Source of the DNA: Stenotrophomonas bentonitica | GTDB taxonomy: Bacteria; Pseudomonadota; Gammaproteobacteria; Xanthomonadales; Xanthomonadaceae | Assembly (NCBI RefSeq): GCF_002887735.1 | Contig: NZ_PKQP01000003.1 | Location: 310,001 to 374,000 of the forward strand | Direction of reading: 5' to 3' | Length of the DNA: 64,000 bases | In this document: positions 1-64,000 of the stretch, piece by piece | How the letters are laid out: the number at the start of each line of letters is the position of its first letter | Position numbering within the stretch: the first letter of the stretch is position 1 | Program-made: the position numbers and the translations under genes | Notes under the pieces: generated by a model | What the model was told of the DNA's origin: nothing | The model's database searches: none | Seen by the model: the letters and a program-made list of their open reading frames with translations, nothing else

Positions 1-196
1 TCAAGGCGGCCAGCTGTGCCTGCAAGGCGGGCGACAGCTGCGCCTCACGGGCGATGCGGGCCGCGGCGGAGGGCTGCTCCGGCGCCTGCCGCGCGGCGCG
101 GCGCACGCCACGGATCACCAGCCCGATGACCGCTGCAAATGCCAGCACGCCGGCCGTCCAGGTCACCCACTGTAGCCATCCCATCGTCTGCATCAT
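1..196 (-). CDS. Small membrane protein, 3' part cut by window edge
   Basis: Reading leftwards from an ATG at 196 (or the next ATG at 193) there is an open frame of about 65 codons that runs off the window without a stop. The first 30 residues contain one hydrophobic segment (about residues 7-29, Trp-rich at its start), followed by a basic stretch (RRAAR) and then an Ala/Gln-rich segment. This looks like a single-pass inner-membrane protein with a cytoplasmic tail. A GA-rich ribosome-binding stretch (AGGACGAGG) lies immediately upstream. It is read in the same direction as hemB, 32 bases downstream of the hemB stop. I do not recognise the family, and the C-terminus is not visible. Confidence 0.55.
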   Translation of the reverse strand, partial: MMQTMGWLQWVTWTAGVLAFAAVIGLVIRGVRRAARQAPEQPSAAARIAREAQLSPALQAQLAAL

Positions 197-227
197 CCTC
201 GTCCTGTATCGGGGTGGGCGCGTATTG

Positions 228-1244
<1,017 letters not shown>

Positions 1245-2162
1245 TTACTGCAGCAGGTACTGCCGCGGTTGCAGGGGCTCGGGCAGCGGCTGGACGCCCA
1301 GGCTGTCGAGCAGATCGATCTCGATGGTGCGCACCATCGCATCCAGCGGCAGGTCGTTGGATTCCAGCCCGAACGGCTCTTCCATCTCCTCGCCGAGCTG
1401 GTCCAGGCCGAAGAACGCATACGCCAACACGGCCGAGACCACCGGCGTGGCCCAGCCCAGCGAGCTGGCCAGGCCGAAGGGCAGCAGCACGCAGAACAGC
1501 CACGCGCAGCGGTGCAGCAGCAGCGTGTAGGCGAACGGCAGCGGGGTGGTCAGGATGCGCTCGCAACCGGCCTGGATGCTGGAAAGCGCATGCAGGCGTG
1601 TTTCGAACTGGGTGTACAGGTAGGGATCGAGCTGACCGGCGCGCAGCGCCTGGGCCAGATCGGAGGCGATCATCGCCAGCAGTTGATCCGGCACATTGCG
1701 GCGCTGGCCGAAACGCACGCGGTCGGCCTCGGCCACCCACGGCAGCGCCGCCAACGCCACGTCGCGGCCGCGCAGGCGGGCGGCCAGGGCATGCGCGAAG
1801 CCGATGCACAGCCGGCACACGCGGTCGCGCAGCGCAGGATCGTCGACCAGCAGCGCCTGGCACAGGCGGGCCAGGCTGCGCGATTCATAGATCAGCTGGC
1901 CCCACAGCTTGCGGCCTTCCCACCAACGCTCGAAGCAGGCGTTGTTGCGGAAGCTGAGGAAGATCGACAGCACCAGGCCCAGCAGCGTGAACGGCGCCAC
2001 CGAGACGCGCTCGATGCCCGGCGGGTGCCACAGCTCGGCCAGGGCGGCAACGGCAATGGACAGCAGCAGGATCGCCACGACTTTCGGGGCCACCGCCGGA
2101 ACGATGGAGCCGCGCAGGATGTAGAGCAGTTGCCAACCGTGGGGACGAGGACGAATGATCAT
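1245..2162 (-). CDS. Bestrophin-like (UPF0187) membrane channel family protein
   Basis: 305-residue protein of the bacterial bestrophin family, whose characterised members form pentameric ion channels in the inner membrane. The N-terminal half holds hydrophobic segments around residues 23-43 and 55-72, followed by the family hallmark FRNNACFERWWEGRKLWG (about residues 72-89). More hydrophobic segments lie near residues 215-250. Length matches other bacterial members (about 300). The start ATG at 2162 is the first in frame (MII...), with only a weak ribosome-binding site. It lies 27 bases upstream of hemB and may be co-transcribed with it. The ion it conducts cannot be told from sequence. Confidence 0.85.
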   Translation of the reverse strand: MIIRPRPHGWQLLYILRGSIVPAVAPKVVAILLLSIAVAALAELWHPPGIERVSVAPFTLLGLVLSIFLSFRNNACFERWWEGRKLWGQLIYESRSLARLCQALLVDDPALRDRVCRLCIGFAHALAARLRGRDVALAALPWVAEADRVRFGQRRNVPDQLLAMIASDLAQALRAGQLDPYLYTQFETRLHALSSIQAGCERILTTPLPFAYTLLLHRCAWLFCVLLPFGLASSLGWATPVVSAVLAYAFFGLDQLGEEMEEPFGLESNDLPLDAMVRTIEIDLLDSLGVQPLPEPLQPRQYLLQ

Positions 2163-2285
2163 CGGTGCAGGGAGAGCGCCCGGACGGGCGTGGACCGCCG
2201 GCGGAGCCGGATGCGGCAGCCGGTCATTCTACGCCGATGGTGCCGGGCGGCAGTGAGCTGCGACGGTCGGTCGCACCCGCATGGC

Positions 2286-2534
2286 TCAGATGATGCCGCC
2301 GCCCAGCCCGAGCCGGACGATGCCGACCACCACCACGATGCCGTTGAGCACCAGCCCGGTCCAGGCCCGGCCGCGCTTGCTGACGTGGGTGAACAGGATG
2401 CCGATGGCGGCGATGACCGCGCCCACGGCGGCGAACGGGATCAGGAACCAGTTGCCCCAGCCCAGCAGCGGGATCAGGGCCACAATCATCCAGAGCAGCG
2501 CCACGATGCCCCACAACAGACTGATCAATCCCAT
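2286..2534 (-). CDS. Small two-to-three-pass membrane protein
   Basis: 82-residue protein that is almost entirely hydrophobic: segments at about residues 3-22, 28-49 and 58-80, with a short basic link (HVSKRGRAW) between the second and third. This is the pattern of small inner-membrane proteins of unknown function that carry a DUF4190-like hydrophobic pattern, but I cannot name the family. The ATG at 2534 is preceded by CTCAAGGAGCCGGGC on the minus strand, a good ribosome-binding site (AAGGAG). It stands alone between the bestrophin-like gene and a divergent lipoprotein gene. Confidence 0.6.
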   Translation of the reverse strand: MGLISLLWGIVALLWMIVALIPLLGWGNWFLIPFAAVGAVIAAIGILFTHVSKRGRAWTGLVLNGIVVVVGIVRLGLGGGII

Positions 2535-2715
2535 GCCCGGCTCCTTGAGGTGAATGCGTGGCCCACCATAGCGGTTCCGGGCGCAGGCGCAAGCGGCAGC
2601 GAGACGCCGTTGGCGGGGGCCTCACCGCGGCGGTGCTAGGGTGCACTGGCAGGGGTTGGCACCGATTCAGTCGCCAGCGCCGATCATCCCAGCCATCACA
2701 CACAGGGGTAACGCC

Positions 2716-3174
2716 ATGAACATCCGATGCGCCGCATTGCTGGGCCTGGCGCTGCTCAGCGCTGGCTGTGCCAGCACCTCCAAGGTCATGCTCGGCCAGG
2801 CACGTGCGCCGGTCGATCCGGCCACGGTCCAGATCTACTCCACGCCGCCGGCCGGCTCACAGGAAATCGCCCAGCTTGAATCGGCCAGTGCGGTCGGCTT
2901 CGGCACGCAGGGCCAGACCGATGCGGCCGTGATGCGGCTCAAGCGTGAAGCGGCCGCCCTCGGTGCCAATGGCGTGATCCTGATGGGCGTCGGCTCCAGC
3001 GGTTCGCCGGTGGGCATGTCCGTCGGTGCGGGCAGCTATGGCTCGCACGTGGGCGGTGGCGTCGGCATCGGCATTCCGACCACGCAGAAGCGCGCGGCCG
3101 GCGTGGCCATCTGGGTACCCAACCCGCCGCCGGCGCCGCGCCTGCCCACGCAGACGATCACGCCGCAGCGCTAA
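2716..3174 (+). CDS. Hypothetical lipoprotein
   Basis: 152-residue exported protein. The N-terminus has a short basic start, a hydrophobic run and the lipobox LLSAGC, so it should be lipid-modified at the Cys near residue 17. The mature part contains a Gly/Ser/Val-rich stretch (about residues 100-130) and a proline-rich tail (PNPPPAPRLPTQ). Residues 40-100 resemble small periplasmic YbjQ/heavy-metal-binding-like domains only loosely (a LKREAAALGANGVILMGVG-type turn), so I leave the function open. The ATG at 2716 is chosen over an upstream in-frame ATG at 2641 because only the downstream one gives a proper signal peptide, and it follows CAGGGGTAACGCC. A repeat pair follows the stop. Confidence 0.72.
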   Translation: MNIRCAALLGLALLSAGCASTSKVMLGQARAPVDPATVQIYSTPPAGSQEIAQLESASAVGFGTQGQTDAAVMRLKREAAALGANGVILMGVGSSGSPVGMSVGAGSYGSHVGGGVGIGIPTTQKRAAGVAIWVPNPPPAPRLPTQTITPQR

Positions 3175-3185
3175 CCGGCGCCGCG

Positions 3186-3247
3186 GTAGGCCACGACCGT
3201 TGGTCGTGGCGGCCGGGCCAGCGCACCGACCAACGGTCGGTGCCTAC
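3186..3247. repeat. SMAG/REP-like inverted pair
   Basis: Two hairpins in opposite orientation. The first is GTAG-headed, with arms CCACGACC / GGTCGTGG (3191-3209); the second has arms CACCGACC / GGTCGGTG followed by CTAC. The GTAG...CTAC ends and the tail-to-tail pairing are the pattern of Stenotrophomonas SMAG (REP) palindromes. It sits between the convergent ends of the lipoprotein gene and the DUF885 gene, a typical place for such elements. Confidence 0.75.
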
Positions 3248-3278
3248 CGGGAAACGCCCCGCACCTACCGGAACCGTG

Positions 3279-5090
3279 TCAGCGCTTGGCCGCGCTGTTG
3301 TACTTCGGCACGAACACCTCGTTCACTGCCTTGGCCAGCTGGTCCGGCGGCAGCAGGCCCTGGTCCAGCAGGAAGTTGTTGAACGCCAGCCGGTCGAAGC
3401 GATCGCCCAGCGCCAGCTCGGTCTGCATGCGCAGCTCAAGGATGCGGGTGTAACCGTAGAAGTAGCTGCCGGCCTGGCCGGGCATGCGCACCATGTAGCG
3501 GTCCAGTTCCTGGGTGGCCATCGCCTTGGACAGGCCGACTTCGTCGATCAGCACGCGCTCGGCGTTGGCACGGTCGATCTGGCCCAGGTTGAGCATCGGG
3601 TCCAGCATTGCGCGCGCGGCACGCAGCAGGCGGAACTGCAGCGCGATCAGCTGCCCGTCCAGCGGCTCGTACGGCACCATCTCCGCTTCGGCATACAACG
3701 CCCAGCCTTCCACGTTGACCGAGTTGAAGGCGAACATGGTGCGCGCCAGCGAGATGCCGCGCTCGACCATCGCGGTGAACTGCAGCTCGTGGCCCGGGCG
3801 GCCTTCATGCGCGCTCAGCGTCCAGGCGGCCGAGCCGAAGTTGAAATCGTCGTACTGCGCGGCCTTGTCGCCGGCGGCCGGGTTGCCCAGCGGCAGCACG
3901 AAGGTGCCCTGCTGCCCGGTGTTGCCGACCAGCGGGGCCGGCAGGAAATGCGGGGCCGGCGAGGCGGCACTTTCGGCAGCCGAGCCCAGCCGCATCTGCA
4001 TCGGGCGCTGCGGCACATCGACGATCTTTTCCTTGCGGATGATCGGGTCGATCGCATCGATCACGCCACGGTAGTGGTGCTCAAGCTGGTCGTCAGGAAT
4101 CTTGTCGCCCTTGAGCGCACGCACCACCGCGACCGGATCGGTGGGGTCGGTGACCTTCAGGCCCTTGGCCTGCACCACCAGCGGTGCCAGCTGGCGCATC
4201 GCCGACCGGGTTTCCATGAATTCCAGCTGGGCCCGCTGCATCAGCAGCGCCGGGGCGATGTCGATGCCCACGCGCTTGAGCTGGTAGGCATACAGCGGCT
4301 CGGGCAGGCGCGCGTCGGTGCGGGCCTTGGGCAGCACGTCACGGCGGGTCCAGTCGCGGTACTCGCGCAGCTGGCTGGCGATGGTCTGCAGCGCCTGCTC
4401 GGCACCGGCGACCTTGTACTTGCCGAACAGCTGCTCGATGCCGCTGATGTAGGTATCCACATTGGCCAGCGACTGCTCGACTTCGATCTTCGTCGGCTGC
4501 AGCAGGCTCTTGTCGCCCAGGCGCTCTTCGTAGCGCTGGCGCGACAGCGTGGTCACCGGCTGCGTGCCCGGGGCAAGCCCGGCGTAGGCCTTCAGGCGGT
4601 CCAGCGCCTTGGCGCGGCGTTCGGCGGGCACCTGGTCGGACAGCAGCAGGTTGAGGCCGCTGAACACGGTCTGCGGGGTATCGCTCCACGGCAGCAGGTA
4701 CTTCTCGTTGAGTTCGCTGCCTTCGATGTTCTGGTCGGCGGCGGCGATCATGATCGCCAGGTCCTGGCGGACATTGGGATCGCGCTCGGTGGCGAGCTTG
4801 GCCTGCAGCTCACTGCGCGACTTGGCCATCGCCGCGCGGTAGCGGGCGCCGTTGTCCGGGCCGAAGTCGGCCACCTTGTCGTCGTAGCCCGGCACGCCGA
4901 AGAAGCCGGTTTCTTCCGGCTGGAACGGGCCCTGCGCATCCAGCAGGATCTGCGCGAGCTGATTGCTGCGGGTCACCCAGGCCGGCGAAGCGGCGGGCTT
5001 GGCGGCTGCCGGCGCGGCCAAGGCCGGGGGAGCCGACAGCGCGGCGGGAACGGACAGCGCAAGCGCAACGGCGAGGACAAGCGGCTTCAT
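3279..5090 (-). CDS. DUF885 family exported protein, putative metallopeptidase
   Basis: 603-residue protein of the DUF885 family. An N-terminal signal peptide (MKPLVLAVALALSVPAALSAPPALAA) predicts export to the periplasm. The family hallmark HEGRPGHE (in SAHEGRPGHELQF) and the downstream GWALYAEAEM are present; these His/Glu residues are thought to be metal-binding in this HExx-like family, which is treated as putative carboxypeptidases. The ATG at 5090 is preferred over an in-frame upstream start at 5162, because it begins the signal peptide and follows GGAGTTCCTGC. It is transcribed in the same direction as the Coa1-like gene and the DPP-IV-like gene upstream. Substrate unknown. Confidence 0.85.
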   Translation of the reverse strand: MKPLVLAVALALSVPAALSAPPALAAPAAAKPAASPAWVTRSNQLAQILLDAQGPFQPEETGFFGVPGYDDKVADFGPDNGARYRAAMAKSRSELQAKLATERDPNVRQDLAIMIAAADQNIEGSELNEKYLLPWSDTPQTVFSGLNLLLSDQVPAERRAKALDRLKAYAGLAPGTQPVTTLSRQRYEERLGDKSLLQPTKIEVEQSLANVDTYISGIEQLFGKYKVAGAEQALQTIASQLREYRDWTRRDVLPKARTDARLPEPLYAYQLKRVGIDIAPALLMQRAQLEFMETRSAMRQLAPLVVQAKGLKVTDPTDPVAVVRALKGDKIPDDQLEHHYRGVIDAIDPIIRKEKIVDVPQRPMQMRLGSAAESAASPAPHFLPAPLVGNTGQQGTFVLPLGNPAAGDKAAQYDDFNFGSAAWTLSAHEGRPGHELQFTAMVERGISLARTMFAFNSVNVEGWALYAEAEMVPYEPLDGQLIALQFRLLRAARAMLDPMLNLGQIDRANAERVLIDEVGLSKAMATQELDRYMVRMPGQAGSYFYGYTRILELRMQTELALGDRFDRLAFNNFLLDQGLLPPDQLAKAVNEVFVPKYNSAAKR

Positions 5091-5169
5091 GCAGGAACTC
5101 CAGGGCAGGATGCCTGCGACCCTACGCACTTGGCGGGTCCGGGGCAATTGGCCGGAGGTCATGCGCCGC

Positions 5170-5679
5170 TCAGATCTGCAAGGCCTCCGGTGCCGGCGGG
5201 CAGTCCCCCTTCGCCCGGCACTCTTCGAGCGCGCAACTGTCCGCGGCTTCGAGGTCGTCCAGGGCGGCCAGATCGATCGCCTCCTTGCCGTCGGTCACCA
5301 CGTACAGCATCGGGTAGTCCCAGTGCTCGCCGGCGCGCTTGGCGTTGAGGAAGATGCGGCCGTTGCCCTGCGGGCCGGACACCGCGATCACGAACTGGCT
5401 CTGCCCGTTGGAATGCATCGAGCCGGCGGGCAGGTAGCCATCGCGCAGCGGCTCACCCAGGGCCGCCACCAGTTCGATGTTGCAGCGCGCGCGGCGCATG
5501 GCTTCCTGGTAGGGCGTGCTGGACTTGCTCCAGTACGCCCACTGGGACAGCGCGAACCCTACCGCGCCCGCTGCCGCCGCCATACCGACCACCACCGCAA
5601 GCGGCATCGCCCAGCGCCAGTGGCGACGCCACCAGCCGGTGGGCACGGTCGAACCAGGAAGCGCGGGCGGCAATGTCAT
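5170..5679 (-). CDS. Coa1-like (cytochrome oxidase assembly protein 1 family) membrane protein
   Basis: 169-residue protein with one N-terminal membrane segment (about residues 22-47, AMPLAVVVGMAAAAGAVGFAL) and a periplasmic domain with the Coa1-like pattern: a Tyr-rich junction (YQEAMRRARCN), an LG-rich turn, then GPQGNGRIFLNAKRAGEHWDY. Mitochondrial Coa1 helps mature cytochrome oxidase subunit 1; bacterial relatives are mostly uncharacterised. Four cysteines occur, three near the C-terminus. I chose ATG 5679, which is preceded by AAGGAGTTTGCCG; a TTG two codons upstream is less likely. It lies between two exported peptidase-type genes and has no cytochrome oxidase neighbours, so a respiratory role is uncertain. 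Confidence 0.65.
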   Translation of the reverse strand: MTLPPALPGSTVPTGWWRRHWRWAMPLAVVVGMAAAAGAVGFALSQWAYWSKSSTPYQEAMRRARCNIELVAALGEPLRDGYLPAGSMHSNGQSQFVIAVSGPQGNGRIFLNAKRAGEHWDYPMLYVVTDGKEAIDLAALDDLEAADSCALEECRAKGDCPPAPEALQI

Positions 5680-5718
5680 CGGCAAACTCCTTGTCAGGCC
5701 GGTGGCGGAAACGCGGCA

Positions 5719-8797
<3,079 letters not shown>

Positions 8798-8903
8798 GGC
8801 GACGGCTCGCGGATTGGGAATACCGAGTCTAGTCCGTCATTCGGCTTGGCAGGGTCAAGCCGGACCGTTACGCTGCGCCGTCCCCGCAACGCAGCATCCC
8901 AGC

Positions 8904-9539
8904 ATGAGCTCGACCCAGACTCCCATCAGTCCCCTGTCCTCCCTGATCTTCGCCTCGCGCTGGCTGCAGCTGCCGCTGTACCTGGGCCTGATCCTGGCCC
9001 AATGCGTCTATGTGTTCCTGTTCGGCAAGGAGTTGTGGCACCTGCTGCACAAGGCCAACACCATGGGCGAGCAGGAGATCATGCTGCTGGTGCTGGGCCT
9101 GATCGACGTGGTGATGATCTCCAACCTGCTGGTGATGGTGATCGTGGGCGGCTATGAGACCTTCGTATCGCGCCTGCGCCTGGAAAACCACCCCGACCAG
9201 CCGGAATGGCTGAGCCACGTCAACGCGAGCGTGCTGAAGGTGAAGCTGGCGCTGTCGATCATCGGTATCTCCTCGATCCACCTGCTGAAGACGTTCATTG
9301 CGGCGGGCAATCTGGATGGGCTGCCGTCGTGCAACAGCGACGCTTACTTGCAAGCCGTTTCGGCCGCAGTTGCAGCCGCCGGCCCCACGGCCGCCGTAGC
9401 TTTCAAGTGCTCGGCCATGACCTCGACCGGGGTGATGTGGCAGACCATCATCCATGCCGCCTTCATCCTCTCGGCAATCGGCATCGCCTACACCGACAAG
9501 CTGATGAACGGCACGCCGAGCAAGACGCTGTCGCACTGA
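8904..9539 (+). CDS. UPF0114 (YqhA-type) inner-membrane protein
   Basis: 211-residue membrane protein of the UPF0114/TIGR00645 family. Hydrophobic segments lie at about residues 19-42, 57-80 and 116-136, with a final one near residues 180-200. The family signature around [15 protein letters not shown] and [25 protein letters not shown] is present. The insertion between the third and fourth segments (about residues 141-170, Ala-rich with two Cys) is longer than I expect from the E. coli protein. ATG 8904 (MSSTQ) is chosen because the in-frame sequence upstream has no protein character. No function is established for the family. Confidence 0.85.
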
Positions 9540-9725
9540 CACTTGCCCGGCAGCGGCGGCATCGGTGAGGATGCCCCTGTCCTGACCGCCTGGCCCCCGG
9601 GCCGGGCGGGGTGATGCTAGATTGCACACCTGCGGGTCCGCCATGGACGTCGGGAAACGTCCAGGGCCTTCGGTCGGCCTGACCGCATCAGGCCCTACGT
9701 ATCGTCGTCTTCAAAGGGGAGTTGG

Positions 9726-10727
9726 ATGTCGCACGTCAAGACTCATGGCCCGGCGCGCCTGTTCGCGCCGATGATCCTGCTGGTCGCCCTGTCCGCCTGC
9801 TCGGGCAAGGACGACGCCGCACCGGCCGCGCCTGCGGCACCCGCCACCCCCACTGCTGCGCCGGCCGCACCGGCGGTCTCGGCCAAGGTCCAGTCGCTGG
9901 GTACCGAGGAACTGCGTGAGCTGGCCAGCAAGGCCCTGCGCGAAAACCGCATGTACGCCCCGGCCGGCGACAACGCCATCGAGTACTACCTGGCGCTGCG
10001 CGACAAGACCCCGGATGACGCCTCGGTCAAAAGCGCGCTGACCGATCTGCTGCCCTATACCCTGATCGCCGCCGAGCAGAACCTGGGCCGCGAGGATTTC
10101 GCCGAAACCCAGCGCCTGGTTGCGCTGATCGAAAAGGTTGACCCGGCCGCCCCCGCACTGCCGCGCCTGAAACAAGGCATCAGCGGCAGCATGCAGACTG
10201 CGCTCAAGCGCACCCAGGAAGAGACCGACAAGGTCAAGAAAGACGCCGAGACCCGCGCCAAGCAGCTGGTTGAACAGCAGCGCCTGGCACAGCAGCAGAG
10301 CACCGAAGCCGAGGCCGCGCGGCAGATCGCCGCGCAGCAGGAAGCCGCGCGCCGCGACACCGACCGCCAGGATGCCGAGCGTCAGGCCACCGCCCGCCGC
10401 GAGGCCGAACAGCGCCAGCAGCAGGCCGCCGCCCAGCAGGCCGCGGCCACCCGCCAGGCCGCCGCGGCGCCGAGCCTGCGCCCGGTCAGCACCCCGGCCC
10501 CGCGTTACCCGGCCGACGCGCTGCGTTCGGGCACCTCCGGCGAAGTGCTGGTCGAGCTCACCGTCGGCACCGACGGTTCGGTGACCGCCGCCCGCGTGCT
10601 GCGCGCCACCCCGGCGCGCGTGTTCGACCGCGAAGCGCTCAACGCCGTCAAGCGTTGGAAATTCGAGCCGGTCGGCGCCCCGGTCACCACGCGCCGCACG
10701 CTTGCCTTCGCGCCGGAAGGCGGTTGA
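9726..10727 (+). CDS. Lipoprotein with coiled coil and C-terminal TonB-like domain
   Basis: 333-residue protein. Residues 15-25 (PMILLVALSAC) form a lipoprotein signal with LSAC, so Cys25 should be acylated. An Ala/Pro-rich linker (26-50) is followed by a helical region (60-165) with regularly spaced charged residues. A long Gln/Glu/Ala/Arg coiled coil spans about 180-245. The last 85 residues are a TonB C-terminal fold: PRYPADALRSGTSGEVLVEL...VTAARVLRATPARVFDREALNAVKRWKFEP. TonB proteins normally have an uncleaved N-terminal membrane helix that contacts ExbB; this one appears lipid-anchored instead, and no exbB/exbD is nearby. It has a strong ribosome-binding site (AAAGGGGAGTTGG) and an intrinsic terminator downstream. 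Confidence 0.8.
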   Translation: MSHVKTHGPARLFAPMILLVALSACSGKDDAAPAAPAAPATPTAAPAAPAVSAKVQSLGTEELRELASKALRENRMYAPAGDNAIEYYLALRDKTPDDASVKSALTDLLPYTLIAAEQNLGREDFAETQRLVALIEKVDPAAPALPRLKQGISGSMQTALKRTQEETDKVKKDAETRAKQLVEQQRLAQQQSTEAEAARQIAAQQEAARRDTDRQDAERQATARREAEQRQQQAAAQQAAATRQAAAAPSLRPVSTPAPRYPADALRSGTSGEVLVELTVGTDGSVTAARVLRATPARVFDREALNAVKRWKFEPVGAPVTTRRTLAFAPEGG

Positions 10728-10753
10728 TCGCAGCGTAAGGTGGGAGGACGAAA

Positions 10754-10779
10754 GGCCCGGAGTGATCCGGGCCTTTTTT
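10754..10779 (+). terminator. Intrinsic terminator after TonB-like gene
   Basis: An 8-bp perfect GC-rich stem (GGCCCGGA / TCCGGGCC) with a 4-base loop, followed at once by six T. It begins 27 bases after the stop of the TonB-like lipoprotein gene. Confidence 0.93.
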
Positions 10780-10809
10780 CTGATTTCAGTGGCGCATGCA
10801 GCACTGCCG

Positions 10810-11475
10810 CTATAGGGCAGTCGAAGGTTCTTGCAACGCCATGGTGGCGGGCAACCCAGCGCTGACGAGATCACGCCCTGCCATCCCCACGCCGAGCAGG
10901 GCAATCAGCATCAGCAAGACGCCTGAGACGCGCAGCATCCCCCGGTGCACGTTTGGTTTCACCAACCGCCGGACCAACAGGCAGACCGTCATCAGGGTGG
11001 CGAAGTCCAGCACGATCCACAGTCCGGTCAGCAGCCCCAGGCTCACCGTTGGCTGAGGCGTGATCTCGAGGAACTGCGGAAAGAACGATGCGAAGAAGAT
11101 GATGTCTTTAGGGTTCGAGATCGACATCACGAAGCCCTTTGTGAAACTCCCGTGCGTCGCCACCGGCGTGGCCGCCGCCGCCCTTCCGGCATCGTGCAGC
11201 ATCTGGTAGCCGAGATAGCCGATGTAGAGGGCGCCGCCGCCTTTGAGCAAGGTAAACACCGTCTCATTGATGGACAGCAGCCCTTGGACGACCAGCATCG
11301 ACAGCACGATCAGTACGAGGGAGCCAGCGTTAGTGCCGGCAATCGCCCGAAGCGCCAGCTTCGGTCCACCGACGATGCCGGTGCCTGCCACGAACACCGC
11401 AACAGGGCCTGGCATGGCGATCATCACGACCACGCTGAAAACGTACAACACGACAAGATTGGCATCGATATGCAT
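10810..11475 (-). CDS. LysE/RhtB family amino-acid exporter
   Basis: 221-residue inner-membrane exporter of the LysE/RhtB family, which pumps amino acids or homoserine lactone-like compounds out of the cell. The N-terminal motif is intact (YVFSVVVMIAMPGPVAVFVAGTG), with MPGP in the first helix and the second conserved segment GGGALYIGYLGYQML (about residues 60-75). Hydrophobic segments also occur near 110-135, 140-165 and 180-205. ATG 11475 (MHIDANL) is preferred to an in-frame upstream ATG at 11511, as the added 12 residues are basic and unlike family N-termini. Base composition is slightly less GC-rich than its neighbours. Substrate unknown. Confidence 0.87.
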   Translation of the reverse strand: MHIDANLVVLYVFSVVVMIAMPGPVAVFVAGTGIVGGPKLALRAIAGTNAGSLVLIVLSMLVVQGLLSINETVFTLLKGGGALYIGYLGYQMLHDAGRAAAATPVATHGSFTKGFVMSISNPKDIIFFASFFPQFLEITPQPTVSLGLLTGLWIVLDFATLMTVCLLVRRLVKPNVHRGMLRVSGVLLMLIALLGVGMAGRDLVSAGLPATMALQEPSTAL

Positions 11476-11648
11476 GGGCGGGCTCGCTCTCCGTCTCCGA
11501 AAGCTCGTCACCCATCAATCTAGCCGGACAGCATCGCGGTAAGCGCAGATCGCCTGCGAGTGCAGCCTCTACCAGTGATCCCATGTGTCGTATCCAACAC
11601 GGACCGCGCCTCACCGGTCAAGCGCTGAGGCGCGCTGTCGTCATGCGA

Positions 11649-11691
11649 ATCCACCCCTGAAGAAGGGCCCCTTTCGGAGCCCTTCGTGGAT
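11649..11691 (-). terminator. Bulged hairpin at the end of the ABC permease gene
   Basis: On the minus strand the last base of the permease stop codon begins a stem ATCCAC+GAAGGGC closing with GCCCTTC and, after a 7-base bulge, GTGGAT. There is no clear T-run, so it is terminator-like rather than a textbook intrinsic terminator. Confidence 0.45.
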
Positions 11692-12875
11692 CAACCCGAA
11701 ATCGCCAACCGTTCCTGATGGTAGCGACGCACCGCGGCATACCAGAACAGCGCCGCCAGACCGAAGCCCGCGCCCAGGTACACCGCCCACATCTGCGCGC
11801 TGATCGTTTCGTGGCGGATGATCTTGAGCAGCATCTGGTTCTGCGCCAGGAACGGCACCGCAAACTGCCACAGCTCACTCTTGATCGGGTACACCATCAG
11901 CGCGTAACCCGGCAGCATCGGCAGCAGCATCAGCCAGGTCATGTGGCTCTGGGCTTCTTTCATGCTCTTGGCCGCCGCCGACAGGAAGGTCAGCAGCGAG
12001 GTGCCGATGAACAGCATCGGCAGCATGATCAGCAGCATCTGCAGCATCGGCAGGAAGCCCATGTTGAGCTGCCGGCCTACCCCGCCGGAGGATAGCTGCG
12101 CGCTGATCTTGAAGGCCGCCAGGGTCAGCAGCAGCGATGCGACACCCACGGCGCAGGCCGCAGCGATCTTGCCGCTGACGATCGCGCTGCGCGGTGCGGG
12201 GGTGGCGAGCAGCGGCTCCAGCGATTGCCGCTCACGTTCGCCGGCCGTGGTATCCATCACCAGGTAGGCACCGCCCAGGAACGAGGTGATGGTGAGCAGA
12301 ATCGGCAACAGCACCGAGAGCATCATCCCGCGCTTGGCTTCGGCGGTCGCGAGGTCCTGTGCGGCGACGTCCAGCGGGCGCGCCACCTGTGCATCGATCC
12401 CGCGCGCCAGCAGGCGCAGGGCACCGACCTGCTGGCTGTAGCCACCCAATGCCGCTTCCAGACGGCTGCTGGGAATATCGGCAGCGCGGCGGGTGCTGTC
12501 CTTGATGATCTCCACCAGCGCCGGGCGGCCGTCGGCCCAGTCCTTGCCGAAGTCCGGGCTGATGCGCAGCGCCACATCAATGCGCTGGCTTCGGATCGCT
12601 TCGGTGAGGTCCTTCGGTGCCTCGGTCGCATTGAGACCCTGCGATGCCAGGAAACGCACCAGATTGGGGGCATGCTCGCCGCCGATCATCGGTATTTCCA
12701 GCGGCTGCTCGATCTGCGTCTTGACCCGGCTTTCGGCCAGCTTGCTCATGCCGAGAATCAGCACGGGATACAGCAGCGGTCCCAGCAGCAGGGTCAGCGC
12801 GAGGGTGCGGCGGTCGCGGGAGAGATCGCGCAGTTCCTTGCGCATCACGGTCAACAGCGTGGCGAACGAACTCAT
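11691..12875 (-). CDS. ABC transporter permease, NatB-type
   Basis: 394-residue inner-membrane permease with the ABC2/NatB layout: one N-terminal membrane segment (about residues 27-43), a large extracytoplasmic domain (45-180), then five to six segments clustered between about 185 and 385. The stretch TTAGERERQSLEPLLATPAPR (about residues 208-228) is a hallmark of the NatB family, as is RDRRTL near the N-terminus. NatAB in Bacillus exports sodium; here the substrate is unknown. Its ATG overlaps the TGA of the ATPase gene upstream (ATGA at 12872-12875), so the two are translationally coupled. Confidence 0.9.
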   Translation of the reverse strand: MSSFATLLTVMRKELRDLSRDRRTLALTLLLGPLLYPVLILGMSKLAESRVKTQIEQPLEIPMIGGEHAPNLVRFLASQGLNATEAPKDLTEAIRSQRIDVALRISPDFGKDWADGRPALVEIIKDSTRRAADIPSSRLEAALGGYSQQVGALRLLARGIDAQVARPLDVAAQDLATAEAKRGMMLSVLLPILLTITSFLGGAYLVMDTTAGERERQSLEPLLATPAPRSAIVSGKIAAACAVGVASLLLTLAAFKISAQLSSGGVGRQLNMGFLPMLQMLLIMLPMLFIGTSLLTFLSAAAKSMKEAQSHMTWLMLLPMLPGYALMVYPIKSELWQFAVPFLAQNQMLLKIIRHETISAQMWAVYLGAGFGLAALFWYAAVRRYHQERLAISG

Positions 12876-13618
12876 GCGTGCAATCCTTCTTCGGTACCGA
12901 TCGCCTTGACGAAGGCATCTTCCAGGTTGCTTTCCCCGGTCTGTGCGCGCAGCTCATCGGCGCTGCCGGCGGCCATCACCGTGCCCTGCGCGATGATCAC
13001 CACGTGGTCGCACAGTGCGGCCACCTCCTGCATGATGTGGCTGGAGAAGATCACGCAGCGCCCCTCGTCGCGCAGCCCGCGCAGGAAGCCGCGCAGCGCG
13101 CGCGTGGTCATCACGTCCAGCCCGTTGGTGGGCTCATCCAGGATCACGTTGCGCGGGTCGTGCACCAGGGCGCGGGCGATCGCGGTCTTGGTGCGCTGGC
13201 CCTGCGAGAACCCTTCGGTCTGGCGGTCGAGGATGTCCTCCATCTCCAGCGCCGTGGACAACACCTTGGTGCGCTCGCGGATCCGCGCGGCACTCAGGCC
13301 GTGCAGCTGGCCGAAGTAGGCGATGTTCTCGCGCGCGGTCAGGCGCTTGTAGACACCACGGGCATCGGGGAGCACCGCCAACTGGCGGCGCACGGCGATC
13401 GGGTCTACCGCCGCGTCGATGCCATCCACCAGCACGCGGCCCTGGTCGGGCTTCATCAGCGTGTACAGCATGCGCATGGTGGTGGTCTTGCCGGCACCGT
13501 TCGGCCCGAGCAGGCCGGTGATGCGGCCGTCTTCGGCCTGGAAGCCGACGTTCTGGACGGCGTGGATCAGGCCGGTCTTGGTCTTGAACGCTTTATGCAG
13601 GTTCTCGGCGACGATCAT
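12872..13618 (-). CDS. ABC transporter ATP-binding protein, NatA-type
   Basis: 248-residue nucleotide-binding subunit, partner of the permease with which it shares ATGA. Walker A is GPNGAGKTT (residues 38-46), the signature is FSQGQRTKTAIARAL, Walker B is NVILDEPTNGLD, and the switch His is in IIFSSHIMQEV. ATG 13618 begins the domain directly and follows GGGGAGGTGCGC. A start further upstream would run into the S33 peptidase gene and is not supported. The peptidase gene ends 34 bases upstream, so the three genes (peptidase, ATPase, permease) probably form one transcript. Confidence 0.93.
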   Translation of the reverse strand: MIVAENLHKAFKTKTGLIHAVQNVGFQAEDGRITGLLGPNGAGKTTTMRMLYTLMKPDQGRVLVDGIDAAVDPIAVRRQLAVLPDARGVYKRLTARENIAYFGQLHGLSAARIRERTKVLSTALEMEDILDRQTEGFSQGQRTKTAIARALVHDPRNVILDEPTNGLDVMTTRALRGFLRGLRDEGRCVIFSSHIMQEVAALCDHVVIIAQGTVMAAGSADELRAQTGESNLEDAFVKAIGTEEGLHA

Positions 13619-13652
13619 GCGCGCACCTCCCCGGTGCGGTGGGAGGAACGGT

Positions 13653-15170
13653 TCATGGGGCCCATCCGTTGAACGAGGTGAACGCCGGCACCGGGCTGAG
13701 GGTGTCCAGGCAGGTGGCATCGAGCGACTTGGCATCGGCGGTGTCGATGAACTGACCGAGGATGCGCGGCATGCAGCCGGCGTTGATCGTGCCGTGGCCC
13801 TGACCCTTGGCCAGGAGGTGTCGCCCGTTCGGCAGCTGCTTGACGACCTGCTCGGCATAGCGCGGCGGCGTGACCGGATCGAACTGGCCCGACAGCAGCA
13901 GCACCGGCAGCGACGAAGCGAACGGCGTGGTGAAATCCTTCGGCCGCGAACCGGCGTTCCACGCCGGGCACGCCGCGAAGAACATGCGCGCCACTTCCGG
14001 GCCCAGCACGCGGTCACCCTGCGCACTTTCCTGATAGCGGTCGGCATCCTCGGCGCACAGCACCGACCATTGCATGCCACGGTTCATCTGCACGCCCAGC
14101 GTGCGGCTGGCCATCTTGCTCAACGACATCAGCGGCGCATAGCGACCCTGCGCGGCCTCATCGAGCATCACCGGCAGCAGCGAGGACAGTTCCGGCATGT
14201 ACGAGAACATGAAGGCCAGTCCGGTCACCGAATCGGCGGTCAATACATCGCGCTCGGCCTGGCCGGTGCCCGGATTGCGGTACTCGACCTCGACCGGTGC
14301 CTTGGCCAGCGTGGCCATGACGTTGCGCAGCTGGGTGCGGGTATCGACCGGGAAGCGCTGGGCGCAGATCGGATCCTGGCGGCACTGTGCCGACTGCAGG
14401 GTGATCGCATCTTCGAAGGTGTTGGCGAAATCGCCGCCGACCACCAGGTCGTTCGGCACCACGCCATCGATCACGACGGTGCGGGTGTGCTGCGGATAAT
14501 GCGCGGCGTACTGCTGTGCCACACGCGTACCGTAGGAGCCGCCGATCACGTTGACCTTGTCCACGCCCAGCGCCTTGCGCACCGTATCCAGGTCGCCGAT
14601 GGCCTCGGTGGTGGTGTAGAACCGCGTGTCGGCGCGGCCGGTCAACGACTGCGCGCAGCGACGGGCATAGTCTTCGATCAGGCCCGCGCTCGGCGCGGCG
14701 TTCTCGTCCAGCGGCAGCTCCTTACCCTGCGCATCCAGGCAGGTGAGCGGATTGGATTTGCCGGTGCCGCGTTGATCGATCAGGAAGATGTCGCGCTGCT
14801 TGCGCACATCGCGCAGCGCCATGTTCACCGGTGCGGCGACCTCGGTCGCGGCCTGGCCGGGGCCACCGGCGAGGAAGAACACCGGGTCGGCCTTGCCGGC
14901 GCCGTCATTGCCGGCCTCCAGCCAGGCAATGTTCAAGCCGATTCTGCGACCGTCGGGTTCGGCCGGATTTTCCGGCACCTGCAGCGTGGCGCACTGTGCC
15001 TCCACGTTCGCGCTGGCCTGCGCGCTGGTCAGGGTGCAGGGCTGGAACGCGAGCGTGCCGTACAGGCGTTGAGCGGCGGCCGCGCCGGATGCATCGTCCG
15101 GTACCGGCGCACAGCCGGCACACAGGGCGGCGACCAGCGCACCGGCCAGCCTCAGGTGGTGTGTAGACAT
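13653..15170 (-). CDS. Exported S33-type alpha/beta-hydrolase (tripeptidyl/proline iminopeptidase-like)
   Basis: 505-residue exported hydrolase. An N-terminal signal ends in LVAALCAGC, a lipobox-like sequence although position -3 is Cys rather than Leu. The hydrolase domain shows the oxyanion segment FFLAGGPGQAA, the family motif DQRGTGKSNPLTC, the nucleophile GGSYGTR (Ser about residue 215), the acid in SGQFDPVTPP and the His in GHGTINAGC. The C-terminal TAP-like region carries the last two. This is the plan of MEROPS S33 peptidases that release N-terminal residues or tripeptides. ATG 15170 starts the signal peptide; a 40-codon in-frame upstream extension has no signal. It sits directly upstream of the NatAB-type transporter genes. 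Confidence 0.85.
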   Translation of the reverse strand: MSTHHLRLAGALVAALCAGCAPVPDDASGAAAAQRLYGTLAFQPCTLTSAQASANVEAQCATLQVPENPAEPDGRRIGLNIAWLEAGNDGAGKADPVFFLAGGPGQAATEVAAPVNMALRDVRKQRDIFLIDQRGTGKSNPLTCLDAQGKELPLDENAAPSAGLIEDYARRCAQSLTGRADTRFYTTTEAIGDLDTVRKALGVDKVNVIGGSYGTRVAQQYAAHYPQHTRTVVIDGVVPNDLVVGGDFANTFEDAITLQSAQCRQDPICAQRFPVDTRTQLRNVMATLAKAPVEVEYRNPGTGQAERDVLTADSVTGLAFMFSYMPELSSLLPVMLDEAAQGRYAPLMSLSKMASRTLGVQMNRGMQWSVLCAEDADRYQESAQGDRVLGPEVARMFFAACPAWNAGSRPKDFTTPFASSLPVLLLSGQFDPVTPPRYAEQVVKQLPNGRHLLAKGQGHGTINAGCMPRILGQFIDTADAKSLDATCLDTLSPVPAFTSFNGWAP

Positions 15171-15286
15171 CTTCCGTACTTCCCCTTGTTGAAGATCATG
15201 CCACCACGACGCGTTGGCGTGGCCGATGTGACCCAACTTACACGGCTGGCCCCGTGCCGGGGAAGGCGGCGGCGTCGCCGTACACC

Positions 15287-16456
15287 TCACTGCACCGTCA
15301 AGGCCACCGCGCTCATGGTGCGGTCGCGGCCGTCGGCCTTGGCCCGGTACAGGGCGGCATCGGCTTCACCGAGCAGGCGCGCCATGTCGCCTGTGCCCTG
15401 ATCGATCGCCAGGCCGATGCTCGCCGTCACCGGCACCGGCACGCCGTCGAGCCGCGCGGGCGACTCACGCAGCGCCTGGCGCAGGCGATCGGCGCACTGC
15501 CGCGCCTGGGCCTGATCGGCCCCCGGCAGCAGCAGGACGAACTCTTCCCCGCCATAGCGGCCCAGCAGATGCTCGCGATCGGCGACGCAGGTGCTCAGTA
15601 CGTCGGCGACATGCCGCAGCACCGCATCGCCGGCCAGGTGTCCCCAACGGTCGTTGATCTGCTTGAAGTGATCCACGTCCAGCAGCAGCAACGCCAGGGG
15701 TCGGCCGGGGCGGCGGTTGAGCTCCAGCAGGCTGGCGCCGTCGGCCAGCACCGCCCCGCGGTTGAGCAGGCCGGTCAGTACGTCGGTGCGTGCCAGTCGC
15801 TGCAGGTCCACCAGCATCCGTTCCACCAGCAGCAGCACCAGCGCGAAGCACCGCGCCAGCTCCAGGATCAGCCCGACCAGGTAGGTGGCAAAGACCGGCG
15901 CACCCGCGCGCAGGAGGTCGTCACCCGCATCCGGGGCCACCGGCAGGAACAGGCGGACCAGGTACAGCAGGGTCTGCGCGGCGAACACCACCGCCGCCAG
16001 CCGGCAGCTGGTGCGCTGCGCCGGCGGTGCGTGGCGCAGCAGCAGCCAGGTCATCCATCCGTTGAGCAGGACCGCGAACACGCTGAACACGTGCAGCCGG
16101 ATGACCAGGCTGGGATGGACCACCAGGAAGAATGCGATCGCGCCAAGATAGGTGGCCGCCAATGCCATCGGCTGCCACGCCGGCAACCGACGGCCGAGAT
16201 GACGCGCCACGCCGTACAGCATCAGCACGCCGGACAGCGCGACCGCGACGTTGCCGGACAGGATTCCGGCTACATGGGGCAGGTACGGCCGCAGCGCGAC
16301 CAGGGTCAGGCTGACCGAGAGCATCCACAGGCTGGCCGTCCACAACCGCAGCGCCGGCTGCCGGCGCAGCACCAGCAGCAGCAGTGAAAAACCCATGGCG
16401 ATGCCCAGGCACAGCAGGAAGCCGAGCACGGCAATGGTGGGGAAATCCAGGGGCAT
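15287..16456 (-). CDS. Membrane-anchored diguanylate cyclase (GGDEF domain)
   Basis: 389-residue protein. Residues 1-210 contain about six to seven hydrophobic segments forming an integral-membrane sensor. The C-terminal domain (220-389) is a GGDEF cyclase with TDVLTGLLNRG (224-234), DVDHFKQINDRWGHLAGD and the active-site GGEEF (302-306), so it should convert two GTP to cyclic di-GMP. The RxxD inhibitory site expected at about 293-296 is absent (it reads DREH), so product feedback may be lost. ATG 16456 is preferred over an in-frame upstream ATG at 16558, since the extra 34 residues are Arg/Pro-rich and not membrane-like. No EAL domain is fused. Confidence 0.92.
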   Translation of the reverse strand: MPLDFPTIAVLGFLLCLGIAMGFSLLLLVLRRQPALRLWTASLWMLSVSLTLVALRPYLPHVAGILSGNVAVALSGVLMLYGVARHLGRRLPAWQPMALAATYLGAIAFFLVVHPSLVIRLHVFSVFAVLLNGWMTWLLLRHAPPAQRTSCRLAAVVFAAQTLLYLVRLFLPVAPDAGDDLLRAGAPVFATYLVGLILELARCFALVLLLVERMLVDLQRLARTDVLTGLLNRGAVLADGASLLELNRRPGRPLALLLLDVDHFKQINDRWGHLAGDAVLRHVADVLSTCVADREHLLGRYGGEEFVLLLPGADQAQARQCADRLRQALRESPARLDGVPVPVTASIGLAIDQGTGDMARLLGEADAALYRAKADGRDRTMSAVALTVQ

Positions 16457-16512
16457 CGAGTCAGCCAGGCGGAAGCGGCGCGCGGCGCATCTTACCGCCC
16501 GCCACGGTGCAG

Positions 16513-16539
16513 CGCTGCCCGGTCCGGGACCGGGCAGCG
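16513..16539. terminator. Perfect 13-bp hairpin between fpr and the GGDEF gene
   Basis: Perfect palindrome CGCTGCCCGGTCC g GGACCGGGCAGCG with a single central base, 47 bases downstream of the fpr stop. No T-run follows on either strand, so termination is inferred only from its position and stability. Confidence 0.4.
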
Positions 16540-16585
16540 GCGCCCGCCTGCCGCGCACCGGCCAGCGGCGCGCCGGAAAGCGGGG

Positions 16586-17335
16586 TTACTTGCTGCTGAC
16601 GTACTTCTCGCGCCGCACCTGCGGGGTCGGCAGGCCGGCCTCTTTCAGCGCCTCGAAGGTGGCATCGACCATGTCCGGGTTGCCGCACAGGTAGGCGATG
16701 TCGGTGGCCGCGCTCGGGGCGAACTCGGCCAGGTGCTGCTGCACGTAGCCGTGGCGCACGTCCGGATGCGGGTTTTCCGGCAGCTCGCGGGACAGGCACG
16801 GCACGTAGCGGAAACCCGGGTGGGCGGCCGCGAAGGCATAGAAGTCCTCGCTGTAGAGCAGTTCGGCCGGCGTGCGGGCACCCTGCAGCAGGACCACCTC
16901 CACGCCACGCTCGGCCATGGCGGTGGCCAGCAGCGGCAGCATCGAGCGGTACGGGGTGACCCCGGTGCCGGTGGCGATCAGCAGGTAGCGGGCGTTGTGG
17001 TCGCCCGGCTGCAGGCAGAACCGGCCGAACGGACCGCTGGCGCTGACGTGGCCGCCGATGTCCAGGCCCTCGAAGAGGGAGGTGGCGGCGCCGCCAGGGA
17101 CGAAGCTGACCGCGATATCGACCGCATCGCCCGCGCCGAGGGCGTGATCATGAATGGTCGCCAGCGAATAGCTGCGCTTGGTAGCGGTGCCGTCGGCGTA
17201 CTCGAAATGGACCTGGATGAACTGACCGGGCTGGAAATCCAGCGGCTGGCCGTCATCACGCAGGAACTGGTAATGGCCGACGGTCGGGGCCAGCATGCGC
17301 CGGTCGACCAGTTTGAGGGGGAATTGAGCAGGCAC
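16586..17335 (-). CDS. fpr: Ferredoxin-NADP(+) reductase
   Basis: 249-residue FAD flavoprotein that moves electrons between NADPH and ferredoxin or flavodoxin in the cytoplasm. Motifs are in order: FAD-binding RSYSLA (about 55-60), the phosphate/flavin turn GPFGRFCL, the NADP-binding GTGVTPYRSML (about 123-133), and CGNPDMV (about 217-223). The length fits the bacterial plant-type Fpr subclass I. The first usable start is GTG at 17335; the next in-frame ATG (M14) would remove the conserved N-terminal strand. It is divergent from the ABC ATPase gene, with about 100 bases between them. Confidence 0.92.
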   Translation of the reverse strand: MPAQFPLKLVDRRMLAPTVGHYQFLRDDGQPLDFQPGQFIQVHFEYADGTATKRSYSLATIHDHALGAGDAVDIAVSFVPGGAATSLFEGLDIGGHVSASGPFGRFCLQPGDHNARYLLIATGTGVTPYRSMLPLLATAMAERGVEVVLLQGARTPAELLYSEDFYAFAAAHPGFRYVPCLSRELPENPHPDVRHGYVQQHLAEFAPSAATDIAYLCGNPDMVDATFEALKEAGLPTPQVRREKYVSSK

Positions 17336-17381
17336 GACTTTTCGGGACAGTGTGTAGCCGGGGCAAGCCCTCGGGGTCTTC

Positions 17382-17387
17382 TATAAT
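17382..17387 (+). promoter_or_regulatory. Candidate -10 box (TATAAT)
   Basis: A perfect TATAAT lies 53 bases upstream of the ABC ATPase start, conspicuous in such GC-rich DNA. No good -35 hexamer is found 16-18 bases upstream, so this promoter is a guess based on the -10 alone. Confidence 0.35.
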
Positions 17388-17439
17388 AGCCGCTCCCCGC
17401 CCCTATCCAGCGCCAGCCCATAGGCGCGAAGGCAAGAGC

Positions 17440-18399
17440 TTGGCTTCCCAGAACACTCCCGCGCCCACCGCCGTGCCCGCCCTGCGGGTGCGTGACCTCC
17501 GCAAAACCTATGACAACGGCACCCAGGCGCTGAAGGGCGTCTCGCTGGACGTGGCCCCGGGCGACTTCTTCGCCCTGCTGGGTCCCAACGGCGCCGGCAA
17601 GTCGACCCTGATCGGCATCATCAGCTCGCTGGTGAACCTCAGCGAAGGCCAGGTCGAGGTCTTCGGCAGCGACCTGGTGCGCCACCGCAGCGCGACCATG
17701 CGCCTGATCGGCCTGGTCCCCCAGGAAATCAACTTCAACCTGTTCGAAAAGCCCTTCGACATCCTGGTCAACTACGCCGGCTTCTATGGCGTGGCCCGTG
17801 CCGAGGCCGAGAAGATGGCCGAAGAAGAACTCAAGCGCGCCCACCTGTGGGACAAGGCGCAGGTGATGAGCCGCACCCTGTCCGGGGGCATGAAGCGCCG
17901 GTTGATGATCGCCCGCGCGATGATGACCCGCCCGCGCCTGCTGATCCTGGATGAACCGACCGCCGGGGTGGACATCGAAATCCGCCGCGACATGTGGCGC
18001 GTGCTCAAGGAGATCAACGCCGCCGGCACCACGATCATCCTCACCACGCATTACCTGGAAGAAGCCGAGCACCTGTGCCGGAACCTGGCCATCATCAACC
18101 ACGGCCAGATCGTCACCCAGGGCCCGATGCGCGAACTGCTGGCCAAGCTGGACGTGGAGGGCTTCCTGTTCGACATCGACGGCAGCCTGCCGGCCCAGCT
18201 GCCGGAGATCGAAGGCGCGATCCTGATCGCCACCGACAGCCACACGCTGGACGTGGACATGCCGCGCGCGATGGACCTCAACCGTGTGTTTGACGCCTTG
18301 AACGCCGCCGGTATCCGCGTGCGTTCGATGCGCACCAAGAGCAACCGCCTGGAGGAGCTGTTCGTGCGCCTCACCGGCAACCAGGAGAACGTGGCATGA
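17440..18399 (+). CDS. ABC transporter ATP-binding protein, YadG-type
   Basis: 319-residue ATPase of an ABC2-type exporter. The start is taken as TTG 17440 (L-A-S-Q-N-T), the best-placed initiation codon before the first conserved strand (ALRVRDLRKTYDNG); a much earlier in-frame ATG at 17350 lies inside the intergenic region before the -10 candidate. Walker A is GPNGAGKST, the Q-loop is VPQEIN, the signature is LSGGMKRRLMIARAMM, Walker B is LLILDEPTAGVD, and the switch His is in LTTHYLEEAE. The C-terminal DUF4162-like region ends MRTKSNRLEELFVRLTG, as in E. coli YadG. It overlaps the permease gene by ATGA. Confidence 0.9.
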   Translation: MASQNTPAPTAVPALRVRDLRKTYDNGTQALKGVSLDVAPGDFFALLGPNGAGKSTLIGIISSLVNLSEGQVEVFGSDLVRHRSATMRLIGLVPQEINFNLFEKPFDILVNYAGFYGVARAEAEKMAEEELKRAHLWDKAQVMSRTLSGGMKRRLMIARAMMTRPRLLILDEPTAGVDIEIRRDMWRVLKEINAAGTTIILTTHYLEEAEHLCRNLAIINHGQIVTQGPMRELLAKLDVEGFLFDIDGSLPAQLPEIEGAILIATDSHTLDVDMPRAMDLNRVFDALNAAGIRVRSMRTKSNRLEELFVRLTGNQENVA

Positions 18400-19196
18400 G
18401 CAGCACCCCGACCCCGGTCCTGACCGACGGCCAGCGCAACCGCATCGCACTGATGACCATCGTGCGCCGCGAAGTGGCGCGCATCCTGCGCATCTGGGGC
18501 CAGACCCTGGTGCCGCCGGCGATCACCATGACCCTGTACTTCCTGATCTTCGGCGGCCTGATCGGCTCGCGCGTGGGCGAGATGGGCGGCTACAGCTACA
18601 TGCAGTTCATCGTGCCGGGCCTGGTGATGATGAGCGTGATCCAGAACAGCTACGGCAACATCAGCTCGTCCTTCTTCGGCGCCAAGTTCGGCCGCCACGT
18701 GGAAGAGCTGCTGGTCAGCCCGATGCCCAACTGGGTGATCCTGTGGGGCTATGTGTCCGGCGCGGTGCTGCGTGGCCTGATGGTCGGCGTGATCGTGTTG
18801 ATCATCGCCATGTTCTTCACCCCGGTGCGCATCCCGCACCCGCTGGTGACGCTGACCACGGTGCTGCTGGGCGCGACGATCTTCTCGCTGGCCGGCTTCA
18901 TCAACGCGGTGTACGCCAAGAAGTTCGATGACGTGGCGATCGTGCCGACCTTCATCCTGACCCCGCTGACCTACCTGGGCGGCGTGTTCTATTCGGTAAA
19001 GCTGCTGCCGACCTGGGCCGAAGCGGCCACGCATGCCAATCCGATCTTCTACATGGTCAACGCGTTCCGCTACGGCCTGCTGGGCACCAGCGATGTGCCG
19101 CTGTGGGTGGCCTACGCGCTGATGATCGGCTTCGTGGTGGCGCTGACGGCGCTGGCGCTGTGGCTGCTGAAGCGGGGCGTGGGGATGCGGAGCTGA
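18396..19196 (+). CDS. ABC transporter permease, YadH-type
   Basis: 266-residue ABC2 permease, partner of the upstream ATPase through an ATGA overlap. Six hydrophobic segments are visible (about residues 32-50, 65-85, 118-142, 150-170, 178-198 and 235-258). The ABC2 signature (GHVEELLVSPMPNWVILWGY-like segment at about 95-120) and the NPIFYMVNAFRYGLLG motif (about 205-222) match E. coli YadH. The pair forms a two-component exporter of unknown substrate. The DUF3800 gene starts just 4 bases after its stop. Confidence 0.92.
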   Translation: MSSTPTPVLTDGQRNRIALMTIVRREVARILRIWGQTLVPPAITMTLYFLIFGGLIGSRVGEMGGYSYMQFIVPGLVMMSVIQNSYGNISSSFFGAKFGRHVEELLVSPMPNWVILWGYVSGAVLRGLMVGVIVLIIAMFFTPVRIPHPLVTLTTVLLGATIFSLAGFINAVYAKKFDDVAIVPTFILTPLTYLGGVFYSVKLLPTWAEAATHANPIFYMVNAFRYGLLGTSDVPLWVAYALMIGFVVALTALALWLLKRGVGMRS

Positions 19197-19200
19197 TCTG

Positions 19201-19953
19201 ATGCGGTTCAGCGACTACATCGTATTTGTCGATGAAAGTGGCGACCACGGCATGGACAGCATCGACGACGGGTATCCGTTGTTCGTGCTGTCCTGTTGCC
19301 TTATCAGCAAACGGGACTACATGACCACCGTGGTCCCGGCGATGCAGCAATTGAAATTCTCAACATTCGGGCACGATGCGGTCATCCTGCACGAACGCGA
19401 GATCCGCAAGGATACCGGCCCGTTCGCCATCCTTCGCGACCGCACAAAAAAACACGCCTTCATCCAGGCATTGACCGACGTGCTTGAACGAACACCCATG
19501 ACGGTGTTTTCCGCTGTCATCGACAAGCGCCAGCTGGTCGAGCATCGCCGACGGAATGAAAGCCCCTACGAATTGTCGTTGCGCTTTTGTCTGGAACGCA
19601 TTTTTTATTCGCTGCGTCGTCTCGGACAGAGCAACGATGATGAAGGACCGCTGCTGACCCATGTCCTGTGCGAATCCCGGGGGCGCAACGAAGATGCAGA
19701 CCTGGAACTTGCGTTCCGGCGCATCTGCGGCGGCGACAATTTTGCCCATGTCCATCTGCCGTTCGAACCTGTGCTGACCGACAAGAAGAACAACTCGATC
19801 GGGTTGCAACTTGCCGATCTGGTGGCCCGTCCCATTGGGCTGAAACAGCTGCGCCCGGACCAGCCGAACCGGGCATGGGATGTCATCGAAACCAAACTCG
19901 ACCGGGATGCCACGGGGCGCTACCGTGGATACGGTCTGAAGTGCTTCCCCTGA
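19201..19953 (+). CDS. DUF3800 domain protein, putative RNase H-like nuclease
   Basis: 250-residue protein of the DUF3800 family. Conserved acidic motifs are visible: YIVFVDESGDHG near the N-terminus (DESG, about residues 10-13), LCESRGRNEDADLE near 160-172, and the C-terminal IGLQLADLVARP (about 200-211). These fit the predicted RNase H-like fold, but no reaction is established. Its base use is more AT-rich than all neighbours, with A-runs such as the KK stretch around 19446, suggesting transfer. It starts 4 bases after the ABC permease stop without a close Shine-Dalgarno (a GGAG lies about 12 bases upstream), so expression may rely on read-through. A candidate structured RNA follows. DUF3800 genes often accompany mobile or defence loci, but none is evident here. 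Confidence 0.85.
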   Translation: MRFSDYIVFVDESGDHGMDSIDDGYPLFVLSCCLISKRDYMTTVVPAMQQLKFSTFGHDAVILHEREIRKDTGPFAILRDRTKKHAFIQALTDVLERTPMTVFSAVIDKRQLVEHRRRNESPYELSLRFCLERIFYSLRRLGQSNDDEGPLLTHVLCESRGRNEDADLELAFRRICGGDNFAHVHLPFEPVLTDKKNNSIGLQLADLVARPIGLKQLRPDQPNRAWDVIETKLDRDATGRYRGYGLKCFP

Positions 19954-19960
19954 AAAACAA

Positions 19961-20053
19961 AAGGCCCCAGCGAATCCGCCGAGGCCCAATGCCGACCGGG
20001 AATCCCCGATCCAGGCTTCACTATAACAGAGCTGCCAGGTGCAGGCCTCGGCA
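19961..20053 (+). ncRNA. Candidate DUF3800-associated structured RNA element
   Basis: Starting 8 bases after the DUF3800 stop, a roughly 90-base segment can fold around a perfect 9-bp closing stem: GCCGAGGCC (19978-19986) with GGCCTCGGC (20044-20052). Inside are CGGG-AATC-CCCG and a GGCTT...GAGCTGCC hairpin with an AU-rich loop, linked by unpaired A-rich bases. It is neither a simple terminator (no T-run) nor a REP-type palindrome. Published comparative work (from memory) described several DUF3800 RNA motifs found beside DUF3800 genes, which makes a functional RNA plausible. Exact ends and class are unknown. Confidence 0.45.
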
Positions 20054-20097
20054 GTCTTGAATGCATTCAGCCATCCCTGATTTGGAGTGTGAGAGCC

Positions 20098-21036
20098 ATG
20101 CGTATCCTGATCCTCGGCGCCGGCGGGACCGGCGGGTACTTCGGTGGTCGCCTGGCCCAGGCCGGCGTGGACGTCACCTTCCTCGTCCGCCCGGCGCGTG
20201 CGGCCCAGCTGGCGGGCGAAGGGCTGGTGATCCGCAGCCCGCTGGGCGATGCGACCTTCCCGGTCAAGCACGTCACCGCCGAGGCGCTGCCTGCGCTGGC
20301 GAGCGCTGAGCCCTTCGACCTGGTGATCCTGAGCTGCAAGGCCTACGACCTGGCCAGCTCGATCGAGGCGATCGCCCCGGCGATGGGCCCGCGTACCACG
20401 GTGCTGCCGATCCTCAACGGGCTGCGGCATTACGCCGATCTCGACGCACGCTTCGGCCGCGACGCCGTGCTGGGCGGACTGTGCTTCATCAGCGCGACCA
20501 AGGCCAGCGACGGCGCGGTGGTGCATCTGGCGCCGGCGGCCAAGCTGACCTTCGGCGAGCGCGACGGCACCGGCAGCAGCGCGCGCGTGCTGGCGCTGGC
20601 GGCGGCCTGCGTGCAGGCGGGCGTGGACCACGTCGCCACCGATGCGATCGGGCAGGAGCAGTGGATCAAGTACACCTTCCTGACCACGCTGGCGGCGGCG
20701 ACCTGCCTGATGCGCGCCGATGTCGGCACGATCGTGGCCACCGATGACGGTGCGGCGATCGTGCGGGGCCTGTACGAGGAATGCCTGGCGGTGGCCGAGG
20801 CGGCCGGCGAGCCGATCCCGGCCAAGGCGCGGGAGATCGCACTGGCCGCGACCACCCAGTCCGGCTCGGCGTTGAAGGCGTCGATGCTGCGCGATCTGGA
20901 GGCCGGCCAACAGGTCGAGGCCGAGCATATCGTCGGCGACATGCTGGTACGGGCACGGGCGGCCGGCCAGGCCGCACCGCTGCTGGCCGTGGCCTATGCG
21001 CACCTGCAGGCCTACCAGCAGCAGCGCAGCGCCTGA
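20098..21036 (+). CDS. 2-dehydropantoate 2-reductase family (ApbA/PanE)
   Basis: 312-residue oxidoreductase of the ketopantoate reductase family, which makes pantoate for coenzyme A using NADPH. The dinucleotide-binding motif LILGAGGTGGYFGGRLA is at residues 5-21, followed by LSCKAYDL (about 75-82) with the family Lys, and WIKYTFLTTLAAATCLM (about 185-201) with the second conserved Lys. ATG 20098 is preferred to an upstream GTG at 20089 because GGAG (20084-20087) is correctly spaced only for the ATG. Several PanE paralogues exist in these bacteria, so a substrate other than ketopantoate is possible. It is 5 bases from the SDR gene downstream. Confidence 0.85.
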   Translation: MRILILGAGGTGGYFGGRLAQAGVDVTFLVRPARAAQLAGEGLVIRSPLGDATFPVKHVTAEALPALASAEPFDLVILSCKAYDLASSIEAIAPAMGPRTTVLPILNGLRHYADLDARFGRDAVLGGLCFISATKASDGAVVHLAPAAKLTFGERDGTGSSARVLALAAACVQAGVDHVATDAIGQEQWIKYTFLTTLAAATCLMRADVGTIVATDDGAAIVRGLYEECLAVAEAAGEPIPAKAREIALAATTQSGSALKASMLRDLEAGQQVEAEHIVGDMLVRARAAGQAAPLLAVAYAHLQAYQQQRSA

Positions 21037-21041
21037 GCGCC

Positions 21042-21938
21042 ATGCCTGCCGCGCTGCCGTCCCACGTGCTGGTGCTGGGCCTGGGCTATGGCGGGCGGCA
21101 TCTGGCCGCGCTGCTGCACTCGAACGGGGTGGCCTGCAGCGGCACCGTACGCGATCCCGCCAGTGCGCCGGCGGATGGGCTGCTCCGCCACCGTCTGGTT
21201 GCAGGCGAACCGATCAGCGCGGGCCTGCGCGAGGCGATCCGCACGGCCGAGGCCATCGTCTGCTCCGTGCCACCGGATGCAGACGGCGACCCGGCCTTGC
21301 GCCTGCTCATCGATGCGCTGGGCGACAGCCCTGCGCTGCGCTGGGTCGGCTATCTCTCCTCCACCGCGGTCTACGCCGACCGCGATGGCGGTTGGGTCAA
21401 CGAAACGTCTGCCGCCGATGCGACCGATGAGACCGCCCTGAAGCGCCTGCGCGCGGAACAGCAGTGGCAGGCATTCGCGCAGGCGCGTGGCATTGCCTCG
21501 GCAGTGTTCCGGCTGCCGGGCCTGTATGGGCGCGGGCGCAATGCGCTGGTGCAGTTGGCGCAGGGCAAGGCGAGGCAGGTGGTGCGGCCGGGGCTGGTAT
21601 TCAACCGGCTGCACGTGGCGGACCTGGCCAGCGGCGTGCAGGCTGCGATGCAGCGGCCTGCACGCGATGCGCTGCATCTGCTGAGCGATGACGAACCGGC
21701 GCCGCCACAGGACGTGGTGGCCTACGCCGCGGCGCTGAGTGGAATGCCGCTGCCCGTCGTGCAGGCGTGGGACGCACCCGAGGTGGCCGCCTCACTGCGC
21801 CGCTTCTACGCCAGCAACAAGCGCATCGACGGCCGCGCCACGCGCGCGGCATTGCAGTGGCAGCCACGCTTCACCACGTACCGCGAAGGACTGGACGATG
21901 CGTGGGCGCACGGCGACGGACGCCCTGCCCTGCGCTAG
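21042..21938 (+). CDS. NAD(P)-dependent epimerase/dehydratase-like (SDR, YeeZ-type) protein
   Basis: 298-residue extended short-chain dehydrogenase-like protein. The nucleotide-binding motif VLVLGLGYGGRHLA (about residues 9-22) resembles that of YeeZ-type proteins. The region VGYLSSTAVYADRDGGWVNE (about 100-120) contains Ser and Tyr, but the usual YxxxK is not clear, so catalysis as a classical SDR is uncertain. RLPGLYGRGRNAL (about 160-172) is typical of the family. It begins 5 bases after the PanE-type stop and is probably co-transcribed with it. Its TAG stop is provided by the head of a REP-like element. Confidence 0.8.
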   Translation: MPAALPSHVLVLGLGYGGRHLAALLHSNGVACSGTVRDPASAPADGLLRHRLVAGEPISAGLREAIRTAEAIVCSVPPDADGDPALRLLIDALGDSPALRWVGYLSSTAVYADRDGGWVNETSAADATDETALKRLRAEQQWQAFAQARGIASAVFRLPGLYGRGRNALVQLAQGKARQVVRPGLVFNRLHVADLASGVQAAMQRPARDALHLLSDDEPAPPQDVVAYAAALSGMPLPVVQAWDAPEVAASLRRFYASNKRIDGRATRAALQWQPRFTTYREGLDDAWAHGDGRPALR

Positions 21939-22014
21939 CCCACGACCGTCGGTCGTGGGTGCGGCGTACCCATGCGGGGTCCGACACGCGTACCGACCAA
22001 CGGTCGGTACCTAC
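21936..22014. repeat. SMAG/REP-like inverted pair at the SDR stop
   Basis: First hairpin: TAG, then CCCACGACC gtc GGTCGTGGG (21939-21959). Second hairpin: TACCGACC aac GGTCGGTA then CTAC (21991-22014). This is the same family as the pair at 3.2 kb. The TAG at its left end is also the SDR stop codon. It separates convergent genes. Confidence 0.75.
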
Positions 22015-22018
22015 CTTC

Positions 22019-22816
22019 TCAAGCCGCGTCAGGGAGCCGGAAGAACGTGCGCGTAGCCGCCGTCGCGTGGGCGGCCGTGATCTCCACGTCCTCCCCGCGG
22101 TCGCGCGCCAGCTCCTCGATGATGTGCGACAGGTACATCGGCTCGTTGCGACGGTCTTTCGGCAGGGGCTTGAGCGTGCGCGGCAGCAGGTAGGGCGCGT
22201 CGGTCTCGATCATCAGGCGGTCGGCCGGGATGTGCTTGACCAGCTCGCGCAGGTGGGCGCCACGGCGTTCATCGCACAACCAGCCGGTGATGCCGATGTA
22301 CCAGTCCTGGTCCAGGTAATCGAACAGTTCCTGGCGCTCGCCGGTGAAGCAGTGCACCACTGCCGGGCCGAGCTTGCCCTCGAAATTCTTCATCTGCGCC
22401 ATGAAATCGGCATGCGCGTCGCGCTGGTGCAGGAACAGCGGCTTGCCGTTTTCGGCGGCGAGCTGCAGCTGGCGCTCGAAGGCGCGGTGCTGCGCCGGGC
22501 GCGGCGAGAAATCGCGGAAGTAATCCAGCCCGCACTCACCTACCGCCACCACCTCGGCATGCGCGTGCAGCGCGCGCATTTCCGCGTCGCACTCGTCGGT
22601 GTATTCCACCGCATGGTGCGGATGCACGCCAGCGGTCGCATACAGGAACCCCGGGTGCTGGCGGGCCAGCGCCAGCGCCATCGGCGAATGCTCGCGGCTG
22701 GCCCCGGTGATCACCATCTGCACCACCCCGGCCTCGCGCGCACGCGCCAGCACGGCGTCGCGGTCGCGATCGAAAGAGTCATGGGTGAGGTTGGCGCCGA
22801 TATCGATCAGTTGCAT
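22019..22816 (-). CDS. tatD: TatD family 3'-5' DNase
   Basis: 265-residue metal-dependent nuclease of the TatD family. The N-terminus MQLIDIGANLTH is the E. coli TatD type (DIGxNLT), rather than the DxHxHL form of its paralogues YcfH and YjjV. Other metal/active-site motifs are visible: ECGLD (about 95-99), HQRDAH (about 134-139), VVHCFTG (about 155-161) and the terminal IETDAPYLLP (about 205-214). It hydrolyses DNA 3' ends and is linked to DNA repair and apoptosis-like DNA fragmentation in other organisms. It stands alone, divergent from hrpB. The ATG at 22816 is the only sensible start. Confidence 0.92.
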   Translation of the reverse strand: MQLIDIGANLTHDSFDRDRDAVLARAREAGVVQMVITGASREHSPMALALARQHPGFLYATAGVHPHHAVEYTDECDAEMRALHAHAEVVAVGECGLDYFRDFSPRPAQHRAFERQLQLAAENGKPLFLHQRDAHADFMAQMKNFEGKLGPAVVHCFTGERQELFDYLDQDWYIGITGWLCDERRGAHLRELVKHIPADRLMIETDAPYLLPRTLKPLPKDRRNEPMYLSHIIEELARDRGEDVEITAAHATAATRTFFRLPDAA

Positions 22817-22919
22817 GTGGGGCTACAGGACGGGTGAACCCGGGCATTCTACCGTGCTCCCCGCGATGCCCCGGCGCGCGCGTCTCGCCGCCCCCGCCTG
22901 GGCCCCGTATCCTTGCCGC

Positions 22920-25439
22920 ATGACCACCCCGATGTTCCCGATTTCCACACTGCTACCGCAGATCCTGACCACGCTGGAGCACGGCACCCGGCTGGTGCTG
23001 GAAGCACCGCCCGGCGCCGGCAAGACCACCCAGGTGCCGCTGGCGCTGCTGGATGCACCGTGGCTGGAAGGCCGGAAGATCATCATGCTGGAGCCGCGTC
23101 GCGTGGCCGCGCGCAGCGCCGCGCAGTTCATGGCGCGGCAACGCGGCGAAGACGTCGGGGACACCGTCGGCTATCGCATCCGTTTCGAAAACAGGATCTC
23201 CGCGCGGACCCGGATCGAGGTGGTGACCGAAGGCATCCTGACCCGGATGCTGCAGGACGACCCGCTGCTGGAGGGCGTGGGGGCGCTGCTGTTCGATGAA
23301 TTCCACGAGCGGCATCTGGCCGCCGATCTCGGCCTGGCACTGGCACTGGATGTGCAGTCGCAGCTGCGCGAGGACCTGCGCATCGTGGTGATGTCGGCCA
23401 CGCTGGATGGCGAGCGGCTGGCGCAGTTCCTCGATGCGCCGCGCCTGAGCAGCGAAGGCCGCAGCTTCCCGGTGACGGTCGCGCATTTTCCCGCACGTCG
23501 CGACGAGGCGCTGGAGCCGCAGGCACGGCGCGCGGTGGAGCAGGCCCTGGCCGAGCATCCGGGTGATGTGCTGGTGTTCCTGCCCGGGCAGCGCGAAATC
23601 GCACGCGTGCAGACAGCGCTGCAATCCGTGCTGGATCCGGCCGTGCTGGATCCGGCCGTGCAGGTGCTGCCGCTGCACGGCGAGCTGCCGGTGGACCAGC
23701 AATCGCAGGTCCTGCAGCCTGACCCGGGCGGTCGCCGCCGGGTCGTACTGGCGACCAACGTGGCCGAATCCTCGGTGACCCTGCCCGGCGTGCGCGTGGT
23801 GATTGATGCCGGTCTCGCACGCGAGCCGCGCTACGACCCCAACAGCGGCTTTGCGCGCCTGGATGTGGTGAACATCGCGCAGGCCTCGGCGGACCAGCGT
23901 GCCGGCCGCGCAGGCCGTGTGGCCGAGGGCTGGGCGTGGCGGTTGTGGCCGCAGTCGCAGCGGTTGGAGGCACAGCGCCGGCCCGAGATCGCGCAGGTGG
24001 AACTGGCCTCGCTGGCACTGGAACTGGCCGCCTGGGGCAGCGACGACCTGCGCTTCGTGGATACACCGCCGGCCGGTGCCCTGGCCGCCGCCCGTGAACT
24101 GCTGCAGCGCCTGGGCGCGCTCAGCGACAGTGGCACGCTGACCCCGCTGGGCCGGCGCATGCTGACCCTCGGTACGCATCCACGGCTGGCGGCGATGCTG
24201 ATGGCGGCAGGTGCCGGTGTGGAACAGGCCCTGGCCTGCGATCTGGCCGCGCTGGTGGAAGCGCGCGATCCGCTGCGGCAAGGGGGTGATGCACTCGCCG
24301 CGCGGTGGCGTGCGCTGGCGGCGTTCCGCCAGGGGCGCGTGCCACCCGATGCCAACCGCGGCGGGCTGGCGACCATCGATGCCGCCAGCAAACAATGGCG
24401 GCGACGCCTGCGCTGTGATGCCGCGCCTCCTTCCTCAGTCGAAGCGCATCAACTCGGTGACCTGCTCGCCCATGCATTTCCGGACCGGATCGCTGCCCGC
24501 CATCCGACCGATCCGCTACGCTATCTGCTGGCCAATGGCCGCAGCGCGCGCCTGTTCGATCCCAGCGATCTGCGTGGCGAACCGTGGCTGGTCGCGGTGG
24601 AGCTGCGCTACGAAGCACGCGACGCGTTGCTGCTGCGCGCCGCGCCGGTGGACGAGAACCGCCTGCGCCGTGATTTCGCCGATCGCTTCAAACAGGAAGA
24701 CGTGGTTCGCTGGGATGCTGAGAAGCGTGCGCTGGTCGCGCGACGCGAGACTCGATTCGACCGCATCGTGCTGGACAGCCGCTCGGCCGGTCGCGTGGAT
24801 CCTGCGCACGCCGCGCAGGCGCTGACCGATGCGGTTGCCGAGCTGGGGCTGGACGCATTGCCGTGGACCGAAGGGCTGCGCCAGTGGCAGGCCCGTGCAC
24901 TGGCGGTGCGCGCATGGATGCCGGCGCTGGAACTGCCGGATGTCTCCGACGCAGCGCTGTTGGCGACGCTGCCGACCTGGCTGACCCCCGCATTCAACGG
25001 CAGGACCCGCCTGGACGCGCTCGACGAATCCAGCTTGGGTGAAGCGCTGAAGTCACCGCTGCCGTGGGCGCAACGCCAGCTGATCGATCGCCATGCCCCG
25101 GTCCGCATCACCGTGCCTTCGGGGATGGAGCGCCCGATCCACTACACGCTCGATGCCGATGGCGTCACGCCGCAGGCGCCGGTGCTGGCGGTCAAGCTGC
25201 AGGAACTGTTCGGCCTGAGCGACACCCCGCGCATCGCCGATGGCCGCATCCCGCTGACGCTGCATCTGCTCTCCCCGGGCGGCCGCCCGCTGCAGGTCAC
25301 CCAGGACCTGCGCAATTTCTGGGCGAACACCTACGCCGAGGTGAAGAAGGAAATGAAGGGGCGGTATCCCCGGCATCCGTGGCCGGACGATCCGTGGACG
25401 GCGAACGCAACACACCGCGCCAAGCCGCGCGGCACGTGA
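22920..25439 (+). CDS. hrpB: ATP-dependent helicase HrpB (DEAH family)
   Basis: 839-residue DExH/D-box protein. Motif I is APPGAGKTTQVPLAL (about residues 32-46), motif II is DEFHERHLAADLG, motif III is VMSATLDG, and the C-terminal helicase motifs include VLATNVAESSVTLPGV and QRAGRAGRVAEGW. The HrpB-specific C-terminal part ends QDLRNFWANTYAEVKKEMKGRYPRHPWPDDPW, the family hallmark. ATG 22920 is used because the 107 codons of in-frame upstream sequence overlap tatD antisense and have no homology character. The RNA substrate is unknown. An in-frame 15-bp tandem duplication (VLDPA twice) occurs at 23628-23657. Confidence 0.94.
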   Translation: MTTPMFPISTLLPQILTTLEHGTRLVLEAPPGAGKTTQVPLALLDAPWLEGRKIIMLEPRRVAARSAAQFMARQRGEDVGDTVGYRIRFENRISARTRIEVVTEGILTRMLQDDPLLEGVGALLFDEFHERHLAADLGLALALDVQSQLREDLRIVVMSATLDGERLAQFLDAPRLSSEGRSFPVTVAHFPARRDEALEPQARRAVEQALAEHPGDVLVFLPGQREIARVQTALQSVLDPAVLDPAVQVLPLHGELPVDQQSQVLQPDPGGRRRVVLATNVAESSVTLPGVRVVIDAGLAREPRYDPNSGFARLDVVNIAQASADQRAGRAGRVAEGWAWRLWPQSQRLEAQRRPEIAQVELASLALELAAWGSDDLRFVDTPPAGALAAARELLQRLGALSDSGTLTPLGRRMLTLGTHPRLAAMLMAAGAGVEQALACDLAALVEARDPLRQGGDALAARWRALAAFRQGRVPPDANRGGLATIDAASKQWRRRLRCDAAPPSSVEAHQLGDLLAHAFPDRIAARHPTDPLRYLLANGRSARLFDPSDLRGEPWLVAVELRYEARDALLLRAAPVDENRLRRDFADRFKQEDVVRWDAEKRALVARRETRFDRIVLDSRSAGRVDPAHAAQALTDAVAELGLDALPWTEGLRQWQARALAVRAWMPALELPDVSDAALLATLPTWLTPAFNGRTRLDALDESSLGEALKSPLPWAQRQLIDRHAPVRITVPSGMERPIHYTLDADGVTPQAPVLAVKLQELFGLSDTPRIADGRIPLTLHLLSPGGRPLQVTQDLRNFWANTYAEVKKEMKGRYPRHPWPDDPWTANATHRAKPRGT
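23628..23657 (+). repeat. 15-bp perfect tandem duplication inside hrpB
   Basis: GTGCTGGATCCGGCC occurs twice in direct succession, encoding VLDPA-VLDPA in the loop before the second RecA domain. It keeps frame. It looks like a slippage duplication and may vary between strains. Confidence 0.8.
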
Positions 25440-25621
25440 GCGGGCCGCCCATTCCTCACCCGATGCGCGCATTCATGGCTGTCACCTGACCATCGCCCGG
25501 CACGTGGCGCGCGCAGCGCGGGGAACCGGCTACAGTCGTGATCCGGCCGTAGCAAATGGATAACACGCCCTACACGGCCACCGCGCGACACTGGATCAGA
25601 ACCTTTAGGCAAGGACCCCCC

Positions 25622-26011
25622 ATGAGCAGATTGACTGTGATTACCGACCGCGCCCTCGAGCGTGCCCTGGACATTGCCAGCAGCGCTGGTGACGGCCTCA
25701 AGCATGCCGGCAGCAACCTGCGTCACTTCGGGCCGCAGGCGACCGACTGGATCAAGACCGGTGCCGCACTCGGCGCGGTCAAGACCGGCAGCAAGGTCGC
25801 CGCCAAGGTGGTGCGCCGCAATCCGGCCGTGACCATCGCCGCCGCCGCTGTCGGCGTGGGCCTGCTGGGCTATGCGCTGTACCGCAAGCAGCAGAAGAAG
25901 AAGCTCGCCAACGGTGGGGTGGTGAACGGCCAGGCGCAGCGCATCAGCGCCCGCAACCGCCGCAACGACACCGTGGTGGACGAAACCAGCGATATCGGCA
26001 GCGACGCCTGA
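25622..26011 (+). CDS. Hypothetical protein with one membrane/hydrophobic segment
   Basis: 129-residue protein. Residues 1-60 are amphipathic and helical (RLTVITDRALERALDIASSAGDGLKHAG...), residues 75-92 (AVTIAAAAVGVGLLGYALY) form a hydrophobic segment, followed by a strongly basic stretch (RKQQKKKLANGG) and a polar tail. This resembles small single-pass membrane proteins with a cytoplasmic basic anchor, related to YtxH-like helical proteins only in general appearance. It has a good ribosome-binding site (GGCAAGGACCCCCC) and a strong terminator shared with rluE. A -10-like TACAGT lies about 90 bases upstream. Function not recognised. Confidence 0.6.
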   Translation: MSRLTVITDRALERALDIASSAGDGLKHAGSNLRHFGPQATDWIKTGAALGAVKTGSKVAAKVVRRNPAVTIAAAAVGVGLLGYALYRKQQKKKLANGGVVNGQAQRISARNRRNDTVVDETSDIGSDA

Positions 26012-26040
26012 TCCGCTGACGCGTTACCGCACGTGCATCG

Positions 26041-26070
26041 AAACCGCCGGTCTCTGCCGGCGGTTTTTTA
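26041..26070. terminator. Bidirectional intrinsic terminator
   Basis: 10-bp stem AAACCGCCGG / CCGGCGGTTT with loop TCTCTG, flanked by A-run and T-run on the two sides. It serves the hypothetical gene (plus) and rluE (minus), which converge here. Confidence 0.93.
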
Positions 26071-26640
26071 TTATCCGATCTGCCGCCATTGGCCGGGTTG
26101 CAGATCGCCGATCGCATGCGCGCCCATCGAGATACGCACCAGGCGCAACGTGGGCAGGCCGACCGCCGCGGTCATGCGTCGCACCTGCCGGTTGCGGCCC
26201 TCGCGCAGCGTGATCGCCAGCCACGCATCGGGCACCGTCTTGCGGAAGCGCACCGGCGGCGTGCGCGGCCACAGTTCGGGTGGCGGCTCCAAGCGCTCGA
26301 CACCGGCCGGCAATGTGGGGCCATCGTTGAGCAGCACGCCACGGCGCAGCGCTTGGAGCTGCGCATCGGTCACTGTGCCTTCCACCTGCACCCAATAGGT
26401 CTTGTCCGCCTTGTGCCGCGGATCGGTCAACTGGTGGGCCAGGCCGCCATCGTCGGTGAGCAGCAACAGGCCTTCGCTGTCGTAATCCAACCGCCCGGCG
26501 GCATACACCGCCGGTGGCAGACCGAAGCCGGCCAGCGTCGCGCGCGGGGGCTGGCTGCGGTCGGTGAACTGGCACAGCACGTTGAACGGTTTGTTGAAGG
26601 CGATCAGCATCGGGGCAACAGCGGCAGTGGGATGGCCCAT
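26071..26640 (-). CDS. rluE: 23S rRNA pseudouridine synthase, RluE-type
   Basis: 189-residue pseudouridine synthase of the RsuA/RluB/E/F family without the N-terminal S4 domain, as in RluE, which modifies U2457 of 23S rRNA in E. coli. The catalytic motif is [19 protein letters not shown], with the active Asp in GRLD. Motifs near [11 protein letters not shown] at the N-terminus and GRNRQVRRM near residue 150 are typical. I use ATG 26640, which is preceded by GGGGATGGGACA; an ATG at 26610 gives the shorter, more conserved start (MLIAFNKPF) and remains possible. Confidence in the family is high; the exact target site is inferred. Confidence 0.88.
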
Positions 26641-26679
26641 TGTCCCATCCCCATGCCGTCGCCGCGATCCGCGCGAACG

Positions 26680-26940
26680 TCAGCCGATGATCTTCATTTT
26701 GAGCAGGAAGTAGACCAGCACCAGCACCACGCCGCAGACAGTGGCGACGCGGGCTTGCCGTGCCCGGGACCCGGTGGCGGGCGCATTGAACGCGCGACGC
26801 CCGTCCAGGGCTGCACCGGCGAGCAGGAGCCCGAAACCGGCGGCCCCCATCAGGTCATAGCCGTTGCGGCCATAGAACACGAAATCAACGATCTTGATCA
26901 GCGTGACCACCGCCAACGCGATCAACAGCAGCTTCTTCAA
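26680..26940 (-). CDS. Small two-pass membrane protein
   Basis: 86-residue protein with hydrophobic segments at about residues 3-23 and 63-83, plus a weaker one at 30-46, and a basic stretch between (GSRARQAR). It starts at TTG 26940 (MKKLLLIAL when initiated), preceded by AGAGGAAAGCACGT, a good ribosome-binding site. No ATG lies close by in frame. The family is not recognised. It lies between rluE and the exported methyltransferase-like gene, all on the minus strand with short gaps, so they may be co-transcribed. Confidence 0.55.
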   Translation of the reverse strand: MKKLLLIALAVVTLIKIVDFVFYGRNGYDLMGAAGFGLLLAGAALDGRRAFNAPATGSRARQARVATVCGVVLVLVYFLLKMKIIG

Positions 26941-26996
26941 ACGTGCTTTCCTCTACCTTCCCTGGAACGCGCGGGCCATAGCCCGCGCGCGATGTG

Positions 26997-27857
26997 TTAC
27001 TTGCCCGGCTTCACGAAGCGCAGCGTCATGCGGTCGCTTTCGCCGATCGCCTGGTACTTGGCCTCATCGGCCGCGTCATGCTGGTTGGTCGGCGGCAGCG
27101 TCCACACGCCGTTCGGATAATCCTTGGTGTCGCGCGGGTTGGTGTTGATCTCGCTGCTGCCGGCCAGTTCGAAACCGGCGGCCTTGGCCATCGCGATCAC
27201 CTGCTGCTGGCCCACGTAACCGGTCTTGTCGTCTGCCGGTACATCGGCCTTGGCACGGTGTTCCACCACGCCGAGCACGCCGCCCGGCTTGAGCACCGAG
27301 AAGAAGCCCTTGAACATGCCTTCGGCCTGGCCGCTGCTGCGCCAGTTATGCACGTTGCGGAAGGTCAGCACCACGTCCGCCGAGTTGGCCGGGCCGAACA
27401 CCGGAGCCTTCGGGTCGTAAGCCACCACACGGCTTTTGCCGAACACGGCAGCGTTGCCGGCAAATTTCTTGTCCAGCCCATCGCGGCTGCGCTGCTGGTA
27501 GTCGCGGCCACGTCCCTCCGCCACGGCCATCGGGTCGACCACGGCGGCCACGTACTGGCCCTTGTCGTGCAGCAGCGGCGCCAGGATTTCCGAATACCAG
27601 CCGCTGCCCGGAGTGACTTCGATGACGGTCTGGCCCGGCGCGACACCGAAGAACGACAGCGTCTGCGCCGGATGGCGGTAGGCATCGCGTTTGACGTTGG
27701 CCGGATCGCGGCGATTGTCCTGCACGGCCTTCTGCACGGCCGGGGTGATCGCGACCTGCGCGTTCGGGCCGGCGGGCTTGATCGCCATCGCGGGCGCGGT
27801 AAGCATCAGGGTGGAGACAGTGAACAGGCAGGCACAGGTCAACGAACGGGCTTTCAT
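26997..27857 (-). CDS. Exported class I SAM-methyltransferase-like protein
   Basis: 286-residue protein with an N-terminal signal peptide (MKARSLTCACLFTVSTLMLTAPAMA), which is unusual for a methyltransferase fold. The SAM-binding motif is VIEVTPGSGWYSEILAPLL (about residues 85-103), followed by acidic motif II AAVVDP and a later VLTFRNVHNWRSSG (about 165-178). This is the 'methyltransferase with signal peptide' family common in Proteobacteria, sometimes named for YccE-like or DUF-type homologues. SAM is not expected in the periplasm, so either the signal is not cleaved or the fold has another role. ATG 27857 begins the signal. Confidence 0.8.
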   Translation of the reverse strand: MKARSLTCACLFTVSTLMLTAPAMAIKPAGPNAQVAITPAVQKAVQDNRRDPANVKRDAYRHPAQTLSFFGVAPGQTVIEVTPGSGWYSEILAPLLHDKGQYVAAVVDPMAVAEGRGRDYQQRSRDGLDKKFAGNAAVFGKSRVVAYDPKAPVFGPANSADVVLTFRNVHNWRSSGQAEGMFKGFFSVLKPGGVLGVVEHRAKADVPADDKTGYVGQQQVIAMAKAAGFELAGSSEINTNPRDTKDYPNGVWTLPPTNQHDAADEAKYQAIGESDRMTLRFVKPGK

Positions 27858-28031
27858 CGGCGGGGCTTCCAGTAACGGGATGCGGCGAGACTAGCAGCCA
27901 AGCGTGCACAGGTGTTCACAAAGCGTTAGTGCGACGCAGCAATCCAGAACACTGTTTTGTGCCTGCTGCCGCAACGCTGTCACCCCCCCGGCCGTATCCT
28001 GTGGAAACGATTCCCAGGGAGAACATCACCC

Positions 28032-28988
28032 ATGACTGCTACGCGCGAACTCGGTCGTTCCGGCCTCCATGTCGCCCCCATCGCCTTCGGCGGCAATGTC
28101 TTCGGCTGGAGTGCGGACGAGAAGACCTCCTTCGCCCTCGATGCCTTCGTCGAGGCCGGCTTCAACCTGGTCGATACTGCCGATGTCTATTCGGCATGGG
28201 TGCCCGGTAACCAGGGGGGCGAGTCGGAAACCATTCTGGGCCGCTGGTTCAAGCACAGCGGCAAGCGTGACAAGGTGGTGCTGGCGACCAAGGTGGCCAA
28301 GTGGTCCGAACACCCGGGCCTGTCGGCCGACAACATCACCGCCGCCGTGGAGGATTCGCTGCGCCGCCTGCAGACCGACGTGATCGATCTGTACCAGGCG
28401 CACGAAGATGATGAATCCACCCCGCTGGAATCCACGCTGGCCGCCTTCGGTCGCCTGATCGAACAGGGCAAGGTGCGCGCGATCGGTGCCTCCAACTACA
28501 GCGCCGAGCGCCTGCGCGATGCCTTGAGGGTCTCGGCCGACTACAAACTGCCGCGCTATGAAACGCTGCAGCCGGAGTACAACCTGTACGACCGCGCCGG
28601 TTACGAAGCCGGGCTGGAAGCGGTAGTGCGCGAAGCGCAGCTCGGCGTGATCAGCTACTACTCGCTGGCCAGCGGCTTCCTCAGCGGCAAGTACCGCAGT
28701 GCCGCCGATGCGGGCAAGAGCAGCGCGCGCGGCCAGAGCGTGGTGGACAAGTACGTCAATCCGCGTGGCCTGCGCATCCTGGGCGCACTGGACGACATCG
28801 CCAGCACGCATGGCGTGAGCCCGTCGCAGATCGCGATCGCGTGGTTGATCGCCCGTCCAGGCATCACCGCGCCGATCGTCAGCGCCACCAGTGTCGAGCA
28901 GTTGCACGATGTGCTGGCCGCCGCGAAGGTCGCGCTGTCGGCGCAGGATGTGCAGCAGCTGGATGCGGCGAGCGCCGAACAGGCCTGA
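28032..28988 (+). CDS. Aldo/keto reductase (YajO/YghZ-like)
   Basis: 318-residue NADPH-dependent aldo/keto reductase. The catalytic tetrad is visible: Asp and Tyr in LVDTADVYSAWV (about residues 50-61), Lys in VVLATKVAKW (about 85), and His in DLYQAHEDDE (about 125). The C-terminal NADP-binding SATSVEQLHDVLAA (about 280-293) is conserved. Nearby loops with extra residues match AKRs of the AKR11/AKR12 kind. The ATG at 28032 follows CAGGGAGAACATCACCC. It is divergent from the exported methyltransferase-like gene (174 bases between). Confidence 0.88.
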   Translation: MTATRELGRSGLHVAPIAFGGNVFGWSADEKTSFALDAFVEAGFNLVDTADVYSAWVPGNQGGESETILGRWFKHSGKRDKVVLATKVAKWSEHPGLSADNITAAVEDSLRRLQTDVIDLYQAHEDDESTPLESTLAAFGRLIEQGKVRAIGASNYSAERLRDALRVSADYKLPRYETLQPEYNLYDRAGYEAGLEAVVREAQLGVISYYSLASGFLSGKYRSAADAGKSSARGQSVVDKYVNPRGLRILGALDDIASTHGVSPSQIAIAWLIARPGITAPIVSATSVEQLHDVLAAAKVALSAQDVQQLDAASAEQA

Positions 28989-29081
28989 GCCCACCGCCAT
29001 GTATGACGGACAGCCGCCGCAGGGCGGCTGTTTCCGTGTGGGGTGGGCGCTCGGTTTCCGGCCCGGCCGAGCGCCCTCGCC

Positions 29082-29990
29082 TTATCGGCTGGCCCGGCTG
29101 TCTTCGGCGACCAGCGCGTGGTGCAGGCTGACGCCGGCGCGCACGCCTTCGGCACTGGCCAGGCTGATGTTGCCGACCAGCGTTGCATCGCCTGCGGCGT
29201 AGATGCCGGGCACGCTGGTCTGCTTGCCCGGGTCGACCTGGACCAGCACGCCGATCGGGCTGTTCTCCAGGACGCAGCCCAGCTGTTCCACCAGGGGTGT
29301 CGCCATGTGCTGGCGCGCGGTGACGAACAGCGCGCGCAGTTCAACCCGGCGGCCATCGGCGAGCACGGCAGCGCTCAGCGCCGGTGCCTCGCCTTCGAGA
29401 CCGATCACGGCCTCGTGCTCGATGCTGACCCCGCGGTGCTGCAGGGCAGCGCGTTCTTCCGGTGCCAGTGTCATGCCGTGCGCGAACAGGGTGACGTTGC
29501 CCCAGTCCGCGAGCAACGCGGCCATCGTGGCGGATTTCTCATGCCCGCCCAGCAGGCCGATCGCGCCGCCGCCGATTTCATAGCCATGGCAGTACGGGCA
29601 GTGCACCACGCTGTGGCCCCAGCGCTCGGCCAGGCCGGGCAGTTCGGGCAGTTCATCGGCGATGCCGGTGGCCAGCAGCAGCTTGCGCGTGGCCCAGGTG
29701 TCACCGTTGGCGGTGCCGACCACGAAGCCATCCACGGTCGGCTGGGCCGTGCTGACCGTATCGTTGACCCAGCGCACCGTCGGGTAGTCCAACAGCTGCG
29801 CCTTGGCGTTGCGCAGCAGCTCGGCGCCGGCGATGCCGTCCTGGCCGAGCACCCCGTGCGAATGCGCGGCGAAGCGGTTGCGCGGCAGGCCGCTGTCGAT
29901 CACCAGGATCTCGCGGCGCGCACGCGCCAGGATCAGGGCCGCGGACAGGCCGGCGAAACTGCCGCCGACGACAATCGCATCAAACCTCAT
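29082..29990 (-). CDS. NAD(P)/FAD-dependent oxidoreductase, thioredoxin-reductase-like
   Basis: 302-residue flavoprotein in the thioredoxin-reductase fold. The FAD-binding motif is VVGGSFAGLSAALILAR (about residues 6-22), the redox-like motif is CPYC in VVHCPYCHGYE (about 130-140), the second Rossmann motif is LLGGHEKSATMAALL, and the C-terminal FAD motif is GIYAAGDAT. Unlike classical TrxB (CATC), the motif is CPYC, as in small flavoproteins paired with Rrf2 regulators in many genomes. It overlaps the rrf2-type gene by 11 bases and is most likely co-expressed with it. The physiological substrate is unknown. Confidence 0.85.
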   Translation of the reverse strand: MRFDAIVVGGSFAGLSAALILARARREILVIDSGLPRNRFAAHSHGVLGQDGIAGAELLRNAKAQLLDYPTVRWVNDTVSTAQPTVDGFVVGTANGDTWATRKLLLATGIADELPELPGLAERWGHSVVHCPYCHGYEIGGGAIGLLGGHEKSATMAALLADWGNVTLFAHGMTLAPEERAALQHRGVSIEHEAVIGLEGEAPALSAAVLADGRRVELRALFVTARQHMATPLVEQLGCVLENSPIGVLVQVDPGKQTSVPGIYAAGDATLVGNISLASAEGVRAGVSLHHALVAEDSRASR

Positions 29991-30432
29991 GGGGAACTCC
30001 TGCAGCGTGGTGGGCCAGGTGGCGGGCGAATGCTTCGCCCAGCGTGGCCAGGGTGGTGTCACGCAGGCGGGCCTCGAGCAGCGCCTGGGCCTGGCGGTAA
30101 CTGTCGTCCAGCGCCTCGTTGACCACGCGCTGCACCGGGCAGCCGCGCCCGGTCTCGCGCGCACCGGTGTGCAGCAGGGGGGGCGCACCGATGGCGACAT
30201 ACACGTCGTGCAGGGTGATCTGCGCCGGTGCCCGCGCCAGTTGGCTGCCGCCGCCGTGGCCCCGCACCGTGGTCACCAGACCGCCCTTGTGCAGGGCGGA
30301 CAGCAGGCGACGGATGACCACGGGGTGGGTGGGCAGGCAGGTCGCGAGCTGCTCGGAGGTGCGCGGGCCGTCCTGGCCGACCAGATGGGCCATCACATGC
30401 AAGGCGTCTGAGAACTGGTTGCTGGATTTCAT
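29980..30432 (-). CDS. Rrf2 family transcriptional regulator
   Basis: 150-residue DNA-binding protein of the Rrf2 family. The winged-helix N-terminus is MKSSNQFSDALHVMAHL (residues 1-17), with recognition-helix region TSEQLATCLPTHPVVIRRLLSALHKGG (about 26-52) and a wing RGHGGGSQLARAP. It has two Cys (in ATCLP and RGCPV), not the three-Cys cluster of IscR or NsrR, so it is closer to the YwnA/redox- or metabolite-sensing subgroup. It is the first gene of a two-gene unit with the flavoprotein. A perfect palindrome covers its start codon region, suggesting autorepression. Confidence 0.88.
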   Translation of the reverse strand: MKSSNQFSDALHVMAHLVGQDGPRTSEQLATCLPTHPVVIRRLLSALHKGGLVTTVRGHGGGSQLARAPAQITLHDVYVAIGAPPLLHTGARETGRGCPVQRVVNEALDDSYRQAQALLEARLRDTTLATLGEAFARHLAHHAAGVPHEV

Positions 30433-30451
30433 GTAACTACATTAGTTACAT
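30431..30451 (-). promoter_or_regulatory. Palindromic operator overlapping the rrf2-type start
   Basis: ATGTAACT acatt AGTTACAT: perfect 8-bp inverted arms with a 5-base spacer, AT-rich within GC-rich DNA, touching the ATG of the Rrf2-type gene. Rrf2 proteins bind such dyads as dimers. Binding here would block the operon with the flavoprotein gene. Confidence 0.75.
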
Positions 30452-30613
30452 ATTGGTTGCGTGTCCAGTCCTGTTTCGTTCCATATGCGACCAAAATTAA
30501 TCTACACGCCATCGTCACAACGTTTAATAGAACGGTAACCGTGATTGGCGTCGCACTTCAGCCTGCTTTAGGCAGACCGATACCGCATTGCCCTTCCCCA
30601 CTTTTCATTTCCC

Positions 30614-32746
30614 ATGACGTCCTCCGCACCGGCGCGTCCACGCGCCCTGAGTCTTCAATTCAAACTGCTGGGCGCGCTGTCGCTCGGCTTGGTCATCATC
30701 GTGCTGGCGGCCCTGGCCGGGCTGGGATCGGCCTGGCGGAACCTGTCGGCCGAGGTGCCGGTCGAGGTCGCCCGCAAAGCGCAGGCCGAGCTGCTGCAGC
30801 GCGAGTTCCGGCTGCAGGTGCAGGAGTGGAAGAACGTGTTGATCCGCGGCGCCGATGAAGCGCTGCGCGAGCGCCACCTGGCGGCGTTCGATGCGGAAGG
30901 ACGCCGCATTGAAGCCCTCGCCGGCACGCTGGCGACCAGCCGCGATGAACAGACACGCACGCTGGCCAACCGGTTCCTGGCCGAGCACCGCGCATTGGAG
31001 GCCCGCTACCGCGGCGCGCTGGAGGCGTTCGCGGCCAGTGGCTATGACACCCAGGCCGGCGACGCGCTGGTGCGCGGCGCCGACCGCGCCGTGGGCGCCA
31101 CGCTGGATGCCTTGGCCGCGCGCGCCAGCGAACGAGCCGAGTACGAGACCGGTGCAACGGCCGAGCGCGCCCGCGCCGCGCTGGTCGCCTCGGCCATGGT
31201 CACGGCGCTGGCGGCGCTGGTGCTGCTGGCCGTGCTCACCCTGTGGCTGCGGCGCGCGGTGATCGCCCCGGTGGTCGCGGTCGAAGCCGCAGCCCGCGCG
31301 GTGGCACGCGGCGATCTGGAGCATGTGGTGGTGGTGCGCAGCGGCGATGAGATCGGTCGCCTTGGCACCGCGATGCGCGAGGTTACCCAGACCCTGAAGG
31401 GCGTGCTGGCCGCGCAGGCGACGATGGCGCAGCGCCACGACGCCGGTGAGATCAGCTACCGCATGGACGCCACGGCATTCCCGGGCGGCTATGGGCAGAT
31501 GGTCAGCGACACCAACACCCTGGTCGCCAACCACATCCAGGTGAAGCTGCGGGCGATCGAGATCATGGGCCACTACGCGGTCGGTGATCTATCGGTGGAC
31601 ATGGAACGCCTGCCCGGCGAGAAGGCGGTGATCACCCAGGCGCTGGATACCGCCAAGGCCAACCTCGGTGCCATCAATGCCGAGATCAAACGATTGGCGG
31701 CGGCAGCGGCCGTGGGCGATTTCAGCCAGCGCGGCGATGAGGCACGCTACCAGCACGACTTCGGCGAGATGGTCGGCGGGCTCAACCGCCTGATGCAGAC
31801 CACCGAGCAGGATCTGGGCGAAGTGTCGCGCGTGCTGCAGGCGATCGCCGGAGGTGATCTGAGCGCGCGCATGCACGGCGACTTCCACGGGGTGTTCGCG
31901 CGCATGCGAGATGACATGGCGCGTACCACCGGTCAGCTGACCACCATCGTTGGCGACATCAAGCACGCCGCGCAGTCGATCCAGACCGCCGCCGGCGAGA
32001 TCGCCGCGGGCAACAGCGACCTGTCGCGCCGCACCGAACAGCAGGCCGCCAACCTGGAAGAAACCGCCGCCTCGATGGAGGAACTCACCTCCACCGTGCG
32101 CCAGAACGCCGAGCATGCGCGCCAGGCCAACCAGCTTTCGATCAACGCCGCCTCGGTCGCTTCGCAAGGCGGTGAGGTGGTCGGCCAGGTGGTCACCACG
32201 ATGGGGGCGATCCAGGCCTCGTCGCGGCAGATCGCCGAGATCATCACCGTCATCGACGGCATCGCGTTCCAGACGAACATCCTTGCGCTCAACGCTGCGG
32301 TGGAAGCGGCGCGCGCCGGCGAGCAGGGCCGCGGCTTTGCGGTGGTCGCCAGCGAAGTGCGCACGCTGGCGCAGCGCTCGGCCAGCGCGGCCAAGGAGAT
32401 CAAGGGGCTGATCGATCAATCCGTCACCGATGTCGACAGCGGCGCCGCACTGGTGCAGCAGGCCGGGCAGACCATGGGCGAGATCGTCGGCAGTGTGCAG
32501 CGCGTCACCCACATCATGGCCGACATCGCAGCCGCCTCGCAGGAACAGTCCGCCGGGATCGAGCAGGTCAACCAGACCGTGGTGCAGATGGACGAGACCA
32601 CGCAGCAGAACGCAGCGCTGGTGGAAGAAGCTTCGGCGGCGGCGCGCAGCATGGAAGACCAGGCGCTGGCCCTGAACGCGGCGGTGGATGTGTTCGTGCT
32701 GGATGCCGGGCGCGGTGCGGTGACCGGATTGGCGCGCGCGGCGTGA
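30614..32746 (+). CDS. Methyl-accepting chemotaxis protein
   Basis: 710-residue chemoreceptor. There is a membrane segment near residues 17-42, a periplasmic helical domain (43-188), and a second membrane segment (189-212). HAMP domains follow (about 213-270, with further HAMP-like segments up to about 450), then a signalling domain. The tip motif [32 protein letters not shown] is at about residues 551-582. Glu/Gln methylation sites flank it ([37 protein letters not shown]). No C-terminal NWETF-like CheR/CheB tether is present; the end reads VTGLARAA. The ligand is unknown. The 180 bases upstream hold the Rrf2 operator and no clear sigma-28 promoter. Confidence 0.94.
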
Positions 32747-32753
32747 TGCAGCC

Positions 32754-32825
32754 GTAGTGCCGGCCGCTGGCCGGCAACCGCACGCAGTGGGCATCGCGAG
32801 GGAGCCGGCCAGCGGCCGGTACTAC
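32754..32825. repeat. REP-like inverted pair overlapping the LysR stop
   Basis: GTAGTGCCGGCC gct GGCCGGCA, then about 24 bases, then GCCGGCC agc GGCCGGTACTAC. The right end CTAC is GTAG on the minus strand, and its TAG is the LysR gene stop codon. Confidence 0.8.
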
Positions 32826-33724
32826 CGGACGTAAGGGGTACCCACCATGGCCTCGGCCAGGTGATCGAGGAAGGAGCTGATCCGCGCCGAGACCGCCGTG
32901 TTGCGGTAGTACACGGCGTGGATCGGCTGGCGGACCTCCACGGTGATATCCGGCAGCACCTGCACCAGGGCGCCGGCTTCGCGGTCACGGTGGGTCATGA
33001 AATCAGACAGGCTGACGATCCCGACCCCTTCCAGCGCCAGCCGGCGCAGTGTTTCGCCGCTGGAGACCGCCACCGCCGGGCGCACGTGCAGCAGCGCGTC
33101 GGTCGCGCCGGGCAGCGGCCAGTGGTTGAGCGAGTCAGGCTCGTTGAAGCCGAGCAGGGTGTGCTCGGTCAGTGCCGCCACGTCGCGCGGGGTGCCGTGC
33201 TGCTCCAGATACGCCGGGCTGGCCATCACGCGCAGCCGGCTGTGGGCCAGCGGCCGCGCATGCAGGGTGGAATCGGCCAATGGCCCGATACGGATGGCCA
33301 CATCGGTGCGCCGCTCCAGCAGATCGATGTAGCGCTCGCTGCTGTTGAGCTCCAGCGCCACTTCGGGATAGCGCGCGCGGTAGCTGGCCACCAGCGGGGC
33401 GATCACGTGCAGGACGAACGGCATCGCCGCATCCACGCGCAGGCGCCCGGCCGGTCGCTGACGGCGTGCGGCGATCTGCTCTTCGGCCGCTTCCACCGAG
33501 GCCACGATCGCGCGGGCCTGGGCCAGGAAAGCGTCGCCCTCCTCGGTCAGCTGCAGGCGACGGGTCGTCCGCGTGAGCAGGGTGGTGCCGAGCTTTTCTT
33601 CCAGCCGACCCAGCGCGCGGCTGACCCCGGAGGTGGTCTGGCCCAGCTGTTCGGCGGCGGCGGTGATCGACCCGCTGTCGATCACGGCGATGAAGGCCTG
33701 CATCTCATCGAGGGTGGTTTTCAT
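32822..33724 (-). CDS. LysR family transcriptional regulator
   Basis: 300-residue LTTR. The N-terminal HTH is MKTTLDEMQAFIAVIDSGSITAAAEQLGQTTSGVSRALGRLEEKLG (residues 1-45), followed by LLTRTTRRLQLTEEG. The effector domain (about 90-295) has PFVLHVIAPLVASYRARYPEVALEL. ATG 33724 is used because it starts the HTH; the in-frame upstream extension has no HTH character. It is divergent from the MFS transporter gene with 126 bases between, which carry a dyad with LysR-box spacing, so the regulator probably controls that gene and itself. Confidence 0.93.
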   Translation of the reverse strand: MKTTLDEMQAFIAVIDSGSITAAAEQLGQTTSGVSRALGRLEEKLGTTLLTRTTRRLQLTEEGDAFLAQARAIVASVEAAEEQIAARRQRPAGRLRVDAAMPFVLHVIAPLVASYRARYPEVALELNSSERYIDLLERRTDVAIRIGPLADSTLHARPLAHSRLRVMASPAYLEQHGTPRDVAALTEHTLLGFNEPDSLNHWPLPGATDALLHVRPAVAVSSGETLRRLALEGVGIVSLSDFMTHRDREAGALVQVLPDITVEVRQPIHAVYYRNTAVSARISSFLDHLAEAMVGTPYVR

Positions 33725-33745
33725 GGCGGCGGCCCGGCGGAGAGG

Positions 33746-33765
33746 CTCCATTATTGACCATGGAG
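33746..33765. promoter_or_regulatory. Candidate LysR box
   Basis: CTCCAT tattgacc ATGGAG: 6-bp inverted arms with 8-base spacer, which contains a T-N11-A pattern typical of LysR-type operators. It lies 22 bases upstream of the LysR start in the divergent intergenic region. Confidence 0.6.
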
Positions 33766-33850
33766 CAACAGTGATTGGCGTGAAGGCCGCTTTTTCCGCA
33801 AGAGTGCGGCGCGCAGACTGCGCAGCCTCACTCCCCACCGGTATCCGTCC

Positions 33851-35065
33851 ATGTCCCGTGGTATCCCTTTGGCCTTGTTGGCGCTGACGCTGGGTGCGTA
33901 CGCCATCGGCACGACTGAATTCGTCATCGTCGGCCTGATTCCGACGATCGCCGCCGACCTCGGCGTCACCCTGCCCTCGGCCGGCCTGCTGGTGTCGCTG
34001 TACGCACTGGGCGTGGCGGTCGGTGCCCCGGTCCTCACCGCGCTGACCGGCCGGGTGCCGCGCAAGACCCTGCTGGTCGCGCTGATGCTGCTGTTCACGC
34101 TTGGCAACGTGATCGCCTGGATGGCGCCGGGTTATGGCTCGCTGATCGTCGCGCGCGTGCTCACCGGCCTGGCGCACGGCGTGTTCTTCTCGATCGGCTC
34201 GATCATCGCCACCTCGGTCGTGCCCAAGGAGAAAGCAGCCAGCGCGATCGCGATCATGTTCACCGGCCTCACCGTGGCCCTGGTCACCGGCGTGCCGCTG
34301 GGCACCTTCATCGGCCAGCACCTGGGCTGGCGTGCGACCTTCCTCGCGGTGGCCGCGCTGGGCGTGATCGCGCTGATCGGCAGCCTGCTGTTCGTGCCGC
34401 GCAACCTGCAGCGCAGCGCGCCGGCGACCTTCGGCCAGCAGCTGTCGGTGCTGGCGCAGCCGCGCCTGCTGCTGGTGTATGCGATCACCGCGCTCGGCTA
34501 CGGCGGCACCTTCCTGTCGTTCACCTACCTGGCGTCGATCCTGCAGGACGTCACCGGTTTCTTGGCCAATGCGGTCAGCGGCGTGCTGCTGGTCTATGGC
34601 GTGTCGGTGGCGATCGGCAACCTGTGGGGCGGCCGCCTGGCCGACCGCCGCGGTCCGATCCCGGCACTGAAGCTGATCTTCGCCCTGCTCGCGGCCGTGC
34701 TGTTCGTGCTTACCTTCACCGCCTACAACACTTGGCTGGTGCTGCTGACCGTGCTGGCGCTGGGCGCGGTGGCGTTCGGCAACGTGCCGGGGCTGCAGGT
34801 GTATGTGGTCAAGCAGGCACAGCGTTTCGCTCCGCAGGCCGCCGATGTGGCCTCGGGCCTGAACATCGCCGCCTTCAACGTCGGCATCGCGCTCGGTGCT
34901 TCACTGGGTGGCCTGGTGGTCGATCACTTCGGCCTGATGCACACCCCGTGGCTGGGCGCGCTGGTGGTGATGGGCGCCTTCGGCCTGACCGCGTTGAGCG
35001 GCCGCCTGGACCGCCGCGATGGGGTGGCCGACCGCGCCGAAGGCATCGCCGTGAGTGCGCATTGA
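33851..35065 (+). CDS. MFS transporter, YdhP/AraJ-type drug or sugar efflux protein
   Basis: 404-residue major facilitator protein with 12 hydrophobic segments. The N-terminal GAYAIGTTEFVIVGLIP (about residues 14-30) is the family hallmark of YdhP/AraJ transporters (DHA1 group). The loop motif after TM2 is GRVPRKTLLVAL, a variant of the MFS motif A, and RVLTGLAHGVFFSIG is motif B-like. It is divergent from the LysR gene, which likely controls it. Substrate unknown; family members export sugars, drugs or purine analogues. Confidence 0.9.
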   Translation: MSRGIPLALLALTLGAYAIGTTEFVIVGLIPTIAADLGVTLPSAGLLVSLYALGVAVGAPVLTALTGRVPRKTLLVALMLLFTLGNVIAWMAPGYGSLIVARVLTGLAHGVFFSIGSIIATSVVPKEKAASAIAIMFTGLTVALVTGVPLGTFIGQHLGWRATFLAVAALGVIALIGSLLFVPRNLQRSAPATFGQQLSVLAQPRLLLVYAITALGYGGTFLSFTYLASILQDVTGFLANAVSGVLLVYGVSVAIGNLWGGRLADRRGPIPALKLIFALLAAVLFVLTFTAYNTWLVLLTVLALGAVAFGNVPGLQVYVVKQAQRFAPQAADVASGLNIAAFNVGIALGASLGGLVVDHFGLMHTPWLGALVVMGAFGLTALSGRLDRRDGVADRAEGIAVSAH

Positions 35066-35093
35066 GGGATTCCGGTCGCGGACCCGTGACAGC

Positions 35094-35116
35094 AGCCGAC
35101 CAACGGTCGGCTCTAC
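35094..35116. repeat. Single REP-like palindrome
   Basis: AGCCGACC aac GGTCGGCT followed by CTAC. It lies between the MFS gene and the dkgB-like gene and has the same core as the second hairpin at 3.2 kb. Confidence 0.65.
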
Positions 35117-35170
35117 CGTCGCTTTACGGTGCACGGCGTAGCCTGCACCTCACCCCATGAAGGAGTTTCC

Positions 35171-35974
35171 ATGAGCATTCCCGCATTCGGTCTCGGCACG
35201 TTCCGCCTGAAAGGCCAGACCGTCATCGATTCGGTGCGCAACGCGCTGGACGTCGGCTACCGCGCCATCGATACCGCGCAGATCTACGAGAACGAGGCCG
35301 AGGTCGGCCAGGCCATCGCCGAATCCGGCGTGGCCCGCGATGAGCTGTTCATCACCACCAAGATCTGGATCGCCAACTTCCACCACGACGCGCTGCTGGA
35401 CAGCCTGCGCGAGAGCCTGCGCAAGCTGCGCACCGACCATGTCGAGCTGACCCTGATCCACTGGCCGTCGCCGAAGGATGCCGTGCCGATGGCCGAGTAT
35501 CTGGGTGCATTGGCCGAGGCGAAGTCGCAGGGCCTGACCCGGCAGATCGGCATCTCCAACTTCACCATCGCCCAGACCCGCCAGGCCATCGAGATCCTGG
35601 GGGCCGGGGCGATTGCCACCAACCAGATCGAAGTCCACCCTTACCTGCAGAACCGCGCGTTGATCGCGTTCCTGAAGGGCCAGGGCATCCATGTCACCGC
35701 ATACATGAGCCTGGCCTACGGCGAAGTACTCAAGGACCCGGTCATCCAGGCCATCGCCGAGCGTCACCAGGCCACCCCGGCCCAGGTCGCGCTGGCGTGG
35801 GCGTTGCAGCAGGGCTTTGCGGTGATTCCGTCCTCGACCAAGCGCGACAACCTGGCCGGCAACCTGCTCGCGGCCGACCTGCGTTTGAGCAATGAGGACA
35901 TGGCGCAGATCGCCACGCTGGATCGCGGGCATCGCCTGGCCAATCCGGAAGCGATCGCGCCAGCCTGGGATTGA
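35171..35974 (+). CDS. dkgB: 2,5-diketo-D-gluconate reductase B-like aldo/keto reductase
   Basis: 267-residue aldo/keto reductase. Catalytic residues: Asp and Tyr in [13 protein letters not shown] (about 37-49), Lys in FITTKIW (about 63), His in LIHWPSP (about 97). C-terminal [13 protein letters not shown] (about 221-233) binds NADPH. The length, short loops and N-terminal [13 protein letters not shown] match E. coli DkgB, which also reduces methylglyoxal. ATG 35171 follows GAAGGAGTTTCC. The symbol follows similarity; the exact substrate here is inferred. Confidence 0.85.
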
Positions 35975-36012
35975 TCGGCAGGGTCCGAGGGTTGGTCGGG
36001 CGTGGGTGGTGC

Positions 36013-36037
36013 GTGCCGACCAACGGTCGGCACCTAC
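36013..36037. repeat. REP-like palindrome(s)
   Basis: GTGCCGACC aac GGTCGGCAC CTAC. A related but distinct stem, GCCGGCC gct GGCCGGT, follows at about 36084-36101. Both lie between the convergent dkgB-like gene and the alpha/beta-hydrolase gene. Confidence 0.65.
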
Positions 36038-36101
36038 CGGAAGAGCCAGCGCCTGATCAACGACGTGGGCATCATCGGGAAGCGCCGGCCGCTGGCCGGT
36101 A

Positions 36102-36797
36102 TCACCGCAACCAGTCCCGCATTGCGGCGCTGACCTCGTCCGGCTTCTCCATCGGGGCCAGATGGCCACAATCGGGCAGCACCACCAGGGTTGAATCCGG
36201 CACCAGCGCATGCATCTCCTCGCTGATCGCCAGCGGGGTGATGCGGTCGTTCGCACCACACACGATCAACAGGGGATCGCGGTACCCGGCCAGCACGTCG
36301 TGGCCATCCACCCGATCCAGGGCGCTCTGGCGCAGGAACACCTCCGCACCCAGCCGCGCGGTCATGTCGCGTACGCGCTGCACCAGCACATCGTCTTCCA
36401 GCCGCGAGGCGTCGATGTAGCTGCGCATCAACGTGTCGCCGAAGCCGTGGAATTTCCCGGGCAGGCGTACGCTGGCCCGCTGGGTCTGGCGTTGCCTGGC
36501 ACGCTCGGGCGAGTCGGCATGGATCGAGGTATCGATCAGGGCCAGCCGCAGAACGCGTTCCGGCGCGGTGCGCAGGATCGCCTGCGCCACGAACCCACCC
36601 AGCGAGAAACCGGCCAGGGCGAAACGCGCCGGTGCCTGGGCCAGCACGTCATCGACCACCGCCTGCATCGTCTCGCCACGGGTCTGGTCGCCGACGATGC
36701 AGTCGGCGATATCGGACAGGTCGGCAATCTGCGCACGCCAGAGTTCAGCGTCATTGAGCAGGCCGGGGAGCAGCAGCAGGGGGAGGCGATCGGTCAT
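36102..36797 (-). CDS. Alpha/beta-hydrolase
   Basis: 231-residue hydrolase with an intact triad: Ser in ALAGFSLGGFVAQ (about residue 64), Asp in VCGANDRITP (about 185) and His in PDCGHLAPMEKP (about 212). An N-terminal oxyanion segment LLLLPGLLNDAELW is present. It resembles small esterases and 'pimeloyl-ACP methyl ester carboxylesterase'-like proteins, but no specific substrate can be named. ATG 36797 begins just before the first strand; the sequence upstream in frame overlaps the acetyltransferase gene. It lies 47 bases downstream of that gene's stop. Confidence 0.85.
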   Translation of the reverse strand: MTDRLPLLLLPGLLNDAELWRAQIADLSDIADCIVGDQTRGETMQAVVDDVLAQAPARFALAGFSLGGFVAQAILRTAPERVLRLALIDTSIHADSPERARQRQTQRASVRLPGKFHGFGDTLMRSYIDASRLEDDVLVQRVRDMTARLGAEVFLRQSALDRVDGHDVLAGYRDPLLIVCGANDRITPLAISEEMHALVPDSTLVVLPDCGHLAPMEKPDEVSAAMRDWLR

Positions 36798-36844
36798 GCC
36801 GTATTGTCGCTCCGCCAACGTGCACACGTCGTACCGCGATCGGC

Positions 36845-39583
36845 TCAGTGCGTTGCAGGATCGGGCGCCTGCGGCACCTGCACGTCCTGCACGTCCTGCA
36901 CGGGCAGGGTCACCACCATCACCGTGGAATCGTCCGGGTCCAGTCGCGTCTTGAAGCCCAGGCTCTGGCACATCGCCAGCATGGTGCTGTTTTCGCGCAG
37001 CACCTGGCCTTCAATGATGTTCAGGCCGAGCCACTGGGCGTACTCGATCATGATCGCCATCAGCCGCCAGCCGATGCCATGGCCCTTGAGGTCGGAGCGG
37101 ATCAGGATGCCGTACTCGCCACGATCATAGTCCGCATCGGCGTGCAGCCGCACCGCGCCGAGCATGTCGCCGCTGCGCGGGTCGATGGCGACCAGGGCGA
37201 TGGAGCGCGCGTAGTCGAGCTGGGTCAGGCGTGCGATGAACTCGTGGCTGAAATGCTTCACCGACTGGAAGAAGCGCAGGCGCAGGTCGTCGTCGGTCAC
37301 GCGGGCGAAGAACGCGCGGAACAGCGCGTCATCCTCGGGGCGGACCGGACGTACGAACGCCGGCGCGCCGTCGGACAGGGTGATGGTGCGCTCCCACTCC
37401 TTCGGGTAGGGGAACACCGCGAAGCGCGGATGACCGCGGCCCTTGTGCAGTTTGCGCGAGGGTTCGATCGCCACGCGCGCATCGAGTGCGATCACGCCGT
37501 CGCGGTCAGCCAGCAGCGGATTGATGTCGAGCGTGCGGATCTCGGGGATGTCGGCGGCGAGCTGCGCGAGCTTGACCAGGATCAGCGCGACTGCACGTTC
37601 GTCGGCGGCCGGGACATCGCGGTACGCCTTGAGGATGCGTGAGACCCGCGTGCGGCCGATCAGTTCATGCGACAGGCGCAGGTCCAGCGGCGGCAGGGCG
37701 ATCGCCTTGTCGTCGATCACTTCGACCGCGGTGCCGCCGCGACCGAACACGATCACCGGGCCGAACGTCGGGTCATCGGCGATGCCGGCAATCAGCTCGC
37801 GGGCCTTGGGCCGCACGATGGTCGGCTGCACCAGCACGCCATCGATGCGCGCATCGGGTCGCTTCTCGTGCGCGCGCGCGATGATCGAGGTGGCCGCCGC
37901 ATGCACCGACTGCAGGGTGCTGAGGTTCAAGCGCACCCCGTCCACATCGGATTTGTGCGGAATATCGGCCGAGAACACCTTGATCGCGACCGTGGCGCCC
38001 TGCTCCAGCAGCGGCTGGGCCAGGTCCATCGCCTCGTGCGCATCCCGCGCCTGCATCACCGGTGCGGACGGAATGCCATAGGCGCTCAGCAGCTGGTGGG
38101 TAGCGATCGGGTCCAACCACTGCTGGCCGGCGGCAAGCGCAGCCTCCACCAGCGCGCGGGCGCCGGCGGTATCGACCACGAAATCCTCGGGCAGGCTGGG
38201 CGGGGTTTCCATCAACGCGGCCTGCGCGTCACGGTAGCGCACCAGATGCTGGAAGCCGCGCACGGCCTCGGCTTCGGTCGGGTAGGTCGGCACACGTGCG
38301 GCATTGAGCGTGGCGGTGGCGCGGTCATCGTTGCCCAGCCACACCGCGAACACCGGCTTGTCGCGGTGATGGCGCGGGCGCAGGCCCAGCGTACGGGTCA
38401 GCGCCTGCGCGGCATCGGCCGAGGAGGTGAACGCGGTCGGCACGTTGACCACCAGGACCGCGTCGTTCTCGGTATCGGACATCAGCGCTTCGATCGCCGC
38501 AGCGTAGCGGTCGCCGTCGGCATCGACCACGATGTCGACCGGATTGCTGCGCGACCAGCCCTGCGGCAGCACCGCATCGAGCTGGGCAACAGTGGCCGGC
38601 GACAGCTCGGCCAGGCTGCCGCGCAGGGCCAGCAGCTGATCCACCGCCAGCCGCCCTACCCCGCCGCCGTTGCTCAGGATCGCCAGCCGGCGCCCGGGGA
38701 AGGTGCCGAGCCGGCCCAGCGTTTCGGCCGCGGTGAACAGTTCGTCCAGCGCGCTGACGCGCAGCAGGCCGGCGCGGTTGAACGCCGCGCCATACACCGC
38801 ATCGGCACTGGCCAGCGCCTGTACGTGGGTATCGGCATCGGGATTGATGCGGATATGACGGCCGGACTTGACCACCACCACCGGCTTGGCACGCGCCGCG
38901 GCGCGCGCGGCCGACATGAACTTGCGCGCGTCACGGATGTGCTCGACGTAGAGCAGGATCGCGCGGGTGCGGTAATCGGTGGCGAAGTAGTCGAGCAGAT
39001 CGCCGAAGTCGACATCGAGGGTGTCACCCAGCGAGACCACGGCGGAAAAACCGACCGAGCGTGCCACGCCCCACTCCACCAGGGCCGCGGCGATCGCGCT
39101 GGATTCGGAGATCAGGGCCAGATCGCCGGCCTGCGGGAAATGCGCGGTGATGCTGGCGTTCAAGCGCGCGTGCGGGGCGATCACGCCCAGGCAGTGCGGA
39201 CCGAGTATGCGCAGGCCCTTGGGCCGTGCCGCCGCTTCCACCTGTGCGGCCAGCGAGCCCGGGCCTTCGCCCAGGTTGGCAGTGAGGATAATCGCCGCGC
39301 TGACGCCGCGCTCGGCGGCGGTGGCCACCACCTGCGGCACGATGCTGGCCGGGGCGGTGATCACCACCAGCTCGGGCACCCAATCCAGGTCCTTGAGCCG
39401 CTTCACGGTGCGGATGCCGTCGATCTCGCTGTACCGTGGGTTGATCCAGGCGACCTTGCCGGGGAAGCCGGTGCCGCGCAGGTTGCGCATCACCGCCCGG
39501 CCGGCGGAACGTTCACGCGGGCTGCCGCCGATCACGGCGACCGACTGCGGGCGGAAGACGGCTTGCAGGTGGTAGGTGCTCAT
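36845..39583 (-). CDS. Pat/YfiQ-type protein lysine acetyltransferase (acyl-CoA synthetase-like + GNAT)
   Basis: 912-residue, multi-domain protein: a CoA-binding Rossmann domain (about residues 8-130; SVAVIGGSPRERSAGR), a succinyl-CoA ligase-like domain (about 150-460), an ATP-grasp domain (about 480-700) and a C-terminal GNAT acetyltransferase (about 740-890; acetyl-CoA motif LKGHGIGWRLM). This is the layout of E. coli PatZ/YfiQ and Salmonella Pat, which acetylate acetyl-CoA synthetase and other proteins. His253 aligns with the phospho-His of NDP-forming acyl-CoA synthetases, but the flanking TG is VQ here, so synthetase activity is doubtful. The C-terminus contains a 9-bp repeat encoding VQD-VQD-VQ. 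It is 53 bases downstream of mgtE's stop. Confidence 0.9.
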   Translation of the reverse strand: MSTYHLQAVFRPQSVAVIGGSPRERSAGRAVMRNLRGTGFPGKVAWINPRYSEIDGIRTVKRLKDLDWVPELVVITAPASIVPQVVATAAERGVSAAIILTANLGEGPGSLAAQVEAAARPKGLRILGPHCLGVIAPHARLNASITAHFPQAGDLALISESSAIAAALVEWGVARSVGFSAVVSLGDTLDVDFGDLLDYFATDYRTRAILLYVEHIRDARKFMSAARAAARAKPVVVVKSGRHIRINPDADTHVQALASADAVYGAAFNRAGLLRVSALDELFTAAETLGRLGTFPGRRLAILSNGGGVGRLAVDQLLALRGSLAELSPATVAQLDAVLPQGWSRSNPVDIVVDADGDRYAAAIEALMSDTENDAVLVVNVPTAFTSSADAAQALTRTLGLRPRHHRDKPVFAVWLGNDDRATATLNAARVPTYPTEAEAVRGFQHLVRYRDAQAALMETPPSLPEDFVVDTAGARALVEAALAAGQQWLDPIATHQLLSAYGIPSAPVMQARDAHEAMDLAQPLLEQGATVAIKVFSADIPHKSDVDGVRLNLSTLQSVHAAATSIIARAHEKRPDARIDGVLVQPTIVRPKARELIAGIADDPTFGPVIVFGRGGTAVEVIDDKAIALPPLDLRLSHELIGRTRVSRILKAYRDVPAADERAVALILVKLAQLAADIPEIRTLDINPLLADRDGVIALDARVAIEPSRKLHKGRGHPRFAVFPYPKEWERTITLSDGAPAFVRPVRPEDDALFRAFFARVTDDDLRLRFFQSVKHFSHEFIARLTQLDYARSIALVAIDPRSGDMLGAVRLHADADYDRGEYGILIRSDLKGHGIGWRLMAIMIEYAQWLGLNIIEGQVLRENSTMLAMCQSLGFKTRLDPDDSTVMVVTLPVQDVQDVQVPQAPDPATH

Positions 39584-39595
39584 GCGACCAGACAG

Positions 39596-39638
39596 TAACA
39601 GGGACGGGGGTGGTTATTAACCACCCCCGTCCCTGTTA
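39596..39638. terminator. 43-base perfect inverted repeat between the acetyltransferase and mgtE
   Basis: Arms of 21 bases (TAACAGGGACGGGGGTGGTTA and its complement) separated by one T. The right arm includes the mgtE stop (TAA on minus, 39636-39638). Such a stable hairpin probably acts as a terminator or mRNA stabiliser for mgtE. There is no adjacent T-run. Confidence 0.7.
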
Positions 39639-41006
39639 AAGCAGGGTGCCGCGCAGGATCATCGCGGCGATGCTGAAGTAGATGACCAGGCCGGTGACGT
39701 CCACCAGCGTGGCCACGAACGGGGCCGAGGCGCTGGCCGGGTCGAAGCCCAGGCGCTTGAGGATGAAGGGCAGCATCGAGCCGGACAGCGAGCCGAAGGT
39801 GACGATGCCGACCAGTGCTGCGCCGATGGTCAGGGCCAGCAGCTGCCAATGGTCGCCGTAGTCGTGCAGGCCCAGCAGCTGCCAGGAGACGATGCGGATG
39901 ATCGCCAGCACGCCCAGGATCGCGCCCAGGGTGATGCCGGTCGGCACCTCGCGCAGGGCCACCTTCCACCAGTCGCGCAGGCGCAGCTCGCGCAGGGCCA
40001 GGCTGCGGATCAGCAGCGAGGTCGCCTGCGAGCCGGAGTTGCCGCCCGAGCTCATGATCAGCGGAATGAACAGCGTCAGCACCACCGCGCGCGCCAGCTC
40101 GTCTTCGTAGTGCTGCATCGCGCTGGCGGTCAGCATCTCGCCCAGGAACAGCACGCTCAGCCAGCCGGCACGCTTGCGCAGCATCTCGAAGAAGCCGATC
40201 TGCATGTACGGTTTTTCCAGTGCTTCCATGCCGCCGAACTTGTGCACGTCCTCGGTGGATTCTTCGATCAGGGCATCGAGGATGTCGTCCACCGTGACGA
40301 TGCCCAGCACATGGTGCTGCGCATCCACCACCGGGATCGCGAGCAGGTCGTGGCGGCGGATCAGCTGCGCGACTTCTTCCTGGTCCAGCTGCACATCCAC
40401 CGTCACCGGCGGATTGACCTGGGCGACGTCGAGGATGGGCTCCTCGGGCAGCCCGGTGATCAACCGGCGCATGGTGACGACCTGCACCAGCGCACGGGTA
40501 TGCGGGTCCAGCACGTAGATCGCGTAGACGGTCTCGCGGGTGCGCTCCACCTCGCGGATGTGCTGCAGGGTGCGGCCCACCGTCCAGTCCGAGGGCACGC
40601 TGACGAACTCGGTGGTCATCAGGGCGCCGGCGGTGTGGGCCGGGTAGCTGAGCAGCTGCTGGATCGCCTTGCGGGCCTCGGGGCTGAGCAGCGGGATCAG
40701 GCGCGCGCGCTCGTCCTCGTCCAGCTCGTGGACGATGTCGGTGGCGCGGTCATCGGCCATCAGGCCGAGCAGGGCGGCGGCGCGGGCGACCGGCATGGCC
40801 GCCACCAGATCGCCACCGCGGTTGAGCTCGGGCTGCTCGAGCATCTTCACCGCGCGCGGCAACGGCAGCGCGGCCAGCGTATCGGCGGCGCGCGACAGGC
40901 TCAGCGTGTTGAGGAATTCCACCGCATCGGCGGTGTTGAAATTATCGAGGGGTGCGCTCAAGGAGGCGGCATCGGCCACCGGGCGCAGCAGGTCTTTCTG
41001 GTTCAT
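39636..41006 (-). CDS. mgtE: Magnesium transporter MgtE
   Basis: 456-residue Mg2+ channel. The N-domain helical bundle (about 20-130) includes MPVARAAALLGLMADDRATDIVHELDEDER, followed by two CBS domains (about 135-255; MTTEFVSVPSDWTVG... and LLAIPVVDAQHHVLGIVTVDDIL). The pore domain (about 280-456) has SSGGNSGSQATSLLIRSLAL, the MgtE selectivity signature, and PxxxT-like VPTGITLGAILG. I use ATG 41006 (MNQKDLL), preceded by AGGCGAATACG; an upstream in-frame ATG at 41030 lacks a ribosome-binding site. Its stop lies in a large inverted repeat. Confidence 0.93.
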   Translation of the reverse strand: MNQKDLLRPVADAASLSAPLDNFNTADAVEFLNTLSLSRAADTLAALPLPRAVKMLEQPELNRGGDLVAAMPVARAAALLGLMADDRATDIVHELDEDERARLIPLLSPEARKAIQQLLSYPAHTAGALMTTEFVSVPSDWTVGRTLQHIREVERTRETVYAIYVLDPHTRALVQVVTMRRLITGLPEEPILDVAQVNPPVTVDVQLDQEEVAQLIRRHDLLAIPVVDAQHHVLGIVTVDDILDALIEESTEDVHKFGGMEALEKPYMQIGFFEMLRKRAGWLSVLFLGEMLTASAMQHYEDELARAVVLTLFIPLIMSSGGNSGSQATSLLIRSLALRELRLRDWWKVALREVPTGITLGAILGVLAIIRIVSWQLLGLHDYGDHWQLLALTIGAALVGIVTFGSLSGSMLPFILKRLGFDPASASAPFVATLVDVTGLVIYFSIAAMILRGTLL

Positions 41007-41351
41007 CGTATTCGCCTGTGGGTATCGCATTGCGCGACGCCAACGCTGGCGAACCGACCCGTGTCAGGCGGTCGCCATCGCTGGCGTCGAGCAAGGTCGA
41101 CTTCTACTGTCGCTGGACATGGGTTGGGGACTCCGGATGGGTTTACTGCCGACGGCGGACGCCAGCAGCGGCGGGCAGTCTGGACCCGGGTGTGACGCAG
41201 GTCAACCCTTGGGGAGCGCGCCGTTCGGGTAACAGTGGCCTTCGGCCGGCATCGCGGCCGCATAATGGCGTGTGGCCCCGGCCACGGGCCCCGGCTGCCC
41301 CGGGGAGGCTTTCCACCCGCACGGCACACGATCCCATGAGCAGGTTCTCCC
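41007..41351. other. Intergenic region between divergent mgtE and kef-type genes
   Basis: About 345 bases without a supported gene. It holds two similar short dyads (CGCCAacgcTGGCG at 41038-41051 and CGCCATcgcTGGCG at about 41073-41086) and a CATAAT at 41261-41266 that could be a weak -10 for the Kef-type gene, although no -35 is convincing. It is not an M-box or other Mg2+ riboswitch that I can recognise. Confidence 0.5.
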
Positions 41352-43157
41352 ATGCATAGCGGCGCGCTCGAGCTGGCCCTGGTGCTGCTGCTGGCCGCGG
41401 TGATCGCGGTGCCGGTGTTCAAGAAGCTCGGCCTGGGCGCGGTGCTCGGCTACCTCGCCGCCGGCGTGGTGCTCGGCCCCGATGGGCTGGGCTTCGTGCA
41501 GGACGCCGACCGCATCCTCAGCGCCGCCGAGATCGGCGTGGTGATGCTGCTGTTCGTGATCGGCCTGGAGTTGTCCCCCGCCCGCCTGAAGGTGATGCGC
41601 CGCTCGGTGTTCGGGGCCGGCGCGCTGCAGGTGGCGCTCAGCGCCCTCGTGCTCGGCAGCCTGCTGATGCTCGATCATTTCCAGTGGAAGAGTGCGTTGA
41701 TCGTCGGCATCGCGCTGGCGCTGTCCTCCACGGCGGTCGGCCTGCAGCTGCTGTCCGAGCACAAGGCGATCAACAGCGATTACGGGCGGCTCGGGTTTGC
41801 GATCCTGCTGTTCCAGGATCTGATCGCGATCCCGTTGCTGGCCGCGATTCCGCTGCTCGGCGGTGCGCGCAACGACACCCTGCAGTGGAACGACGTGGCG
41901 ATCGCGATCGGCGCGCTGGCCGTGGTGATCCTGTGCGGCCGGCCGGTGCTGCGCCGGTTGTTCAACATCATCGCGCGTACACGCAGCCCCGAAGTATTCA
42001 CCGCCACTGCGCTGCTGGTGGTGCTGGGCACCGCGTGGTTCATGCAGGAGGCCGGCCTGAGCCCCAGCCTCGGCGCGTTCCTGGCCGGCGTGCTGTTGTC
42101 CGATTCGGAATTCCGGCACGAACTGGAATCGCAGATCGAGCCGTTCAAGGGCCTGCTGCTCGGCCTGTTCTTCATCGCGGTGGGCATGGGCATCGACCTG
42201 GACCGCATCATCGCCGAGCCGATGATGATCGCCGCCGGCGTGGCGATCCTGCTGGTGGTGAAGTTCGGCCTGCTGTTCGGGATCGGCAAGCTGGCCAAGC
42301 TGCGTACCCGCCATGCGGTACTGCTGGGCAGCGTGCTGTGGCTGGGCGGCGAGTTCGCCTTCGTGGTGTTCAACGAGGCGCAGCGCGCGCATCTGCTGGG
42401 CAGCGCCAACCATGATCGGCTGGTGGCGATCGTGGGTCTGTCGATGGCGATCACACCGCTGCTGATGATCGTCCTGATCCGCCTGCTGGGTCGCGACGAG
42501 GGACCCAAGGCCCCCGTCCAGCCTGCTGACAAGGTCGACATCAACGATGTACAGCCGCAAGTGATGATCGCCGGCATGGGCCGCTTCGGCCAGGTGGTGG
42601 CGCGCCTGCTGACCGCGCAGAAGATTCCCTTCGTGGCGCTGGAGTCGAACCCGGACACGGTCTCGGACCTGCGCCGGTTCGGCAACAAACTCTATTACGG
42701 CGACCCGACCCGACCGGAGATGCTGCGCGCCGCAGGTGGCGAACACATCCGCGTGTACGTGGTCACGCTGGATGATCCGGACGCCAACATGCGGGCCACG
42801 CGGCTGATCCGGCGCATGTATCCGGATGCGGTGGTGCTGGTGCGCGCACGCAACCGCCAGCATGCGTGGCGGCTGATGGACATGTCCGCCGAGCCGTTCC
42901 GCGAGGTGTTCGGCACCAGCCTGGAACTGAGCGAACGGATGCTGATCGCGCTGGGCATGTCGGTGGAGACCGCACGCAGCCATGTGCAGCGCTTCCGCGA
43001 GCACGACGAAAAACTCCTGCGCGATCAGTACCTGGTCTACGACGACGAAGCGGCGGTGATCCAGACCTCGCGCGATGCGCGTGCGGACCTGATGCATCTG
43101 TTCGAGGCGGATGCGGAGAGTGATGGGAAGGGCGCGGACGACCGTCCGCAGCATTGA
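41352..43157 (+). CDS. Monovalent cation:proton antiporter with TrkA-N domain (KefB/KefC-type)
   Basis: 601-residue CPA2 family transporter. Twelve to thirteen hydrophobic segments span about residues 5-380. Inside them is the CPA2 stretch QDLIAIPLLAAIP (about 156-168). A RCK/TrkA-N domain follows, starting VMIAGMGRFGQVVARLL (about residue 397), with acidic motif ALESNPDTV. Kef proteins are gated by glutathione; the pocket cannot be judged here, and no kefF/kefG ancillary gene is adjacent. Some homologues in Xanthomonadaceae act simply as K+/H+ antiporters. The ATG at 41352 has a modest ribosome-binding site (CAGGTTCTCCC). Confidence 0.9.
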   Translation: MHSGALELALVLLLAAVIAVPVFKKLGLGAVLGYLAAGVVLGPDGLGFVQDADRILSAAEIGVVMLLFVIGLELSPARLKVMRRSVFGAGALQVALSALVLGSLLMLDHFQWKSALIVGIALALSSTAVGLQLLSEHKAINSDYGRLGFAILLFQDLIAIPLLAAIPLLGGARNDTLQWNDVAIAIGALAVVILCGRPVLRRLFNIIARTRSPEVFTATALLVVLGTAWFMQEAGLSPSLGAFLAGVLLSDSEFRHELESQIEPFKGLLLGLFFIAVGMGIDLDRIIAEPMMIAAGVAILLVVKFGLLFGIGKLAKLRTRHAVLLGSVLWLGGEFAFVVFNEAQRAHLLGSANHDRLVAIVGLSMAITPLLMIVLIRLLGRDEGPKAPVQPADKVDINDVQPQVMIAGMGRFGQVVARLLTAQKIPFVALESNPDTVSDLRRFGNKLYYGDPTRPEMLRAAGGEHIRVYVVTLDDPDANMRATRLIRRMYPDAVVLVRARNRQHAWRLMDMSAEPFREVFGTSLELSERMLIALGMSVETARSHVQRFREHDEKLLRDQYLVYDDEAAVIQTSRDARADLMHLFEADAESDGKGADDRPQH

Positions 43158-43195
43158 TGAACCTGCGGATGCACCGTCGCGTGCATCATTGATCC

Positions 43196-43220
43196 GCTGC
43201 CGGCCAGCGGCCGGCACTAC
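43196..43220. repeat. Single REP-like palindrome
   Basis: TGCCGGCC agc GGCCGGCA followed by CTAC, between the convergent Kef-type and ankyrin genes. It has the same core as the elements at 8.1 and 32.8 kb. Confidence 0.7.
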
Positions 43221-43231
43221 CCGCCGCGGAG

Positions 43232-46200
43232 TCAGCCGTTATCGCGCAGGAACCGGGCCATCGAGGAGACGCCCGGCACCAGCGGTTCGAATTCGCCAGC
43301 GACGTCGATGAAGCCGCGCATCACCGCGATCTCGCGCGGGCTGCGGTTGAGCGCGTCGCGTACATCCGGATCGGCACCGGCACGCAGCAGGCGCTGCACC
43401 AGCAGCGGCAGGCCGTGCAGCGCCGCCAGATGCAGTGGACCGAAGCCGCGCGGATCACGCACGTCCAGCGAGACCTCTTCGTCCAGCAGACGCTCCACCG
43501 CAGCGAGCACGATCTGCTCGTCGCAGGCGGTGCCCGGCTCGGCGCGTGCGCCGAGCAGCAGCAGCAACGGCGTGACCGAGCCGGCGGCGGCCTGGTCCGG
43601 TTCGGCACCGGCCAGCAGCAGGGTGTCGAGCAGGGCGAGCAGACGCGCACGGTCCCGCGCGCTGAAGCCGTACAGCGCCGCGCAGTGCAGCGGACCCAGT
43701 TGCTGGGCATCGCCGGCGTGCACGTTGGCACCGGCGGTGAGCAGGCGCGAGACGATGTCCGGCAGGCCCAGCGCGGAGGCCAGCATCAGCACGGTGACGC
43801 CGCCCGGCAGGCGGTATTCGAGTTCGGCACCGGCATCGAGCAGCGCCGAGACGATATCCACCTGGCGCATGCTGACTGCCGCCGAAAGCGGCGTGGCGCC
43901 ACTGGCGGCGGCATGCTGCGGGTTGGCACCGCGGGTCAGCAGCAGATCCACCACGGCCAGGTGACCGCCACCAGCGGCGCGCAGCAGCGCGGTGCAGCCC
44001 TGGGCGTCGACGGCATCGACCCCGAACCCCAGGTCGATCAGGCGACGCACGGCATCGGCATCGCCGGCCATCGCAGCGGCCGGCAGGTCACCGTCGCGCA
44101 GCGCGCGGCGCGGCAACGGCCACACCCGCCAGTCCAGCCAGTCGGCGAGGTCGCGGCGGCCGATCGACAATGCCACGCCCAGCGGGGTCTGGCCGTCGGC
44201 GGCGCGGGCTTCGGGTGAGGCGCCCTGCTGCACCAGCAGTTTGATCGAGCCTTCGCGCGCGAGCGCCGTGGCCAGATGCAGGGCGGTCATGCCATGGCTG
44301 TCGCGCGCTTCGCGGTCCACGCCCAGCGTCAGCAGGGCCTGCTGCAGGCGCAGCCAGCCCAGGCGGACGGCCAGCGAGAGCGGCGGGTCGCCCGCCGGCG
44401 ACGGCGCGAACGGGTCGGCGCCGCGTTCCAGCAGTTCGAGTGCAAGCTGCTCCAGGCCACGCGAGGCGTGGTCATGCTGGGCGCAGGCGCTCAGCAGGCG
44501 CGCCAGGCCACCGCGACCGGCCGGGGAGAGGCCGCGGCGCAGCAGCACCTGCAGGGCCGGCACCGCATCGATGCCGCGCGCCAGCAGCGCGAACATCGGG
44601 GTATCCCCGCAGGCATCGAGCACTTCCGGGGCCGCGCCATGCGCCAGCAGCCAGTCCAGCGCCTGCGGGTCCAGGGCCAGTTCGGCATCGTGCAGCAGCG
44701 CACCGAGTTCTTCGGGCGCGCACAGGCGGGCCAGGGCCGCCATGCCCTCGACGTTGCCGAAGCTCAGTGCTTCGCGCAGCAGTTCCAGTGGCGGGCGGTC
44801 CGGCAGCGACGCAGGAGCCGCATCGCTGTCACCGGACATCACCAGCCCATCGCTGACCGCCGAGGGCAGCGGATAGGACGGATCCAGCAGCGACACGATG
44901 GCCCAGCGCCCGGCACCGGCGGCGATGTCCACCGCGCGTCGGCCCTGCGGATCGGCCACGTCGGCGGCGATGCCCAGGTCGCGCAGGCGGCGCACCAGCA
45001 GCGGCGAGACGTTGTCGGCCATGCAGGCCAGCAGCACGGCGTTGCGGCCTTCGCCATCCACCGCATTGAGGTCGGGATGGTGCGGCAGCAGGTGTTCGAC
45101 CACGCCGGCCCGGCCACCACGCGCGGCCTCCAGCCACGGCGTGCGCGCCAGTGCATCGCGTGCTTCCAGGTTGGCGCCGGCGGCCAGCAGCACGTCGATG
45201 ATGTCGACATGGCCGGCCAGCGCGGCTTCGTGCAGCGCACTGCGGCGCTGGCGGTCGCGCGCATCGGCGCGGGCCTTGTGCTTGAGCAGCAGCTGCACAC
45301 CGGCCGGGTCGTCTTCTTCAGTGCCGGCCGCGGCCAGCAGCACGGGCGTGCCCTCGGCCGGCTCGGTCTTGGCCCCGCGTTCGAGCAGGAACTTGGCCAG
45401 CCGCCAGTTGCCGACCTGGCAGGCCACGGCCAGCGGCGACCAGCCGTCGTCATTGAGCGCGTCCACTTCGGCGGCGGCATCACGCAGCAGCGCGGCGACA
45501 CCGGGATCGGAACTGCGCGCCGCGTGATGCAGCGGCGTGTTGCCCTCGCTGTCCACCGCGCGCGGGTCGGCGCCATTGGCGAGCAGGGTCATCACCGCCT
45601 CGGGGCGACCGTGCCAACTGTCGCGGGTAGCAGCCAGCAGCGGGGTCATGCCACGGTGCGGGGCATTGACGCCCACGCCGCGCGCGATCAGTTCGCGCAG
45701 CAGGCGCAGGTCGGGCAGCACCGCGGCCAGCACGGCCAGGCTGCGCTGGTCGCGCCAGGCTGGATCGGGCAGCCCGTGCGGGTCGGCGCCGGCCTGCAGC
45801 AACTGCAGGGCACGGTCGACCCGGCCGCTGCGCGCCGCGTCATACAGCGCCGGCTGCTGTTCGTGCAGGCTGATCGATTCCAGCGGTTTGGGCTCGGCGT
45901 ACGCGTCGGCGAACAGATCATCGCGGTCACCGCGGGTCTCGGCCGGTACCGGTGCGCTCAGGGTCGATGCGGGGGCAATCGCCTGCAGCAGCACGTGCGC
46001 CAGCGGGGACAGCAGTACCACTGCAGCGGCGATCGGCCAGTGCAGCGCCGCCGAAACCAGGCCCGGCCACGCCGGCAGCACCACCAGCGCGCACACCAGC
46101 ACCACCAGCGCAGCAACGGCCAGCCCGCGCCAGGCGGTCAGGTCGCGTCCGGCCAGGGTCTGCCAGTGACGGGCCAGGCTGCCTTCGCTGCGTTCCACGT

Positions 46201-46567
46201 CATTCCACAGCGGCCAGGTCCGCCAGACCCCGAGCAGCGCGGCGCTGACTGCCACGCTCACGCCGAGCACGGCGGCCAGGCTGCCGCTGTCGTGCAGGGC
46301 ACTCAGCGGCCAGGCCACCAGCAGGGTCAGCAGCAGCGGGCCCAGCCCCCACAGCGCCAGCAGCGCAGGCGCATCCTGACGGACCACCTGCGGCAGCGGC
46401 TGCAGCGAGCGGGTGCGGCGCCACCACGAGACCGCCAGCGCGAACGCCGGCTGGGCCAATGCGGCGCACACGGCACCGGGCACGCCGCCGATGGCCGCAG
46501 CCAGGGCCAGCAGCGCACCGAGGGCGGCAGCAGATGCGACGGCGCGGGGGCGTTGGGATTCAATCAT
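43232..46567 (-). CDS. Giant ankyrin-repeat membrane protein
   Basis: 1111-residue protein. The N-terminal 220 residues hold six to seven hydrophobic segments (about 9-30, 34-51, 72-96, 104-125, 150-175, 185-205), followed by a linker (205-240). The remainder is about twenty ankyrin-like repeats from about residue 240 to the end. They show [45 protein letters not shown] and [11 protein letters not shown] cores with helix-turn-helix ends such as [15 protein letters not shown]. This is a long cytoplasmic or periplasmic solenoid on a membrane anchor, suited to protein binding. Partners are unknown. Its start overlaps the ycgL stop by 8 bases, so it is translated from the same mRNA. Confidence 0.88.
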
Positions 46568-46826
46568 TGCGTCGCGGGAACCTGACCGGCGCCAACGGAG
46601 GCGGCGGCAACTGCAGATGGAATCCACGCTTGGTCAGGTTCTGGCGCACTTGTGCGGCATCGACCTGGGCGAGGCGACGGTCGGGAGTCAGGGCCACTTC
46701 GAGAACGAACTGGAACGGCGCCAGCGAGGCCTTTACCGCGTCAGGGATGACCGAGAAGTCATCACGAACGGCGAGATAGACGAAGCTGTCCTGCTTGCGT
46801 TGGCTTTTATAGACGTAGGCTTGCAT
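46560..46826 (-). CDS. ycgL: YcgL domain protein (UPF0745)
   Basis: 88-residue cytosolic protein of the YcgL family. The conserved N-terminus [22 protein letters not shown] (residues 3-24) and the central segment [40 protein letters not shown] match. E. coli YcgL has no firm biochemical role. ATG 46826 starts the conserved sequence; a 19-residue upstream extension lacks family resemblance. It is the first gene of a two-gene unit with the ankyrin protein, overlapping by 8 bases. Confidence 0.85.
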
Positions 46827-47051
46827 GCCGCAGGGCGTTGCCCAGGGTAGTGAATGACAATGATTGTGGAGGAAAGCCGGCACAGGTGAAAGCCACGTGC
46901 ACTGTCTACCGTCGGTTTTCCGTCACGCGACAGCATCAGGTTCATCAATGTCGTGATGTCGTTCAGCTGGGCGCCGCTGCAGTCTGCCGATGCCGCTGTG
47001 ATGAATGCGTCGCTGCGGCGATGCCGCCGGTACCTGCGTTGGCCGCTGCAT

Positions 47052-47081
47052 GGACCACCGCCCCGGCAGGGACGGTGGTCC
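47052..47081. terminator. Hairpin downstream of the small exported protein gene
   Basis: GGACCACCG and CGGTGGTCC (9-bp perfect arms, 12-base loop) lie just after the stop of the minus-strand gene at 47088. There is no T-run, so termination is only suggested. Confidence 0.4.
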
Positions 47082-47087
47082 GGGGGC

Positions 47088-47525
47088 TCACTTCACCTTG
47101 GCGTAGGTGCCCTTCAGCGCCACGCCGGCCAGGATCGCGCCCGCGTAGCATTCGTAGCTGGTGGTGCTCTTGAACTCGTTCTTCTTGTAGTAGCTGACGA
47201 TGTCGACCACGGCATTGGCACCGCGCGACTTTGCCCCATCCTGCAGCGCGCGCAGCGCCGACAGCGCCACCCAGCGGCAGGCTTCGGCATCGCTCTTGTT
47301 GGCGGCGTTGGTCTTCTTGTTGGTCACGTCCTCGCCCAGGCGTTCCACTACGCTGACCTTTTCACCGGCCAGATAGAACTTCACGCTGCCGTCGATGCCC
47401 ACGTTGCGGGCTTCAGCGGAATTGACCAGCTCATGCAGCGACTGCTCGACACGGGTTTCGCGGGCTTGGGCGGTACTGGCCAGGGCGAGCAGCGCGGTGG
47501 CGGCGATCAGGGCAAAACGACGCAT
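47088..47525 (-). CDS. Small exported protein, YbjQ-like fold possible
   Basis: 145-residue protein with a clear signal peptide (MRRFALIAATALLALASTAQA). The mature part contains a segment KSDAEACRWVALSALRALQDGAKSRGANAVVDIVSYYKKN (about 82-120), resembling the repeat seen in YbjQ/heavy-metal-binding-like small proteins, and ends in YECYAGAILAGVALKGTYAKVK. Homologues in related genomes are sometimes labelled excinuclease subunits, which the sequence does not support: there is no UvrA ATPase motif. It has a good ribosome-binding site (AAGGAGAAAGTTGA) and sits after the pigment operon with its own likely promoter. Confidence 0.7.
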   Translation of the reverse strand: MRRFALIAATALLALASTAQARETRVEQSLHELVNSAEARNVGIDGSVKFYLAGEKVSVVERLGEDVTNKKTNAANKSDAEACRWVALSALRALQDGAKSRGANAVVDIVSYYKKNEFKSTTSYECYAGAILAGVALKGTYAKVK

Positions 47526-47570
47526 TCAACTTTCTCCTTGTTGGGGGGATGCGAGGGGTCTACGGAACGG

Positions 47571-47591
47571 CCGGCCCGCGACGCGGGCCGG
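47571..47591 (-). terminator. Perfect 10-bp hairpin ending the pigment operon
   Basis: CCGGCCCGCG a CGCGGGCCGG: a perfect palindrome just downstream of the last pigment-operon gene (stop at 47601). There is no T-run, but its position suggests termination of the 16-kb transcript. Confidence 0.5.
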
Positions 47592-47600
47592 AAACTGCGG

Positions 47601-48842
47601 TCAATCCTGCCAGCGGCGGAAGATCAACGAGGTGTTGATGCCGCCGAAGGCGAAGTTGTTGCTCATGACGTAGTCGGTCTGCAGGGCACGGCCGTCGCCA
47701 TGGATGTAATCCAGCACGCCGCATCGGGGATCGACCTCGTGCAGGTTCAGGGTGGGGGCGAACCAGCCCTCGCGCATCATCTCGATGCTCAGCCAGGCCT
47801 CGAACGCGCCACAGGCACCGAGCATGTGACCCACATAACTCTTGAGCGAGCTGATCGGCACGCCGGGGCCGAACACCTGGTGGGTGGCCTGGGTTTCGGC
47901 GATGTCGCCGTGCTCGGTGGCGGTGCCGTGCGCGTTGACGTAACCGATCCGGTCGGCAGCCAGGTCGGCATCCTCCAGCGCCAGCCGCATGGCCTGCGCC
48001 ATGGTTCCGGCGCTGGGCTGGGTGACGTGCTGGCCGTCGCTGTTGGTGCCGTAGCCGACCACTTCGGCCAGGATCGTGGCGCCGCGGGCCTGGGCATGCT
48101 CCAGCTCTTCCAGGATCAGCGTGCAGGCGCCCTCGCCCAGCACCAGGCCGTCGCGGTGCGCATCGAACGGACTGGGCGTGGTCTGCGGCGCATCGTTGCG
48201 CACGCTGGTGGCGAACAGGGTGTCGAACACGGCGGCGGCGGTGGCGTCGAGCTGCTCGGCACCGCCGGTGACCATCACGGTCTGCTTGCCGCTGCGGATC
48301 GCTTCATAGCCCGAGCCCACGCCCTGGCTGCCCGAGGTGCAGGCGCTGGAGGTGGTGTAGACCCGCCCGGACAAGCCGAAGAACACGCCGATGTTCACCG
48401 GCGAGGTGTGGCTCATCATTTTCAGGTAGGTGGTGGCGCTGATGCCTTCGGTGGTGTGCTCATGCAGCATCCGGCCGAACTCGGCGGTAGCCTCGTGGCT
48501 GCCCGAGGACGAGCCATAGGCCACGCCGGCCATGCCACTGCGCAGCACCGGATGGCCGAGCAGGCCGGCCGCCTCCAGCGCCAGCTCGGTGGCGCGCACC
48601 GACATCACCGCGACCTTGCCCATGCTGCGGGTGGTCTTGCGGTTGTAGTTGGCGGGCAGTTCGAAATCTTCCGCCGGTGCGGCCAGCCGCGTGTTGAGGC
48701 CATCGAAGACCTCCCACTCGGGGATGTAGCGCACCGCATTGGTCCTGGCCTGCAGGCGCGCACGGATGCTCGCCCAGTCCTGCCCGAGCGGGCTGATGGC
48801 AGGCGCGCCGGTGACCACCACGCGACGATCGGGGCGGGCCAT
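47601..48842 (-). CDS. Beta-ketoacyl-ACP synthase (ApeR/FabF-like), last gene of the pigment operon
   Basis: 413-residue ketosynthase. The catalytic triad is present: Cys168 in TTSSACTSG, His305 in NAHGTATEHGD and His339 in YVGHMLGACG. This is a decarboxylating Claisen condensation enzyme (KAS II type). In the aryl-polyene operon of E. coli the gene at the same position (ApeR) is needed for polyene synthesis. It may condense the aromatic starter or add the first malonyl unit. The start ATG shares a base with the ketoreductase stop (TGATG). A hairpin follows. Confidence 0.9.
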   Translation of the reverse strand: MARPDRRVVVTGAPAISPLGQDWASIRARLQARTNAVRYIPEWEVFDGLNTRLAAPAEDFELPANYNRKTTRSMGKVAVMSVRATELALEAAGLLGHPVLRSGMAGVAYGSSSGSHEATAEFGRMLHEHTTEGISATTYLKMMSHTSPVNIGVFFGLSGRVYTTSSACTSGSQGVGSGYEAIRSGKQTVMVTGGAEQLDATAAAVFDTLFATSVRNDAPQTTPSPFDAHRDGLVLGEGACTLILEELEHAQARGATILAEVVGYGTNSDGQHVTQPSAGTMAQAMRLALEDADLAADRIGYVNAHGTATEHGDIAETQATHQVFGPGVPISSLKSYVGHMLGACGAFEAWLSIEMMREGWFAPTLNLHEVDPRCGVLDYIHGDGRALQTDYVMSNNFAFGGINTSLIFRRWQD

Positions 48843-49573
48843 CAGACCATCCCTCCGTTCACCGAGATCACCTGGCGGGTGATGTAGCCGGCCGATTCGG
48901 AGAGCAGGAACGAGACCGCGGCAGCGACCTCCTCCGGCTGGCCCAGGCGGTTGGCCGGGATCAGCTTGAGCGCGTGCTCGACCACTTCTTCATTGACCAT
49001 CTCGGTCTCGATCAGCCCGGGGGCCACGCAGTTGACCGTGATCGCGCGGCTGGCCAGCTCCAGCGCCAGCGCCTTGGTGGCGCCGATGATGCCGGCCTTG
49101 GCCGCGCTGTAGTTGGTCTGGCCGCGGTTGCCGACCAGGCCGGAGACCGAGGACAAGGTGACGATGCGGCCAGGCTTGCGCCGGCGCACCAGCGGCATCA
49201 CCAGCGGGTGCAGCACGTTGTAGAAGCTGTCCAGGTTGGTGTGGATGACCGCATCCCAATCCTCGGCCGGCATCGCCGGGAAGGCGCCATCGCGGGCGAT
49301 GCCGGCATTGCAGACCACCCCGTAATACGTGCCGTGCGCTTCGATGTCCGCTTCCAGCGCGGTACGCGCGGCATCGCGGTCGCTGACGTCGAACATGAGC
49401 ACCCGGGCCTGTCGGCCCAGCGCCTGGATCTCGGCCACCACGGCCTGTGCTTCCTCGATGCGGCTGCGGCAATGCACCACCACATCGAAGCCGTCGCGCG
49501 CGCAACGCAGCGCCACGGCACGGCCGATGCCCCGGCTGGCGCCGGTCACCAGCACGGTCAGATTCCCTGTCAT
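48842..49573 (-). CDS. 3-ketoacyl-ACP reductase (FabG-like, ApeQ position)
   Basis: 243-residue SDR ketoreductase. NAD(P) motif TGASRGIGRAVAL (residues 10-22) and NAG (89-91) are intact. Catalytic residues are Ser142, Tyr155 and Lys159 (in SSVSG...YSAAKAG). It should reduce the 3-keto group of each polyene-extension unit with NADPH. It is encoded between the dehydratase (ATGA overlap) and the last ketosynthase (TGATG). Sequence alone cannot separate it from primary fatty acid FabG; the operon makes the pigment role likely. Confidence 0.9.
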   Translation of the reverse strand: MTGNLTVLVTGASRGIGRAVALRCARDGFDVVVHCRSRIEEAQAVVAEIQALGRQARVLMFDVSDRDAARTALEADIEAHGTYYGVVCNAGIARDGAFPAMPAEDWDAVIHTNLDSFYNVLHPLVMPLVRRRKPGRIVTLSSVSGLVGNRGQTNYSAAKAGIIGATKALALELASRAITVNCVAPGLIETEMVNEEVVEHALKLIPANRLGQPEEVAAAVSFLLSESAGYITRQVISVNGGMV

Positions 49574-50031
49574 GCCTCTCCACTCTCCAGATAGGCCATC
49601 GCGTCCGTGGGTTCAAACACGGAGACGTTGGCAACCGCCATTTCGATATCGCCCGCCAGGATCCGGCAGGCGAACATGCCCAGGCCATTCTCGCCCAACA
49701 ACTCGCAGTTCGCCTCCACCCGCAGGCAGCTGCCGGCGGCAAAGAACGGCTGGTGGGCGGTGTACCGGCGGGTGCCAAGCAGGAAGCCGATCGACGGCGC
49801 GCGGCCGGCGTGGCGTGCGCGGCACCCGGCCCAGGCGGCGATCGCCTGCGCCATGTACTCCACCCCGACCCAGGCGGGCACGCCATCAGGCGTGCAGAAC
49901 AGCCCCTGCGCAGGCACGTCCACCTCAACGGCGATGGACTCGTCCTGCCAGGCCACCACGCGGTGGATCAGGCGCATGCTGTCGCGGTGCGGCAGCACCG
50001 CATCGATGTCATCGGGCAGCGGCATGCTCAT
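49570..50031 (-). CDS. 3-hydroxyacyl-ACP dehydratase, hotdog fold (ApeP-like)
   Basis: 153-residue hotdog-fold protein. The N-terminal LPHRDSMRLI carries the His expected as catalytic base in the FabZ/ApeP group (His15). The helix GVEYMAQAIAAWAG (about 56-69) supplies the acidic residue. This should remove water from 3-hydroxyacyl-ACP to form the conjugated double bonds. In E. coli ApeP works with a second dehydratase (ApeI); here the second is the C-terminal part of the ligase at 59667-61352. It overlaps neighbours by ATGA on both sides. Confidence 0.85.
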   Translation of the reverse strand: MSMPLPDDIDAVLPHRDSMRLIHRVVAWQDESIAVEVDVPAQGLFCTPDGVPAWVGVEYMAQAIAAWAGCRARHAGRAPSIGFLLGTRRYTAHQPFFAAGSCLRVEANCELLGENGLGMFACRILAGDIEMAVANVSVFEPTDAMAYLESGEA

Positions 50032-51215
50032 CCTCGCGCCAGGGCCAGCACGGCGTTGCTGCCGCCGAAGGCGAACGAATGGCTGAGCACGTGCTGCAGC
50101 GGTTGCGCAGCGCGCGTGCCCGGTGCCACCAGGGCCAGCGCCGGCAAGGCGTCATCGGGCTGCCCGTCCCACCAGTGGGTGGGCAGCTGCTGGTCCGGGT
50201 TGTCGGCCAGGGTCATCCAGCACAGCGCCGCTTCGATCGCGCCCGAGGCGCCGAGCGTGTGCCCGGTCAGCGGCTTGGTCGAGCTGGCCGGCACCTGCGT
50301 GCCCAGCACCGCGGCGACCGCCTGGCTTTCCATCGCATCGTTGTGACCGGTGGCGGTGCCATGCAGGTTCACGTAGTCGATCTGCGCCGGCGCCAGCCCG
50401 GCCCGGTCCAGCGCCTGCTGCATGGCATCGATCGCGCCACGTCCCTGCGGATCCGGCGCGGACATATGGTGGGCATCGGACGATTCGCCCCAGCCGGACA
50501 GGCGCACCGGGCCCGGCTCGCGGGTCATCAGGAACAGCGCGGCGCCTTCGCCGATGTTGATGCCGCTGCGGTTTACCGAGAAGGGATTGCAGCGCACCGC
50601 CGAGACCGACTCCAGCGCGCTGAACCCGGCCACGGTGAAGCGGCACATCGAGTCCGCCCCGCCGGCGACCACCGCATCGACCACGCCGGCGCGCAGCAGG
50701 CGTGCGGCCGACATCAGCGCCTTGGCGCTGGACGAGCACGCGGTGGAGATCGTCCAGGCCGGGCCGGTGCTGCCGATCCGCTCACGCACGAAGCGCGCGG
50801 CGGTGCCCATTTCCTGCTGGGCGTAATGGAAATCCGCCGGCCACACGCCATCGCGGTGATAGGTGCGCAGTGCGTGCTCCGACTCGCCGATGCCCGAGGT
50901 GCTGGTACCGATGATCACCGCCACGCGCTCGGCACCAAAACGGGCGACGGCGGCATCGACGGCCTCGCGGATCTGGCCGAGCGCAGCGTCCAGCAGGCCG
51001 TTGTTGCGGCCGCGCAGGGCGACCGGCAGGTCGGCCAGGTCCGGCAGCGGCGCCTGCACTTCGCCCAGCGCCAGCGTGCGGCCGGGCAGGATGGTGTCGT
51101 TGTCGTGCAGCCCGCCGGGCTGCGCCGCGAACAGGCCCTCGCGCACCTGGGCGCGGTCGGCCCCCAGTGCGCAGATCACTCCCAGCTCGTTCAGATAGAC
51201 CGCGCTGCTGCTCAC
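50028..51215 (-). CDS. Beta-ketoacyl-ACP synthase (ApeO-like)
   Basis: 395-residue ketosynthase with the triad Cys160 (TISTACSSSAKA), His285 (YVNLHGTATGHND) and His319 (TGHTLGASG). The start is GTG 51215, preceded by GGCAGGGCCGAGA and overlapping the stop of the DUF3261 gene by GTGA. It probably is the main chain-elongating ketosynthase, paired with the chain-length-factor-like protein at the other end of the operon, like ApeO with ApeC. Its relative order next to ApeP/Q/R equivalents matches E. coli. Confidence 0.88.
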   Translation of the reverse strand: MSSSAVYLNELGVICALGADRAQVREGLFAAQPGGLHDNDTILPGRTLALGEVQAPLPDLADLPVALRGRNNGLLDAALGQIREAVDAAVARFGAERVAVIIGTSTSGIGESEHALRTYHRDGVWPADFHYAQQEMGTAARFVRERIGSTGPAWTISTACSSSAKALMSAARLLRAGVVDAVVAGGADSMCRFTVAGFSALESVSAVRCNPFSVNRSGINIGEGAALFLMTREPGPVRLSGWGESSDAHHMSAPDPQGRGAIDAMQQALDRAGLAPAQIDYVNLHGTATGHNDAMESQAVAAVLGTQVPASSTKPLTGHTLGASGAIEAALCWMTLADNPDQQLPTHWWDGQPDDALPALALVAPGTRAAQPLQHVLSHSFAFGGSNAVLALARG

Positions 51216-51763
51216 TCTCGGCCCTGCCCCATGTCCATTGATTCGATCACCAGTTCGTAGCCCTCGGCCAGGTTGCGCAGCCGCACGCGACCATCGGGCA
51301 ATGTCTCGCGCACCAGCCAGGGTGTGCCGCCCTGGACCAGGCTGCGCACGCCGTCGGTTTCCTGCAGGCTCCAGCCGTCCGGCAGCGCGGCACGGATCGC
51401 CGCGGCGGGCCACAACGCGAACTGCAGGTCGTCGAGCACGCGCTCGCCGCGCACCTGCGGCGGCAGCCACGGGGCCCGGGTCTGTTCCAGATGCTGCCCG
51501 TCCCAGACCATGCGCACGCCGGTCTGGCCCATCGCCTGCACCGCCAGCCGCACCTGTTCGGCATCCACCTCCAGCAGGGCATCCAGCTCACGCTCGTGGC
51601 TGCCGAAGCGGAACTGCAGGCGCTGCTGCAGCTGCACCGCCTGCGGCAATGCCGAGGGCGCCAGCTGCAGCACGGGCAGCTGTACCAGCGGCGTGGGCAT
51701 GCGGGTGCTGGCGCATGCGGCCAGCAGCAGGCTCAACAACAGGGTCAGGATCAGGCGCTGCAC
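51212..51763 (-). CDS. DUF3261 lipoprotein (ApeN-like)
   Basis: 183-residue lipoprotein. The signal ends LLLAACAST, so Cys17 should be acylated. The mature part matches the DUF3261 pattern (LQLAPSALPQ, about residues 33-42; WLPPQVRGERVLDDLQFALWPAAAIRAALP, about 98-127). Start is GTG 51763 with an excellent ribosome-binding site GGAGGAACT. It overlaps the FAD-enzyme gene upstream by 13 bases and the ketosynthase gene by GTGA. DUF3261 proteins occur in aryl-polyene operons and presumably act in outer-membrane placement; the mechanism is unknown. Confidence 0.85.
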   Translation of the reverse strand: MQRLILTLLLSLLLAACASTRMPTPLVQLPVLQLAPSALPQAVQLQQRLQFRFGSHERELDALLEVDAEQVRLAVQAMGQTGVRMVWDGQHLEQTRAPWLPPQVRGERVLDDLQFALWPAAAIRAALPDGWSLQETDGVRSLVQGGTPWLVRETLPDGRVRLRNLAEGYELVIESMDMGQGRE

Positions 51764-52992
51764 AGTTCCTCCAGCACGCGCAGGCGCCGACCGCTGGCGT
51801 CGGCAACGTACGGATTGTTGGTATCCCAGGCATAGCCGGCCAGGATCGAGGAGATCATGCGGCGCACCTCCGGCTGCGGATCGGGATGGTAGATGATCTT
51901 CTGGAAGCCACCGGCGTACCAGGCCTCGACGAAACGCCGGAAGGTTTTCACCCCGGCGCGCAGCGGCACCGAGAAGTCCTGTTCCCAGTCCACCGTTTCA
52001 CCGGCGTGCTCGCGGGCCAGGCAATCGCTGGCCAGCTGGGCCGATTTGAACGCGATAGTCACCCCCGAGGAAAACACCGGATCGAGGAACTCGCCGGCGT
52101 TGCCGAGCAGGGCATAGCCTTCGCCCCACAACGAGGAGACATTGGCCGAGTACCCGGTGATGGTGCGCACCGGCAGCACCGCCCATTCGGCGTTCCCGAG
52201 CAGGCGGGCCAGGTTCGGATCCTCACCGACGATGGCCTGCAGCTTCTCCAGATCGGTGCCCGGGTAGCGCGCGAAGAAGCTCGGCTCGGCCACCACGCCC
52301 AGCGAACAGCAGCCGTTGGAGAACGGAATCGTCCAGTACCACACGTCCACGTGCTCGGGATGGGTGGTGATCAGGATCTTGTTGCGATCAAAGCCCGCGC
52401 CGGCCGGAATGTGGTCGCGCACATGGCAAAAGATCGCACCGCGCACCGGGAAATTCGACGGCGACTCCAGGTCCAGCAGGCGCGGCAGCAACCGGGCGAA
52501 GCCGCTGGCGTCGAGAATGAAACCGGCCTCGATGGTGTACTCGCTGCCATCGGGCCGGCGCACCTGCACCTGCGCCGGACGCCCGGGCTGCACGGACAGC
52601 ACCTCATCACCGAAGCGCAGCGTAGCGCCCATGCGCTCGGCACCGCGCGCCAGCACGTCATCGAAGTCGGCGCGCTGCACCTGGTAGGTGGTGCCCCAGC
52701 CCGGCGAGAACTTGTCGCGGAAATCAAACTCGGTGGTCGCCTCGCTACGCACGAACGCCGCACCGTTCTTGTACTGGAACCCGGCCTGCACCACATCCTG
52801 CAGCAGCCCGGCCGCTTCGATGTATTCCATGCTCTGCGGCAGCAGGCTCTCGCCGATCGAGAACCGCGGGAACGCCTGGCGCTCCAGGATCAGCACCTGG
52901 CGCCCCTGCCGGCGCAGCATCGCCGCCGCCACGGAGCCGGCCGGGCCGGCGCCGATGACGAGGATTTCAGTACGTTCCACCTGCGGGTTCAT
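51751..52992 (-). CDS. FAD-dependent halogenase-like oxidoreductase
   Basis: 413-residue flavoenzyme. The FAD-binding GAGPAGS is at residues 14-20 and RFSIGESLLP at 43-52. Two motifs of flavin-dependent halogenases are present: WYWTIP at 218-223 (consensus WxWxIP) and Lys75 in FQYKNGAAF, a candidate for the Lys that forms the haloamine or positions HOCl/HOBr. A second FAD motif, GYALLGNAGEFLDPVFSSGV (292-311), follows. It is placed between the MMPL exporter and the DUF3261 lipoprotein, a position not used in the E. coli ape operon. Since xanthomonadins are brominated aryl polyenes, it is the best candidate for ring halogenation, although monooxygenase activity is possible. Confidence 0.8.
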   Translation of the reverse strand: MNPQVERTEILVIGAGPAGSVAAAMLRRQGRQVLILERQAFPRFSIGESLLPQSMEYIEAAGLLQDVVQAGFQYKNGAAFVRSEATTEFDFRDKFSPGWGTTYQVQRADFDDVLARGAERMGATLRFGDEVLSVQPGRPAQVQVRRPDGSEYTIEAGFILDASGFARLLPRLLDLESPSNFPVRGAIFCHVRDHIPAGAGFDRNKILITTHPEHVDVWYWTIPFSNGCCSLGVVAEPSFFARYPGTDLEKLQAIVGEDPNLARLLGNAEWAVLPVRTITGYSANVSSLWGEGYALLGNAGEFLDPVFSSGVTIAFKSAQLASDCLAREHAGETVDWEQDFSVPLRAGVKTFRRFVEAWYAGGFQKIIYHPDPQPEVRRMISSILAGYAWDTNNPYVADASGRRLRVLEELCSA

Positions 52993-53034
52993 CGATACAT
53001 CCTTGATCAGATCATGAGAGGGAAACGCGGTCGC

Positions 53035-55380
53035 TCAGTGCGGTGCGTCGTGCGGTGGCGGGCGGAACAGCGGCGAGATCAGCCAGACCAGGCCGATGCC
53101 GAACAACAGGGTCAACCCGAAGGCGCGCAGCGCCGGCGTGGCCGACAGCCCGAGCAGGCCGAACGACAACCAGGTGCTGGCCGCGCCCACGCAGACCGCG
53201 AGCCAGGCACTGGCATCACCGCGGTGTTCGATCAGGAAGATGCCGTAGTCGATGCCCATGCCGAGCAGCAGCATCAGCGCGAGGACGTTGAACAGTTGCA
53301 GTGGCTGGCCGAACAGCCCCAGCAGCGCCAGCGTCAGTGCGCCGGCGATCAGGGTCGGGGCGAGCACGCGCCAGGCCTGGCCGCGGTAGCGCCAGAACAG
53401 CACCGCAAACACCAGTGCGATGCCGATCAGCAGCAGCCCGCTCATCAGCTTGCGGTAATGCTTGAGCAGCTGCGAGAAATCGGCGGTCCGGTCCACCCAC
53501 CGCACGCCATCGATGCCCTTGGCCTGTGCTTCCAGCAGCGCCAGCGCATCGGCACGCGAGAGGTCATCGACCATCACCACCGACGCCACGCCCTGCCCGA
53601 CCGCGCCCAGCCACAGATGTCGGAACGGCATGGCTGCCGGCGAGGCAAGGAAGGCGTCGGCCTGCAGGTCCTGCGCAGCATAGGCCGGGCGCAGCAGTGG
53701 CTCACCCACCGCCGCACCGACCCGTGCCAGCACCTGCGGCTCGACCTTGGCGGTCAGGGCCGCATCGGCATGTTGGCGCTGCTGCGAGGGCAGCCAGTCG
53801 CTGATCGCACGGTAGCCACCGATCTGCTTGTCCGCTTCCAGCACGCGCAGGCGATCGATAAGTGCCTCTTCGCGCTCGAGCACCTGCTCGGCGGTATCGC
53901 CCTGGACCAGATAGAACTGCGCCGGGCTGGGCATGCCCAGCATCTGGCTGATGCGGATCTGCTGGGCGATCAGGTCCGGCGGCGATGACTGCAGGCTGCG
54001 CAGGTCGTCATTGGTCTGCAGACGGGCGATGCCGATCGCCGAGAGCACCGTCACCACGCCCAGGAAAAGCGCGGCACTGCGCCCATGCAGGCGCGGCCAG
54101 CGCTCCAGCGTGGCGCCCAGCCAGCGGGCGAAGCCGGTACGACGGATTTCGCCGCCATCCAGCCACGGGAACCAGAAGATCACGGTCAGGAAGGCGGCGG
54201 CCAGGCCGACCACCGAGAACAGCGCCATCTGGCGCAGCCCCGGGAACGGCGCCAGGCCCAGCGCGAGATAGGCCAGTGCGCTGGTCAACAGCGCCAGCCA
54301 CAGGCCAGGCAGCAGGTGCCGCAGCAGCTTCCATCGGCGGTCCGCCGGTTCGGCCTGGCGCGAGGCGAACCAGTGGATGCCGTAATCCTCGGCCACGCCC
54401 ACCAGCGAGGCACCGAACACCAGCGTCAACACATGCACCTTGCCGAACACCAGCACCGTCACCGCCAGCGCGACGCCACAGCCGATCAGCAGCGAGGCGG
54501 CCACCAGCAGGATCGGGCGCAGCGAACGGAACGCCAGCCATACCAGCAGCAGTACCGCGGCCAGCGACCCCCAGCCGATCGTATTGATCTCCCAGTTGGC
54601 CTGCACGGCCGCGGCTTCCGCATGCAGCGGGACGCCGGCACGCAGCACTTCCAGACCCGGCGCCTGCTTCATGGCGGCCTCGGCGGCGGTGTCCAGCAGC
54701 AGGTCGATATGGCGCTCGCCATCGAGCTGGAACGCCGAGCCGACCGTGTCGTACTGCACGATCGACCAATGCTTTCCATCGGCTTCCAGCAGGCCGTCAT
54801 CGCCCATCTGCAGGCCCGAACCCAGCGCGCGCTCCTGCCACCACTGCGGCCACAGCGAGAGCGGATCCTGGCGCCACTCGGTCAGGCGCGGCGCGCCCAT
54901 CGGGCCGTACAGCGCCGCCAGTGCCGATTCGGCCAGGCCATCGGTGGGTTCGTTCTGCAGCCGCTCGCGCTGTGCACTGGTCAGCAGGCGGTCGCGATAC
55001 GGTGTGTAGAACGCCCGTGCCTGATCGAACCAGCCTTCGATCGAGCCGCTTTCCTGGAGCAGCGGGGCAGCGCCCCGCTCCACCTTGATGGCATCGCGGA
55101 ATGCGGCCTCGGCCGCCTTGGTCTGCGCCGCATCGGTACTGCCCAGCAACACCACGATCTGGCGCGCGTTGGCATCGGCTATACGGCGGGTGACATCGGA
55201 GAGCAGGCGGTCGTGCGCATCCTGCGGCAACAGCGCGAGGATGTCGGTATCGATCCGCGATTCGCTCTTCCACAACTGCCATTGCTGCACGCCCAGGCCG
55301 ATCAGCACCAGCAGCCAGGCAATGGCCAGCCAGCGCCAGAGGCGCTGCAGGCGGCCGTTGGACGTCAGCACGTCATTCAA
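53035..55380 (-). CDS. MMPL/RND family exporter (ApeM-like)
   Basis: 781-residue transporter. It has one N-terminal membrane segment (about residues 13-30), a periplasmic domain (about 31-250), then five membrane segments (about 260-410), then a repeat of this arrangement (one segment near 440, periplasmic domain about 460-650, five segments about 650-775). FGASLVGVAEDYGIHWFASR (about 325-345) and LGMGIDYGIFLIEH (about 700-713) are the typical paired MMPL motifs. It probably extrudes the polyene-lipid across the inner membrane. Start is TTG 55380 (or GTG three codons later); TTG overlaps the LolA-like stop by 8 bases. Confidence 0.88.
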   Translation of the reverse strand: MNDVLTSNGRLQRLWRWLAIAWLLVLIGLGVQQWQLWKSESRIDTDILALLPQDAHDRLLSDVTRRIADANARQIVVLLGSTDAAQTKAAEAAFRDAIKVERGAAPLLQESGSIEGWFDQARAFYTPYRDRLLTSAQRERLQNEPTDGLAESALAALYGPMGAPRLTEWRQDPLSLWPQWWQERALGSGLQMGDDGLLEADGKHWSIVQYDTVGSAFQLDGERHIDLLLDTAAEAAMKQAPGLEVLRAGVPLHAEAAAVQANWEINTIGWGSLAAVLLLVWLAFRSLRPILLVAASLLIGCGVALAVTVLVFGKVHVLTLVFGASLVGVAEDYGIHWFASRQAEPADRRWKLLRHLLPGLWLALLTSALAYLALGLAPFPGLRQMALFSVVGLAAAFLTVIFWFPWLDGGEIRRTGFARWLGATLERWPRLHGRSAALFLGVVTVLSAIGIARLQTNDDLRSLQSSPPDLIAQQIRISQMLGMPSPAQFYLVQGDTAEQVLEREEALIDRLRVLEADKQIGGYRAISDWLPSQQRQHADAALTAKVEPQVLARVGAAVGEPLLRPAYAAQDLQADAFLASPAAMPFRHLWLGAVGQGVASVVMVDDLSRADALALLEAQAKGIDGVRWVDRTADFSQLLKHYRKLMSGLLLIGIALVFAVLFWRYRGQAWRVLAPTLIAGALTLALLGLFGQPLQLFNVLALMLLLGMGIDYGIFLIEHRGDASAWLAVCVGAASTWLSFGLLGLSATPALRAFGLTLLFGIGLVWLISPLFRPPPHDAPH

Positions 55381-55993
55381 ACTTGCGGCCCTCGTCGGCG
55401 CTCAACGCCGCCGGCGTATCGCTCATGCCGGCAAAGTGGATGCGGGTGACATCCTGGTTGGCCTCGTTGATCTGCACCTCGCGCACGTAGCGGTCACCGC
55501 TCAGAGTGAGCTGCGCAAACACCTTGCCGAGCATCGCCGAGCGCGGCGTCAGCTGCATGCGCCAGGCATTGCCGGGCAACACCTCGACCTTGACCGTGAA
55601 CTGCGCCGACAGCGCCTGCGCATCGCCGCTCATCAACGCGAACATGATCGCGTTGACCGAGCGCATCGCCGGCTGCTGGCGGCCATCCAGTTCCACCCGG
55701 CTGCTGCCATCGCTTTGCCGGCTGAGGATGCGGTCGCGGGTGACCACCACCTCGGAGGGGAACGGCTTGAGCGTGGTCCAGACCACCCCGTGGTCCTGGG
55801 CCAGCACGAAGCGACCCTGCGAGCGCAGCGGATTCTTGAAGCCGGCGACCTGTTTCTCCTGGGTGAACTCGCCACGCAGCACGTCGACCTTGGCCACGCG
55901 CTGCTTGACTGCCTCCACATCGGTGGCGGCGAACGCCGGGGCGACCATGGCCAGCATCAGCAGCACGCACAGCATGCTCAGGAAACGGTTCAT
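55373..55993 (-). CDS. LolA-like periplasmic lipid carrier (ApeL-like)
   Basis: 206-residue exported protein of the LolA fold. Signal peptide MNRFLSMLCVLLMLAMVAPAFA; the mature N-terminus has VDVLRGEFTQEKQVAGFKNPLRSQGRF (about residues 32-58), the typical LolA-like FxQxKxxxGxxxPLxSxGxf pattern. It should carry the hydrophobic polyene through the periplasm between the exporter and the outer membrane. ATG 55993 begins the signal; a 14-residue in-frame upstream extension overlaps the thioesterase. It overlaps the thioesterase gene by ATGA and the exporter gene by 8 bases. Confidence 0.87.
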   Translation of the reverse strand: MNRFLSMLCVLLMLAMVAPAFAATDVEAVKQRVAKVDVLRGEFTQEKQVAGFKNPLRSQGRFVLAQDHGVVWTTLKPFPSEVVVTRDRILSRQSDGSSRVELDGRQQPAMRSVNAIMFALMSGDAQALSAQFTVKVEVLPGNAWRMQLTPRSAMLGKVFAQLTLSGDRYVREVQINEANQDVTRIHFAGMSDTPAALSADEGRKFE

Positions 55994-56412
55994 TGCGGTT
56001 GCACTCCCAGACGCTCCCACAGCACCGGCGGGCACAGGTAGAGCATTTCATTGGTGGCCGCGTCGACCGCGACCTGGATGGTATGGGCGCGGGTCAGCGT
56101 AGTACCGCTGTCCGCATCCACGATTTCATAGGCGATCTTCAGGCGGTTTTCCCACTCGGTGATCGTGGCGCGCACGCGCAGTGCCTGGCCGTACAGCAGC
56201 GGGCGGATGTACTTCACCCGCGCATCGACCACCGGCCACAGGTAACCGGAATCGCGCATCTGCGGGTAGTCGTAATCATGGCGCTGCAGCAGGGCGCAAC
56301 GCGCGATCTCGAAGTACTTGAAATAGTTGCCGTGCCAGACCACCTGCATCGCATCGCAGTCATGGAAGGCCGGCGACAGCGTCACCTCGAAGCTCAGATC
56401 AGGCGTGGACAT
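55990..56412 (-). CDS. Acyl-ACP/CoA thioesterase, 4HBT hotdog (ApeK-like)
   Basis: 140-residue 4-hydroxybenzoyl-CoA thioesterase-like hotdog protein. The catalytic region FHDCDAMQVVWHGNYFKYFEIAR (about residues 15-37) has the YbgC-type Asp followed by GNYF. It could release mis-primed or finished acyl chains from the ACP. The start ATG 56412 overlaps the ammonia-lyase stop by 14 bases. A gene of this kind sits at the same place in the E. coli ape operon. Confidence 0.86.
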   Translation of the reverse strand: MSTPDLSFEVTLSPAFHDCDAMQVVWHGNYFKYFEIARCALLQRHDYDYPQMRDSGYLWPVVDARVKYIRPLLYGQALRVRATITEWENRLKIAYEIVDADSGTTLTRAHTIQVAVDAATNEMLYLCPPVLWERLGVQPQ

Positions 56413-57955
56413 ACAACTCCCAGCGCTGTGCGCGGATATCGTCCAGCAGGGCGCGCAACTCGCCATCCAGCGCGCGGTCTTCCTCGATCAGCGCGATGCG
56501 CTCGGACAGGTCCTGGTACATCGCGGCCAGATCGCCGTGCAACGTCGCTTTCATGCCGACACGCTCGCGCAGGGCCACGCCCTGGCGGGCAGTGATCAGC
56601 AGCGCGGCGACGACCTGTTCGGTCAGTTCGATCACGCGCAGGCAATCGCGCGCTGCGATGGTGCCCATGCTGACCTTGTCCTGGTTGTGGCATTCGGTGG
56701 AACGCGAGAACACCGAGGCCGGCATGGTCTGCTTGAGCGCTTCGGCGGTCCACGCCGAGACACTGATCTGCAGCGCCTTCAGGCCATGGTTGATCGCGGC
56801 ACGCTCACCGGTGGCGGCCGACAGGTTGGCCGGCAGACCGTGGTTGAAGCGCGCATCCACCACCAGCGCCATCTGCCGATCAAGCAGATCGGCCAGGTTG
56901 GCGATGGTGTTCTTCAGCGCGTCCATCGCGAAGGCGATGTGGCCGCCGTAGAAGTGGCCACCATGCAGGATGCGCTCGCCCTCGACATCGATCAGCGGGT
57001 TGTCGTTGGCGCTGTTGAGTTCGGTTTCGATCAGCTGGCGGAAGAACGGCAGGGCGTCCTGCACCACGCCGATCACGTGCGGGGCGCAGCGCAGCGAGTA
57101 ACGGTCCTGCAGGCGCTGTTCGTTGCGCGGCGGCCGGTCGCTGTGCAGGTCCTGGCGCAGGCGCGCGGCGATCCGGGTCTGCCCCGGGTGCGGCTTGGCA
57201 GCGAACAGCATTTCATCGAAATGATGGGCGTTGCCGTCACTGGCCAGCACGTTGAAGGCGGTCAGGCGCGTGGCCAGCCTGGTCAGGTAGTCGGCGCGGT
57301 CGTACGCCAGGCAGGCCAGCGCCGTCATCACGGCGGTGCCGTTCATGATCGCCAGGCCTTCCTTGGGGCGCAGCCGCAGCGGCGCCATGCCGATCTCGGC
57401 CAGCACCTCGGCCGCCGGGCGGCGCGACCCCTGGTACATCACCTCGCGCTCGCCGCAAAGCACCGCGGCCACGTAGGACAGCGGGGTCAGATCGCCGCTG
57501 GCGCCGACCGAGCCTTCGGCCGGGATCAGCGGCAGCACGTCATGCCGCAGCAGCGTGGCCAGGCCCTGCAGCAGCGGGTGGCTGACCCCGGACATGCCGC
57601 GCACCAGCGAAGCCAGGCGCGCGGCGATCACGGCACGGGTTTCCTGCGGGTCCAGGAAACGCCCCAGGCCACAGCCGTGGTAGGTGAACAGGTGGTGCGG
57701 CAGTTCGGCCACCAGCGCCGGCGGAATGTTCACCGTGCACGAATCGCCGTAGCCGGTGGTCACCCCGTAGATGACGCCGTCTTCGCGCAGCAGGCGATCG
57801 AGGAAGTCCGCGCCGCGCTGGATGCGCGCGGTGAACGCGGCATCGTCGGTGACCACGGCCTGGGCCTGGCGCTGTGACAGCGCGACCACGTCTTCGATGG
57901 TCAGCGGCGCATCGCCGAAGCGGACGGAGGGTGCCTGATCGGCCTTACTTGCCAT
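56399..57955 (-). CDS. HAL/PAL/TAL family aromatic ammonia lyase
   Basis: 518-residue MIO-dependent ammonia lyase. The MIO-forming tripeptide Ala152-Ser153-Gly154 sits in GSVGASGDLTPLSYVAAVLCG, the N-terminal loop YGVTTGYGDS is at about residues 63-72, and the substrate-selector position aligns with Tyr92-His93. His there is seen in His- and Tyr-lyases, whereas phenylalanine lyases have Phe-Leu. It would make urocanate, coumarate or cinnamate. It lies inside the pigment operon, with no histidine-degradation (hut) gene nearby, so making or modifying the aromatic starter is more likely than histidine catabolism. ATG 57955 overlaps the LPLAT stop by 11 bases. Similar genes in Xanthomonas are often labelled hutH. 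Confidence 0.9.
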   Translation of the reverse strand: MASKADQAPSVRFGDAPLTIEDVVALSQRQAQAVVTDDAAFTARIQRGADFLDRLLREDGVIYGVTTGYGDSCTVNIPPALVAELPHHLFTYHGCGLGRFLDPQETRAVIAARLASLVRGMSGVSHPLLQGLATLLRHDVLPLIPAEGSVGASGDLTPLSYVAAVLCGEREVMYQGSRRPAAEVLAEIGMAPLRLRPKEGLAIMNGTAVMTALACLAYDRADYLTRLATRLTAFNVLASDGNAHHFDEMLFAAKPHPGQTRIAARLRQDLHSDRPPRNEQRLQDRYSLRCAPHVIGVVQDALPFFRQLIETELNSANDNPLIDVEGERILHGGHFYGGHIAFAMDALKNTIANLADLLDRQMALVVDARFNHGLPANLSAATGERAAINHGLKALQISVSAWTAEALKQTMPASVFSRSTECHNQDKVSMGTIAARDCLRVIELTEQVVAALLITARQGVALRERVGMKATLHGDLAAMYQDLSERIALIEEDRALDGELRALLDDIRAQRWELYVHA

Positions 57956-58892
57956 GAGATGCCTGATCCCAGAAGGGGAAGAAATTGAACCAGTCCAAGG
58001 GTGCCTGGGTGACCTGAACTTCCAGCCACCGGGCGAAATGTTCCGCCTGCGCGGTCAGCGCGGCGTCACGCGAACCGCGCGGCAATACGATGCGGTCGGT
58101 GAACTGTTCAAAGCGCACCTGGTAGCCACGCCCGTGATGCAGGCAGGCCATGGTGTAGACCGGGCAGGCCAGCGCGGCGGCCAGTACATAGGCGCCGATC
58201 GGGAACTGCGCGGTGTGGCCGAGGAACGGGGCCGGCACGGTGCGCCCGCCACGCAGCGGCACGCGGTCGCCGACGATGGCCACGAAACCACCCGCCTCGA
58301 CCCGGCGCTGCAGCTCGACCGCGGTGGCCGGGCCCATGTCGGTGACCTGCAGCAGCTCCACCGAGGCCAGCGGATCGAGCCGCTGCATCAGGCGGTTGAA
58401 GCGCTGCGCGTGCGCGGTGTGGACCAGCACGGTGATGTGGAAGCCCGGCACCCGCTCGGCCAATACCTGGCACAGCTCCAGGCAGCCGATGTGCGCGGTG
58501 AGGATCAGCCCGCCTTCGCGGCGCGCGATCTTGTCCAGCACCAGGTCGCGCTGCAGATGGATGTGCTCGGGCGGATAGCGGCCGCCCAGGCCGAGCAGCT
58601 TGTCGAGCATGGTGTCGGCAAACAGCGCGAAGTGCTTCAGGCTCTGCCAGCGCCCGGGTGCCGAGGGGAACACGCCGGTATGGGCCTGCAGGCGCTCCAG
58701 GTACTGCAGCGACGATTCGCGCGCGACCCGGTTGCTCAACCAGTGGCAGAGCACCACCGGGTACACGCACAGCCGGAACGGCCAGCGGCCGAACCAGCGG
58801 TGCACCCAGCACAGGAACAGCACGCCGGCGGCCGAGGTGGACTCGCCGATGTCGGCCCAGTGCGGGGCACTGCCGGGGGCGGGCGTGGTCAT
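57945..58892 (-). CDS. LpxL/HtrB-type acyltransferase (C-terminal half of ApeJ equivalent)
   Basis: 315-residue lysophospholipid/lipid A acyltransferase-like protein. The family motif H-x4-E is LTAHIGCLELC (His134, Glu139), with FALFADTMLDKLL upstream and GDRVPLRGGRTVPAPFLG in the second half. E. coli ApeJ fuses a glycosyltransferase with such an acyltransferase; here they are two genes with an ATGA overlap (58889-58892). It may transfer the polyene from ACP to a glycosylated lipid carrier. The product stops 11 bases inside the ammonia-lyase gene. Confidence 0.85.
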   Translation of the reverse strand: MTTPAPGSAPHWADIGESTSAAGVLFLCWVHRWFGRWPFRLCVYPVVLCHWLSNRVARESSLQYLERLQAHTGVFPSAPGRWQSLKHFALFADTMLDKLLGLGGRYPPEHIHLQRDLVLDKIARREGGLILTAHIGCLELCQVLAERVPGFHITVLVHTAHAQRFNRLMQRLDPLASVELLQVTDMGPATAVELQRRVEAGGFVAIVGDRVPLRGGRTVPAPFLGHTAQFPIGAYVLAAALACPVYTMACLHHGRGYQVRFEQFTDRIVLPRGSRDAALTAQAEHFARWLEVQVTQAPLDWFNFFPFWDQASHGK

Positions 58893-59674
58893 GCGCCGGG
58901 CCCTGCGATGCGCTGCCACAGCAGCCGCGGCGCGCGCCACAGCATTCCGACGAACAGGCGCGCGTGCATGCGGCTGATGCGCACGTTGTCGCGCCACACA
59001 TCGAAGTGCGAGACGCCATCGCTGGGATAGGTGACGGCGGTCGGCACACTGATCACCTTCACCCCACGCCAGAACAGCCGCACCAGGATTTCACTGTCGA
59101 AATCCATGCGCCGGCCGATGGTTTCCTCGCCCATCAGGCGGATCACCGGGGCCAGTGGATACAGGCGGAAGCCACACATCGAGTCGCGGATCTGCAGCGA
59201 CAGCGTGTTGATCCAGACCCAGATATGCGTGGCGTAGCGACCGTACAGGCGCGCCTTGGGCACGCTGGCGTCATAGCGCGGGATACCACAGATCACCGCC
59301 TCCGGCTGCGCCTGCGACAGCGCGACGAAACGGGGGATATCGGCAGTCTCGTGCTGGCCGTCGGCATCTATCTGCAGCACGTGGCTGTAGCCCAGGCGCG
59401 CGGCTTCGGCAAAGCCGGCCAGCATCGCGCCACCCTTGCCCTGGTTCACCGCCAGCCGCAGCAGCGTCACCTGCGGTGCGTGCTCGCGGGCCAGCGCATC
59501 AAGCACCTGCGCGCACTCCCGGTGCGAGCCATCGTCGACCAGCAGGCACGGCTGCCCACTGGCCAGCACGCCCTGCACCACCGCACCGATCGCATGCGCG
59601 TGGTCGTACACCGGGATCACCACCAGCGGGGCGAAGGCCGACCTGCTCATGCCGTCACCGGAGTCATCACGCAT
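58889..59674 (-). CDS. Family 2 glycosyltransferase (N-terminal half of ApeJ equivalent)
   Basis: 261-residue GT2. The fold starts APLVVIPVYDHAHAIGAVV; LLVDDGSHREC and LQIDADGQHE (DxD-like metal site, about residues 105-112) are the nucleotide-sugar binding motifs. The end matches the family (VWRDNVRISRMHARLFVGML). ATG 59674 gives an 8-base overlap with the ligase stop; an internal ATG at 59650 with more typical distance from the fold start is the alternative. It likely glycosylates the carrier lipid or polyene. Sugar unknown. Confidence 0.85.
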   Translation of the reverse strand: MRDDSGDGMSRSAFAPLVVIPVYDHAHAIGAVVQGVLASGQPCLLVDDGSHRECAQVLDALAREHAPQVTLLRLAVNQGKGGAMLAGFAEAARLGYSHVLQIDADGQHETADIPRFVALSQAQPEAVICGIPRYDASVPKARLYGRYATHIWVWINTLSLQIRDSMCGFRLYPLAPVIRLMGEETIGRRMDFDSEILVRLFWRGVKVISVPTAVTYPSDGVSHFDVWRDNVRISRMHARLFVGMLWRAPRLLWQRIAGPGA

Positions 59675-61352
59675 CACCAAACACCACCCGGCCGCTGGCG
59701 TGCACGCCATGGACGGAGACGTAGCGGAAGCTCATCGCCGACCTGGCCGCATCCCAGCCCAGGCTCAGCTGCAGGCAGTCGCCCGGGCGGGCCACGTGCT
59801 GGAACTTGACCGCGTCCATGCGCAGGAACTGCGGCGGCATCGTGAATGCGCTGCGGCTGTAGTGGATCGCCCAGTCCAGCTGGACCACGCCGGGCAGGAT
59901 CCTGGCCTGCGGGAAGTGCCCGTCGAATGCGACCAGGTCCGGATCCAGCACGAGCTGCAGCGAGGCGCTGGTGGCATCGCGCTGCTGCCACTCCGGGGTC
60001 GGCATCAGCGGCCGGAACAGGGCCGCCAGTGCCGCGGCAGTAACCTTGCCCTGCGCGTTGAGCGGCAGTTCGTCGATGAAACGCCAGCGGCGCGGCCGGG
60101 TCACGGCATCGTGGCTTTGGGCCAGATGCGCGCCGAGCTGCTGCGCCTGGCGGCGGCGCTGTGCATCGTCCCAGTTCGCGGCGCCCGCCGCCTGCGGCAC
60201 CACCACGGCGGCCAGCTGTTCGCGCGCGCCCGGCAGCACCAGCACGCGCACGTCCTGCACCGCCGGGTGCGCACGCAGCTGCTGTTCGAGGGCGTCCAGC
60301 GAGACGCGGCGCTCTTCGATCTTGACGATGCGGTCGGCGCGGCCGAGCAGCCGGAAGCTGTGGCCGTCATCGGCGACGGCGCGGTCCTGGGTCAGCCACC
60401 AGTCGTCGTTGTCCAGGTGCGGCGAACGCACCGCCAGGCAACCTTCCTCGATCCGCCAGGCAACGCCCGGCAACGGATGCCACTGCGGCTGGGCGGCACT
60501 CCAGCGCCGCCAGGCCACGCCACCGGTCTCGCTGCTGCCGAAGACCTCGGTCGGGGCCACGCCCATCAGGGCGCGGACCTGCAGCGCCGCCTCGGTCGGC
60601 AGCGGGCCACCGGAGGAGAACACCGCACGCAGCTGGCCGCCCAGCGAGGACCAGTCCAGCTGTTCGGGCAACCGTTTGAGGTGGGCCGGGGTCGCCACCA
60701 GCACCGACGGCTGGCCGCCCAGCGCGCTGACCAGATCCTCATGGAAAAACCGGCGCGGCTGGATCGCGCGGCCGGCCACCAGCGGCCACAGCACGCGGAA
60801 CAGCAGGCCGTAGATGTGCTGGTGCGAGACCGTGCCCTGCACCTGCGCGCCGTCCATCTGCTCGCCGAAGGCGGCCTGCAACGCATCCACCTCGCGGGTC
60901 AGCTGGCGCATGCGTTTGACGATCGCGCTCGGCGCACCGGTGCTGCCGGAGGTGAACACCACCAGTGCCAGTGCGGCTTCATCCAGCGGTTGCAGCACGA
61001 CGGCGGGATCGACCTCCGGATCCGGCTGCAGCGGCGCATAGCGCGCCGGCACGTCACCCGCAAAACCGGCCACGCGCGGGCTCAATCCTTCCAGCGTGGC
61101 CGGCAGGTTGTCGCCTCCGAGGAACACGCGCTTGCCGGCATGCCACGCCCCCAGCAGGGCGGCGGCGAAGGTGAGCGTGTCATCGAAATACAGCGCCCAG
61201 TCGGTGCCGGGCGCGCGTGCGAAGGCCTGCTGCCAGCGCAGCACCTGCGTGCGGAACTGCGGATGGTCCACCACGGTGTCGCCGGCCATGCCGACGATGC
61301 GGCCCGGGCGCGGCACCAGCGCCAACCGGTCCAGTGCGATCCACTCAGCCAT
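59667..61352 (-). CDS. Aryl-acid:ACP ligase fused to a hotdog dehydratase (XanA2/ApeH-ApeI-like)
   Basis: 561-residue bimodular enzyme. The N-terminal AMP-binding domain has TSGSTGAP (134-141), FGSSETGG (271-278), GRADRIVKIEERRV (337-350) and the terminal catalytic Lys436 (LNAQGKV), so it activates an aromatic acid with ATP and loads it onto the ACP. The C-terminal part (about 455-561) has GHFPQARILPGVVQLDW (478-494) with His479, a FabA/FabZ-like dehydratase motif, equivalent to a separate ApeI. In Xanthomonas such a protein loads 3-hydroxybenzoate. ATG 61352 overlaps the upstream membrane-protein stop by 8 bases; ATG 61358 is also possible. Confidence 0.9.
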   Translation of the reverse strand: MAEWIALDRLALVPRPGRIVGMAGDTVVDHPQFRTQVLRWQQAFARAPGTDWALYFDDTLTFAAALLGAWHAGKRVFLGGDNLPATLEGLSPRVAGFAGDVPARYAPLQPDPEVDPAVVLQPLDEAALALVVFTSGSTGAPSAIVKRMRQLTREVDALQAAFGEQMDGAQVQGTVSHQHIYGLLFRVLWPLVAGRAIQPRRFFHEDLVSALGGQPSVLVATPAHLKRLPEQLDWSSLGGQLRAVFSSGGPLPTEAALQVRALMGVAPTEVFGSSETGGVAWRRWSAAQPQWHPLPGVAWRIEEGCLAVRSPHLDNDDWWLTQDRAVADDGHSFRLLGRADRIVKIEERRVSLDALEQQLRAHPAVQDVRVLVLPGAREQLAAVVVPQAAGAANWDDAQRRRQAQQLGAHLAQSHDAVTRPRRWRFIDELPLNAQGKVTAAALAALFRPLMPTPEWQQRDATSASLQLVLDPDLVAFDGHFPQARILPGVVQLDWAIHYSRSAFTMPPQFLRMDAVKFQHVARPGDCLQLSLGWDAARSAMSFRYVSVHGVHASGRVVFGDA

Positions 61353-61896
61353 GCGCATGCGCCGCCTTGACCCGTCGCCGGACCAGCCATTCCCCACCAA
61401 ACAGAGCACCCATCATCACGTACGCCAACAATCCGTTGTAGAACGCCCAGACCTGGTTGGACGCCCACAGCGCCGTGGCCAGGGCCAGACTTCCGTTGAG
61501 AACAAAGAAGCCGCACCAGATCCAGGTGACCCGGCGGGTATAGATCACGGCGAACGGCGGCAGGTCCGGCTCGCTCAGCCGCGCCAGGCGCTCCACCGCG
61601 CTGGGGCCGAAGCGCAGGCTGGTCGCGAAGATCACCAGCATCACCGCATTCACCAGCGCCGGGTACAGCTTCAGCGGCAGCGCCTGGTTGAAGGCCGTGG
61701 CGACCAGGGCGAGCACGCCGGTACCGAGCGCGGCCACCCACCACACCGCCTGGCGGGTGGTCAGCGCGCGCAGCGCGGCCAGGGTGAACAGCAGCAGCGA
61801 CAACCAGCGCGGCTCGAACCGGCCCAGCGACAGGTACACCACCAGCGGGTATGCCAGCGACAGCAACGCAAACGCCGCGACGCGTACCCGGACCAT
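61345..61896 (-). CDS. COG4648-type membrane protein (ApeG-like)
   Basis: 183-residue inner-membrane protein with about six hydrophobic segments (about 7-24, 30-46, 50-68, 76-92, 120-140, 145-165) and a basic end (RRRVKAAHAHG). Proteins of this kind (COG4648) occur at this place in aryl-polyene and xanthomonadin clusters, between the ACP genes and the ligase gene. No reaction is known; a role in anchoring the synthase complex at the membrane is conceivable. It lies 22 bases after the ACP gene's stop side (61919) and overlaps the ligase gene by 8 bases. Confidence 0.8.
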   Translation of the reverse strand: MVRVRVAAFALLSLAYPLVVYLSLGRFEPRWLSLLLFTLAALRALTTRQAVWWVAALGTGVLALVATAFNQALPLKLYPALVNAVMLVIFATSLRFGPSAVERLARLSEPDLPPFAVIYTRRVTWIWCGFFVLNGSLALATALWASNQVWAFYNGLLAYVMMGALFGGEWLVRRRVKAAHAHG

Positions 61897-61918
61897 GGTC
61901 AGTCTTCAGCGATGGCCG

Positions 61919-62176
61919 TCAGGCGGCCGCTTGACCGGGCAACAGCCCGTGCACCACATCCACGATGTCCTGCACGGTACGCACCTGCTTGAAGGCTTCC
62001 GGTTGCAGATTGCGGCCGAGCAGCGGCTTGAGCTGCACGATCAGGTCGACCGCGTCGATGCTGTCGATGTCCAGGTCGTCGTACAGCCGCGCGGCAGGCG
62101 TGATGCGGCTCGGCTCGATCTCAAAGCTGTCCTTGAGGATCTTGACGATGCGCTCGAAAAGTTCGTTCTTGGTCAT
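61919..62176 (-). CDS. Acyl carrier protein 2 of the pigment operon (ApeF-like)
   Basis: 85-residue ACP. The phosphopantetheine attachment Ser39 lies in LDIDSIDAVDL, and the four-helix pattern is intact. Family comparison suggests one ACP carries the starter and the other carries the extending chain; which is which cannot be decided here. It starts with ATG 62176 and follows ACP 1 after 20 bases. Confidence 0.93.
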   Translation of the reverse strand: MTKNELFERIVKILKDSFEIEPSRITPAARLYDDLDIDSIDAVDLIVQLKPLLGRNLQPEAFKQVRTVQDIVDVVHGLLPGQAAA

Positions 62177-62196
62177 GGGTAAATCCTGACGCGCCG

Positions 62197-62457
62197 TTAG
62201 GACGGCTGGCGTGCGGCGACAAACTCGCTCAGGGCACGCACGCTGGAGAAATGGCGACGGGTCTCTTCCGAATCGGCTGACAGGCTGACACCGTACTTTT
62301 TCTGCAGGGCCAATCCAAGTTCCAGCGCGTCGATCGAATCCAGGCCCAGCCCCTCGACAAACAGGGGGGCGGCGGAATCGATGTCTTCGGGAGTGATGTC
62401 TTCCAGTGAAAGCGATGAAATGATCAATTCCTTGATCTCGTGCTCAAGTGCCTGCAC
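62197..62457 (-). CDS. Acyl carrier protein 1 of the pigment operon (ApeE-like)
   Basis: 86-residue ACP with Ser41 in LGLDSIDALELG. The start is most likely GTG 62457 (V-Q-A-L-E-H), since GGAGA is 8 bases upstream and the overlap with the acyltransferase gene is only 14 bases. A TTG at 62493 would add 12 residues (PITSTSLETRPVQ...) without a ribosome-binding site. Together with the second ACP it should carry the polyene through elongation. Confidence 0.9.
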   Translation of the reverse strand: MQALEHEIKELIISSLSLEDITPEDIDSAAPLFVEGLGLDSIDALELGLALQKKYGVSLSADSEETRRHFSSVRALSEFVAARQPS

Positions 62458-63247
62458 GGGTCGGGTCTCCAGCGAAGTCGAAGTAATGGGCAAGATGATC
62501 GGTCACACGCCTGGCCGCCAAGGCATCCCCCCTGGGCGCATCGCCGGTCTCGTTCAGAAACGGGGCGATCGGGAGATCCTCCCCGACTTCCAGCTGAACG
62601 TGAAATCGCCGTGATGGCACACGATACCATTTCTGGCCCTTGGTCAGGGTCGGCGGGGTGCAGGTGATCCGCACCGGGGTGATGTCCAGCCGGCCCCGCA
62701 CCGCGATGTTGGCCGCGCCACGCTGCAGGCGCAGCGGCTGCCCGGACACGGTGCGGGTCCCTTCCGGGAAGATCACCAGGTTGCCGCCGGCCTGGACCGC
62801 GGCGATGCAGTCGTCCACCAGCCCGGCCCCATCATCATTGGAGACATAACCGGCGGCACGCACCGGGCCGCGCATGAACGGGTTGCGGGCCACGGCCTGC
62901 TTGACCACGCAGTCGGCATTGGGCAGCTGGGCGATCAGCAGCACCACATCGATCAGGGTCGGATGGTTGGCCAGGATCAGCAGGCCGTTGCGCTGCAGGC
63001 GCTCGCCCCCGCGGATCTCGTAGGTCATCAGCCCCAGCCGGCGCATCAGGCCGACGTGGGTGGCGAAACCGGCTTGGACCAGGCGCCGCGCCAGCACGCG
63101 CCGGCGGACCGGGTCGCGGACCAGCAACAGGGACAGGAACAGCATCCCGCCCAGGACCAGCCCGCCGATCCCGAAGGCGGCAAAGCTCAGCCCCGTGCCC
63201 AGCACCCGCCAAGCACGGTTGATCCGGGCCGGCCAGCGCTCAGCCAT
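62444..63247 (-). CDS. PlsC-like 1-acylglycerol-3-phosphate acyltransferase (ApeD-like)
   Basis: 267-residue membrane-associated LPLAT. The acyltransferase motif is NHPTLID (HX4D: His95, Asp100), followed by IFPEGTRT (159-166). Hydrophobic segments occupy residues 15-43. In the aryl-polyene series this protein is placed between the chain length factor and the ACPs (ApeD). It presumably helps to attach the polyene to its lipid. ATG 63247 overlaps the preceding stop by 8 bases. Confidence 0.86.
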   Translation of the reverse strand: MAERWPARINRAWRVLGTGLSFAAFGIGGLVLGGMLFLSLLLVRDPVRRRVLARRLVQAGFATHVGLMRRLGLMTYEIRGGERLQRNGLLILANHPTLIDVVLLIAQLPNADCVVKQAVARNPFMRGPVRAAGYVSNDDGAGLVDDCIAAVQAGGNLVIFPEGTRTVSGQPLRLQRGAANIAVRGRLDITPVRITCTPPTLTKGQKWYRVPSRRFHVQLEVGEDLPIAPFLNETGDAPRGDALAARRVTDHLAHYFDFAGDPTRAGT

Positions 63248-63974
63248 GGCGTTGCCAGCTCCAGTGCTGGCCGTCGGCCTCCAGGCCCAGCGAAGGCGAC
63301 CCCGCCAGCAGGAAGCGCAGCGCTTCAAGGCCATGCGGCAGACCGTCGGAGGGACGATCCCCGCCGCCGGCACCCCAGCCCAGCGACAGTCGGGTGCCCG
63401 GGCCGCTGGCCGGCCCGAGCCGCCAGCACCACGCGAAGAAGGGGTCGGGCTCGTCGGCGAAGCCGACATAGATCGGCGGCAACGGCGATTCGTACACCAC
63501 CAGCCGCACCTCCGGCGCACCATCGGCGAGCAGCCCGAAGGCCTCCACGCAGGCCGTTTCCACCGTGGCCCGGGCGGCCGCGAGGGCCAGATAGTTGCCC
63601 CGCTGGCCGCGGGCGATCGAGTACAGCGCTGCGATCGCGTTGTGCACCGACAGGCCGAAGCCGGTCGGCGACATCGGCTGGTCCGCACTCAGGGTGTTGA
63701 GCAGCTCCATCGAACGGGCCACGTCGCCGTGCCGCGAGGCGAACACCAGCGGCACCCGGCCACCGTCGTCGGGCTGCTCGCACCAGCAGGCGGTCTGGAT
63801 CGCCATGCGTCCGAGCCGCTCGATGCGACGTCGCTGCATGGCGGGCACTTCGGACAACGCGGGGGTGTCCTCACCGGTGGGCAGCCAGGGGGCCTTCGCC
63901 CACGCCTGCCACTGCGCGTGGGTGGTGATGCCCGGCGCCCACGCCGCCCAATCGATTACAGAAAACTCAATCAT
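63240..63974 (-). CDS. Chain-length-factor-like ketosynthase domain protein (ApeC-like), first gene in window
   Basis: 244-residue protein of the 'beta-ketoacyl synthase N-like' family found in aryl-polyene clusters. Motif PTGFGLSVHNAIAALYSIARGQRGN (about residues 106-130) has SVHN where active ketosynthases have the catalytic Cys. That and the length (half of a normal KS) mark it as chain-length factor partner, not a condensing enzyme. ATG 63974 follows GGCGGGA; a GC-rich ATG four codons earlier is less likely. The operon promoter must lie upstream of 63974; only 26 bases remain, so the true first gene may be outside the window. Confidence 0.85.
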   Translation of the reverse strand: MIEFSVIDWAAWAPGITTHAQWQAWAKAPWLPTGEDTPALSEVPAMQRRRIERLGRMAIQTACWCEQPDDGGRVPLVFASRHGDVARSMELLNTLSADQPMSPTGFGLSVHNAIAALYSIARGQRGNYLALAAARATVETACVEAFGLLADGAPEVRLVVYESPLPPIYVGFADEPDPFFAWCWRLGPASGPGTRLSLGWGAGGGDRPSDGLPHGLEALRFLLAGSPSLGLEADGQHWSWQRHG

Positions 63975-64000
63975 TCCCGCCAACATGATGGATGGGTACC

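Follow-up and report, generated by a model that had tools for sequence, protein, structure and literature searches.

The window analysed here, a 64,000-nucleotide stretch of Stenotrophomonas bentonitica DNA (contig NZ_PKQP01000003.1, positions 310,001 to 374,000), carries an intact MIO-family ammonia lyase gene with a Tyr-His selector inside an aryl polyene (APE) operon. In the ORF list of the window, the lyase ORF lies at 56399-57955 on the minus strand, starts with ATG and encodes 518 amino acids. Pfam returned a full-domain MIO-family match (PF00221 Lyase_aromatic, 530 bits, residues 18-467). The Ala-Ser-Gly MIO triplet is unbroken at residues 152-154 (GSVGASGDL), and the selector stretch FTYHGCGLG begins at residue 90, placing the pair at Tyr92-His93; in the alignment it faces the Ser-His pair of the HutH encoded in the same genome (VLSHAAGVG). 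The original prediction had read the MIO motif and the selector in the same way and had seen no hut context, and indeed none of the operon genes scanned was a hut gene. The lyase ORF shares 11 bp with the upstream acyltransferase ORF and, at its end, 14 bp with the thioesterase gene as counted from its likely start at 56412, and is thus embedded in the operon. The operon spans apeC to apeR, with ApeJ split into a glycosyltransferase and an acyltransferase, and fits the APE_Vf-type definition, in which an ammonia lyase and an acyltransferase accompany the ape PKS genes. Its genes are as follows:

63240..63986, minus strand: apeC-like ketosynthase chain-length factor (PF13723, 206 bits)
62444..63688, minus strand: apeD-like lysophospholipid acyltransferase (PF01553, 58 bits)
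62197..62493, minus strand: apeE-like acyl carrier protein (PF00550)
61919..62176, minus strand: apeF-like acyl carrier protein (PF00550)
61345..61896, minus strand: apeG-like protein, without a Pfam match, assigned by position and by homologues in APE loci
59667..61409, minus strand: apeH-apeI fusion, aryl-ACP ligase and dehydratase (PF00501 and PF22818 ApeI-like)
58889..59710, minus strand: apeJ part 1, family-2 glycosyltransferase (PF00535)
57945..58997, minus strand: apeJ part 2, acyltransferase (PF03279), overlapping the lyase start by 11 bp
56399..57955, minus strand: aromatic amino acid lyase, predicted to be a tyrosine ammonia-lyase (TAL) serving the APE operon (PF00221, motif table, tree, linkage to photoactive yellow protein, PYP)
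55990..56466, minus strand: apeK-like thioesterase (PF13279), likely start 56412
55373..56035, minus strand: apeL-like LolA chaperone (PF03548)
53035..55380, minus strand: apeM-like RND exporter, without a Pfam match (TIGR03480, 83 bits, under cut-off)
51751..52992, minus strand: FAD-dependent halogenase-like enzyme with a WYWTIP motif (PF04820, 78 bits)
51212..51763, minus strand: apeN-like DUF3261 protein (PF11659, 121.5 bits)
50028..51470, minus strand: apeO-like ketosynthase (PRK09185, 508 bits); the listed ORF is overlong at its start, with the domain from about residue 89
49570..50031, minus strand: apeP-like dehydratase (PF22817 ApeP-like)
48842..49573, minus strand: apeQ-like ketoreductase (PF13561)
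47601..48842, minus strand: apeR-like ketosynthase (PF00109/PF02801)

The longest apeC ORF begins 33 bp further out, past the window edge (L007:3241-4020). The apeD-like domain covers residues 224-341, so the true start probably lies well within the listed ORF. Below, G handles denote sampled genomes (G000 being the genome of the window) and L handles denote loci. To judge from length and gene list, Acinetobacter (L006) shares the ApeH-ApeI fusion of the window, and the two are separate ORFs in Pseudoalteromonas (L004) and E. coli.

To place the lyase among its relatives, we compared its neighbourhood across three sets of loci. The order acyltransferase-lyase-thioesterase was found in all 74 genome_contigs loci in which both neighbours were scored (best 80 of 586 confirmed stretches), as well as in 35/35 genome regions and 3/3 plasmid loci scored for both neighbours. 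This gives 112/112 over three sets that overlap and include the window itself; some genome_contigs loci come from the same assemblies as sampled genomes (L149/G081, L152/G068), so the sets are not independent, and the region analysis excluded five lyase genomes with short contigs (G045, G052, G118, G177, and G182). A recent insertion of the lyase is ruled out by this conserved slot, and the original prediction's wording that the gene was “inserted” in the pigment operon had to be given up. At least 3 of 13 other ape genes were present in 76/80 genome_contigs loci (best 80 of 586), and 4/80 had fewer than 3 in the fetched flanks; two of these four ape-poor loci, L177 and L193, lie on contigs shorter than 13 kb. 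In L193, L217, and L221, the sequence fetched around the APE-type lyase contains fewer than 3 other ape-like genes. With the set made up of the best 80 among 586 confirmed stretches, the number of lyases outside APE clusters may be too low. The closest named relatives of the window lyase are from Stenotrophomonas, with 95% identity in S. rhizophila, a non-pathogenic species (best 80 of 586).

Of 200 genomes sampled from the order, 28 carried the lyase at 55% identity or more, and the next identity down was 39%. ApeR was found in 26 of these 28, the two without it (G045 and G118) being fragmented drafts. Conversely, 19 of 45 ApeR genomes had no lyase, so the lyase is not required for every APE. 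In the class sample, 16/369 genomes passed our threshold for an APE-type lyase (E 1e-120), and the 14 lyases first met there were all in loci with other ape genes. Pseudoalteromonas and Acinetobacter records hold the lyase in the same slot between apeJ and apeK, and in E. coli CFT073 no lyase separates these two genes. The lyase is an ordinary conserved gene of the APE yellow-pigment operon. This has been published: in the available passages, a Pseudomonas paper counts the ammonia lyase as a characteristic APE gene with APE_Vf as reference (PMC8719888), and another paper lists ammonia lyase genes with others that resemble the V. fischeri cluster (PMC5851621), so its presence in the operon is not new. 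The gene is common to the window operon and to the APE_Vf-type clusters of Aliivibrio fischeri and Pseudomonas; a divergent xanB2-type gene beside apeC is a feature of this strain, with A. fischeri compared by description. The lyase is therefore a listed hallmark of a common pigment cluster for which the passages of PMC8719888 and PMC5851621 name no substrate, and a literature search made largely outside subscription papers found no substrate assignment for an APE-type lyase.

The same APE operon was also seen in Myxococcota (Archangium, Corallococcus, and Myxococcus; L167, L168, L172, L173, L174, and L216), with lyases 75-77% identical to that of the window. An APE operon with so similar a lyase suggests transfer between phyla. 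The lyase of L214, from a Herbaspirillum MAG, has Asp-Ser-Gly as its MIO triplet, either a sequencing error or an inactive enzyme.

To assess the substrate, we compared specificity motifs across 121 APE-type rows, a table that counts the window lyase twice. The selector was Tyr-His in 101 rows and Phe-His in 20, making the window's Tyr-His the rule of its clade. Specificity motif 2 was Asn-Gln in 121/121 APE-type rows vs Gln-Glu in 5/5 HutH. The combination of motif 2 Gln with a selector His is a TAL-type pattern, with the window's His at the second position, unlike the first-position His of His-Leu TALs. It resembles FlxA of Chitinophaga pinensis, a proven TAL described in part of PMC3992019 as having a HAL-like motif 1 and a TAL/PAL-like motif 2, with kcat/KM values of 7728 for Tyr and 7.7 for Phe and no product from His. 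The two enzymes differ in profile, as the window lyase reached just 331 bits on the FlxA model NF053541 (cut-off 700). Its top NCBIfam match was the BagA/FevW TAL model NF041222 at 408 bits, far under the cut-off of 1000, with HutH models close behind (401 and 393 bits).

An argument for a tyrosine lyase from sequence alone comes from the light-sensor protein PYP. Text from PMC12826048 and PMC9664959 states that PYP binds p-coumarate, which is made by a TAL and activated by a ligase. L177, a Methylibium MAG contig of 7.5 kb, carries, in this order, a lyase, PYP (182.6 bits, cut-off 143), and a 4-coumarate-CoA ligase (362.7 bits, cut-off 334.7). Its lyase is 73% identical to the window lyase (best 80 of 586) and falls within the APE clade, where Paucibacter APE lyases are its neighbours (82% identity, SH-aLRT 98); since the outer branches of this quickly built tree are long, we used this nesting alone. 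In the class sample, 64 genomes matched PYP in all and 5/369 passed the curated cut-off by which we counted, leaving out G476 (85 bits). Three genomes (G287, G319, and G344) have a lyase near pyp and ligase; these lyases are 44-52% identical to the alphaproteobacterial pyp-operon lyase L271 and 34-38% identical to the window lyase, and no APE-type lyase was found in these genomes at E 1e-120. In G446 (L261) and G484 (L260), PYP adjoins a relative of 4-coumarate ligase (254 bits in G446, under the cut-off of 334.7, and 335.9 bits in G484), with no lyase in the 20 kb of sequence examined around pyp and an APE-type lyase elsewhere in the genome. That APE lyase is the single PF00221 gene of G446, and the second PF00221 gene of G484 is HutH by score (650 bits vs cut-off 539). 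The overlap of APE lyase and PYP, 2/5 genomes vs 0.22 expected, gives P = 0.016 with kinship ignored.

The tie to a product requiring 4-coumarate is thus present in relatives (L177 and G446) and not in the window's genome, where PYP had no match. Only 2/33 lyase genomes searched had PYP above cut-off (a search that omitted nine further Stenotrophomonas), so PYP is not the usual partner of the lyase. In addition, PYP hosts may import coumarate from outside, according to part of PMC12826048. The same source, as far as its available text goes, reports a TAL in 7 instances among 113 pyp operons, and the pigment-operon lyase indicates a possible location for some of the TALs that pyp operons lack. 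The pyp-operon TALs (Halorhodospira; L271, Indioceanicola) carry out the reaction we propose here, and one such operon contains the L177 lyase; L271 itself has a His-Leu selector and 35% identity, in contrast to the Tyr-His or Phe-His of the APE clade.

A XanB2-type chorismatase, which the original prediction had suggested looking for, was found directly past the right edge of the window. This XanB2/FkbO-type gene is intact (340 aa), lies at contig positions 374101-375123 (L007:4102-5124), divergent from apeC, and starts 101 bp outside the window; it scored 139 bits on PF21168 (cut-off 27) and 208 bits on TIGR04444 (cut-off 325). In our genus sample (n = 13), four genomes (G000, G199, G096, and G165) carry the chorismatase adjoining apeC at that operon end. 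It is also present in G013 and G151 without an ApeR match or an APE-type lyase, and so has another role. Seven genomes of the genus (G023, G040, G047, G068, G081, G086, and G131) had no chorismatase by profile and protein search and no UbiC, and all seven retained the lyase and the APE operon. The gene sits between apeC and cydB in G000, G096, L142, L144, and L160; in the seven genomes, cydB and cydA adjoin apeC without xanB2, with 220 bp separating the apeC and cydB alignments in G086. The chorismatase was likewise missing at this site in S. maltophilia, S. sepilia, S. pavanii, and S. pennii loci.

Among the 64 genome_contigs loci with enough upstream sequence, XanB2 lay near the cluster in 5, all Stenotrophomonas (best 80 of 586). 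The 0/13 obtained for the genome regions is an artefact, caused by a tight upstream limit; XanB2 is present in L100, L101, L102, and L141. Together, the seven genomes and the 5/64 loci indicate that the operon is independent of an adjacent chorismatase. As far as our searches reach, a 3-hydroxybenzoate start via a XanB2 of this family would be unavailable in the seven genomes, and the absence of the chorismatase with retention of lyase and operon favours an independent starter. We considered an Rv2949c-type chorismate lyase as the missing source of 4-hydroxybenzoate and rejected it, finding no match in 10 congeneric genomes. Where present, the neighbouring chorismatase probably serves at least ubiquinone via 4-hydroxybenzoate, and it may act as the source of a second starter. 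Because some relatives have xanB2 at this locus and others lack it, they represent a natural experiment on chorismate vs tyrosine starters.

The original prediction had named histidine or tyrosine as the more likely substrate, and our comparisons kept tyrosine (PYP linkage, FlxA-like motifs) and turned against histidine. Tyrosine is most likely the favoured substrate and 4-coumarate the product, given the PYP operon of L177, the sole PF00221 gene of G446, and the precedent of FlxA as a hybrid-motif TAL. A histidine ammonia-lyase, acting in histidine breakdown or providing urocanate for the pigment, would account for the His at the second selector position and for the 393 bits on the hutH model TIGR01225. 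We regard it as highly improbable: that score is below the cut-off of 539, the HAL Glu of motif 2 is replaced by Gln, a relative sits in a PYP operon, and the genome has a separate hutH-hutG-hutU set on another contig in which all three genes pass their cut-offs (HutH 692 bits). Moreover, L270, annotated as a tyrosine aminomutase, combines Ser-His with Gln, so the selector His is no sign of histidine as substrate. A phenylalanine or broad aromatic lyase yielding cinnamate is also very unlikely. The motif 2 Gln is common to PAL and TAL (part of PMC3992019), but the Phe-Leu selector was missing from all 121 APE-type rows and PYP requires p-coumarate (stated in an excerpt of PMC12826048). A tyrosine 2,3-aminomutase forming a beta-amino acid belongs to the same superfamily, and the tyrosine aminomutase 2rjr is among the top solved phmmer relatives. 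To this reading we give almost no weight: TIGR03832 scored 299 bits, under its cut-off of 501 and lower than the BagA, HutH, and FlxA models, and NRPS-type partner genes were not found among the operon genes scanned.

For the role of the product, we consider it probable that the lyase is the TAL of an APE_Vf-type operon and that its 4-coumarate starts the polyene. The MIO group would strip ammonia from L-tyrosine to give 4-coumarate, the ApeH ligase would attach this C6-C3 acid to an acyl carrier protein, and the ACP-bound 4-coumarate would then be extended by the type II PKS. 4-Coumarate is 4-hydroxybenzoate plus one C2 unit, already dehydrated, and starts from either acid yield the same polyene carbon pattern; the head of the polyene would be a 4-hydroxyphenyl group in both cases. 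A tyrosine-derived starter is plausible, and it has a known counterpart in flexirubin, an aryl polyene that FlxA starts from tyrosine (a passage in PMC3992019). Flexirubin has a dialkylresorcinol ester, and a matching gene was not noted among the window operon genes scanned. We asked whether ApeH scores on the 4-coumarate ligase model reveal the starter and rejected them as non-discriminating: lyase-free clusters gave 75.1, 85.9, and 105.5 bits and lyase clusters 95.8, 94.7, and 115.7 bits, so the ligase lends no support to a 4-coumarate starter. It is possible, though rather unlikely, that the enzyme is a TAL while the polyene begins from 4- or 3-hydroxybenzoate, with 4-coumarate used as a tailoring acyl group, for conversion to 4-hydroxybenzoate, or as an auxiliary starter. 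The XanB2-type gene at the apeC end of four operons speaks for such a start, as do partial accounts that ApeH of X. doucetiae loads 4-hydroxybenzoate in assay (PMC8253772) and that 3-hydroxybenzoate restores pigment in an L. enzymogenes ORF5 mutant (PMC3691225). Against it stand the rarity of XanB2 near the cluster, the seven operon-bearing genomes without it, and its other role in G013 and G151. It is quite unlikely that the lyase is a general source of 4-coumarate for the polyene, the PYP chromophore, and ubiquinone 4-hydroxybenzoate alike. Such a source would supply the chromophore where the pyp operon has no TAL and, in its boldest step, would make 4-hydroxybenzoate via 4-coumarate in Stenotrophomonas without xanB2 and UbiC. 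The lyase was present in 7/7 chorismatase-lacking genomes among 36 sampled of the family, all close relatives. Yet at least 8 chorismatase-negative genomes (among 20 listed, of 46) had neither a UbiC match nor an APE-type lyase, so other routes to 4-hydroxybenzoate must exist.

Returning to 4-coumarate as the starter, we infer substrate, product, and starter use from sequence comparison. The idea of an amino acid starter in the original prediction gains from a possible 4-coumarate start and from the seven genomes without chorismatase, but a chorismate-derived start could still serve the window strain. The prediction had further expected chemistry to differ from Xanthomonas if the polyene starts from an amino acid. 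The xanthomonadin, L. enzymogenes, and arcuflavin clusters share with the present strain an aryl polyene type II PKS and a XanB2-type chorismatase, and their starter is 3-hydroxybenzoate (excerpts of PMC3691225 and PMC3949708); a term search of the available text of these two papers found no ammonia lyase. This contrast is not absolute, since Xanthomonas bonasiae (L162) has an APE cluster of the same type with a 77% identical lyase.

Finally, we rejected the idea that the lyase has an obligate partner in the operon's FAD enzyme, which was present in 52/69 (best 80 of 586), 26/36, and 3/3 loci. The motif WxWxIP, presumably a flavin-halogenase signature, was found in 79/82 homologues of this enzyme adjoining the lyase, and the pigment may be halogenated.
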